Source: Sedimentisphaerales bacterium
GTDB taxonomy: Bacteria > Planctomycetota > Phycisphaerae > Sedimentisphaerales > Anaerohalosphaeraceae
Length of the DNA: 38,260 nucleotides
Assembly: GCA_016935635.1 (NCBI GenBank)
Contig: JAFGQP010000058.1
Coordinates: 1-38,260 of the forward strand
Direction: 5' to 3'
The translations under genes and the position numbers were made by a program. Below the pieces are notes generated by a model that ran no database searches, had not been told where the DNA came from, and saw only the letters and a list, made by a program, of their open reading frames with translations. Shown here in pieces: positions 1-38,260 of the stretch (the stretch's first letter is position 1; the number at the start of each line of letters is the position of its first letter).

Positions 1-16
1 CAATTTTTTGTATAGT

Positions 17-36
17 TGTTTCTATGAATAGAAACA
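17..36. repeat. Inverted repeat spanning the trpL start codon
   Basis: TGTTTCTA (17-24) and TAGAAACA (29-36) are perfect 8-base inverted arms around a TGAA centre, and the trpL ATG (24-26) lies inside. The left arm plus the next T recurs as a direct repeat TGTTTCTAT at 99-107. The dyad also lies just downstream of a TATAGT hexamer (11-16) that could be a -10 box. It could be an operator for a repressor or an RNA element; the sequence alone does not decide. Confidence 0.5.
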
Positions 37-83
37 CTTTAAATCTCACTGCACATTTTGGTTGGTGGCGCCCTGTTGGATAG
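24..83 (+). CDS. trpL: trp operon leader peptide with tandem Trp codons
   Basis: A 19-codon reading frame encodes MNRNTLNLTAHFGWWRPVG and ends at TAG 81-83. It has two adjacent tryptophan codons (TGG TGG, 63-68), and its end resembles the GWWR core of the E. coli trp leader peptide. The expected job is to sense charged tRNA-Trp: a ribosome stalled on the tandem codons changes the fold of the downstream leader RNA and lets transcription reach trpE. No Shine-Dalgarno sequence is visible before ATG 24. A TATAGT hexamer at 11-16 would place transcription initiation at or next to the ATG, so translation may be leaderless. The frame is open to the window edge, so a start further upstream is also possible. 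The call rests on the tandem Trp codons, the position before trpE and the matching hairpins. Confidence 0.82.
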   Translation: MNRNTLNLTAHFGWWRPVG

Positions 84-162
84 GCCGACAGGACCCGATG
101 TTTCTATCGTCAAAACGCGAAATAACGACCTGAAGGCTCCATAAAAGCTTTCAGGTTTTTTT
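72..162 (+). promoter_or_regulatory. trp transcription attenuator with exclusive 1:2, 2:3 and 3:4 pairings
   Basis: Four segments can be read. Segment 1 is CCTGTTGG (72-79), segment 2 GCCGACAGG (84-92), segment 3 ACCTGAAGGC (128-137) and segment 4 GCTTTCAGGT (147-156). Segments 1 and 2 (85-92) pair over 8 bp with one G-U and a 5-base loop. Segments 2 and 3 pair as GCC/GGC and CAGG/CCTG around a 2x2 purine internal loop. Segments 3 and 4 make a 10 bp terminator stem with one G-U pair, followed by a T run. Segment 1 begins three bases after the tandem Trp codons, so a ribosome stalled there would cover it, free segment 2 and favour the 2:3 antiterminator. A ribosome at the stop codon would cover segment 2 and allow termination. 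Pairings were worked out by hand; energies were not computed. Confidence 0.82.
128..162 (+). terminator. Rho-independent terminator, 3:4 hairpin of the trp attenuator
   Basis: ACCTGAAGGC (128-137) and GCTTTCAGGT (147-156) form a 10 bp stem with one G-U pair and a 9-base loop. A run of seven T follows at 156-162. It lies 38 bases before the trpE start, inside the trp leader. It could also end transcription from an unseen upstream gene, but the paired antiterminator segment argues for attenuation. Confidence 0.85.
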
Positions 163-200
163 ATTGATGCGATGTCTAAAATAATCATAAGGTACACAAA

Positions 201-1832
201 ATGAACGATTTACAAAAACGCATACAGCAGGCCCGGCCGGGACAGATTATCCCCATCGTGCGGGAAATCGACATCCGATGTCCGGTAGAGTACTTTGCCC
301 GACTGACCGATTATGGCCGGCGTAAACATAGCTGTCTCTTTGAATCAAGAGATTACTTGTCCGGAAGCGGCGCGGGCGAATTAACCTTTGCGACAGCACA
401 GCCCGCCCTTTACTTAACCGGCAAAGGCACCCATTTTCGGATCGAAGCATTAACTCCTGCAGGCAAGCGCATGCTGAGGTATCTCGCTTCAAACCCAAGA
501 CGATTTTCTTTTTGCGACCTGATTTCGTATGAACAGGATCGGATTACAGGATCATTCAGCCCATCGCAGCAAACCCTCGATGAACAGAGTCGTCTGAAAA
601 GCACCAACCAGATGGATGTCATTCGCGCCGTGGCGTTTGCCTTCGAGCTGGCCAGCAAGCCTTTCCGCATTACCTGCGGTCTTCTGGGGGCTCTGAGCTA
701 TGACTTTATCGATCAATTTGAAAAATTGCCGGCCAGCGGCAGCGATATCCTGGAAAATCCGGATTACGAGCTGTATTTTGCCGACAACATCTTTCTGATG
801 GACCATAAGAAAGGACAGGGCTTTGTTGTGGTCAACGCCGTGGTCACCAATGGCGATCGCGACCAGATTTATCAGGAAGCCATGGACACCTTTGATTTCT
901 ACACCAATAAAGTACACGAAGAAATGCCGCAGCCCAGGCCCTGTACCGCTGCCCTGCCTGCACCGGCTTGCGATACATCCCAGCTGGACTATGAAAACAA
1001 GGTACTCAAAGCCAAACAGCACATTCTTGAAGGCGACATCTTTCAGGTTGTCCTGAGCCGGACGCATATTGAACCCTGCCCTGCCGAGGCGCTGGATGTT
1101 TATCGCAAGCTGCGAAGGCTCAATCCGTCCCCCTATATGTTTTATCTGAATACTGACAATACCGTACTGATGGGAGCCAGCCCTGAATTAAATCTGCGGG
1201 TTGGTGGTTCATCGGAACGCATAGTTGAAATTCGCCCTATCGCCGGAACCAAGCCGCGCGGCCGGGTCAACAACAAAATCGATCTGGATATGGATATGCG
1301 GTATGAAGCCGAGCTCAAGCTGGATCGCAAGGAACTGGCCGAACACATGATGCTGGTTGACCTGGCTCGCAACGATATCGCGCGGGTTTCTAATCCCGGC
1401 AGCCGGGCCGTCAATGAGATGCTGACGGTCGAAAAATATGAATCCGTGATGCACCTGGTCAGCAACGTGCGAGGGATCCTCCGCAAAGACCTTGACGCTC
1501 TCAGTGCTTACCTGGCCACGATGAATATGGGAACACTGACCGGGGCACCCAAAATCGAGGCCATGAAAATCATTCGCAACCTGGAAAATACCAAGCGGGG
1601 CTACTACGGCGGCGCCGTCATGTATCTGACCGTGGATGGCCAGTTTGACAGCTGCATTACCATCCGCAGCATGCAGATACGCGACCACAAAGCCTACATC
1701 CGAGCCGGTGCGGGAATTGTTCATGACAGCGTCCCAAAAACCGAATACGAAGAAACCGTACACAAGGCTGGTTCGTGTCTGAAAGCCATTCGCAGTGCCG
1801 TCGAAGACATCGGAAAACCGCAGAGACAATAA
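201..1832 (+). CDS. trpE: Anthranilate synthase component I
   Basis: It converts chorismate to anthranilate, using ammonia supplied by TrpG, as the first committed step of tryptophan synthesis in the cytoplasm. At 543 residues it is close to family length. The N-terminal regulatory part carries an LFES motif (about 46-49) at the position of the Trp-binding LLES element, so feedback inhibition is likely. The chorismate-binding half shows GDIFQVVLS (278-286), GASPELN (325-331), IRPIAGT (344-350), EHMMLVDLARND (381-392), GTLTGAPK (444-451) and GAGIVHDSVP near 503-512. The ATG follows AAGGT by seven bases. It is the first structural gene after the attenuator and sits 10 bases before trpG. The separate TrpG and the TrpE-type N-terminus favour TrpE over PabB. 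Confidence 0.96.
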   Translation: MNDLQKRIQQARPGQIIPIVREIDIRCPVEYFARLTDYGRRKHSCLFESRDYLSGSGAGELTFATAQPALYLTGKGTHFRIEALTPAGKRMLRYLASNPRRFSFCDLISYEQDRITGSFSPSQQTLDEQSRLKSTNQMDVIRAVAFAFELASKPFRITCGLLGALSYDFIDQFEKLPASGSDILENPDYELYFADNIFLMDHKKGQGFVVVNAVVTNGDRDQIYQEAMDTFDFYTNKVHEEMPQPRPCTAALPAPACDTSQLDYENKVLKAKQHILEGDIFQVVLSRTHIEPCPAEALDVYRKLRRLNPSPYMFYLNTDNTVLMGASPELNLRVGGSSERIVEIRPIAGTKPRGRVNNKIDLDMDMRYEAELKLDRKELAEHMMLVDLARNDIARVSNPGSRAVNEMLTVEKYESVMHLVSNVRGILRKDLDALSAYLATMNMGTLTGAPKIEAMKIIRNLENTKRGYYGGAVMYLTVDGQFDSCITIRSMQIRDHKAYIRAGAGIVHDSVPKTEYEETVHKAGSCLKAIRSAVEDIGKPQRQ

Positions 1833-1842
1833 GGAAATCCCA

Positions 1843-2448
1843 ATGGAAAAACCAACTGTTCGAGTCCTGTTTATTGATAACTTTGATTCGTTTACATATA
1901 ATCTGGTGGATGAGTTCGCCAAGCGGAAGTGCCCAACCAAAGTGTATCGCGCGGATACCCCGCTGGAGGAATTAAAAAAGGCCGCGGCAGAGTTTCAGGC
2001 TCAGCTGCTGGTCTTATCGCCTGGGCCGGGCAATCCCGACACGGCCGGGGTCACTCTGGCGGCGATTGATGCATTCAAGGAAAATTTACCCATTTTGGGA
2101 GTCTGTCTGGGCCACCAGGCAATCATCCAGTATTTCGGCGGCATCATCAGTCATGCCCGTGAAGTCATGCACGGCAAACCTTCACGCATTATCCACAATG
2201 GACAAGGTCTTTTTGAAGGTCTTGAAAATCCCCTGCAGGTCGGACGCTATCACAGTCTTACCGCAGTCAAAATGCCGGACTGTATGGAAGCTACCGCGGA
2301 ATTTGAGGGGATTGTCATGGGAGCCAATCATAAAACGCTGCCGATTTATGGTGTCCAGTTTCACCCGGAAAGTATTCTGACACCAACCGGCGGACGGATT
2401 ATCGAGAATATGCTGGCAATCGCCTCGTCTTTTAAACAAGTTCAATAA
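1843..2448 (+). CDS. trpG: Anthranilate synthase component II (glutamine amidotransferase)
   Basis: This is a class I glutamine amidotransferase that releases ammonia from glutamine for TrpE. The 201-residue protein shows DNFDSFTYNL at its start, SPGPGNP (59-65), the nucleophile motif GVCLGH with Cys88, HGKPS near 110-114, and QFHPES supplying His174 and Glu176 of the triad. I chose the ATG at 1843 because AAGGA lies 7 bases upstream and the family N-terminus begins right there. An earlier in-frame ATG at 1795 would add 16 unrelated residues and overlap trpE. It could also serve para-aminobenzoate synthase, as bifunctional TrpG/PabA proteins do; that cannot be judged here. Confidence 0.94.
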   Translation: MEKPTVRVLFIDNFDSFTYNLVDEFAKRKCPTKVYRADTPLEELKKAAAEFQAQLLVLSPGPGNPDTAGVTLAAIDAFKENLPILGVCLGHQAIIQYFGGIISHAREVMHGKPSRIIHNGQGLFEGLENPLQVGRYHSLTAVKMPDCMEATAEFEGIVMGANHKTLPIYGVQFHPESILTPTGGRIIENMLAIASSFKQVQ

Positions 2449-2466
2449 CTTAATGGAACCCGAAAA

Positions 2467-3483
2467 ATGAAAAAAATTACAGAGTATCTCGAGATTATTC
2501 TGGAAGGAAAAGACCTGAGTTTTGAACAGGCCCAGGCCCTGCTGGATATCATTTTCACCGGCGAGGTGTCCCAGCTGCAGATTGCGGCGTTTCTGGCTGC
2601 CATGCGGGTTAAAAAAGCCGCTGTCAGTGAACTGGCCGGGCTGGCCTCATCCCTGCGAAATCACGCCGTCAAAGTCGAAACCGGGCTGGATAATATGGTG
2701 GATACCTGTGGTACGGGCGGTGCAGCCATGAAAACCTTCAATATTTCCACAGCAGCCGCCCTGGTGGCTGCCGGTGCCGGAGTCTATGTTGCCAAACACG
2801 GCAATCGTGCCATCACCAGTACCTGCGGTTCAGCAGACGTACTGACCGCCTTGGGCGTCAATATCGCTCCCGGCCCGGAAAAAGTGTCCCAGTGTATTCT
2901 TCAGGCCCATATTGGTTTCATGTTTGCCCCCCAGTTCCATCCGGCCATGAAACATGTCCAGCCTGTACGTCAATCCCTTGATTTCAGGACCGCATTTAAT
3001 ATCCTCGGGCCCTTGGCCAATCCGGCCAGGGCAACCGCACAGGTCATGGGTGTATCGGATGAATCCTTAATGCCCCGTATTGCGGAAGCCCTGAACGTTC
3101 TGGGCGTCAAGCGAGCTATCGTGGTCCATAGCTGCGGCCTGGACGAAATCAGCACGATGAGCCCAAGCAATATGATTCATCTGGAAGACGGACAATTCCG
3201 CAATGAACGCCTTGACCCGGTTTATCTGGGAATCCCAAGGGCAGATTATAATGATCTGATCGGTGGAGAGGCAGAAACCAATGCCCACATTGTCAAGGAC
3301 ATTATCACCGGCAGCCTGAATGGCCCCCGAAAAGATATTGTGGTATTAAATGCCGCGGCGGCTATAATGGTGGCAGGTCTGGCAAAGGATTTTGCCGAAG
3401 GCATCGAACTGGCTGACAAATCCATCCATAATGGCTCGGCAGCCAAATGCCTGGAACAGTTAATTGCTATCAGCAACAGTTGA
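2467..3483 (+). CDS. trpD: Anthranilate phosphoribosyltransferase
   Basis: It transfers the phosphoribosyl group of PRPP to anthranilate, the second step of the pathway. The 338-residue protein has an all-alpha N-terminal domain followed by the PRPP-binding DTCGTGG motif (79-85). The KHGNR motif (110-114) and GSADVLTALG (from 121) bind metal and PRPP or anthranilate in this family. It stands alone, not fused to TrpG. It begins 18 bases after trpG. The gene after it is trpF, so the usual trpC partner is missing between them. Confidence 0.95.
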   Translation: MKKITEYLEIILEGKDLSFEQAQALLDIIFTGEVSQLQIAAFLAAMRVKKAAVSELAGLASSLRNHAVKVETGLDNMVDTCGTGGAAMKTFNISTAAALVAAGAGVYVAKHGNRAITSTCGSADVLTALGVNIAPGPEKVSQCILQAHIGFMFAPQFHPAMKHVQPVRQSLDFRTAFNILGPLANPARATAQVMGVSDESLMPRIAEALNVLGVKRAIVVHSCGLDEISTMSPSNMIHLEDGQFRNERLDPVYLGIPRADYNDLIGGEAETNAHIVKDIITGSLNGPRKDIVVLNAAAAIMVAGLAKDFAEGIELADKSIHNGSAAKCLEQLIAISNS

Positions 3484-3505
3484 AAACTCAGGAGACAGCA
3501 GCACC

Positions 3506-4144
3506 ATGTTATCAATTAAAGTCAAAATTTGCGGCATCACCAACAGTGAAGACGCTCTTGCGGCAGTGGAGATGGGTGTGGATATGCTCGGCTTTAATTT
3601 CTACGAAAAAAGCCCTCGTTATGTCCCCTATGAACAGGCTTTTAATATTCTAAAAAAAATACCAACCTCCATTGACACCGTCGGGGTGTTTGTCAATCCG
3701 ACCCCGACCGAACTAAAACGAATCGTCGAAGGAGGCTTTTTAAACTGGATACAGCTTCATGGTGACGAAACCCCCGAGTTTTGCCGGTCATTGACCTGGA
3801 CCAATGCCCGCCTGATTAAGGCCATTCGGGTCAGAACCGCAGAGGATATCCAGAGAGCCTATCAGTATCCCGTCGATGCGATTATGCTGGATTCCTACGA
3901 CAAGAATCTCTATGGCGGCACAGGCAAGCCTTTTGACTGGTCGCTGATTGGAAATCTCCATCGCAGATTATTTCTGGCCGGAGGAATCAATCCCGATAAT
4001 GCCGTACAGGCCATTCAGATCGGCATTTATTGCATTGACGTATGCAGCGGCGTTGAATCGGCCCCCGGCAAAAAAGACCACACCAGAATGAAACAATTAT
4101 TCGACAACATCCATCAGGCCATAGGCTGGAAGGTACGAGCATGA
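3506..4144 (+). CDS. trpF: Phosphoribosylanthranilate isomerase
   Basis: It performs the Amadori rearrangement of phosphoribosylanthranilate to CdRP, the third step. This is a 212-residue single-domain TIM barrel. Visible marks are KICGIT with catalytic Cys9, IQLHGDE, MLDSYD with the general acid Asp129, YGGTGKPFDW, LAGGINPDN and the phosphate-binding SGVES (181-185). The ATG at 3506 is preferred because AGGAGA lies about 10 bases upstream; an earlier in-frame start at 3464 would overlap trpD and add unrelated residues. The gene ends with a 4-base ATGA overlap into trpB, which suggests translational coupling. It is not fused to TrpC as in enterobacteria. Confidence 0.94.
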   Translation: MLSIKVKICGITNSEDALAAVEMGVDMLGFNFYEKSPRYVPYEQAFNILKKIPTSIDTVGVFVNPTPTELKRIVEGGFLNWIQLHGDETPEFCRSLTWTNARLIKAIRVRTAEDIQRAYQYPVDAIMLDSYDKNLYGGTGKPFDWSLIGNLHRRLFLAGGINPDNAVQAIQIGIYCIDVCSGVESAPGKKDHTRMKQLFDNIHQAIGWKVRA

Positions 4145-5319
4145 AACACAACGGACGATTTGGCCAATTCGGAGGCTTTTATGTGCCGGAAGTTCTGATT
4201 CCAGCCCTTGAGGAAATCGAACAGGCGTTTGATCGATTTCACAACGACCCTCAATTTGTCGCCGACCTGAATAATCTGTACGCCAATTATGCCGGCAGAC
4301 CTACTCCGCTGTATTATGCCAAACGCTACAGCGAATATGTGGGCTTCCAGGTGTATATCAAACGTGAGGACCTGCTGCACGGCGGCGCACACAAGATCAA
4401 CAATACCCTCGGCCAGGGGCTTCTGGCTCAGTATATGGGCAAAAAGAAACTGATCGCCGAGACCGGTGCAGGTCAGCATGGTCTTGCGACTGCCACCGTG
4501 GGCGCATTGTTCGGCATGGAAACCAAAATCTTCATGGGCGCCATTGATGTTGAACGGCAAAACCTCAATGTCCATAAAATGAAGCTGCTTGGGGCGGAAG
4601 TCATCCCGGTTCGCGGCGGGACGTGCACTCTGAAAGATGCCATCAATGACGCCCTGCGATACTGGACTTCCCACGTCGACGATACCTTTTATCTTTTTGG
4701 TACGGCAGGCGGTCCGCATCCTTATCCAACAATTGTCAAACATTTTCAGACCCCCATCGGCATCGAAGCCCGCCAGCAATGTCTCAATCAGCTTGGGAAA
4801 TTGCCCGATGTGGTTGTTGCCTGTGTCGGCGGCGGCTCCAATGCCATCGGGATATTCAACAGCTTTATTCCTGACAACACTGTCCAGCTGATCGGTGTCG
4901 AAGGCGGCGGCAGGGGAATTTCGACCGGCCATCATTGTGCCACGCTGTGCGTTGGTACGGTCGGAGTTCTTCATGGGGCCAGAACCTATCTCCTGCAGGA
5001 CCAGAACGGCCAAATCCACGAGACTGAATGCATCTCGGCCGGTCTGGATTACCCCGGTGTCGGCCCGGAACATTCTCATCTTAAGGATATTGGCCGTGCT
5101 CGATATGTCCATGTCTCTGACGAACAGGTTCTGGATGCATTTTTTGAATTGACACGGCTGGAAGGCATTCTGCCCGCACTGGAAAGTGCTCATGCCCTGG
5201 CCTGGATCAGTGAACAAAAGGGCAAATACCCCCGCGAGACCGTGGTCGTTGTGAATTTGTCCGGCCGCGGCGACAAAGACATCGGCATTGTGGAACAACA
5301 TCGACCTTTGAATAGATAA
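4141..5319 (+). CDS. trpB: Tryptophan synthase beta chain
   Basis: This PLP enzyme condenses indole with serine to give tryptophan, working as an alpha2-beta2 complex with TrpA. The 392-residue protein belongs to the standard TrpB1 type. It carries the PLP lysine in GGAHKINNT (Lys85), the substrate loop ETGAGQHG (around 107-114), GGPHPYP (190-196) and the phosphate-binding GGGSN (230-234). The start codon overlaps the trpF stop as ATGA and no separate strong Shine-Dalgarno is needed. TrpA follows after 9 bases, matching the usual BA order of the channelling pair. Confidence 0.97.
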   Translation: MKHNGRFGQFGGFYVPEVLIPALEEIEQAFDRFHNDPQFVADLNNLYANYAGRPTPLYYAKRYSEYVGFQVYIKREDLLHGGAHKINNTLGQGLLAQYMGKKKLIAETGAGQHGLATATVGALFGMETKIFMGAIDVERQNLNVHKMKLLGAEVIPVRGGTCTLKDAINDALRYWTSHVDDTFYLFGTAGGPHPYPTIVKHFQTPIGIEARQQCLNQLGKLPDVVVACVGGGSNAIGIFNSFIPDNTVQLIGVEGGGRGISTGHHCATLCVGTVGVLHGARTYLLQDQNGQIHETECISAGLDYPGVGPEHSHLKDIGRARYVHVSDEQVLDAFFELTRLEGILPALESAHALAWISEQKGKYPRETVVVVNLSGRGDKDIGIVEQHRPLNR

Positions 5320-5328
5320 GGCAGGATT

Positions 5329-6126
5329 ATGACTTCATACAAAACCCTATTCGATCATTTAGACCGGGCAGCCCTGATTCCTTTCTTTGTACTCGGAGAC
5401 CCGGACGAAAAAACCAGTCTGGATTTGATTAAAACGGCTATTGACGCAGGGGCGGATATTCTCGAGCTGGGAATTCCCTTTTCCGACCCCATTGCCGACG
5501 GCCCAACCATCCAGAAAGCCGATATTCGCGCCCTGCAGGCTGGAATGACACCCCCAAAAGCCCTTGATTTGATTGCTCAAATCACGGCATACAAAGCCAT
5601 ACCCATAGGACTGCTGGTTTACTACAACCTGATTTACCATTATGGCGTAGAACAGTTTTTCAAAGACTTTAAAAAGGCTGGCGGAACCAGTGTCCTTGTC
5701 GCGGACATCAGCATTGATGATGCCGACGAAATCACCCCTGCCGCCCTGTCTGCAGGTCTGGAAACCGTGTTTATGGTCACTCCCAATACGCCCGACCAGC
5801 GGCTTAAGCAGATTGCAGACAAAACCACAGGATTTATCTATACGGTCTCCCTGCTGGGAACAACGGGGCAGCGAAATGAATTATCCGCAGGCGTTAAGCC
5901 TCTTATTGCCAAACTGAAGACGTTGACCAATAAGCCGGTATGCGTCGGCTTCGGTATCAGTTCCCCCGAACATGCCGCCGAGGTGGCTTCGGCCGGTGCC
6001 GACGGCGTGATTATCGGCTCCCGCGTGGTGAAAATAATCGAAGACAACCTCGGCAATCCTGAGACGATGAAGCATCAGGTTGCTGAGTTTATCGCTTCGG
6101 TTCAGGAAACACTGACAAAGGCATAG
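5329..6126 (+). CDS. trpA: Tryptophan synthase alpha chain
   Basis: It cleaves indole-3-glycerol phosphate to indole and glyceraldehyde-3-phosphate and passes indole to TrpB. The 265-residue TIM barrel shows the catalytic segment ELGIPFSDPIADG with Glu46 and Asp57. The phosphate-binding end GFGISSPEHA and the late GADGVIIGSRVV are also visible. The start reads IPFFVLGDP where many homologues have PY(I/V)xxGDP, a mild variant. It is the last gene of the operon. Its substrate is made by TrpC, which is not encoded in this window. Confidence 0.96.
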   Translation: MTSYKTLFDHLDRAALIPFFVLGDPDEKTSLDLIKTAIDAGADILELGIPFSDPIADGPTIQKADIRALQAGMTPPKALDLIAQITAYKAIPIGLLVYYNLIYHYGVEQFFKDFKKAGGTSVLVADISIDDADEITPAALSAGLETVFMVTPNTPDQRLKQIADKTTGFIYTVSLLGTTGQRNELSAGVKPLIAKLKTLTNKPVCVGFGISSPEHAAEVASAGADGVIIGSRVVKIIEDNLGNPETMKHQVAEFIASVQETLTKA

Positions 6127-6147
6127 ACAGTGAACACCGTCCAGACC

Positions 6148-6189
6148 CATAAAAAAACGGCCGCTCCAGCAAGACTGGGCGGCCGTTCG
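6148..6189. terminator. Bidirectional terminator between trpA and a convergent small gene
   Basis: A GC-rich hairpin uses AACGGCCGC (from 6156) and the complementary GCGGCCGTT (ending 6187), extended by a CCAG/CTGG pair with one bulged base. Reading the minus strand, the stem is followed by seven T (6150-6156 on the plus strand are A), a strong terminator for the minus-strand genes. On the plus strand the trailing T run is poor (TTCGATTT), so trpA termination here is plausible but weaker. Confidence 0.75.
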
Positions 6190-6208
6190 ATTTGTGGAAT
6201 TTCCAGCT

Positions 6209-6553
6209 TTAAACGTGGACGGGCTGTTCCTTATCCTGTTTGCGGAATGATTCCAGCGATTGCGGCTCCGCAACCTTGCGATAGCCCAGCGCCTTGATGA
6301 CTTCCAGCACCTCCGTCCAAGCCGGGAAAGGTCTCTGATTGGCCCGCTTATACTGATCAATGGCCATCAGAAATTCAAACTGGTCTTCGGTCATTTCGCC
6401 TTCTTCGGCACTGCGCCGCTCTTCCGTCCGGCGATGTCCGGGACCTCTGCGCCGATCCAGCCCAAGACGGCGATCTACCACATTTTTCCTGCGTTCAATA
6501 AATCCGCGACGTTCTTCCTCTACGCCGGTCGTCTTGTCTTTCTGTTCTGTCAT
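6209..6553 (-). CDS. Hypothetical Arg-rich small protein
   Basis: I do not recognise a named family. The 114-residue product starts with a highly charged stretch rich in Glu-Arg and Asp-Arg-Arg (ERRKNVVDRR, LDRRRGPGHRR) that is probably disordered. It ends in a compact part with FEFLMAIDQYKR and a WTEVLEVIKALGYRKV segment, which looks helical and may be a small folded domain. The ATG at 6553 follows GGGTG-like bases; a TTG at 6580 would add nine residues. It lies 41 bases after the DUF2007-like gene on the same strand, so the two are likely co-transcribed and share the terminator near 6150. The basic segment could bind nucleic acid, but that is a guess. Confidence 0.6.
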   Translation of the reverse strand: MTEQKDKTTGVEEERRGFIERRKNVVDRRLGLDRRRGPGHRRTEERRSAEEGEMTEDQFEFLMAIDQYKRANQRPFPAWTEVLEVIKALGYRKVAEPQSLESFRKQDKEQPVHV

Positions 6554-6594
6554 TCTGCACCCGTAGTTAAAGGTTTCCAATTTTCAAAAACGTA

Positions 6595-6906
6595 TTAGTC
6601 TTCATCATCCCACTGTTCACTGGTCTGGCCGTCCGAGCCAAACACCATATCGAAGAAATCATCACAGGCCGCCTGGCGGGCCAGGAACGTATAAGCCTGT
6701 TCAAGAAATTCTTCAGGTACCATGACTGCAACCTCAGCCATCGGCATCTTTTTCTGGTCTGAAAGTGCTTCAATTGCGGCCGGAATGCTGTTTTCCAGCA
6801 ATTGCCGCTTATACTGTTCAGCCAGTTCCATGTCTTCGGCAAACGCTACCGTGACCAAATTCTTAAGATCCGGCGGTGTTTCCAGCAGCTTTTTGGGTCT
6901 TCCCAT
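6595..6906 (-). CDS. Small DUF2007-like protein
   Basis: This is a 103-residue protein. The pattern is a short beta strand (LVTVAF), a helix (MELAEQYKRQLLENSIPA), more strands (EVAVMVPEE) and a helix (LEQAYTFLARQ), ending in an acidic tail (EQWDDED). This matches the layout of the small DUF2007 putative signal-transducing domain, which is ferredoxin-like. The assignment is by pattern only. The ATG at 6906 has AAAGG upstream at a fair distance. It is the first gene of a two-gene unit read away from the histone-fold gene. Function unknown; the N-terminal GRPKKL is a basic patch. Confidence 0.55.
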   Translation of the reverse strand: MGRPKKLLETPPDLKNLVTVAFAEDMELAEQYKRQLLENSIPAAIEALSDQKKMPMAEVAVMVPEEFLEQAYTFLARQAACDDFFDMVFGSDGQTSEQWDDED

Positions 6907-7213
6907 GCTTAGGCCTTTCTTGACTTCTGAAGCTTAAAACAATGCATCAGACGCAGGTTTTGTCGGTAATTTATGGGGGTGGGTTAACGTGAAACAGCCC
7001 TTTGGAATCAAAATTTACGTTGGAAACCCCAAAACTGCCCTGCAGAAAATGGTATTTTGCTGTTATAAGGCCTCCGAATGCAAAATTTTGTATATTTTTC
7101 AAATATTTTTGTTGCTTTTCATCGCATAGATTTACAAAATACGCACAAGGATTGCGTTTTACGCCTTATTTAGGCGATATTATTGGAACCACTTAACATG
7201 GAGGTACACACAA
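6907..7213. other. Divergent intergenic region upstream of the histone-fold gene
   Basis: This 307-base AT-rich stretch separates the minus-strand DUF2007-like gene from the plus-strand histone-fold gene, so it should hold both promoters. I see no pair of boxes good enough to call. Visible items are a short inverted repeat CGCCT/AGGCG around 7162-7176 and TATTAT at about 7178. GGAGG at 7200-7204, nine bases before ATG 7214, is an unusually good Shine-Dalgarno for this window. A 64-codon open frame at 7002-7196 has no coding character and is not called. Confidence 0.5.
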
Positions 7214-7429
7214 ATGGCAAAGAAGAAAGCCGCAGCAAAGAGCGCCAAGAAAGAAAAAGAAATGCTGGTCGTCGCCAGCAAAGTCAAAGCCTATGTCAAG
7301 AGCAAAGGCATGATGACTTCCTCGGAAGCACTTCCGGCGCTGAATGAATGCATCTATGCGATGCTGGATGCTGCCCTGGCCCGTACTGGAGCCAACAAGC
7401 GCAGCACCCTCAAGCCCCAGGATATGTAA
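7214..7429 (+). CDS. Bacterial single histone-fold protein with Lys-rich N-terminal tail
   Basis: The 71-residue product begins with a basic tail of Lys/Ala (residues 1-16). It continues as MLVVASKVKAYVKSKG (17-32, helix 1), MMTSSEALP (loop 1), ALNECIYAMLDAALARTGAN (42-61, helix 2) and KRSTLKPQDM (62-71, loop 2). The last segment parallels the archaeal histone signature: Arg63 and Asp70 have the same 7-residue spacing as the R52-D59 clamp of HMfB, with Thr two residues after Arg. Helix 3 is nearly absent, as in the short bacterial histones. The expected role is DNA binding and compaction as a dimer. A strong GGAGG, a single-gene unit and an own terminator fit an abundant nucleoid protein. The family call is by motif only. 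Confidence 0.68.
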   Translation: MAKKKAAAKSAKKEKEMLVVASKVKAYVKSKGMMTSSEALPALNECIYAMLDAALARTGANKRSTLKPQDM

Positions 7430-7483
7430 TTGGGGTTTTCGACGGTCCTCTTTGCAGGCTCGTCAGACATGACTCAACAGAAA

Positions 7484-7513
7484 GAGGCCGTTTCGAAAGA
7501 AACGGTCTTTTTC
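7484..7513 (+). terminator. Rho-independent terminator after the histone-fold gene
   Basis: GGCCGTTTC (7486-7494) pairs with GAAACGGTC (7499-7507) over 9 bp with one G-U, closed by a GAAA tetraloop and followed by five T (7508-7512). It ends the short transcript of the 7214-7429 gene about 55 bases after its stop codon. Confidence 0.88.
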
Positions 7514-7638
7514 TTCATAACAGATATATCCCTTAAAGCTTGCGTTAAATGATTTTACTGTGTATATTATATCTATTAATATAGAATTACATACTGCGGC
7601 TTTCGACACAATCATTTAATATTTTCACAAAAAATTTA

Positions 7639-7667
7639 TAGACGCTTCGTTGAAGCACCCTTATAAT
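7639..7667 (+). promoter_or_regulatory. Predicted sigma70-type promoter of the alpha-glucan operon
   Basis: TAGACG (7639-7644, 4 of 6 to TTGACA) and a perfect TATAAT (7662-7667) are separated by 17 bases. The spacer contains a small palindrome GCTTC-GTT-GAAGC. Transcription would begin near 7675 and leave an untranslated leader of about 90 bases before the glycosyltransferase ATG at 7768; this leader contains GACAT-TTT-ATGTC, another small dyad. Surrounding DNA is AT-rich. Confidence 0.6.
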
Positions 7668-7767
7668 AGCACTATTAAATAAAAATGACATTTTATGTCT
7701 TGAGCTCTAGCTGAAAAATGGAATTTTCACATAAAAATAAGGCATTGAGGCGAAGCGGGGTTAAGCT

Positions 7768-9120
7768 ATGAAAGTGTTCATGCTCGGCTGGGAGTTCCCG
7801 CCGTTTATTAGCGGCGGCCTCGGAACAGCTTGTCACGGATTGACCAGGGCGATGAGCGATCTGGGCGTGGAAGTTGTATTTGTTCTTCCCAAACCATTTC
7901 AGCAAACCGCGAATGACCATGTGCGTATGCTGACTCCCTTGCAGGTCAAGCCGCAAACGGTCACCTCCACACAGATTGCGACCAGTTTTGTACAAAAAGA
8001 GCTGAAGCATGTCACGTTTCATGCCATTAATTCAGCCCTGCAGCCTTATGCGACACCTCAGGTTTATCAGCAGCAGATCGAACAGCTCATCCACCAAAAG
8101 GCAACACAGGAGCAGTTCAAAGCCATCAACGGCATGGAGGAGATTCGCCACTGGCTCAGCCAGGAACCCAGCGTAATGGGCCAGCCCGGCCATTACAGCG
8201 GTGATATGTACACCGAAGTGCATCGCTACGCCGCCTCGGCGGTTCGACTGGCCATGCAGGAACAATTTGATGTCATACACGCCCATGACTGGATGACATA
8301 TCCGGCCGGAGTTGCTGTTGCTGCGATATCCGGCAAGCCTCTGGTTATCCATGTTCATTCGACAGAATATGACCGCAGCGGCGAGCATGTCAATCCGATG
8401 ATTTATGACATAGAACGCCGGGGAATGAATGCCGCTCGCAAGATTATCGCCGTTAGCCACATGACCCGCAACATTATCCTGGCTCGGTACGGTATTACCG
8501 GCGATAAGGTTGAAGTCGTTTATAATGGCGTCGAGCGCAATGGTGATGCCGCGCAATATAATAAAATCGGCATCCGAAGTGATGAAAAAATCGTCCTGTT
8601 TCTGGGACGCATTACCATGCAGAAAGGTCCGGAATATTTCCTGATGTCCGCCCGCAAGGTCCTGGAGGTCATGGATAATGTCAAATTCGTCATGGCCGGC
8701 TCCGGCGATATGATGCACCGCATGATTGAGATGGCCACTCAGATGGGCATCGGCGGCAAAGTACTGTTTACAGGCTTCCTGCACGGCAAAGACGTACAGA
8801 AAGTCTTCCAGATGGCGGATTTGTATGTCATGCCATCTGTGTCAGAACCCTTCGGCATCGCCCCGCTGGAAGCCCTGAATTATGATGTTCCCGTACTCAT
8901 CAGCAAGCAAAGCGGTGTCGCCGAAGTGCTGCATCATGTGTTGAAGGTCGATTTCTGGGACATCAATGAAATGGCCAACAAAATACTGGCCGTACTGAAA
9001 TACCCCCCGCTGCAGTTAACCCTGCGCGAACATGGTAATTTCGAGGTACGCAAGCTGCGATGGTCCGATGCGGCCAAAAAATGTTTAAAAGTGTATCAGG
9101 AAATGACGCAGGGCGGCTAA
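7768..9120 (+). CDS. Glycosyltransferase family 4, glycogen synthase-like
   Basis: This is a 450-residue GT-B glycosyltransferase. The N-terminus reads MLGWEFPPFISGGLGTA, with the GGLG loop (16-19) seen in glucan synthases. A variable insert of about 70 residues (roughly 60-130) precedes the segment VIHAHDWMTYPAG. The C-terminal half holds FLGRITMQKGPEYF and the nucleotide-sugar motif EPFGIAPLE, with Glu360 and Glu368 forming the EX7E pair. It probably elongates an alpha-glucan from UDP- or ADP-glucose in the cytoplasm; the context with GH57 and debranching genes supports this, but donor and product are inferred. It opens a four-gene operon, with GH57 28 bases downstream. An AAGCGGGG sequence lies before the ATG. 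Confidence 0.85.
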   Translation: MKVFMLGWEFPPFISGGLGTACHGLTRAMSDLGVEVVFVLPKPFQQTANDHVRMLTPLQVKPQTVTSTQIATSFVQKELKHVTFHAINSALQPYATPQVYQQQIEQLIHQKATQEQFKAINGMEEIRHWLSQEPSVMGQPGHYSGDMYTEVHRYAASAVRLAMQEQFDVIHAHDWMTYPAGVAVAAISGKPLVIHVHSTEYDRSGEHVNPMIYDIERRGMNAARKIIAVSHMTRNIILARYGITGDKVEVVYNGVERNGDAAQYNKIGIRSDEKIVLFLGRITMQKGPEYFLMSARKVLEVMDNVKFVMAGSGDMMHRMIEMATQMGIGGKVLFTGFLHGKDVQKVFQMADLYVMPSVSEPFGIAPLEALNYDVPVLISKQSGVAEVLHHVLKVDFWDINEMANKILAVLKYPPLQLTLREHGNFEVRKLRWSDAAKKCLKVYQEMTQGG

Positions 9121-9147
9121 TCGCCCTGCCGGACAATAAGGATTGTT

Positions 9148-10368
9148 ATGCCGTCGGTTTGTTTTTACTTTCAAGTTCATCAGCCTTTTCGACTCAGGCA
9201 TTATACGATATTCGACAAGACGCCGAATTATTTCGATGATTTCCGTAATGCGTCTATCTGTCGTAAGGTAGCCAATAAGTGCTATCTGCCTACGAATCGG
9301 CTGTTGCTGGATGTGATCCGCCGGTATGAAGGACGCTTCAAAGTCGCTTTCAGTCTGACGGGGGTGGTCCTGGAGCAGTTCCAGCAGTTTTGCCCCGAAG
9401 TCATGAGCACCTTTGACGCCCTGGCGCAGACCGGTTGCGTCGAATTTCTGGCTGAAACCTATTACCACAGTCTCAGCTTTCTGTACGCCCGCCAGGAATT
9501 TATAGAGCAGGTCAACATGCAGATGCAGTTGATTCAGAAGCTCTTCGGCCAGACACCGCGAGTCTTTCGCAATACTGAACTGATTTACAACAATCAGCTT
9601 GCCGAGACCATCGAAGCCATGGGCAAGTTTGACGCCGTGATCACCGAAGGCGCCGACCATGTGCTGGGCCATCGCAACAGCAATTATGTCTATCGCCCCC
9701 CAAACTGCAAAAATCTGAAGCTATTGCTGAAAAATTATTCGCTCAGCGACGATATCGCATTCCGCTTCAGCAACCGGCAATGGAACGAATACCCCCTGAT
9801 GGCCAATAAATTCGCCTCCTGGGTCAATCGCATCAATGGCAATGGCCAGGTTGTTAATCTGTTTATGGATTATGAAACCTTCGGCGAGCATCAATGGCAG
9901 GATACAGGCATATTTGATTTTATGGCTCATCTGCCCCGGGAAGTACTCAGCCACCCGGACAATGATTTTAAAACGCCCGGCGAAGTGGCAGAGGCCTATC
10001 CGGCCATGGATATTGTCGATGTGCCGCACATCATCAGTTGGGCCGATACCGAACGGGATCTGTCTGCGTGGCTTGGCAACGCGATGCAGTCCAACGCCCT
10101 GCATGAGGTGTATCGCCTCGAAAAAATGGTCAAGCAGACACGGGATGATCAGCTTCTGGCCGACTGGAGAAAACTGCAGACATCGGACCATTTTTATTAC
10201 ATGTGTACCAAATATTTTGCCGACGGCGACGTACATAAATACTTCAACCCCTATGATTCGCCGTACGATTCCTACATCAATTACATGAATGTATTGAATA
10301 ATCTCAAGGCACGCTGTGAACAGGCTGTTCCGGGGCAAGCACCCCGGAATAGTTCCATAGAACAATAA
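9148..10368 (+). CDS. GH57 family alpha-amylase-like glycoside hydrolase
   Basis: This 406-residue protein matches the short cytoplasmic GH57 alpha-amylases. The conserved regions are HQPFR near the N-terminus (region 1), SLTGVVLEQ (region 2), FRNTELIYNN with Glu144 as the likely nucleophile (region 3) and MDYETFGEHQW with Asp241 as the likely acid/base (region 4). It should cleave or rearrange alpha-1,4-glucan made by the preceding glycosyltransferase. No signal peptide is visible. The gene sits between a glucan synthase-like gene and a debranching enzyme gene, 36 bases before the latter. Whether it acts as amylase, branching enzyme or 4-alpha-glucanotransferase cannot be read from motifs, although the length and region 3 favour amylase. 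Confidence 0.87.
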   Translation: MPSVCFYFQVHQPFRLRHYTIFDKTPNYFDDFRNASICRKVANKCYLPTNRLLLDVIRRYEGRFKVAFSLTGVVLEQFQQFCPEVMSTFDALAQTGCVEFLAETYYHSLSFLYARQEFIEQVNMQMQLIQKLFGQTPRVFRNTELIYNNQLAETIEAMGKFDAVITEGADHVLGHRNSNYVYRPPNCKNLKLLLKNYSLSDDIAFRFSNRQWNEYPLMANKFASWVNRINGNGQVVNLFMDYETFGEHQWQDTGIFDFMAHLPREVLSHPDNDFKTPGEVAEAYPAMDIVDVPHIISWADTERDLSAWLGNAMQSNALHEVYRLEKMVKQTRDDQLLADWRKLQTSDHFYYMCTKYFADGDVHKYFNPYDSPYDSYINYMNVLNNLKARCEQAVPGQAPRNSSIEQ

Positions 10369-10404
10369 GACACTATTTTAAAGTGAGCAGCAGAAATACC
10401 GGAT

Positions 10405-12432
10405 ATGACTAAAACCAACAAACACATGCAGGGTACGACCATTCAGTTTGACCTCAAAGACTGTCCGCTGGAGCTGCTGGTCGAGCGTGAATGGCTGTTG
10501 ACCAACAGCCGGGCCGGTTTTTCCAGCAGCACCCTGGCCGCATGCAACACCCGCCGCTATCACGCCCTGCTGATTGGATCCCGTACCCCCCCTGCCAATC
10601 GCGTCAAATCGCTGGCAACCTGTCTTGAAACAATGCATCTCGGCGATGGGCGGGAATTCTCTTTCAGCTGCTTTGAGTTTGACAAGGCGTTTCATCCGCA
10701 GGGATATCAATACCTCACTGCCTTTCGCAAAGATATCGGTATCCACTGGGATTATCGCATGGACTTTACAGCTCTGACCCGGTCTTTATACCTGCTGCCC
10801 GACAGTGATACGATAGCCCTGGCTTATACCTTCAGTGAAGTCAAAGAAGCTTTTGATTTCTCCATCAGACCCTTCGCTTCCATGCGGGATTTTCACAGCC
10901 TTCAAAATGAATCCACACATCTGTATTCGCTGTGGAATGACCAGGAAATCATGATCCAGAACGACAGCGATCCCAGCGGAAAGCTGCTGCTGCATTGCGA
11001 CTTGACTCGGTTTGAACAGCAGCCCCAGTGGTGGCGGCGATTCTTTTATCGCCAGGAACAGCGTCGCGGACAGGATTGTTTTGAAGACCTCTGGTCGCCG
11101 GGACTATTTACGCGGCGCATCGAAAAACCCTGCCAGGTCATATTCTGGGCGGCCTTTACCGATGAAACAGACTCCAATAATGCGCTGGACCAGATGGATC
11201 TCGATATTGTCATCGATAGTCTGAAACTCAGACAAAAAGAACTGCTCAAAAAGGCCGATGCATCCGATCCCATCTGCAGCCAACTGTTTATTTCAGCCGG
11301 CCAGTTTGTGGTGGAACGCAATATTGGTGACCGTCCGACACCGACAGTCATTGCGGGCTATCCATGGTTCCTCGACTGGGGCCGGGATACTTTCATTGCC
11401 CTGGAAGGCCTGTGCCTGTGCACCGGACAAACCCTGACCGCAGCCGGCGTACTGCAAACCTTTGCCAGGGCGGTCAGTGAAGGCATGATCCCGAATCGCT
11501 TTGATGATTACGGGCATGGCGCCCACTACAACAGCGTCGACGCCTCAATGTGGTTTGTTCACGCCGCTTTTGCTTACTTGCGAGCCACCGATGATCGCCA
11601 GACCTTCAGCGGTAAACTTCTTCCGGCCATTAAATGGATTGTGGATTCCTATCGGCGAGGAACGCGTTTTGATATTCATGCCGACAAGGACAGTCTGATT
11701 TCCGCCGGCAATGCCGATACCCAGCTTACCTGGATGGATGCCAAATGCAACGACGTCGTGTTCACCCCGCGTTACGGCAAGTCCGTCGAAATTAACGCCC
11801 TGTGGTATAACGCCCTGCGTAATCTGGAATGTTATTATCAGGACAAAAATATCGAGCAGACGGCCTTCTATCATACCCTGGCCGAAGAAGTCCAGAAAAA
11901 CTTTTCCAAAGTATTCTGGAACGAAAAATGCAATTGCCTGTTTGACTGCATTCTGCCGGATGGAACAGAAGATGCCAGCATCCGGCCTAATCAAATCCTG
12001 GCCGTCAGTCTGCCGTTTTCGCCGCTGACCCAGGTTCAGCAGCAAAAAGTGGTTCAAGTGGTTCAAGATCACCTGCTGACACCTCACGGCCTGAGGAGCC
12101 TCAGTCCCACTGACAGCCGCTATGTCCCCCGGTATGAAGGCGAACCCTTTCAGCGGGATTCAGCATATCACCAGGGAACCGTCTGGGCGTGGCTGATCGG
12201 GCCTTTTGTCGAGGCGTATCTGCGTATCAACAGCTTCACGCCGGAAGCCAAACGCCAGGCCGATAAATTCCTGGAACCGCTCCTGACGCATTTTATCGAA
12301 GATGGCTGTATCGGCAGTATCAGCGAGGTCTTCGATGGCGACCCGCCGCAGAAACCCAAAGGCTGTTTCGCCCAGGCCTGGAGCGTGGCCGAAGTCCTGC
12401 GGGTCTGGTTGCTCATACACAAAAACAAATAA
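10405..12432 (+). CDS. Glycogen debranching enzyme (amylo-alpha-1,6-glucosidase type)
   Basis: This 675-residue two-domain protein removes alpha-1,6 branches from glycogen-like glucan. The N-terminal domain (about 1-270) carries NTRRYHALLIG, typical of bacterial and archaeal GDE N-domains. The C-terminal (alpha/alpha)6 domain shows GYPWFLDWGRDTFIALEG (around 318-335), IPNRFDD, the SVDASMWFVHA segment, and QRDSAYHQGTVWAWLIGPF near 575-595. There is no signal peptide, so it is cytoplasmic. The ATG at 10405 is used; a second ATG seven codons later is possible because no strong ribosome binding site is seen. Its stop overlaps the next start as TAATG. Confidence 0.92.
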   Translation: MTKTNKHMQGTTIQFDLKDCPLELLVEREWLLTNSRAGFSSSTLAACNTRRYHALLIGSRTPPANRVKSLATCLETMHLGDGREFSFSCFEFDKAFHPQGYQYLTAFRKDIGIHWDYRMDFTALTRSLYLLPDSDTIALAYTFSEVKEAFDFSIRPFASMRDFHSLQNESTHLYSLWNDQEIMIQNDSDPSGKLLLHCDLTRFEQQPQWWRRFFYRQEQRRGQDCFEDLWSPGLFTRRIEKPCQVIFWAAFTDETDSNNALDQMDLDIVIDSLKLRQKELLKKADASDPICSQLFISAGQFVVERNIGDRPTPTVIAGYPWFLDWGRDTFIALEGLCLCTGQTLTAAGVLQTFARAVSEGMIPNRFDDYGHGAHYNSVDASMWFVHAAFAYLRATDDRQTFSGKLLPAIKWIVDSYRRGTRFDIHADKDSLISAGNADTQLTWMDAKCNDVVFTPRYGKSVEINALWYNALRNLECYYQDKNIEQTAFYHTLAEEVQKNFSKVFWNEKCNCLFDCILPDGTEDASIRPNQILAVSLPFSPLTQVQQQKVVQVVQDHLLTPHGLRSLSPTDSRYVPRYEGEPFQRDSAYHQGTVWAWLIGPFVEAYLRINSFTPEAKRQADKFLEPLLTHFIEDGCIGSISEVFDGDPPQKPKGCFAQAWSVAEVLRVWLLIHKNK

Positions 12433-13067
12433 TGTCGGGCTTGCCACCCCATCGCTGGATCAAAACCCTTGGCATAGCCAGTCCATACGGCGCTGTGATA
12501 GCGGGTCTTGTTCTATTCGACAATGCATGGATAGCAATTTTGTTGTACCATGCAATCCTTGCCCTGTGTGTCTGCATTGTGAACAGGGCCATGGTCTCGG
12601 AATTAACAAAAGGCTTTTCCCTGCCCCAGTCTTTTCTGTTTGGATTTGCCGCTCTGTTGTGCGGACTTGTCATCTATTGGTTTTGGCCTCATGCAAAAAC
12701 AGACACCGTCGATCTGTCAGCAGTACTTCATAATTACAAACTCGATGGTTTTGCCGGAGGCCTGTTCGCAGCTTATTCAATCCTGGTCAATCCGATACTT
12801 GAAGAGTTATTCTGGCGGGGTTGTTTCAATCCCTCGCCCCGCAAACCCGCATTTATCGACCTGGCTTTCGCCGGATACCACGGACTGGCTCTGAATCTGG
12901 TCTTGCAGCCGGCCTATGTAATCGCCGTGATTATCTTGCTCATCGGTGTCTCCTGGCTGTTTCGGCATCTCAAGCTGGCTAATCGGGGACTGGCAATACC
13001 TTACATCATGCATCTGGCCGCAGACATCAGCATCATTGCCTCGATCTGGATGTTGAGCACAAATTAA
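12432..13067 (+). CDS. CPBP family intramembrane glutamic endopeptidase
   Basis: A 211-residue membrane protein with about five to seven hydrophobic segments. It carries the three CPBP (Abi/CAAX protease-like) motifs: EELFWRG with Glu124-Glu125 and Arg129, FAGYHG with His150, and HLAAD with His194 and Asp198. These residues form the intramembrane active site in Rce1-type relatives. The start codon shares a base with the debranching enzyme stop (TAATG), so it is translationally coupled to the glycogen genes. Its substrate is unknown and a role in glucan metabolism is not obvious. The 3' end overlaps the convergent MBL gene by four bases. Confidence 0.85.
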   Translation: MSGLPPHRWIKTLGIASPYGAVIAGLVLFDNAWIAILLYHAILALCVCIVNRAMVSELTKGFSLPQSFLFGFAALLCGLVIYWFWPHAKTDTVDLSAVLHNYKLDGFAGGLFAAYSILVNPILEELFWRGCFNPSPRKPAFIDLAFAGYHGLALNLVLQPAYVIAVIILLIGVSWLFRHLKLANRGLAIPYIMHLAADISIIASIWMLSTN

Positions 13068-13966
13068 GACTGCGATGGATCGTCGGTTGGCTGCTGGAGT
13101 ACTTTCCCGTTATCGACCTGCCGATATTTCCGGTCCATCAGAATATGAATTTTCCTGAACACCTCCGATGGCAGCTTTTTGCGCAGCATCGCTTTGGCTT
13201 GTCCTACGGTGGTTCGCTGGGTCAGATGCGTAATCACAATATATTGGTTATTCATCCGCTCCAATAGAGGACCAAATTCATCGATATGCATATGACGTCC
13301 GGCATCGGCCCGGTCGGTATGCTCATCTTCAAAAAAAGTACACTCCGCAATTAAAATCTGACTGTTGGCTACATAGTCCAGTTGCGAAAAATCCACGTAA
13401 GAGGTATCTCCCAGATATGTAACAATCGGAATCTCCAGCGGACTGTCAATCGAGACACCCTTTTTTTTGAGCTGCACCAGCTCCGGCCCGCTGAGATTAT
13501 GATACTCCGGCTTGAGTTTTTTTCGCCGCTCAATCACGGAAAAACCGATTGACTCCCGTGTATGCTTGGTGGGAAATGCCCGCACAAACAGATTTGGTTT
13601 GACTTTATATTCTTCGCCCGGGCGCATCGGGACCAACTTTGCCGGGATTCGGCTGCCATCAAGCCGTCCCCAGGCCTGTATGATCTGATTCAAGGGATCA
13701 ATCGTATTGGGCGGCGTCAGCACCACCCCCGGCGTCATCTTCAAGAAGTTCCGATGCGACAGGTAATACGCAATCCCGGCCGCATGGTCCATGTGGCCAT
13801 GTGTCAAAAGGACATTTTGAATCGGAATAATCTGATCCGGAGCCTTGCCGATATCAAAACAGACATCCAATTGCGGTATTCCAATAACCGATTCCTCGCC
13901 GGCAACGGAATAACCATGTAAATCAAGACTATCTAAGGTTATATGCGATAAATTATGACTGGACAT
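13064..13966 (-). CDS. MBL-fold hydrolase, tRNase Z-like
   Basis: A 300-residue metallo-beta-lactamase-fold enzyme. The zinc motif THGHMDH (His56, His58, Asp60, His61) is intact. Further metal ligands are probably the His in FPTKHTRESIGF, the Asp in YLGDTSYVD and the His in IVITHLTQRT. The order and spacing, plus the LSGPELVQLKKKG segment, resemble the RNase Z family that trims tRNA 3' ends, but the match is partial. I prefer the ATG at 13966, which follows GAGAGGTG; an upstream ATG at 14014 would add 16 residues that do not look conserved. It is divergent from the DUF434 gene. Other MBL phosphodiesterase roles remain possible. Confidence 0.75.
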   Translation of the reverse strand: MSSHNLSHITLDSLDLHGYSVAGEESVIGIPQLDVCFDIGKAPDQIIPIQNVLLTHGHMDHAAGIAYYLSHRNFLKMTPGVVLTPPNTIDPLNQIIQAWGRLDGSRIPAKLVPMRPGEEYKVKPNLFVRAFPTKHTRESIGFSVIERRKKLKPEYHNLSGPELVQLKKKGVSIDSPLEIPIVTYLGDTSYVDFSQLDYVANSQILIAECTFFEDEHTDRADAGRHMHIDEFGPLLERMNNQYIVITHLTQRTTVGQAKAMLRKKLPSEVFRKIHILMDRKYRQVDNGKVLQQPTDDPSQS

Positions 13967-14072
13967 TTCACCTCTCATAAAGACATTACGGCCGCATAGT
14001 AGGCTATCTTCCATATCTTGTCAAATCTTTTTACCGCTTGCAGTCGCTGCCGATACGGATTACGATAAAGCC

Positions 14073-14804
14073 ATGCCAGACACCCGTTTACACAGAGGAA
14101 AAGCCCCGGAGGATGACCATTTATTCAGCCCCCGAATGCTGGATTCACTTGGCCAGGCAACAGCCGATTTATTTTGGCTGCTAACTCGGGGATATGCCGC
14201 CAACAGCTCGCTGAAACTGGTCGGCGACCGCTACAGCCTGACCGCCCGGCAGCGTGTCGCCGTGGCTCGCTGTGCCTGCTCAGACCAGCAGCTTGCCGGC
14301 CGGAAAAAAACACAATATCCTATAGAATCTATCCAGAACCAAATCCTCTTATTGGACGGCTACAATATTCTGATTACACTGGAATCCGCGTTGAGCGGTG
14401 GTTATTTATTTCGGGGACGTGATGGCTGCATCCGCGATCTGGCCGGAATCCATGGAACCTATCGAAAAGTCAGAGAAACCATTCCGGCCCTTGAAATCAT
14501 AGGGCAAGCTCTGACTGCATTAGAAATACAAAAGGTAATCTGGTATCTGGACAGCCCGGTATCCAACTCCGGCCGATTAAAAACCATCATTCGCACATTA
14601 TTTGAAAATGCACCTTTTGAAAACGAAGTTGAATTAGTTCCCAATCCGGATAAAGAGCTTGCTGCGACGGACCACTATATTGCAACCAGTGACAGCGCCA
14701 TTCTTGACCTTTGCAGACGATGGCTTAATCTGTCGCTTTATCTGCTGAAATATCTTCAACAGCAGGGTATGCACTTTGAACTCATTGATTTATCAAATAT
14801 CTGA
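14073..14804 (+). CDS. DUF434/DUF5616 domain protein, PIN-like
   Basis: A 243-residue protein with two parts. Residues about 15-75 carry the DUF434-like segment (TRGYAANSSLKLVGDRY, then RQRVAVARCACSD). Residues about 90-240 form a region with LLDGYNILITLESAL, FRGRDGCIRDLAGIHGTYR and VIWYLDSPVSNSGRL. The DGYN near the first strand and the later DSPVSNSG and TSDSAILDL carry spaced acidic residues, as in PIN-like nuclease folds. The family occurs in archaea and some bacteria and has no assigned function that I know. It is transcribed divergently from the tRNase Z-like gene, which hints at an RNA-related role; that is inference. No strong Shine-Dalgarno is seen before ATG 14073. Confidence 0.72.
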   Translation: MPDTRLHRGKAPEDDHLFSPRMLDSLGQATADLFWLLTRGYAANSSLKLVGDRYSLTARQRVAVARCACSDQQLAGRKKTQYPIESIQNQILLLDGYNILITLESALSGGYLFRGRDGCIRDLAGIHGTYRKVRETIPALEIIGQALTALEIQKVIWYLDSPVSNSGRLKTIIRTLFENAPFENEVELVPNPDKELAATDHYIATSDSAILDLCRRWLNLSLYLLKYLQQQGMHFELIDLSNI

Positions 14805-14817
14805 AATCCTTCTTTTG

Positions 14818-14865
14818 ATAAAAAACTGCCCCGAAATCCTGATTAAGGCTTCGGGGCAGTTTGAC
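14818..14865. terminator. Bidirectional terminator ending the secretion operon and the DUF434 gene
   Basis: CTGCCCCGAA (14826-14835) pairs perfectly with TTCGGGGCAG (14850-14859), with A/T extensions outside. On the minus strand the stem is followed by a run of T (plus-strand A at 14820-14825), giving a strong terminator for the gspD end of the secretion operon. On the plus strand only TTT follows, so it is weaker for the DUF434 gene. Confidence 0.85.
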
Positions 14866-14895
14866 CTCGGAATCAATATTTAATATATTGAATTA

Positions 14896-17800
14896 TTAAA
14901 ATGCGTTAGGGTCACTCATCATCAATCTTGCTTTTTCAGCCAGTGTGTTGATAATTTGATCTCGCTGTTGAGCATGCTTCTGAATAACCTCCTTGTGGTC
15001 TGTGGCTGACGGCATTTCCCGACGCATCGCTTCATCAAACACATAAGGCGTCACAAAAACCAGCAGCTCCGTATTGGACAGATTCTGCTGTGTATGGGTA
15101 AATAACAATTCCCCAACCAGCGGAATATCGCTGAGCAATGGGACTTTATTGACCACTTTGTTGTCATTTTGTTCCAAAATACCGCCCAGCATAATCGTCT
15201 GGCCGTCGGAGACAATCAAGCGGGTTGTTGTGTCCAGATTTTTACGGGGATACTGAGTATTGATCAGCGTCAGCAATTCCATCTCGGAAATATTCAAGTT
15301 GATCGTCATATCAACCGCTTTTTCAGGAGTTATGTTGGGACGCACCCGCAGAGTAATACCAACATTCTCATAGGTATAAGTCCGGCTGGTGTTACTTAGA
15401 TTAGTACTGTCGGACTGTTCCCCTTCAATAAACGCAACTTTCTGGCCTTTGACAAAGATTGCCTCTTCATTGTCTTTGGTCCAAAGAGTCGGCTGATTTA
15501 ATATCCGACCCTTGGTTTTGGTAATCAGGAAATCCACCAGAGCATAGATGTCCAGGCTCGTATCCAGTTGAGTTCCATTTGCACCGCTGAAATCTTCAAT
15601 ATTCGACAGAGCATTCACAAACTGGGCCCCATTGATTCCAATATCACCGAAAGCCTGGGGATTGGAAGACAGCATGACACCCAGACTGCTGTTATCTTCC
15701 AGATTGATTTCCGCGATCACGACCTTGATCATGACCTGCATGCCGGGCTGATCCAGCGATTCAATCATCATGGTAATATCGTCCACATACTCCGCCGGCG
15801 CCATAACTAAGATCGCCTTGCTGCGCTGGACAGGCACAAAACGTACCTTACCAATCAGATTGCTTGGAGGCAGTTGATCGGTGGTTCGCTGCTGACGGGT
15901 CCACCACGGTGTAATCGTCGACGATGTCGATTCGGAGGCACTCACCGCCGCACCCTGATTTTCAGCATCATAACTGCTTAATCCTTTAGCGGAGCGAGGT
16001 ATAGTAGTCGGTGTACCGGCTTCATTGAAGATGGAGTTTAACTGGTCACAAAGAGATTCGCAGTCGGCATATTTGAGCACAACCACATTCGGAACCTCTC
16101 CCATTTCCTGTCCGTCGAGCTGATTGACCAGCCGCTCGATGACCTCATACGCTTCAGGAATCTTGCTGATGACAATCAGCTTCTTGGTGTCGGGCACCGG
16201 CTCAAACGTCAATAATCCATAGAGTGAACCCACAATTTTCTGTTTAGATTCGACGGAATCCCCCAGCAGCATTCGCATCAGGTTGCTGGACCCGGTGCTG
16301 CTGTCTTCTTCACTGAACAGTTTATTGAGCAGTTCAGCCATTTTTACCGGATCGGAATTCTGCAGTGTCAGAATACGGTATTGATCCTTCTGAATATCCA
16401 GCGGAACATCCCATTCCTGCTCTATCTGACGGGTAATTTTCTCCATATTGAGTTCCGACGCAATCACAGTCACCTGCTTTTGCGTGGGATACGAAATCAC
16501 CTTGACTTCATTCTTGGGATCGGTGCGGCTTCGGTTGTAGTCATAATAATTAATTCGGCCTGTTGTGGCGGTCTGGCTGTATAAACCTTCGATGTTCTGC
16601 TTGATCTGATCCGGGTCGGCGTGTTTGAGCTTGAACGTCCGCTCGACAAAATAATCGCCGCTGGGCAGGTCGATCTGAGCAATCATTTTCTCGACCATGG
16701 TGCGTCCTTCCTCATCGCCGAAAATCACTATCTGCTTGGACGCTTCAAGCCCTTCGACAACGACCGTGGACTTGCCTTTGACCGAAGGCATGTCGCGCAG
16801 TGTTCGATTGATCATTTCAACAACTTCATCAACACTGGCATACATAACAGGGACAACGGTCTGCTGGGGTGCGGCAATCTCAGCCAGGTCCAGCTTCTCA
16901 ATCCATTCCCCAATACGCTTCATATCCTCACGATTGGCCCGGGCGATAATCCATCGCTGCTTGGCCACGGGAATCAAACGAATGGGCGTCGTCGTGCCTT
17001 GTATCACAACCGATGTTAATGTTTTTGCCTGCGTCTGCGTGCGTGACGAGCTGGATCGTCCGTACTGCTGACTTTGCTGGCTTTGCTGCGGCTGGGAAGT
17101 CGTACGAGTTGCCTGGCGTGCCTGGTCGCCCAGGATCAGTTCCATCACAGAAACAATCTCTTCCGGATTGCCGTATTCCACTTCAAAAACCTGCTCAACC
17201 ATCTGCTCGGATTCGGGAATATCCAATTCCTTAATGATCTTTTCAATACGCAGCAGATTATCCACTGTGTCAATGACTGCAACCCGGCCGGTATTTTCAT
17301 CCGCCATGGCATAGCCGTGTTCACCCACCAGGGGTTTGATCATTTCGACCAGATTGCTGGGCCGATAATTAAACATCTGAAACCATTTTTCAACCATGCT
17401 GGTCTTGTCCTGAACCCGGGCCAGCGGCTCATCCACACCCAGCGTCGGTATCGCCCCCAGCTTGGCAGTCAGGATGGGACGCAGAATAATCCGCTGTTCC
17501 CCCTGGTCGGCTATCACACCGCGCGACTGCAGCGCCATAAATATCAATCCCAGCGCCTGGGCACGCGTCACACGCTGCGGCGAATACACCGTAATCCGAG
17601 TCTGCATAATCTCATCAGAAGACGGAATAATCGCCTTGCCGGTCCAGTCTCCCAGCATTTTAATGATGTTTCGCATCTCGACATTATTGAGATTCAGCGA
17701 TTCCATCGGTTCATTGGGATCCCCCGGCGCTCCCATGGGCCGAATATCAAATCCCATACCACGGGCAAACTGCTGTCCCCGTTCCATCATGCGCTGCCGT

Positions 17801-18078
17801 TCTTCCGGCGTCATGGTGGAAAAATCGAATGAAAATCCGCCCCCTGGACCGCCGCCCATCCCTCCGCGCCGACTGCTGCGCCCGAAACGTCCTTCTTCCA
17901 TGGAACGCTGATTCGGGTCCATGGGACGCGGCCGGTTTGGTTCCTGGGGACGTTCTGCTTCCGCGGAAACCGGAGGCGTATTGACGTCCCTCACCTCGGT
18001 CTGGGTTTCTGCGACGGTGATACAAATCAGAGCCGTAATGCCTGCGGCAATACCGATACATAGATTCTTCAGTTTCAA
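14896..18078 (-). CDS. gspD: Type II secretion outer-membrane secretin, oversized
   Basis: Outer-membrane channel of the secretion system, 1060 residues against about 650-750 for classical GspD. A hydrophobic signal segment (about 7-21) is followed by a Pro/Gly/Met-rich linker and an N0 domain (about 127-200). Then come roughly six N1-like alpha/beta repeats, recognisable by VFEVEYGNPEEIVSVME, VVPVMYASVDEVVEMIN, FKLKHADPDQIKQNIE, YRILTLQNSDPVKMAELL and VVVLKYADCESLCDQLN. The secretin core (about 780-1020) shows VMIKVVIAEI, ILNQPTLWT, VGITLRVRPNI, TTRLIVSDGQTIMLGGIL and VPLLSDIPLVGELLF. I use TTG 18078 because AAGGAGATAA lies just upstream and the signal sequence starts there; an ATG 69 bases earlier lacks a binding site and overlaps the preceding gene. 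It is the last gene of the operon. Confidence 0.92.
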   Translation of the reverse strand: MKLKNLCIGIAAGITALICITVAETQTEVRDVNTPPVSAEAERPQEPNRPRPMDPNQRSMEEGRFGRSSRRGGMGGGPGGGFSFDFSTMTPEERQRMMERGQQFARGMGFDIRPMGAPGDPNEPMESLNLNNVEMRNIIKMLGDWTGKAIIPSSDEIMQTRITVYSPQRVTRAQALGLIFMALQSRGVIADQGEQRIILRPILTAKLGAIPTLGVDEPLARVQDKTSMVEKWFQMFNYRPSNLVEMIKPLVGEHGYAMADENTGRVAVIDTVDNLLRIEKIIKELDIPESEQMVEQVFEVEYGNPEEIVSVMELILGDQARQATRTTSQPQQSQQSQQYGRSSSSRTQTQAKTLTSVVIQGTTTPIRLIPVAKQRWIIARANREDMKRIGEWIEKLDLAEIAAPQQTVVPVMYASVDEVVEMINRTLRDMPSVKGKSTVVVEGLEASKQIVIFGDEEGRTMVEKMIAQIDLPSGDYFVERTFKLKHADPDQIKQNIEGLYSQTATTGRINYYDYNRSRTDPKNEVKVISYPTQKQVTVIASELNMEKITRQIEQEWDVPLDIQKDQYRILTLQNSDPVKMAELLNKLFSEEDSSTGSSNLMRMLLGDSVESKQKIVGSLYGLLTFEPVPDTKKLIVISKIPEAYEVIERLVNQLDGQEMGEVPNVVVLKYADCESLCDQLNSIFNEAGTPTTIPRSAKGLSSYDAENQGAAVSASESTSSTITPWWTRQQRTTDQLPPSNLIGKVRFVPVQRSKAILVMAPAEYVDDITMMIESLDQPGMQVMIKVVIAEINLEDNSSLGVMLSSNPQAFGDIGINGAQFVNALSNIEDFSGANGTQLDTSLDIYALVDFLITKTKGRILNQPTLWTKDNEEAIFVKGQKVAFIEGEQSDSTNLSNTSRTYTYENVGITLRVRPNITPEKAVDMTINLNISEMELLTLINTQYPRKNLDTTTRLIVSDGQTIMLGGILEQNDNKVVNKVPLLSDIPLVGELLFTHTQQNLSNTELLVFVTPYVFDEAMRREMPSATDHKEVIQKHAQQRDQIINTLAEKARLMMSDPNAF

Positions 18079-18088
18079 GGTTATCTCC

Positions 18089-18814
18089 TTATTGCATGGG
18101 TTGTGTACGATTTCTTCGAAATTCTTCAAATGCCGCACGACGCTCATCCGGCGACATATTCATAAAACGATCCCGCATCTGGCCCAGTTCCTCCGGTGAC
18201 ATCCTGCGAAAATCAAATCCCCCAACGCTTCCCGGTCCACCCATCATCATGCCGGGAGGCCCCTGGCGGAACGATTCCATCGCTGCAGGAGCCGCTCCCG
18301 AAGACGGTTCAGCCCGCGAAGATTCACCGCGTCGCCCAAAAGCCTGCCTCTGATCCCGCCCGCCATACTCCACTGCCACATCAAACGGCCGCAGCACCTG
18401 CTCCTGGTTCTGCCAGGATATCTTGACCTCCGTAGGTGTTATTTCCAGAATTCTGGCCCCGTTGAATTCATCTCCGGCCTTTTTCCATTCCTCTCCGAAT
18501 AAAGCATATTCTCCGAGGATGGCCTGGCATTGCGGAAGCGGCGGTATCGCTGCCGGACCGGCAAACACACTCCTGGTTCGTATCGCTTCAAGAGCCTCAT
18601 TTTTCGAAGGCTGGGCTTCGGCAAACTGCTTTTCCAGGGACAGCTGCCTTTCAATGGCTTTTTCCACACGACCCGACAAGCCTGAGGTTGCCATGCCGTA
18701 CGACGCAATAACCCAGATCAGGCCAATCGCCGGGCACAGCCACAAATAACGGATTACCGTTTGTCCGGCACTGCCGGCCGCCCAGTGTTTGATTTTATAC
18801 ATTACTCTGGTCAT
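18089..18814 (-). CDS. GspC/PilP-like inner membrane linker protein
   Basis: A 241-residue protein with one N-terminal membrane helix (about 20-42), a periplasmic region, and a small beta-type segment GARILEITPTEVKISWQNQ resembling the GspC homology region or PilP. The C-terminal tail from about residue 160 is Gly/Met/Pro-rich (GPPGMMMGGPG) and ends with two MSP(E/D)E repeats. The position between the M-like protein and the secretin suggests it links the inner-membrane platform to GspD. It starts in an ATGA overlap with the preceding gene and ends 10 bases before the secretin TTG. The name C-like is inference from layout; overall similarity to classical GspC looks low. Confidence 0.55.
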   Translation of the reverse strand: MTRVMYKIKHWAAGSAGQTVIRYLWLCPAIGLIWVIASYGMATSGLSGRVEKAIERQLSLEKQFAEAQPSKNEALEAIRTRSVFAGPAAIPPLPQCQAILGEYALFGEEWKKAGDEFNGARILEITPTEVKISWQNQEQVLRPFDVAVEYGGRDQRQAFGRRGESSRAEPSSGAAPAAMESFRQGPPGMMMGGPGSVGGFDFRRMSPEELGQMRDRFMNMSPDERRAAFEEFRRNRTQPMQ

Positions 18815-19371
18815 AAGATTTTACTGCTCCCTCGAAAGGTGGATACCGTAAACGTGAAATCCAGTTCTTGACGATTTCTCTCGTCCACACGAAGCGTCAG
18901 TTCTTCAACCCCGACATAATAGGGATTCTTTTTCAATTCCTCCAGCAATTTGAGCATGGCCGGAAACTGACACCGGCCGCGGCATTGCAGCATAATCACA
19001 CTGGATGCATTGGGACCCGTCGCCGATCCGGTCTGAAACTGAAAATTCTTGACCTGAATGCCCGCCTGCTGAATCTGCCTGGTCAACTGGTCCCGCAGAA
19101 GCTGAACCTGCTTGTCGGGTTCCACCGGCATCTCCAGCACAGGTACCGCAGCAGTCAGGTTTTTTAATTTCATCGCTTCCACGCTGCCTTCTTCGGCCAG
19201 CAGCATGGACAGATTCTGACGCTGCTGCTGAAGACGGCTTCTGACCTGCCCGGCTTTCAGCAGTATCGGCTCGGCAATCAGAAAGTAAAAAACCATCAGC
19301 CCGCCTGTCACAGCACAAAAGACGGCTATTTTCCTTTCCCGTGGATTGAGTTTGTCAAGATATTTCATCAT
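18811..19371 (-). CDS. GspM/PilO-like assembly platform protein
   Basis: A 186-residue bitopic protein. A short cytoplasmic start (NPRERKIAVF) leads into a membrane helix (about 14-35), a coiled-coil-like segment (VRSRLQQQRQNLSML) and a ferredoxin-like periplasmic domain with MLQCRGRCQFPAMLKLLEELKKN. This is the PilO/GspM layout, in which the protein pairs with the L/N-type protein encoded just upstream. The ATG at 19371 shares one base with the preceding TAA (TAATGATG), and the end overlaps the next gene by four bases. Sequence similarity in this family is always weak, so the call depends on topology and order. Confidence 0.7.
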   Translation of the reverse strand: MMKYLDKLNPRERKIAVFCAVTGGLMVFYFLIAEPILLKAGQVRSRLQQQRQNLSMLLAEEGSVEAMKLKNLTAAVPVLEMPVEPDKQVQLLRDQLTRQIQQAGIQVKNFQFQTGSATGPNASSVIMLQCRGRCQFPAMLKLLEELKKNPYYVGVEELTLRVDERNRQELDFTFTVSTFRGSSKIL

Positions 19372-20762
19372 TAGCGGTTAAAATTCCTGTAAGCTAAGGT
19401 TATCGTAAACTGCACCCGACTTCTCCGTTCATCCAGCGTCGGAGAAATCAGCTTGACATCTTTGAAACAGGTCTGTTCCTGCAATTTCTTATGAAATGCA
19501 TTGACCTGCTCAAACGAACGGGCCTTGGCGGCAATTCGTACCGGCTGGCCTTTCTTGAAGCTGATGCTGTCCAGCAGCATATCCTTATCCATACAGCTTC
19601 CAATCGTCGACAGCATCTCCAGCATGTCCGGCCGGGCCTTGGAAATTCGATCCCGCATCTGCTGACGCGCCAGAATGGCCTGCCCGGTGGTACCGTGATA
19701 CTCCGCGGCCAGAGCCTGCTCAATGGACTCCAGCTGCCTGGCCGATGTCCAGTAAATCCCGCCCAGCAGCAAAACCACAAATACCGCTGCAACAGCCAGA
19801 CTTCGAATCAGTCCTTTTTTATCCACCACGGCATTTTCGATCTCTTCAGTCCTGGGCAGACGGATAAAATCATACGCCGGCCCCTGCTCGTCCAGAGCCG
19901 CAACGGCAAGACCAATCGTTTCCGGACGATTACGGATTTCCGTCAGTTTATCGCGAATTCCCAGCGCCGATATTTTATTATCCGACAGTTTCCATCGCTG
20001 TACGGGCCGGCCTTCCTGGGCCAGCTCCCGGCACAATCCCGCGGCGAATTCTTCTTCGCCGGTCACATAAACCGGTGTGCTTTTAGGCAGTTCCATCGTA
20101 GCCAGGACAGTGGTCAAGTCGTGGGCAACCACGGTCGTCAAAGACAGGTCCTCCACATCCACCGCCGCCGCACGTACCAGCTTTTCCGCCTCGGAAACCG
20201 CCAGAATGCAGCTGTGTTTGCGGATCTGAATCAGGGCACACTTTTCCGTTGTGCTCTCAAATACGCTCGCCCATCCTTTGACCAGACCGGCGGCATCCGG
20301 CAGAATCGATTCCACCCGCCCTGGAATCAGGTTGTACAGTTCCTGATAATAATTCTTGCGCACCACCGCCAGGCAGCCGTCCTGCGTATCACTGCCCTGT
20401 TTGACCATCCGCCAGGTAAAGGCCGCCTGAGAAAGCGCCATCGGCAGCAGAGTCTCCGCCTGAGCATGAATGATCGCAGTCAGCTTTGCCCCTTCCACCA
20501 GGGGCGCCTTGAACGCAAAAAATACGGTCTGCGTCGTGTCGGCACCGACACAAACGAGCGTCGTATCCTCGTCCGGATTGAATTTGCTGCCGGATAGTTT
20601 TTCTATCTCGGATGACAGTTTTGCTGCATCTGACACGGTGACATATCCGCCCAGCTGAAGCCCCGCCGATGTCTTTTCAATCAGGGTCAGTATCCAGCCC
20701 GCATTATCTGCGGATTTCAGGACGCTTATTGCTTTGGAATATCTTTTGGTTTCGCTATTCAA
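19371..20762 (-). CDS. GspL-like (PilM-PilN type) assembly platform protein
   Basis: A 463-residue protein with a long cytoplasmic domain, a single membrane helix (about 318-340, VAAVFVVLLLGGIYW) and a ferredoxin-like periplasmic part ending DERRSRVQFTITLAYRN. This topology matches GspL, equivalent to a fusion of PilM (actin-like) and PilN. The cytoplasmic part includes segments such as LVCVGADTTQTVFFAF and ILPDAAGLVKGW that fit an actin-like fold. The partner is the ATPase GspE. The start is TTG at 20762, overlapping the GspK stop as TTGA, so translation is probably coupled. Confidence 0.7.
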   Translation of the reverse strand: MNSETKRYSKAISVLKSADNAGWILTLIEKTSAGLQLGGYVTVSDAAKLSSEIEKLSGSKFNPDEDTTLVCVGADTTQTVFFAFKAPLVEGAKLTAIIHAQAETLLPMALSQAAFTWRMVKQGSDTQDGCLAVVRKNYYQELYNLIPGRVESILPDAAGLVKGWASVFESTTEKCALIQIRKHSCILAVSEAEKLVRAAAVDVEDLSLTTVVAHDLTTVLATMELPKSTPVYVTGEEEFAAGLCRELAQEGRPVQRWKLSDNKISALGIRDKLTEIRNRPETIGLAVAALDEQGPAYDFIRLPRTEEIENAVVDKKGLIRSLAVAAVFVVLLLGGIYWTSARQLESIEQALAAEYHGTTGQAILARQQMRDRISKARPDMLEMLSTIGSCMDKDMLLDSISFKKGQPVRIAAKARSFEQVNAFHKKLQEQTCFKDVKLISPTLDERRSRVQFTITLAYRNFNR

Positions 20763-22471
20763 ATGCCTACTCCCTCGACTTGATAAAGGATTTCCCGGCC
20801 TTCCCGGTCTCGATTGATAACCATTTCTATTGTATAACTGACTCCGCTAACCGACGAGGTCGATGTCGCGCGAATCATATAAACACTGGATCGCACACAA
20901 AACAGGTCGATATATTGCCGTAAAATGTCCTGTGTCATTCCATCCACATTAATTAAGTCGCCTACACTGGTTAGTTCTCCGCCCATGCTGTCGCGGTAAT
21001 TGATAATCTTACCCGCCAGGTCATCGTTGCCGCCCAGAAAAGCCCGCAGGACTTCAAGGCTGACTGTATTGACATTAATCTGGCCGGTAATCGTGGTATT
21101 GTTCGATATCGTAACCTGGTCCAGGATCCGGCTGAATGTTGCCCAGTCCAGCGCCTGTGCCTGAACCTCGGTTTGCCCGCCTGCAGGCGATGTGACTCCG
21201 CCGCGAGCACCGCCTTGCATACCTCCACCCTGCCCCGGACGGCCCATACCTCCGCCCTGGCCGCCGCCGGGACGTCCGCCCATACCACCTTGTCCCATAC
21301 CTCCGCCCGGGCCGCCGCCCGGACGTCCACCCATGCCGCCCTGGCCCTGTCCCCCGCCCTGACCACCGCCGGGACGTCCACCCATGCCGCCGCCTTCTCC
21401 GCCGCGACCGCCACGCCCTCCGGTCTGTCCGCCCTGCCCGCCGCGTCTACCGCCCTGCGAAGGAGCCTGCCTGCCCCCGGATGATCTGCCGCCGGAACCG
21501 GCATCCGCAACCAGCAGTGCCGGCGTAACATTCATCAAAGAATAGTCAATCATTTGCTGGTCATGCTCAGAATAAACCCCGGCCACAGGCATGAAAGGCT
21601 CAAGGGCACTGCTGGTCCGAGCGGGCGTCTGTGTACCGGATGAATTGCTTCCGCCAGTACTAGTTCCCGTTCCGCCGGGGGTGCCGGTACTGCTGCTTGA
21701 AGTGCCCATCAGATCGGCAAGCGAACGGAATCGCCGGTTTTGTGTAATCCAGCGGGCCTGTGCCTGTGTAATCGACAGCTGACTGACCATGTCGTTTTCA
21801 CTGGCAGAGTTGACATTGATTCTCTGGTTGCCGCTGGCGTCCACGTTGTTGGTTGCCGAAAAACAGGTCAAATACTGACTCCAGCCGCCTTTGCCAAGCG
21901 TGCGGTTATTCTCGCCGTAAAATAAATCTTCAGTTACGCCGCGCACGCGGAGCAGCTCTCGCGGAGTTCTGAAATTGGCATTCCGGCACTGATATCCGAT
22001 CGGCAGATTCAAATAATAACCGCTTTCAGCACCATTGGTCTCCGCTTCTTCATTTCGATCCCGCCAGTCAATAATGCTGTCGGTGATCGTCTCGTTCATC
22101 GTTTCAGTATCCAGAGCCAGAAGCTGTACCGCCGAAGCAGTGTTGATATTCAGCTTGGAACATTCGTCTGTAATTGTAACGGTGTAGGTTCCGCCGTACA
22201 ATACGACATCTTCCAATTCGGTCGTATCGAGAACCCATTCATCCAGAAGACTGTCGGTTTCTCGCAAATCCTCTTTCAGATATGCCAATGCCGTTTCCGC
22301 CCCGGCCCGCGCCATCCATCGGCATCGGATTTTTTCCACCGAGGACAAACTGATGCGGCTGTCCAGACGGCTGTTCTGGGCACCAACGGCCAGAATCGCC
22401 ATCATCACCACCAGCATCCACATCACTCCGGCCAGAACTGTGCCGGCTTGTTTGTCTCGTTTTGCAGTCAT
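20759..22471 (-). CDS. gspK: GspK-like minor pseudopilin with Gly-rich insert
   Basis: The pseudopilus tip protein of type II secretion, 570 residues against about 330 for common GspK. The N-terminus (QAGTVLAGVMWMLVVMMAILAV) is a pseudopilin-like hydrophobic helix lacking the usual Glu5, as expected for GspK. Helix-hairpin-helix-like segments follow: LNINTASAVQLLAL, INVNSASENDMVSQL and INVNTVSLEVLRAFL. Residues about 320-430 are an inserted run of Gly, Arg, Gln, Met and Pro with a 17-residue tandem repeat. The final part has TSSVSGVSYTIEMVINRD. The start ATG lies 8 bases after the GspJ stop and the end overlaps the next gene. The added mass lies entirely in low-complexity sequence. Confidence 0.85.
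   Translation of the reverse strand: MTAKRDKQAGTVLAGVMWMLVVMMAILAVGAQNSRLDSRISLSSVEKIRCRWMARAGAETALAYLKEDLRETDSLLDEWVLDTTELEDVVLYGGTYTVTITDECSKLNINTASAVQLLALDTETMNETITDSIIDWRDRNEEAETNGAESGYYLNLPIGYQCRNANFRTPRELLRVRGVTEDLFYGENNRTLGKGGWSQYLTCFSATNNVDASGNQRINVNSASENDMVSQLSITQAQARWITQNRRFRSLADLMGTSSSSTGTPGGTGTSTGGSNSSGTQTPARTSSALEPFMPVAGVYSEHDQQMIDYSLMNVTPALLVADAGSGGRSSGGRQAPSQGGRRGGQGGQTGGRGGRGGEGGGMGGRPGGGQGGGQGQGGMGGRPGGGPGGGMGQGGMGGRPGGGQGGGMGRPGQGGGMQGGARGGVTSPAGGQTEVQAQALDWATFSRILDQVTISNNTTITGQINVNTVSLEVLRAFLGGNDDLAGKIINYRDSMGGELTSVGDLINVDGMTQDILRQYIDLFCVRSSVYMIRATSTSSVSGVSYTIEMVINRDREGREILYQVEGVGI
21264..21391 (-). repeat. 51-base tandem repeat coding a Gly-rich insert in gspK
   Basis: Near-identical blocks (CCGCC-GGACGTCC-CCCAT on the plus strand) begin at 21264, 21315 and 21366, exactly 51 bases apart. 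Each codes GGMGGRPGGG followed by a variable 7-residue linker such as QGGGQGQ or PGGGMGQ, a 17-residue unit. The period is a multiple of three, so copy-number change would keep the frame. Flanking Gly-rich sequence is related but less regular. Confidence 0.85.
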
Positions 22472-22479
22472 AAATACTC

Positions 22480-23235
22480 TTATAATCCCATCGTTCCCGT
22501 TGTCCCGGTATCCATTCCCGTACCGGTGTCAAGGGTTCCGCTTTCGCTCTGTTCCCAGTCAAAATTCGCAGCATCCACTTCGTCTGTAAACTCCCCCTGT
22601 TTAAATCCCACCGCGACCTGCCGGGAATAAATCTTCTGTTTGAGGGTTCCGGCCTGACCAACGGACAGGTTAATCAAAACAAGCTGCGGCGGCCGCATAT
22701 TTTCTGACGACCACTGGTCCGTCCAGTTGCCGCTGTCAAAATACCGGACATCAAATGCCACAATCGAACCGGCAACCACTTCCAGAATGCCGCCGTCGGT
22801 GGTTTCCGTCGCCGTCTGCGAATCAAGTCCCACAATCGGGCATACCCGCCGCATCAGGGTCTGTGCCTGCTGGTCTTCCGTGATAAAATATTCAACTTCA
22901 TACAATTCTGATTCCGGCTGATCCAGACGGGCCTTGGATCGGCTGAATGTCCGGAAAATCATACGGGGTGTGGGTACGGCCCCGGTCTGGTCAATCAGCC
23001 CTTCAAAACGAATCGCGTTGCCGAAAGGCCGTATATTGCTTAAATCCGTTCGCAGCTGCTCAGCGGCAATGCGCAGTTCATCCACTGTCTCGCTGTGTTT
23101 ATCAATGGCGCTTCGCGCCGCGGTGACACTGCGAAGCCCCGATAAGGCCACCAGGGCAATAAATGCCCCCAGCGTTGCGGAAATCAGCATTTCCAGCAAC
23201 GTAAACGCCTTTCTTGAATGGCCTGTCATCTTCAT
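22480..23235 (-). CDS. gspJ: GspJ-like minor pseudopilin
   Basis: A 251-residue minor pseudopilin. The processing site reads RKA/FTLLEMLISATLGAF, with Ala instead of Gly at -1 and Glu at +5, followed by a hydrophobic helix. The body contains TAARSAIDKHSETVDELRIAAEQLRTDL and strand-rich sequence through YYF-type segments typical of GspJ/PulJ. The C-terminus ends in Thr/Gly/Met repeats (DTGTGMDTGTTGTMG). The start ATG at 23235 overlaps the gspI stop as ATGA; an ATG two codons later is equally usable. It sits between gspI and gspK, as in classical operons. Confidence 0.82.
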   Translation of the reverse strand: MKMTGHSRKAFTLLEMLISATLGAFIALVALSGLRSVTAARSAIDKHSETVDELRIAAEQLRTDLSNIRPFGNAIRFEGLIDQTGAVPTPRMIFRTFSRSKARLDQPESELYEVEYFITEDQQAQTLMRRVCPIVGLDSQTATETTDGGILEVVAGSIVAFDVRYFDSGNWTDQWSSENMRPPQLVLINLSVGQAGTLKQKIYSRQVAVGFKQGEFTDEVDAANFDWEQSESGTLDTGTGMDTGTTGTMGL

Positions 23236-23732
23236 CGTGTCATCCCTGTTCCACCGGCCGAAGTTCCGGTCGTGCCAGTTGTCCCGGTGGTGCCAGTTCC
23301 CGTCGAAGTCCCGGCTGCTGTCGAGGTTGTCGTGCTGGTTGTCTCTGCTGCGGCACGAAGCCGGGTGTCGCACTGGATCCGGCGAACTCGATTTTCCGAG
23401 ACCCACTCCACCATCATGGTCAAACTGTATAATTGTTCAATTTCCAGGGGCTCCAGCGTAGCCTGCCATCGCCATTGCATCGCACTGTGCTGGTCACTGA
23501 CAATACCGGATAAATTCGGGTTGCTGATAAGCGACTGAACGCCGATTTGGTCCAGAAGAACCATCTGGCGATCCAGCACATCCCATGCTTTCTCATATTC
23601 CTGATGAATCCGCAGCGCCGACAGGCTCTTGGCACCCAGGGCACAGATGGTCACAGTGGCCGTCGCCAGCAATCCCGCCGCGACCAGCACCTCGATCAAA
23701 CTGAATCCTTTGTTTTGCCTGCGGGTCATCAT
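23232..23732 (-). CDS. gspI: GspI-like minor pseudopilin with Thr/Gly-rich tail
   Basis: A 166-residue minor pseudopilin. The N-terminus RRQNKG/FSLIEVLVAAGLLA is a standard prepilin peptidase site with Gly at -1 and Glu at +5. The next helix contains EKAWDVLDRQMVLLD. The last 40 or so residues are almost only Thr, Ser, Gly and Ala (TSTTTSTAAGTSTGTG and similar), which is unusual for GspI and probably disordered. The underlying DNA is a degenerate GGTAC(T)-like microsatellite. The start overlaps the gspH stop as ATGA, and the end overlaps gspJ in the same way, so all three are coupled. Confidence 0.82.
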   Translation of the reverse strand: MMTRRQNKGFSLIEVLVAAGLLATATVTICALGAKSLSALRIHQEYEKAWDVLDRQMVLLDQIGVQSLISNPNLSGIVSDQHSAMQWRWQATLEPLEIEQLYSLTMMVEWVSENRVRRIQCDTRLRAAAETTSTTTSTAAGTSTGTGTTGTTGTTGTSAGGTGMTR

Positions 23733-24316
23733 TCTGTTGAATCCAAATCCACTCGCCCGGTCATAAATTGTTCGGCCGCCCCATTCTGCATCGTAACCCG
23801 CCCGGTCTGACTGATCATCACATGAGCATGGCGTACTCCATCACCAAGCTGAATCAGACAGGCCTGTGCCTTGCCGTCCGGATAAAACAGACTTTGTGTC
23901 TGAGGTCCATCCATCCCATCCACAAGAAATTGTTCCACCAGCAGTTTCTTATCCAAAGCAAGCGGCCGGGTATAGGTATTTTTCAGAATCGGGCTTTCCA
24001 TCTGCTCTGCCAGAATTTCCTGCTGAGCATTCATGGCACTGAATGTCTGATCGTCTTGATTCTGGATGGCGGCTTCCAGGTAAAGCATCTGCTGTGCCTC
24101 ATCCAGCCTCAGAGCAACGACCGTCTGCTTCTCGATTGCTGCGATTCGCGCATACTTGGCAATCAGGTAAAGCTGCCGGGCCTGGTTGGTCAGAGCCGTT
24201 TGGGAACCCATCTTCGAATAACGCAGCACGGAAATGGAGGCAAGGATACCCACCAGCGCGGCTACCGCCAGCAGCTCTATCATGGTAAAAGCCGGTTTGT
24301 TTCGATTCCTTGCCAA
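23729..24316 (-). CDS. gspH: GspH-like minor pseudopilin
   Basis: A 195-residue pseudopilin. The leader RNRNKPA/FTMIELLAVAALVGILASISVLRY has Ala at -1 and Glu at +5. The segment QARQLYLIAKYARIAAIEKQ matches the helix of GspH/FimT proteins, followed by strand-rich sequence (VVALRLDEAQQMLYLEA). The start is TTG at 24316 with GAGGGAA 6 bases upstream. It follows gspG by 41 bases and overlaps gspI. The GspH label rests on size, helix pattern and order between G and I. Confidence 0.8.
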   Translation of the reverse strand: MARNRNKPAFTMIELLAVAALVGILASISVLRYSKMGSQTALTNQARQLYLIAKYARIAAIEKQTVVALRLDEAQQMLYLEAAIQNQDDQTFSAMNAQQEILAEQMESPILKNTYTRPLALDKKLLVEQFLVDGMDGPQTQSLFYPDGKAQACLIQLGDGVRHAHVMISQTGRVTMQNGAAEQFMTGRVDLDSTE

Positions 24317-24357
24317 CGCACTTTCCCTCGTGTATCAATCCATCGCCTCAGCGGCCG

Positions 24358-24777
24358 TTAATCATTATAAATATCCGCATTATCGCCTTCGCCCCCCGGC
24401 TGGCCGTCGGCACCATAGCTGAAAATATCATAGCTGTTCATATTCACCGTGCCCTGCTGCAAATAATAATACGGATGATCCCACGGATCGAGAAGATCGC
24501 TCTTTTTCAGATAAGGTCCATCCCAGCGGTCCTGAAGATCCGAGGGAGCAATCAAAAGCGCCTCAAGGCCTTCCGTGTCTGCCGGCAGCCGGCCGCAGGA
24601 ATATTCAAATCGGGCCAGTGCCCCTTCAACAATTGCCATTTTGCCTTTGGCAATGTCACGTTTGGCCTTGCCCAGCCCCTTAAAGGCACGCGGCACCACA
24701 AAAACCGCCAGCAATGCAATAATGGTGGCCACCGCCAGCAATTCGATAATGGTAAATCCTTTTCTGCTTTTTCTCAT
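24358..24777 (-). CDS. gspG: Major pseudopilin GspG
   Basis: The main subunit of the pseudopilus, 139 residues. The leader RKSRKG/FTIIELLAVATIIALLAVFVVPRA has Gly at -1 and Glu at +5. The GspG-specific C-terminal part is clear: GRLPADTEGLEALL, WDGPYLKKSDLLDPWDHPYYY, and SYDIFSYGADGQPGGEGDNADI, which carries the acidic residues of the calcium site. The ATG at 24777 has AAAGG about 8 bases upstream; an ATG at 24822 would add 15 residues before the leader. This is the most confidently classified pseudopilin here and shows the system is type II secretion rather than type IV pili. Confidence 0.94.
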   Translation of the reverse strand: MRKSRKGFTIIELLAVATIIALLAVFVVPRAFKGLGKAKRDIAKGKMAIVEGALARFEYSCGRLPADTEGLEALLIAPSDLQDRWDGPYLKKSDLLDPWDHPYYYLQQGTVNMNSYDIFSYGADGQPGGEGDNADIYND

Positions 24778-24825
24778 TGGTTTGCCTTTCGTTTCCCTGT
24801 TCAACGTGAATAATTTCCTCATGAC

Positions 24826-26055
24826 CTATAATGCTGAAGTCAAATCCATCGCCAGAATCGGCAGCAGTGTCGCTGCAATAATAAAGCCGATTACCGTCGC
24901 CAGAAGCAGAATCAATATCGTCGGCAGCAGCGACACAAATCGCACCAGCGCCGAATCCGCCTGGTCATCAAACGTATCCGCCGCCTGGAGCAGCAGTTCA
25001 TCCAGCCGGCCGGTCTGTTCCCCAAGGGCAACGATCTGCACCAGCAGTTTGTCAAACATCCCCGACTGCCCCAGCGGCTCAGCCACCGAACGGCCGCCCT
25101 TGACCTCCGCGGCCACCTTGTCAATCTGCTGGCCCAGCACCTCGTTGCCCAGCGTGTCCCGGACCACCGACAGCCCTTCCAGAATCGTAATCCCGCATTT
25201 GCACAACGAACCCAGCGTCCGGGCAAAACGCCCCACCGCCAGAGTCCGCAGCACGTTGCCGACCATCGGAATTTTCAGTTTAAATCCATCCCAGACCACC
25301 CGTCCCTGCGGCGTTTCTTTCCAGCTGTTGAACGCATAAATCCCGCCGATGACTGCTATCGCCAGCAGCCAGCCATACACGGCCAGAAAATCGCTGATCC
25401 CCAGCAGGACCTTGGTCGGGCCCGGCAGCGATGCCTTATCGGCTCCAATGGTGGCGATAATCTTGGGCAGCACCCAGACCAGCATAATCACCACGGAAAT
25501 CATCCCGACCGCCAGCACCATCACCGGATACGCCGCCGCATTTTTAATATTGGATTTGATTTTCTCTTCACGGGTCAGAAGCCGTACAAGCTGATCGAAG
25601 GTCTGGTCGAGAATACCGCCGGTTTCGCCCACTCGCACCATGGAGATATACAGAGGACTGTAAACACGCGGATATTGCTCCATGGCCTCCGACAGAGATT
25701 TGCCCGCACTGACCTGCCTGGACAGGTTTTCCAGCAGGGCAATAATCGCAGGCTTGCTCTGCTGGTCACGAATGATTTGCAGCGCCTCCAGAACAGGTAA
25801 TCCCGCCTTCAGCGCCGTCGAAAGCTGTACCGAAACCGCCAGCACATCCTTGCTGCCCACACGGATTCGAACATCGTTGTCGCCAGCGGACACAACTGCA
25901 GTCCGCTGCGCCTGTCGCTGAGTTTCGTTCAGCTCCATGGCGAAATGTCCCTTCTGTGCCAGAAGCCCGATAGCCGCCTTCCGGTCAGACGCCTCGATGA
26001 TCCCTTTCAGCGATTTGCCCGCTGTATCAACTGCCTTGTATTCGAATAAGGACAA
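24826..26055 (-). CDS. gspF: Type II secretion inner membrane platform protein
   Basis: A 409-residue polytopic protein with two repeated GspF domains and three main membrane helices (around 180-200, 220-245 and near the end, LLPTILILLLATVIGFIIAA). The start MSLFEYKAVDTAGKSLKGIIEA is the standard GspF N-terminus. Family marks include SLSEAMEQYPRVYSPLYISMVRVGE and GGRSVAEPL, then MLVQIVALGEQTG-type sequence in the second repeat. It forms the platform that GspE drives. The start codon is TTG at 26055, with AGGAG 10 bases upstream. It follows gspE by 36 bases. Confidence 0.94.
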   Translation of the reverse strand: MSLFEYKAVDTAGKSLKGIIEASDRKAAIGLLAQKGHFAMELNETQRQAQRTAVVSAGDNDVRIRVGSKDVLAVSVQLSTALKAGLPVLEALQIIRDQQSKPAIIALLENLSRQVSAGKSLSEAMEQYPRVYSPLYISMVRVGETGGILDQTFDQLVRLLTREEKIKSNIKNAAAYPVMVLAVGMISVVIMLVWVLPKIIATIGADKASLPGPTKVLLGISDFLAVYGWLLAIAVIGGIYAFNSWKETPQGRVVWDGFKLKIPMVGNVLRTLAVGRFARTLGSLCKCGITILEGLSVVRDTLGNEVLGQQIDKVAAEVKGGRSVAEPLGQSGMFDKLLVQIVALGEQTGRLDELLLQAADTFDDQADSALVRFVSLLPTILILLLATVIGFIIAATLLPILAMDLTSAL

Positions 26056-26091
26056 TTCCCTTGTCTCCTGTCTTGATTATGCTGAGTCGGA

Positions 26092-27786
26092 CTAGTCTTC
26101 TTCCACACCCTGTGTCACACGGAGCACTTCTTCCGGCGTGGTCATCCCCGCCAGAATCTTTTCAATCCCGTCATGACGCATGTGGTGGTAATCGGATGGC
26201 GCCGCGGCCAGAAGCTGTTCAGTGGTCGGCCGTTCGGCAATCAGCTTGCGAAGGGTCTCGGTAATCCGCAGAAATTCGAATATCCCATTTCGTCCCCGCA
26301 TCCCCGTCTGGTTGCAGTCATCGCAGCCGGTGCCGTGATACAACGGCGCATCCGGGGGAATGGTGATGGAATTATTCAGATTGGCCAGCAGTGACTCATC
26401 CGGCTTATACGGCTTGCGGCAGGACGGACAAATCTTGCGAACCAGCCGCTGAGCCAGAACGCCTTCCAGTGAACTGGCCAGCAAAAACGGCTCCACACCC
26501 ATATCAATCAAACGCGTAATCGCACCCGCTGCATTATTCGTATGCAGGGTCGATAACACAAGGTGCCCTGTCAGTGCCGCACGAATTGCAATCTCCGCCG
26601 TTTCCTTGTCACGAATTTCGCCAACCATGATGATGTTCGGGTCCTGACGCAGAATATGCCGTAATCCCCGGCCAAAGGTCAGTCCTCGCCGCGGATTGAT
26701 AGGCATCTGAACCACACCTTCCAACTGGTATTCAACCGGATCTTCGACGGTGATAATCTTAAGCGATGGGCTGTAAATATGATTCAAGGCCGCATAGAGC
26801 GTTGTTGTTTTACCGCTGCCCGTCGGACCGGTCACCAGAATAATTCCGTGTGCTTTGCTCAGCGCCTGGTCGAACCCGTCCAGCATCCCCGGACTCATGC
26901 CCAGATCATGCAGAGCAATCAGGGCATTGCTGCGGTCCAGAATACGCATCACGACCGCCTCACCCCACACGGATGGAACGGTCGAAACTCGCAAATCCAC
27001 TTTACCCCGGCCTGTGCTGAACTCGATATGTCCATCCTGCGGAATATAGCGTTCCGCAATGTTCATTCCGGCCATGATTTTAATACGCGAAATAATCGCC
27101 GCCTGCAAACGCTTGGGCGACGTCGATTTTTCAATCAGCATCCCGTCAATACGGTATTTGATCTTGACCTGATTTTCAAATGGCTCAATATGAACGTCGC
27201 TGGCGCGGGACTCTATCGCCTCCAGCAAAATCAGATTAACCAGGTTGACCAGGGATGGCTCGCGCGCCAGCTCATGCAGCCGCGATGCCGTCAACTGGCC
27301 GTTGGCATCCTGCTCCTCGCTCTCTTCCGAAGTGGAAAGATTACGGACCATGCGCGCGACATTGCTGCCGTAATAATGCTGAATCACTTTTTCCAGTTCC
27401 GCCGGCCGGCTGTAGCACCGGCGAATCGAAAGCCCCGTAATCATCCGCAAATTACTCAGCGCAACATGATCAAACGGGTCCGACATCGCCAGAGTCAGCC
27501 GCCCGTTTTCACGCCCCACCGGCAAAACATTGTACTGACTGGCCGCCTCCGCAGGCACCAGCGACAAAATATCCGGCGGCACCGTCAGACCCTCAAGCTC
27601 CAGTCTCTCGATCCCCGCCTGTTCACAGAGAATCTCATTTAAAAAACGCGAATTCAACCCTGTGATTTCCAGCAGGATCTGCCCCAGCTTGCGAGGATCG
27701 TCCTTTTGCATTTCCAGCGCCTCAGTCAACTGCTGGGAATTAATCAGGCCTTTACCGCAAAGCAATTCTCCAAGTTTTGGACGCAT
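26092..27786 (-). CDS. gspE: Type II secretion ATPase
   Basis: The cytoplasmic ATPase that powers pseudopilus assembly, 564 residues. An N-terminal MshEN-type domain (about 1-150, with KLGELLCGKGLI and GQILLEITG) is followed by the ATPase core: Walker A GPTGSGKTT (Lys326), then TVEDPVEYQLEGVVQ, the Walker B region IIMVGEIRDKETAE and the His-box LTGHLVLSTLHTN. A zinc tetracysteine motif is complete at Cys453, Cys456, Cys488 and Cys491, as in GspE/PilB. I use ATG 27786, which gives the family N-terminus; AAGGA lies 11 bases upstream, rather far. An ATG at 27831 is possible. It is the first gene of the eleven-gene operon. Confidence 0.94.
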   Translation of the reverse strand: MRPKLGELLCGKGLINSQQLTEALEMQKDDPRKLGQILLEITGLNSRFLNEILCEQAGIERLELEGLTVPPDILSLVPAEAASQYNVLPVGRENGRLTLAMSDPFDHVALSNLRMITGLSIRRCYSRPAELEKVIQHYYGSNVARMVRNLSTSEESEEQDANGQLTASRLHELAREPSLVNLVNLILLEAIESRASDVHIEPFENQVKIKYRIDGMLIEKSTSPKRLQAAIISRIKIMAGMNIAERYIPQDGHIEFSTGRGKVDLRVSTVPSVWGEAVVMRILDRSNALIALHDLGMSPGMLDGFDQALSKAHGIILVTGPTGSGKTTTLYAALNHIYSPSLKIITVEDPVEYQLEGVVQMPINPRRGLTFGRGLRHILRQDPNIIMVGEIRDKETAEIAIRAALTGHLVLSTLHTNNAAGAITRLIDMGVEPFLLASSLEGVLAQRLVRKICPSCRKPYKPDESLLANLNNSITIPPDAPLYHGTGCDDCNQTGMRGRNGIFEFLRITETLRKLIAERPTTEQLLAAAPSDYHHMRHDGIEKILAGMTTPEEVLRVTQGVEED

Positions 27787-27849
27787 TATAGAAATATTCC
27801 TTTTCCCCTGTGTGTCTAAGCACGTTTCCATCGCTTATTTCGCCATCTT

Positions 27850-27877
27850 AACATAATCTCAATTGCTTTATTTTCAA
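27850..27877 (-). promoter_or_regulatory. Possible promoter of the type II secretion operon
   Basis: On the minus strand TTGAAA (27877-27872) and TATGTT (27855-27850) stand 16 bases apart, in the AT-rich gap before gspE. Transcription would start near 27843, leaving about 57 untranslated bases. The spacing and -35 are good and the -10 is only fair, so this is a low-confidence prediction. The rest of the 271-base gap (27787-28057) shows no gene. Confidence 0.35.
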
Positions 27878-28057
27878 ATACTTATGTAAATATTTTTGAA
27901 TCCTCATACAACATGTAAGTTTAGACGGACAAGGGGGTATAATTGTTTCAAAAATTTTAAAGACGTGAAAAAAATGACTCAAATGATAGATAAAGTAAGA
28001 AATTGCTGCCGAATACAGAGTATTTGGAATGCAGTATCCGGTGTATTAATATGTCTC

Positions 28058-28723
28058 TTAAGACTGGATCGAATTCTCAATCACAGCATGATGTTTTTGC
28101 ATCGCAATACGCAAACCTGGTGCTGCCGCGGAGATATTGCCAAACTCCTCAGCGGTAAATGGCTTTTCGGCCTGCCGATATAACAGGATAAAACCAATCC
28201 CTTTACCCATCTTGCCAAGCGGAACTGCCGCAGCCGTAATATGCTTAAGCATCGCAGGATTCGCTTGAAGTCCCATCTGCAGCATCTGCTCCAGCGTACA
28301 AATCCGACTGCTCCTGCTGATTTCCTGGACCACCTGCGAGCTAAACCAAGTCTCAAAATGCCCCTTTTCGACGGCAAACTCCGATGTTGAGTTGGAAAAA
28401 TGAATATCGAACCCCTTCGGTTCAACCAGGAAAATCGCCACCCCCGCCGCATTGAGATTCTCACGAATAAAACCGGCCGCCGAATCCAGAATCGACGTCA
28501 GGTCTGAAATGCCCAGCAGAGACTCTTGAAACCGCAAAACAAACGAAAGCATAGCAATTTTCTGAATGAATTCTCCATGTGCACCGACAATATCACGACA
28601 CAAGATATCTATTTTCTTGTGCTGCCGCTGTTCTCGCCCCCGCAGCATGCGGATAACCCGTAAGGCACGTTCATTTCGTTTGAGGTTCAAGGCCGAATCC
28701 TTAAAAAAATACATTTCTCCCAA
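28058..28723 (-). CDS. GAF-domain protein
   Basis: A 221-residue protein. Residues 1-75 are charged and helical (RVIRMLRGREQRQHKKIDILCRDIVGAHGEF). Residues about 75-215 look like one GAF domain, with LDSAAGFIRENLNAAGVAIFLVE, a central helix, ITAAAVPLGKMGKGIGFILLYR and FTAEEFGNISAAAPGLRIAM. No kinase, phosphatase or cyclase domain is attached, so it may sense a small molecule and act through a partner. I list TTG 28723, which has AAAGG at a good distance; ATG 28714 three codons later is an alternative with GGGAG too close. It lies between the UDP-sugar pyrophosphorylase and the secretion operon on the same strand, and a role in regulating secretion is only a possibility. Confidence 0.7.
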   Translation of the reverse strand: MGEMYFFKDSALNLKRNERALRVIRMLRGREQRQHKKIDILCRDIVGAHGEFIQKIAMLSFVLRFQESLLGISDLTSILDSAAGFIRENLNAAGVAIFLVEPKGFDIHFSNSTSEFAVEKGHFETWFSSQVVQEISRSSRICTLEQMLQMGLQANPAMLKHITAAAVPLGKMGKGIGFILLYRQAEKPFTAEEFGNISAAAPGLRIAMQKHHAVIENSIQS

Positions 28724-28816
28724 TAATTCGGCCTTTTCCCGCTGGTTCTTAAGAAACGCTTTGAGAGATTAGCAATTTCTTATCATATCGTCCCATAATA
28801 ATCTGTTTGCCCGAAA

Positions 28817-30247
28817 TCATTCCAGATAAACAGAGTCGCCTGAACGGATAGTCGAAACCGAAGATGCTTTCGACTGAACATCGTCTTTAAACAGGGCAAA
28901 ACTCGGCGCCATTTCCAGGACACAATCCGGCCTCCCATCCGCTTTGCGCGGCACCTGTACCCCCGCCGCTTCCAGCCAGCAAGCCGCCCGGTCAATCATC
29001 ATCTGGTACGTCACCTCGGCACTATCCACCCCCGTCGCATTCTTGACAGGAGCAAACTCTTCACTCCGCAGCGTTTCCAGAATAATCGACTTCTTCGCCA
29101 TCGGCAGCGCATCGAACACGAATGTCTCCAGCTTGACGCCATTGGGCTTATCCGGACTGACAGGATTGCCCTTGGCATCGATATGCGGAATTTTCTTGAT
29201 TGCCTTGTGGAACGGCAGCGCAAACCCGCCGCCGGCGTTGAGTGTTTCAATAAAACTGACGCTGATCATGTGAATTCCGATGGACCCCAATTCAAAGACC
29301 AGTGAGCCATCCGCATTGGTACGATGTGCCTGCTCATCCGGCAAATCGCTGTATTCAATCACCGTTACCTTGCCATCGACCAGGCAGAAATTGCCAACCT
29401 TTTCCAGCGGCCCGGCCTTCAGCAGCGCCTTGGATGACATCTGTGCCCCATCCATCGCATGAAGCCCGATAAACAGCGGATCCAGCACATGCACCAGCGG
29501 ATTATCCACCTGCCAGTAGGACAGGTATTCAATTCCGCGTTTTTTCATATCCGCCAGTGCCCCGCTGTCGGCCAGCGCCTTAAGACTGCCGCCATGCCCA
29601 TCCGGACTGGTCGCCAGCGTCCCTTTGTCGGCCATAAATATCGTGCCGTCAAACGCAAAATTCGGCATCGTCCCCTGAATGAAAATCACCACATTGGATT
29701 TCTTCAAACCGAAATAATTGGCCTTTTCAAAACTATCCACCGTGGCCTGATAATTCAGCGGACTGGTCATCACATACCACGGTATATCCACGTTATATTT
29801 TTTCGAAGCCGCCAGAATCGACTCGGCAAAAATCGTAAACAGGGTTTTCTTTTTAATCGGGCTGGTAGGATAATTGCCTTTGGGCCCATCAAATCCCAGC
29901 CGGGTCCCTTGTCCGCCTGCAACAACAAATCCTGCCGCCTTGCCCTGCCGCAGCAGTGTTTCACCCAGCTGATGTGCCTTTCGATACGTGTCTTTCTGTT
30001 CGGCAGTCTTGGGCTGGGCCGGATACGACGGTGCCGGCTCAAACGACGTGGGAATCGCAAGCATTCCATCCTTTTTGACATACTGTTCGACCCACGCCGG
30101 GATATGTTTGAAATCCAGCTTTTCAATCTGCTCAAGCAGGGCGTCCTGCTGCTGCGCATCAAGCTGAGCATAAAACGCCAGCAGGTGTTCCTGCCCAATC
30201 TGTTTACACTGTGTCAAAACCTTATCAAATCGTGTCTGATCTGCCAT
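28817..30247 (-). CDS. UDP-N-acetylhexosamine/UDP-sugar pyrophosphorylase, eukaryote type
   Basis: A 476-residue nucleotidyltransferase of the UDPGP family. The signature GGQGTRLGFDGPKG (from 111) is the nucleotide-binding loop of UAP1-type enzymes. FIQGTMPNFAFDG, SPDGHGGSLKAL, YLSYWQVDNPLVHVLDPLFIG and FELGSIGIHMISVSF match the order of human UAP1-like proteins. It should make UDP-GlcNAc (or UDP-GalNAc) from UTP and the sugar-1-phosphate. It lacks the left-handed beta-helix acetyltransferase domain of bacterial GlmU. It starts 16 bases after alaS, so both are probably on one transcript. Substrate choice within the family cannot be read directly. Confidence 0.88.
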   Translation of the reverse strand: MADQTRFDKVLTQCKQIGQEHLLAFYAQLDAQQQDALLEQIEKLDFKHIPAWVEQYVKKDGMLAIPTSFEPAPSYPAQPKTAEQKDTYRKAHQLGETLLRQGKAAGFVVAGGQGTRLGFDGPKGNYPTSPIKKKTLFTIFAESILAASKKYNVDIPWYVMTSPLNYQATVDSFEKANYFGLKKSNVVIFIQGTMPNFAFDGTIFMADKGTLATSPDGHGGSLKALADSGALADMKKRGIEYLSYWQVDNPLVHVLDPLFIGLHAMDGAQMSSKALLKAGPLEKVGNFCLVDGKVTVIEYSDLPDEQAHRTNADGSLVFELGSIGIHMISVSFIETLNAGGGFALPFHKAIKKIPHIDAKGNPVSPDKPNGVKLETFVFDALPMAKKSIILETLRSEEFAPVKNATGVDSAEVTYQMMIDRAACWLEAAGVQVPRKADGRPDCVLEMAPSFALFKDDVQSKASSVSTIRSGDSVYLE

Positions 30248-30263
30248 AAATATCTATATCCTG

Positions 30264-32978
30264 TTATGATAATTTATCCACAACTAATTTCTTTGCAGCG
30301 CTGATGGCCTCGTCAATTTTGGCCGGGTCCTTGCCGCCGGCCTGGGCAAACTGCGGCCGTCCGCCGCCCCCGCCGCCGACAATCGGAGCAATCTGCTTGA
30401 CAATATCACCCGCCGAGACCTTCTTGATTAAATCATCTGTCACGCCGGCAAACAGCATCACCTTGCCATCCCCGTCGGCCATCGCCAGCACCACCACCGC
30501 CGAGCCCGCCTTGGCCCGCAGACTGTCAATCAGACTCCGCGCCTGATCCACTCCCAGCGCCGGAATCGACTCGGCTATCACCGCGACATTGCCCTGCTTT
30601 TGTGATTTTGCCAGCAGGTCGTCCGCCGATACCTGGGCCGAAGCGGCCGCTGCGGCCCCGCTTTTAAGCTGCTTGGTCAGCGATTTATTATCCTCCATGA
30701 TTTTCGTCACGCGAGATGTAATCTGATCTGCCGGGACTTTGAGCATCCCAATCAGTTCATCCACAATCGCATTGCGGCCCATCAAATGTTCAACCAGTTT
30801 GGTCCCGGTCAGTGCCGTAATACGCCGCACACCCGCGGAGACGCTTTCTTCTTTCAGGATTCCAAAACCGCCGATTTCCGATGTATTGAACACATGGGTA
30901 CCGCCGCAGAATTCCTTGCTGAAAGCCTCCCCAAGATGAGCTTTATCCGGCGCCCCCACGCCAATCACGCGGACCACATCGCCGTATTTTTCGCCAAACA
31001 GGGCCATGGCGCCCAGTTTTTTGGCCTCATCAATCGGCAGGCTTACACACGTCACCGGCAGCCCTGCGGCGATCTTCTGATTGACCAGCGTTTGAATTTC
31101 CGCCGACTGCTCCTGCGTCAAGCCTTTGGGCCAGGTGTAATCAAACCGCAGGTAATCCGGGCACACCGCACTGCCCTGCTGTTTGACCGAGTCGCCCAGC
31201 ACTTTTTGCAGCGCCCATTGCAGAATGTGCGTTGCGGTATGATTTTTCCGGCTGGCCTGACGATCCTTATAGACACTCATCGTCACTGTATCCCCCGCAC
31301 CAAGACCACCGCTGTGCAGTCGCCCCTTGTGAAGCACGCAGTTGCCGACTTTTTCCGTTCCTTCGACAATAAATTCCCAGTCGTCGCCGCGAATGATGCC
31401 TTCATCGCCGACCTGCCCGCCGGACTCGGCATAGAAACAGGTCTTGTCCAGAACCAGCGCCGCCGGCTTATTGGTATCTTCAAACTCGCCTTCCGTGGCA
31501 AAGCCTTCCTGGGTTACCCACCCCATCACCTTGCCCTGGCAGAAATCGGTCTCGTACTTGGCCGCATCATCCGTTGCCGGAAGCTGTACATTGGACAGGC
31601 TGGCCGCAAGGGACACCCCCTTCTGGGCCGCACGTGCCCGCTCTTTCTGCTGATCCATCAGCTTGACAAACAGCTCCGTATCCACCTTCAGGCCCCGCTC
31701 ACGAGCCATCAATTCCGTCAAATCCAGCGGAAAACCGAATGTGTCATAAAGCTGGAATGCATCTTCCCCGCAAACCGTTTTAGTGTCGGTCTTTTCCGCT
31801 TTGTCCGCAGCCCCGGCAAACAGTTCCAGCCCGCGGTCCAGCGTCCTGCCGAACGAAGTCTCTTCGGATTGAATCACACTGGCGACAAAATCGCCGCGAC
31901 CCTTAAGTTCCGGGAACGCTTCGCCCATTTCACGAACCAGAACCGGAACCAGCTTGTACATAAACGGCTCATGTGCCCCCAGATTCCGCCCGAATCGTGC
32001 CGCCCGACGCAGCAGCCGGCGGATCACATATCCCCGCCCATCGTTGGACGGCGATACACCATCGGTTATTGCAAATGTCAGTGTACGAATATGGTCGGCA
32101 ATCACGCGAAATGCATTGTCGGTTTTATTGCCCAGCTGCGATGTATATTTCTTCTTCGTGATATCCTGGACCGCTGAGATAATCGGCATGAACAGGTCGG
32201 TGTCGTAGTTGCTGGTTTTGTTCTGCAGAACCGAGCACACGCGCTCCAGCCCCGCCCCGGTATCGACATAATTGGCCTTCAGTCGTTCCAGCGAGTTATC
32301 CGGCTTGCGGTTATATTGAATAAAAACCAGGTTCCAGAGTTCCATAAAGCGGGCACAGCCGCCGTTGACTTTGCAGACATGGCCGGGCACATGCTTCATA
32401 TCGCAGCGGTCGGGACCAAGGTCAATATGGATTTCACTGCATGGCCCGCACGGCCCGGTATGCCCCATCTCCCAGAAGTTGTCCTTCTTACTGCAGAATA
32501 AAATCTTTTCTTTGGGCATGGGGGTCAGCTTGGTCCACAGATCCGCCGCTTCCGTATCCGGCTCGGACCCGTCGTTTTTGTCGCCGGCAAATACTGTTGC
32601 CCACAGCCGGCCCGGCTCAATCCCGTAAACCTCAGTCAGCAGCTTCCAGGCCCACTCAATCGATTCGGCCTTGAAGTAATCCCCGAAAGACCAGTTGCCC
32701 AGCATCTCAAAGAACGTGTGGTGATAGGTATCCAGACCCACTTCCTCAAGGTCATTGTGCTTGCCGCTGACCCGGATGCATTTCTGGCTGTTGGCCGCGC
32801 GTTTCCACTTGGCTTTGGCGTGTCCCAGGAAGATATCCTTGAACTGGTTCATCCCCGCATTGGTAAACAGCAGGGTCTCATCCCTAACAGGCACCACCGG
32901 CCAGCTTGGCACAAAGGTATGGCCCTGGCTCTTGAAAAACTCGATAAACGACCCGCGAATCTCTTTGGACGTAAGCAT
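30264..32978 (-). CDS. alaS: Alanyl-tRNA synthetase
   Basis: It charges tRNA-Ala. The 904-residue protein has all parts of the family: the class II catalytic core (FVPSWPVVPVRDETLLFTNAG near the start, HTFFEMLGNWSFGDYF), the editing domain with HTATHIL (His580, His584) and CGGTHV (Cys691, His695) as zinc ligands, and a C-Ala domain with the Gly-rich end GGGGGGRPQFAQAGG. I use ATG 32978 because it gives MLTSKEIRGSFIEFF, the usual distance to the SxEIR motif. A TTG six codons earlier has no Shine-Dalgarno. A good promoter lies upstream at 33035-33063. It is the first gene of the alaS-pyrophosphorylase unit. Confidence 0.97.
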   Translation of the reverse strand: MLTSKEIRGSFIEFFKSQGHTFVPSWPVVPVRDETLLFTNAGMNQFKDIFLGHAKAKWKRAANSQKCIRVSGKHNDLEEVGLDTYHHTFFEMLGNWSFGDYFKAESIEWAWKLLTEVYGIEPGRLWATVFAGDKNDGSEPDTEAADLWTKLTPMPKEKILFCSKKDNFWEMGHTGPCGPCSEIHIDLGPDRCDMKHVPGHVCKVNGGCARFMELWNLVFIQYNRKPDNSLERLKANYVDTGAGLERVCSVLQNKTSNYDTDLFMPIISAVQDITKKKYTSQLGNKTDNAFRVIADHIRTLTFAITDGVSPSNDGRGYVIRRLLRRAARFGRNLGAHEPFMYKLVPVLVREMGEAFPELKGRGDFVASVIQSEETSFGRTLDRGLELFAGAADKAEKTDTKTVCGEDAFQLYDTFGFPLDLTELMARERGLKVDTELFVKLMDQQKERARAAQKGVSLAASLSNVQLPATDDAAKYETDFCQGKVMGWVTQEGFATEGEFEDTNKPAALVLDKTCFYAESGGQVGDEGIIRGDDWEFIVEGTEKVGNCVLHKGRLHSGGLGAGDTVTMSVYKDRQASRKNHTATHILQWALQKVLGDSVKQQGSAVCPDYLRFDYTWPKGLTQEQSAEIQTLVNQKIAAGLPVTCVSLPIDEAKKLGAMALFGEKYGDVVRVIGVGAPDKAHLGEAFSKEFCGGTHVFNTSEIGGFGILKEESVSAGVRRITALTGTKLVEHLMGRNAIVDELIGMLKVPADQITSRVTKIMEDNKSLTKQLKSGAAAAASAQVSADDLLAKSQKQGNVAVIAESIPALGVDQARSLIDSLRAKAGSAVVVLAMADGDGKVMLFAGVTDDLIKKVSAGDIVKQIAPIVGGGGGGRPQFAQAGGKDPAKIDEAISAAKKLVVDKLS

Positions 32979-33034
32979 AAGTTCTTTCTTGGTCAAAATT
33001 TAGTTATCTAAATGCCAATAAAAAATTAGGGAGT

Positions 33035-33063
33035 ATTATAGCTTTTTTTGACGGAATGTCCAA
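33035..33063 (-). promoter_or_regulatory. Sigma70-type promoter of alaS
   Basis: On the minus strand TTGGAC (33063-33058) and a perfect TATAAT (33040-33035) are exactly 17 bases apart. Transcription should start near 33028, about 50 bases before the alaS ATG. It sits just after the recA terminator, so alaS is independent of recA. Confidence 0.75.
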
Positions 33064-33110
33064 AGAAATATTACCGGATACCGCATATCCTGTAAGTCCA
33101 GGAAAAGGCA

Positions 33111-33152
33111 AAAAAAAGGGCATCTTGTCGATAGGATAAAGACAAGACGCCC
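33111..33152 (-). terminator. Rho-independent terminator of recA
   Basis: On the minus strand GGGCGTCTTGTC pairs with GACAAGATGCCC over 12 bp (plus-strand 33118-33129 with 33141-33152, one G-U). Seven T follow (plus-strand A at 33111-33117). It lies 24 bases after the recA stop codon. Confidence 0.92.
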
Positions 33153-33175
33153 TGAGTATGGCAATAGTGAAAGAC

Positions 33176-34270
33176 CTATTGACTCAATCCCTTGGCCTCA
33201 AGCACTTTGGCCCGGATTTCGTCAACCAGCTCCTTGTGTTCGATCAGGTATTGCTTGGCATTGTCACGCCCCTGGCCAAGCTTGTTTTCACCATAGGTGA
33301 ACCACGCCCCGCTTTTGTTGACAACATTGATTTCCGCCGCCATATCCAGCAGGTCGCCTTCAGAGCTGATGCCGCTGTCGAACATGATATCGAATTCGGA
33401 GGTCTTAAACGGCGCGGCGACCTTGTTTTTGACCACGCGGGCCCGGACGCGGTTGCCAATGGCTTCGCCCTTGTTGTCCTGGATCGTTGAAACACGCCGG
33501 ACATCCACGCGGACCGAAGCATAGAATTTTAATGCATTGCCGCCGGTGGTGGTTTCGGGATTGCCGAACATCACACCGATCTTCATGCGAATCTGGTTGA
33601 TGAAAATCACGCAGGTCTTGCTTTTGCTGATAACGCCGGTGAGCTTGCGAAGGGCCTGGCTCATCAGTCGGGCCTGCAGGCCAACATGACTTTGTCCCAT
33701 CTCGCCCTGAAGTTCGGCCGCGGGAACCAGGGCCGCCACCGAGTCGATGACAATGATATCCACCGCGTTGGATTTGACCAGCATCTCGGCAATATCCAGC
33801 GCCTGTTCGCCGGTATCAGGCTGGCTGATGAGCATATTGCTGATATTGACACCCAGCTTGCGAGCCCAGGTTGTATCAAGAGCATGTTCGGCATCGATGA
33901 ACGCCGCCACGCCACCGGCCTTCTGTGCATTGGCAATAACATGCAGGGCAAGCGTGGTCTTGCCGGACGATTCAGGACCATAGAATTCAATAACTCTGCC
34001 GCGCGGAATGCCCGACCCGCCCAGCGCGATATCCAGCGACAGCGCGCCGGTGCTGATGCCGTCGATTTTCTTGACGACGGATTCGTCCATCTTCATAATC
34101 GAGCCGGCGCCATACTGCTTCTCGATCTGGGCGATCGCCCGATCCAGGGCTTCATTTTTAGCTCCAGGACGTTCGGCTTTTTCCGCCTTTGGCTTTTCGA
34201 CTTCCGTCTTGATGGGTTCCTTGGCTTTGGGTTGAGTTTTTTCTGCGATAGGTTTCTTTTTGAATGCCAT
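33176..34270 (-). CDS. recA: RecA recombinase
   Basis: The DNA strand-exchange protein for recombination and repair. The 364-residue product has Walker A GPESSGKT (98-105), [10 protein letters not shown], the Walker B segment [13 protein letters not shown], loop L1 [19 protein letters not shown] and loop L2 with [19 protein letters not shown]. Residues 1-38 are a Lys/Pro/Glu/Ala-rich extension before the usual [14 protein letters not shown], about 32 residues longer than in E. coli RecA. The acidic tail of E. coli RecA is missing: the protein ends [18 protein letters not shown] 34270 is chosen because AGGAG lies 10 bases upstream; an open frame runs 32 codons further but has no better start. 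No intein. SOS control was not evident by eye. Confidence 0.97.
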
Positions 34271-34320
34271 AAGCAATTGCTCCTGTAGAGTACGTTGATT
34301 GAGTCTGATAGTTCCTGTTA

Positions 34321-34349
34321 TATATATTGACGCGGCTATTGCAGAGTAA
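34321..34349 (-). promoter_or_regulatory. Candidate recA promoter
   Basis: On the minus strand TTACTC (34349-34344) and TATATA (34326-34321) are 17 bases apart, in the 124-base gap between thpR and recA. Both boxes are imperfect. I looked for a LexA-type dyad such as GAAC-N4-GTTC near them and found none complete. Confidence 0.45.
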
Positions 34350-34394
34350 CGTTCCCCTGTGGTCACCGCGGCATAAGTATGCCCATCGGTTTAT

Positions 34395-34955
34395 TTATTT
34401 TAACATCGTCCGCTGAACCACGGTATAAGTGGGTCCGCCGCCGGACAGATGACTTTCAAACACACACACCGAATCCACAAAACTGCCGCCGAACGGCTCA
34501 TCATGCAGGGGATTGATTTTCCGCTTCAGGTCATCACCGGCTGCGGGCAGCTTCACCCGGCACAGCGTCAGATGCCCGGCAAACTCCCGGTTCTCCACCG
34601 GCCAGCCCGCCTTCTCAAAACCGTCCTGAATATCCCGCTGCAGGGCTTTCAATGCCGGGTTGGGCGTGATGCCCGCCCAGCCGACTCGCACCGGTTTGCC
34701 AAAGGTGCCAAGCCCCTTGATTTCCAGGTCAAATCCCTGATGAGCACCGGCCGCCTGTTCCACAATCCGGCACACTTCCATCACCCGCTGGTCTTCGGTT
34801 TCTCCCAGAAAGACCAGCGTCAGATGCGTATTCTCCGGCTCCACCCACTTGATGCCGCCTTTGACGGAACCGATCTCCCGACGCAGCCGCTGACGCATCT
34901 TCTCTATCCGCTCTCTGACGGCAGCTTCGATTTCTATAGCCACAAATAACCGCAT
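34395..34955 (-). CDS. thpR: RNA 2',3'-cyclic phosphodiesterase (2H family)
   Basis: A 186-residue 2H phosphoesterase. It has the two HxTx motifs, HLTLVF (His44) and HLTLCR (His128), in the positions typical of ThpR/LigT, plus the usual start MRLFVAIEI and a KWVEPENTHLTL context. The enzyme opens 2',3'-cyclic phosphates on RNA and can join tRNA halves in vitro in relatives. It lies 47 bases after the PfkB kinase gene, in the gltX-pfkB-thpR-recA series. Confidence 0.92.
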   Translation of the reverse strand: MRLFVAIEIEAAVRERIEKMRQRLRREIGSVKGGIKWVEPENTHLTLVFLGETEDQRVMEVCRIVEQAAGAHQGFDLEIKGLGTFGKPVRVGWAGITPNPALKALQRDIQDGFEKAGWPVENREFAGHLTLCRVKLPAAGDDLKRKINPLHDEPFGGSFVDSVCVFESHLSGGGPTYTVVQRTMLK

Positions 34956-35002
34956 CGAATCCTTTCCATGCCGGGCGACAGACAGCTCTGGACCTGCCGA
35001 AA

Positions 35003-35908
35003 TCAGAACTGTGTAATTCGCCGGAGATGATCGAATCGATCATCAATCGTCTGCCGCGTGGCATTTTTAATACCATGAATCGAAAAATCGCCGATGGTAA
35101 ACGACGCAACCACCGTCCCGTAAACCATCGCATTACGCAGGCTGATAACATCCACCCGCCCCGCCGTAGCCAGATATCCCATCATGCCGCCTGCGAAAGA
35201 ATCCCCCGCGCCGGTCGGATCAATGACCACCGGAGTCGGATAGGCCGGCAGGAGAAAACAATCCCCTTCCTTGTTATACATCATCGAGCCGTGCTCGCCT
35301 TTTTTGATAATCACCACGCGCGGCCCCATCCCCAGGATTTCCCTGGCCGCCGTCACCAGATTCCGCTGACCGGTCAGCAGTTTCGCTTCGCCTTCATTGA
35401 TAATCAGCATGTCGATGCGATCCAGCAGCTCACGCAAATCCTCGTTGGCCGTAACGATCCAGTGATTCATGGTATCGGCGGCAACAAAAGACGGACTGCC
35501 AAGCTGATCCAGCAGCTGCATCTGCAAAGCCGGGGCGGTATTGGCCAGAAACACATAATCGCAATTGCGATATGAATCCGGCACGTGCGGCGGATCTTCG
35601 GCCAGCACATTCAGCTCCACTGATTCGGTATGAGCCGAGTTCATATCCCCCTCATAGGACCCATTCCAGCGGAACGTCTTGCTGCCCTTGCGAACTTCCA
35701 GGCCCGCAAGGTCCACCTTGCGATCGCCGAAAATATCCTTGAAATTAAAGGGACAATCCTCGCCGACAACGCCAAGAAACTTGATTTCGGTAAAAAAACC
35801 CGCGCCCATCGTAAAGTGCACCGATGAACCGCCGATGCAGTCCTTGTTGTATCCATAAGGTGTTCTGACTGTATCGATGCCGATAGAACCTGTTACCAAT
35901 AAAGACAT
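35003..35908 (-). CDS. PfkB family carbohydrate/nucleoside kinase
   Basis: A 301-residue ribokinase-fold kinase. The PfkB signature DPTGAGDSFAGG, with catalytic Asp236, is intact, as is the ATP-side motif VVIIKKGEHG. The N-terminal GSIGIDTVRTPYG and IGGSSVHFTMGAGFF segments form the substrate lid region; here the usual GG(A/P)xxN is GGSSVHF. The natural substrate cannot be assigned; members phosphorylate sugars, adenosine or related compounds. AGGAGG lies upstream of the ATG. It starts 16 bases after gltX and is probably in its transcript. Confidence 0.87.
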   Translation of the reverse strand: MSLLVTGSIGIDTVRTPYGYNKDCIGGSSVHFTMGAGFFTEIKFLGVVGEDCPFNFKDIFGDRKVDLAGLEVRKGSKTFRWNGSYEGDMNSAHTESVELNVLAEDPPHVPDSYRNCDYVFLANTAPALQMQLLDQLGSPSFVAADTMNHWIVTANEDLRELLDRIDMLIINEGEAKLLTGQRNLVTAAREILGMGPRVVIIKKGEHGSMMYNKEGDCFLLPAYPTPVVIDPTGAGDSFAGGMMGYLATAGRVDVISLRNAMVYGTVVASFTIGDFSIHGIKNATRQTIDDRFDHLRRITQF

Positions 35909-35924
35909 TCTCCGTGACCTCCTG

Positions 35925-37547
35925 TTACGAGTTAAACTTAGTTATGGTTAATGCGATCCGTTTTAATGTTCGATCCAGACCGAGAATATCGACTGTATCG
36001 AAGATTGGCGGGCTGATCGTTGTACCTGTCAACGACACCCGCAGCGGCTGTGCGATCTTGCCAAGGCCAACCTGCTTCTGTTCGGCAATGCCCCGCAGCA
36101 AATTCTCAATCGACTCTGCGGTCACTTCGGGAAGCGATTTTAAGCCCTCAACAATGACGCTTAGCATAACCAGCCCGTCGTTTTTGAGCAAGACCTTTTT
36201 GACGGCCTCATCATCATAAATAACGGCATCGTCAGCCATAAACGCAAATCGGCACTTCTGTTCGATCTGCTCAAGGGTACGAGCACCCTCATTGACCTTC
36301 AGGAGTCGCGCCAATAAGGCGTCGTCAGCCTGCGCGACCGGAGAATTATTTTCTTTCAGATAGGCCTTGAAATACCCCAAAAGCCTATCCGGTTTACACA
36401 ATTTGATATGTTCAGTGTTGAATGCCAGCAGTTTTTTGCGGTCGAACAGACTGTTGCTCTTATTGACCCGCGACAGGTCGAATGATGCGGTCATCTCCTC
36501 GACTGTCATAATCTCCCGCTGGTCGCCGGGATTCCAGCCCAAGAGAGCCAGGAAATTCACTAATGTCTCCGGCAAATATCCGCTTCTAAGGAAATCCACG
36601 ATGTTGATTTCCGGCAGATGCACCCCGGCATAGGCCGCCATCGCATCGACAACCGGCATATCGGGGGTGGAGTCCCCGGCAAGGAAGCCCTGGACAGCCT
36701 CAAGATCGGTTCCGCCGGCGGCGGCCATTGCGGCCAAGTCGAGGCTGCTGCTGGATTTAACAGCATCCCTGAGCACTTTGGCTCGTTCACGCTTGCTGAG
36801 CTTGCCGCCGCCTTCGCTGACAATCACCGGCAGATGGGCATAGACCGGCGTGCGGAAGCCAAGAGCCTGCTGCAGCAGCTGGTGATTGGGTGTATTCATC
36901 AGGTGCTCCTGGCCGCGAATTACGTGAGTGACATTCATCAATTGGTCATCAATGACCACCGCAAAATGGTAAGTTGGGAAACCATCGCTTTTGATGATGA
37001 TAAAGTCGCCCAGTTCGGCAGGGTCAAACTGCACCTGGCCGCGAATCTCATCCTGAATAATAACCGGCTTGCTCTGGTCGACCGCAAAGCGAATGGTCAC
37101 CGGCCGGCCTTCGGATTGTGCCTTTTTGACATCCGATTCGTCGGGAAAATGCGCCGGACGGGGGTAAACGCTTTTCCGCTTTTCGGCCTCGGCCCGTTTA
37201 CGCATCGCATCCAATTCTTCGGAGGTATCGAAGCAATAATATGCCTTACCCTGATCGACAAGCTGATGTGCAAATTTTGTATATAGCTCAAGACGCTGCG
37301 ACTGGAAATAGGGTCCATTCGGACCGTCTTTGTCCGGCCCTTCGTCCCAGTCAATCCCCAGCCACTTCAGGTCTTCAAGAACCTGGGCAGTGGCCGTCGG
37401 GGTGTTGCGCTTGACATCGGTATCTTCAATACGCAGCAGGAACTTGCCGCCCATACGTCGGGCCAGCAGCCAGTTGAACAGAGCTGTCCTCGCCCCGCCG
37501 ACATGCAGGTAGCCGGTCGGCGATGGCGCAAATCGTGTTACTATCAT
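35925..37547 (-). CDS. gltX: Glutamyl-tRNA synthetase with insertion after the KMSKS loop
   Basis: It charges tRNA-Glu. The 540-residue class I synthetase has the HIGH-type motif GYLHVGG (12-18), EDTDVKRN, and the KMSKS-type KLSKR (249-253). The usual GYLPETLVNFLALLGW follows, but only after about 60 extra residues (about 255-315, including KSSSSLDLAAMAAAGG and a Pro/Asp-rich part). The C-terminal anticodon-binding domain is present. Whether it is discriminating or also charges tRNA-Gln cannot be seen. GAGG lies 6 bases before the ATG and a strong promoter is at 37587-37615. It is the first gene of the gltX-pfkB-thpR(-recA) series. Confidence 0.95.
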   Translation of the reverse strand: MIVTRFAPSPTGYLHVGGARTALFNWLLARRMGGKFLLRIEDTDVKRNTPTATAQVLEDLKWLGIDWDEGPDKDGPNGPYFQSQRLELYTKFAHQLVDQGKAYYCFDTSEELDAMRKRAEAEKRKSVYPRPAHFPDESDVKKAQSEGRPVTIRFAVDQSKPVIIQDEIRGQVQFDPAELGDFIIIKSDGFPTYHFAVVIDDQLMNVTHVIRGQEHLMNTPNHQLLQQALGFRTPVYAHLPVIVSEGGGKLSKRERAKVLRDAVKSSSSLDLAAMAAAGGTDLEAVQGFLAGDSTPDMPVVDAMAAYAGVHLPEINIVDFLRSGYLPETLVNFLALLGWNPGDQREIMTVEEMTASFDLSRVNKSNSLFDRKKLLAFNTEHIKLCKPDRLLGYFKAYLKENNSPVAQADDALLARLLKVNEGARTLEQIEQKCRFAFMADDAVIYDDEAVKKVLLKNDGLVMLSVIVEGLKSLPEVTAESIENLLRGIAEQKQVGLGKIAQPLRVSLTGTTISPPIFDTVDILGLDRTLKRIALTITKFNS

Positions 37548-37577
37548 GATATACCTCTTCTTTCAGTTCAAAAATTA

Positions 37578-37660
37578 GGATAGAGGAGTGTAAGCGAGCC
37601 AACCCCTAAAGTCAAGGACAGACCCAGCACCGAAATTGCGACTCATACACTCCACTATCC
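37578..37660. repeat. Imperfect inverted repeat overlapping the gltX promoter
   Basis: GGATAGAGGAGTGT (37578-37591) is the reverse complement of ACACTCCACTATCC (37647-37660) with one mismatch. A further copy of the arm core, CACTCCTCT, follows at 37661-37669. The left arm contains the gltX -10 box (37587-37592). It may be a regulatory dyad or part of the degenerate repeat region beyond. Confidence 0.55.
37587..37615 (-). promoter_or_regulatory. Sigma70-type promoter of gltX
   Basis: On the minus strand TTGACT (37615-37610) and TACACT (37592-37587) are 17 bases apart. Transcription should start near 37580, about 33 bases before the gltX ATG, leaving a short leader that contains the AAGAGG ribosome binding site. 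Confidence 0.72.
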
Positions 37661-37868
37661 CACTCCTCTGCCGCTCGTAACAAAAGGAACCACCGATTAC
37701 ACAGATAATTCATTCCAAAATTGGCTTCGTTTGGGTGGCCAACCGCCACTTTTATGCCGCGAGAAAGCCTTGGGAAACTCCACCCGACGTAGCCGCGACG
37801 GGCCAAAATTTGGGTTCGTTTGGTAAAGCATATCAAAAATCAAAGAGCAAAAATTATAACTATGGATA

Positions 37869-37913
37869 CCGCCGGAGGCGGAGGCTAAGTCAGACTGAAG
37901 CTGGAAGCTTCAG
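37869..37913. repeat. Two perfect palindromes with identical GGA loops
   Basis: CCGCC-GGA-GGCGG occupies 37869-37881 and CTGAAGCT-GGA-AGCTTCAG occupies 37895-37913. Both have perfect arms around the same three-base centre and lie 13 bases apart in a gene-free stretch. Confidence 0.75.
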
Positions 37914-38200
37914 CTACGCTGAGATTGGGTTCGCCTACATTGCGACCTGCCTTATCCACAATAAGCACCTTGGGTGTTGAATTGATGCTGCATTGCCGCG
38001 GTTTCCGGCCAGCCTGCCTTGTGCAGACTTCCGAGCCTCCGTTTGTATCACGGCTCACAACTGAGGGGTATTATATATACCTAACAAACTCCTTACAAGA
38101 AAAATTTGGAAATTTTTGAAAAATATTTTCCCCCATGCGGTCGTATATCGATATCTCAACAACTATGTAATCCAATTGTTGTTATGTTACCATTACAAGC

Positions 38201-38242
38201 CATGGTCAAACTCCGCTTGGCCATGCCACCTGCCGCGGGCAG
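38201..38242. repeat. Pair of hairpin-forming dyads near the window end
   Basis: CATGGTCAA (38201-38209) pairs with TTGGCCATG (38217-38225), one G-T, around 7 bases. Directly after it, CTGCC-GCG-GGCAG (38230-38242) is perfect. There is no T run in the right place for a terminator on the plus strand. They may belong to a repeat or an RNA that continues beyond the window. Confidence 0.5.
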
Positions 38243-38260
38243 AATAAAATTGCCGTTGGA

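Follow-up and report, generated by a model that had tools for sequence, protein, structure and literature searches.

The window analysed here, 38,260 nucleotides in length, is the entire contig C319 of a 3.8-Mb, 381-contig MAG of the order Sedimentisphaerales, and it opens with a tryptophan operon whose gene order, as assigned with Pfam, is trpEGDFBA (Table 1). The TrpE protein is 67–79% identical to TrpE of Phycisphaerae and Sedimentisphaerales MAGs, so that the first-pass annotation, which was made from the letters alone and suggested a planctomycete host, was right on this point. The trpC gene lies outside the operon: it is absent from 1795–4144 of the window and is found on contig C8 (PF00218 at C8:2427-3206). 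Far downstream, the minus strand carries a long cluster (14896–27831) that, by sequence, is type II secretion- or pseudopilus-like and includes a secretin-like ORF of 1083 aa, GspE- and GspF-like ORFs, and a Gly/Gln/Arg-repeat-rich protein.

Table 1 Features of the trp leader region and operon in the window
Feature	Position	Strand	Remarks
-10 hexamer TATAGT of trp promoter	11..16	+	7 nt to leader ATG
Palindrome GTTTCTATGAATAGAAAC, candidate TrpR operator	18..35	.	spans predicted +1 and leader codons 1-4
Leader peptide ORF, MNRNTLNLTAHFGWWRPVG and stop	24..83	+	19 codons; predicted leaderless, no Shine-Dalgarno (SD)
Tandem Trp codons TGG TGG	63..68	+	W14-W15, candidate regulatory codons
Segment 1, CCTGTTGG	72..79	+	1:2 hairpin; covariation
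Segment 2, GGCCGACAGG	83..92	+	segment 1 pairs with 85-92; segment 3 with 83-86 and 89-92
Segment 3, GACCTGAAGGCT	127..138	+	
Segment 4, AGCTTTCAGGTT, terminator 3' arm	146..157	+	12-bp hairpin, -16.2 kcal/mol
Terminator T run	156..162	+	
SD-like AAGG before trpE	189..192	+	
trpE, anthranilate synthase component I	201..1832	+	Pfam Chorismate_bind, Anth_synt_I_N
trpG	1795..2448	+	Pfam GATase; start in ORF uncertain
trpD	2467..3483	+	Pfam Glycos_transf_3
trpF	3464..4144	+	Pfam PRAI; start in ORF uncertain
trpB	4141..5319	+	Pfam PALP
trpA	5329..6126	+	Pfam Trp_syntA

The region upstream of trpE has the anatomy of a ribosome-mediated attenuator. Three nucleotides past the tandem Trp codons of a short leader ORF begins the 1:2 hairpin (CCTGTTGG/CCGACAGG, 72–79/85–92, -11.3 kcal/mol), and the TAG stop codon of the leader (81–83) sits inside its loop. 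Segment 2 can instead pair with segment 3 (83–86 with 135–138 and 89–92 with 129–132; duplex, -13.1), forming seven Watson-Crick pairs and one G-U pair with a 2-nt mismatch between, whereas segment 3 can pair with segment 4 in a terminator hairpin (127–157) that, together with the T run, spans 127–162 and ends 38 nt before the trpE ATG. The leader with its tandem Trp codons, the hairpin three bases past them, the competing 2:3 pairing and the terminator 38 bases before trpE had all been described in the first-pass annotation, and all are present.

Folding energies, which that annotation proposed to compute, are in line with this architecture: positions 24–170 fold better than every dinucleotide shuffle (n = 200; z = -3.6), and the same holds for 81–165 (z = -4.6). 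Folding 81–140 alone, which corresponds to a ribosome covering segment 1 before segment 4 has been transcribed, predicts the 2:3 form, and addition of segment 4 to the folded stretch yields the terminator form. By simple folding, the 2:3 helix of the window is weaker than the 3:4 helix, which counts against the switch. Short ORFs with adjacent Trp codons are not rare in 38 kb, there being seven other such start sites in the window, and the weight of this evidence therefore lies in the position and conservation of the leader. A separate observation concerns the 5' end of the leader, where AATAGAAACA (27–36) is complementary to TGTTTCTAT in the linker between segments 2 and 3 (98–107); the two are paired in the minimum-energy fold of 24–170, and the complementarity is a perfect 10 bp in the same-genus genome G610 (L234) and weak in G470. 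This pairing could matter when the leader is untranslated, or could represent a second half-site.

Conservation was assessed across 81 trpE loci, the window and 80 relatives, nearly all of the latter MAGs. A short ORF with two, three or four consecutive Trp codons lies upstream of trpE in 75 of the 81 loci; the frequency of such ORFs in Markov-shuffled upstream regions is 2.9%. Of the remaining loci, L013, L019 and L041 encode just one Trp in a leader of otherwise comparable make-up, L007 reads WRW in place of WW, and the upstream region of L025 is cut by the contig end; L014 is the only one of the 81 without a leader. The L014 region contains two copies of a GTCATTCCCGCGAAAGCGGGA-like repeat, perhaps an insertion that took the place of the attenuator. 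Between the Trp codons and segment 1 there are no or only a few nucleotides, and nearly all loci have a terminator before trpE.

The three helices were examined in a MAFFT alignment of 72 attenuators built from sequence only. Under the 1:2 plus 3:4 arrangement, 87.7% of positions are paired, 15 of the 17 pairs show double-sided changes, and there are 109 double-change cells vs 37.4 in shuffles (0 of 500 shuffles reach 109), and the 2:3 arrangement is 91.5% paired with 29 double-change cells vs 15.6 (again 0 of 500), all these counts being inflated by shared ancestry, which the shuffle controls leave in. For 2:3, neither the number of pairs with double changes nor the number of pair types exceeds the shuffles over the 72 sequences. 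Slid registers, the other control, are 20–49% paired, and 1:2 taken alone is only 79% paired across the order. All three helices beat both the shuffled and the slid controls, and therefore segments 2 and 3 each keep two partners; pairing and covariation thus support the 1:2, 2:3 and 3:4 helices. Conservation of the Trp-codon frame in relatives and covariation in the three stems, the comparative checks suggested at the outset, have accordingly both been found.

The promoter points to an unusual mode of leader translation. The -35 box is missing from the window because the contig starts at base 1, and a genome of the same genus (G610) reads TTGACC-N17-TATAGT-N7-ATG. A scan of the 170 nt that precede the Trp codons for the best-matching sigma70-like promoter, blind to any ATG, gave a match of at least 9 of 12 bases in all 73 testable relatives; the spacer measures 17 nt in 71 of them. 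In 69 of the 73, the next ATG in the leader frame begins 4–11 nt past the -10 box (most often 9 or 7), compared with 0 and 3 for the two remaining frames. SD-like tetramers stand before 1 of 75 leader ATGs vs 56 of 81 trpE ATGs. Together, these data strongly support a leaderless leader mRNA, in which the -10 box places +1 at the start codon and no Shine-Dalgarno is present, the exact +1 being predicted from the promoter consensus. The first-pass annotation, which noted the TATAGT at 11–16 and the absence of a Shine-Dalgarno and raised leaderless translation as a possibility, is upheld here. Planctomycetes, represented by one genome, are among the phyla whose non-SD genes tend toward leaderless or S1 signals (PMC5397173).

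A feature overlooked in the first-pass annotation is a palindrome, GTTTCTA-N4-TAGAAAC, that covers the leader start codon. Exactly two copies of GTTTCTATGAATAGAAAC exist in the genome, one at window positions 18–35 and one on contig C230, where it covers the start codon of a gene of the trpR family. The product of this gene, 99 aa in length, belongs to the Trp repressor family (PF01371, 7e-17); it scores 52.2 bits against the TIGR01321 TrpR model, below the equivalog cut-off of 67.25 and well above the 33.2 obtained with the YerC/YecD model. The QR...SLCKITRG motif is invariant in a 23-member alignment of this protein, and the family profile matches E. coli TrpR structures with QR...ITRG aligned. 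At this locus (L152, G000:C230), the trpR-family gene (1507–1803), with the palindrome over its start codon, is followed by a trpB-like (PALP) gene (1803–3017) whose start overlaps the trpR stop, an arrangement that resembles an autoregulated trpR-trpB2 unit.

Across the order, trpR is present in 29 of 161 genomes (20 in the family of the window, 5 in f3, 3 in f2 and 1 in f87). Almost all trpR genes of the window's own family, that of f87 and two of those in f2 are accompanied by a palindrome (at least 10 of 14 positions matching) that lies at the gene or a short way upstream; the f3 trpR genes lack it. Within the own family, the trp leader carries the palindrome in 15 of 15 readable trpR-positive genomes vs 2 of 8 trpR-negative ones (Fisher p = 2.8e-4, in a test that ignores phylogeny), the two exceptions being incomplete MAGs of a genus that has trpR. 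All placed exact copies in 15 genomes of this family are on trp leaders and trpR. A one-mismatch copy occurs at ~1501–1518 of L154 (G000:C63:19905-19922), with an SSS-type transporter gene ~300 bp downstream. Taken with its trpR partner, the palindrome is probably a TrpR-type operator that overlaps the start codon of the leader.

The attenuator is widespread. Of 118 genomes of the order, 85 give a hit with a covariance model of the element; weak second sites in G387, G571, G604, G509, G688 and G157 (C33) adjoin unrelated genes and look like chance terminators. Leaders were read in families f1, f3, f87, f88, f89 and f90 of the order. Outside the order, in the same class, f101 has leaders with adjacent Trp codons in six of the first eight genomes inspected and with a single Trp codon in the other two (G302 also has adjacent codons), and some f4 genomes carry them as well (G002, G034, G319 and G348), those at L276 and L275 (G002 and G034) being WWW leaders of trpE that are apparently leaderless. 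Another class of the phylum has leaders with adjacent Trp codons in G128 and G158, and WRW in G186. No such leaders were found in the inspected f5, f6, f104 and f105 genomes or near most of the distant TrpE types of the phylum. Clear terminators follow several of the leaders outside the order; none is obvious after that of G002, so that a different attenuation mode is possible there. In relatives, the regions preceding hisG (30 loci) contain no His-rich leaders, and hence there is no sign of attenuation reaching his at this gene.

Among known systems, the closest in organization is the E. coli trp operon, in which the trp repressor is paired with an attenuator, a precedent for the combination. 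Tandem Trp codons just before segment 1, a stop codon near the 1:2 loop, the mutual exclusion of 1:2/3:4 and 2:3, and a terminator before trpE are common to both, as is, with only a probable counterpart in the window, a TrpR operator at the promoter together with an autoregulated trpR. Unlike E. coli trpL, the leader of the window is predicted to be leaderless, lacks a Shine-Dalgarno and has the operator palindrome over its start codon, and the operon runs E-G-D-F-B-A with trpC elsewhere. The Sinorhizobium meliloti trpL (rnTrpL) is likewise leaderless, translated from its AUG, and attenuates upstream of trpE (PMC10117765), but the window belongs to another phylum, encodes another peptide and gives no sign of a regulatory RNA or peptide acting in trans. 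Corynebacterium and Streptomyces have classical attenuators outside Proteobacteria with two or three UGG codons (PMC1262725), a likeness of architecture to the window, in a different phylum.

A terminator and a competing helix would be present whatever the sensor, and thus the short ORF could be incidental to attenuation governed by a protein or ligand (TRAP, T-box or riboswitch). We consider this extremely improbable given that no Rfam family reaches threshold in the window and the only relevant weak match is Trp_leader itself (RF00513, 18 bits, E 0.42, under the 41-bit gathering threshold); weak matches to SNORA13 and mir-970 were dismissed as chance. Moreover, the in-frame run of Trp codons at segment 1 is conserved, which none of these sensors would need. 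The same conservation, extending to the frame and to the position of the stop codon in the loop, and the maintenance of the 2:3 alternative make it hardly credible that the terminator simply sets a constitutive, basal level of trp expression with an unimportant leader peptide.

The two upstream features invite readings of their own. Translation of the leader from an ordinary 5' UTR or from an upstream TTG or GTG is suggested by in-frame codons of this kind in some relatives and by the fact that the promoter calls are consensus matches; we regard it as quite unlikely, because these upstream frames would cross the promoter hexamers, the distance from -10 box to ATG is constrained, and SD-like motifs are nearly lacking. 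As for the palindrome, it overlaps codons 1–4, which encode an MxRN sequence conserved in the own family, and its perfect arms could pair in RNA, so that a hairpin or a coding constraint might account for it in place of an operator. This appears unlikely, considering that trpR has the palindrome too, lying in several genomes clear of the trpR coding sequence (genus g3 has it between the promoter boxes), that hardly any copies occur away from the trp leader and trpR among the genomes searched, and that it is missing from families without trpR.

TrpR repression combined with leaderless, ribosome-mediated attenuation of the trp operon is therefore the best model, to which we assign a probability of roughly 0.9; it builds on the anatomy, conservation, covariation, promoter-to-ATG spacing, operator sharing and trpR co-occurrence seen in the sequences. 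RNA polymerase would start at the leader AUG or within ~2 nt of it, so that the leader peptide would be translated from an mRNA that has no Shine-Dalgarno and no, or almost no, 5' UTR. Termination, we infer, depends on coupling and responds to tryptophan: with plentiful charged tRNA-Trp, the ribosome would clear both UGG codons and run on to the stop codon within the 1:2 loop; segment 2 would then be unavailable, 3:4 would form and transcription would end at T156–162. With tRNA-Trp in short supply, the ribosome would stall at UGG 14/15 and mask segment 1, segment 2 would pair with segment 3, and trpEGDFBA would be transcribed. In the own family, a TrpR-type repressor is probably a second layer, which would bind the palindrome over the transcription start and repress the trp operon as well as trpR itself; the sister families would have kept attenuation alone.

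The mechanism is of a known kind, and every component has a precedent; its phylum, breadth and combination appear undescribed in the literature searched. Most described cases of leader-peptide control of amino-acid operons come from Proteobacteria and Actinobacteria. A 2010 survey reported, outside Proteobacteria and Actinobacteria, only its own Firmicutes hisS case of leader-peptide attenuation (PMC2965389). The first-pass annotation was aware of no case in Planctomycetota, and we likewise found none in the full-text papers searched, a collection that covers few subscription journals.

The attenuator is order-wide, in an order of bacteria that are for the most part uncultured, and occurs in at least one other class of Planctomycetota. 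It is likely that, in one family, a single ~160-bp element joins a TrpR operator that overlaps the start of a leaderless leader ORF with ribosome-counted Trp codons and an intrinsic terminator, that sister families without trpR and operator keep the attenuator, and that transcription and translation are closely coupled in this phylum. Attenuation works only if the ribosome closely trails RNA polymerase, and it has been suggested that some Planctomycetota keep transcription and translation apart. The element would offer a direct genetic test of coupling in these bacteria, supply many natural, putatively leaderless leader peptides, and allow repressor and attenuator to be compared between lineages that have trpR and lineages that lack it.
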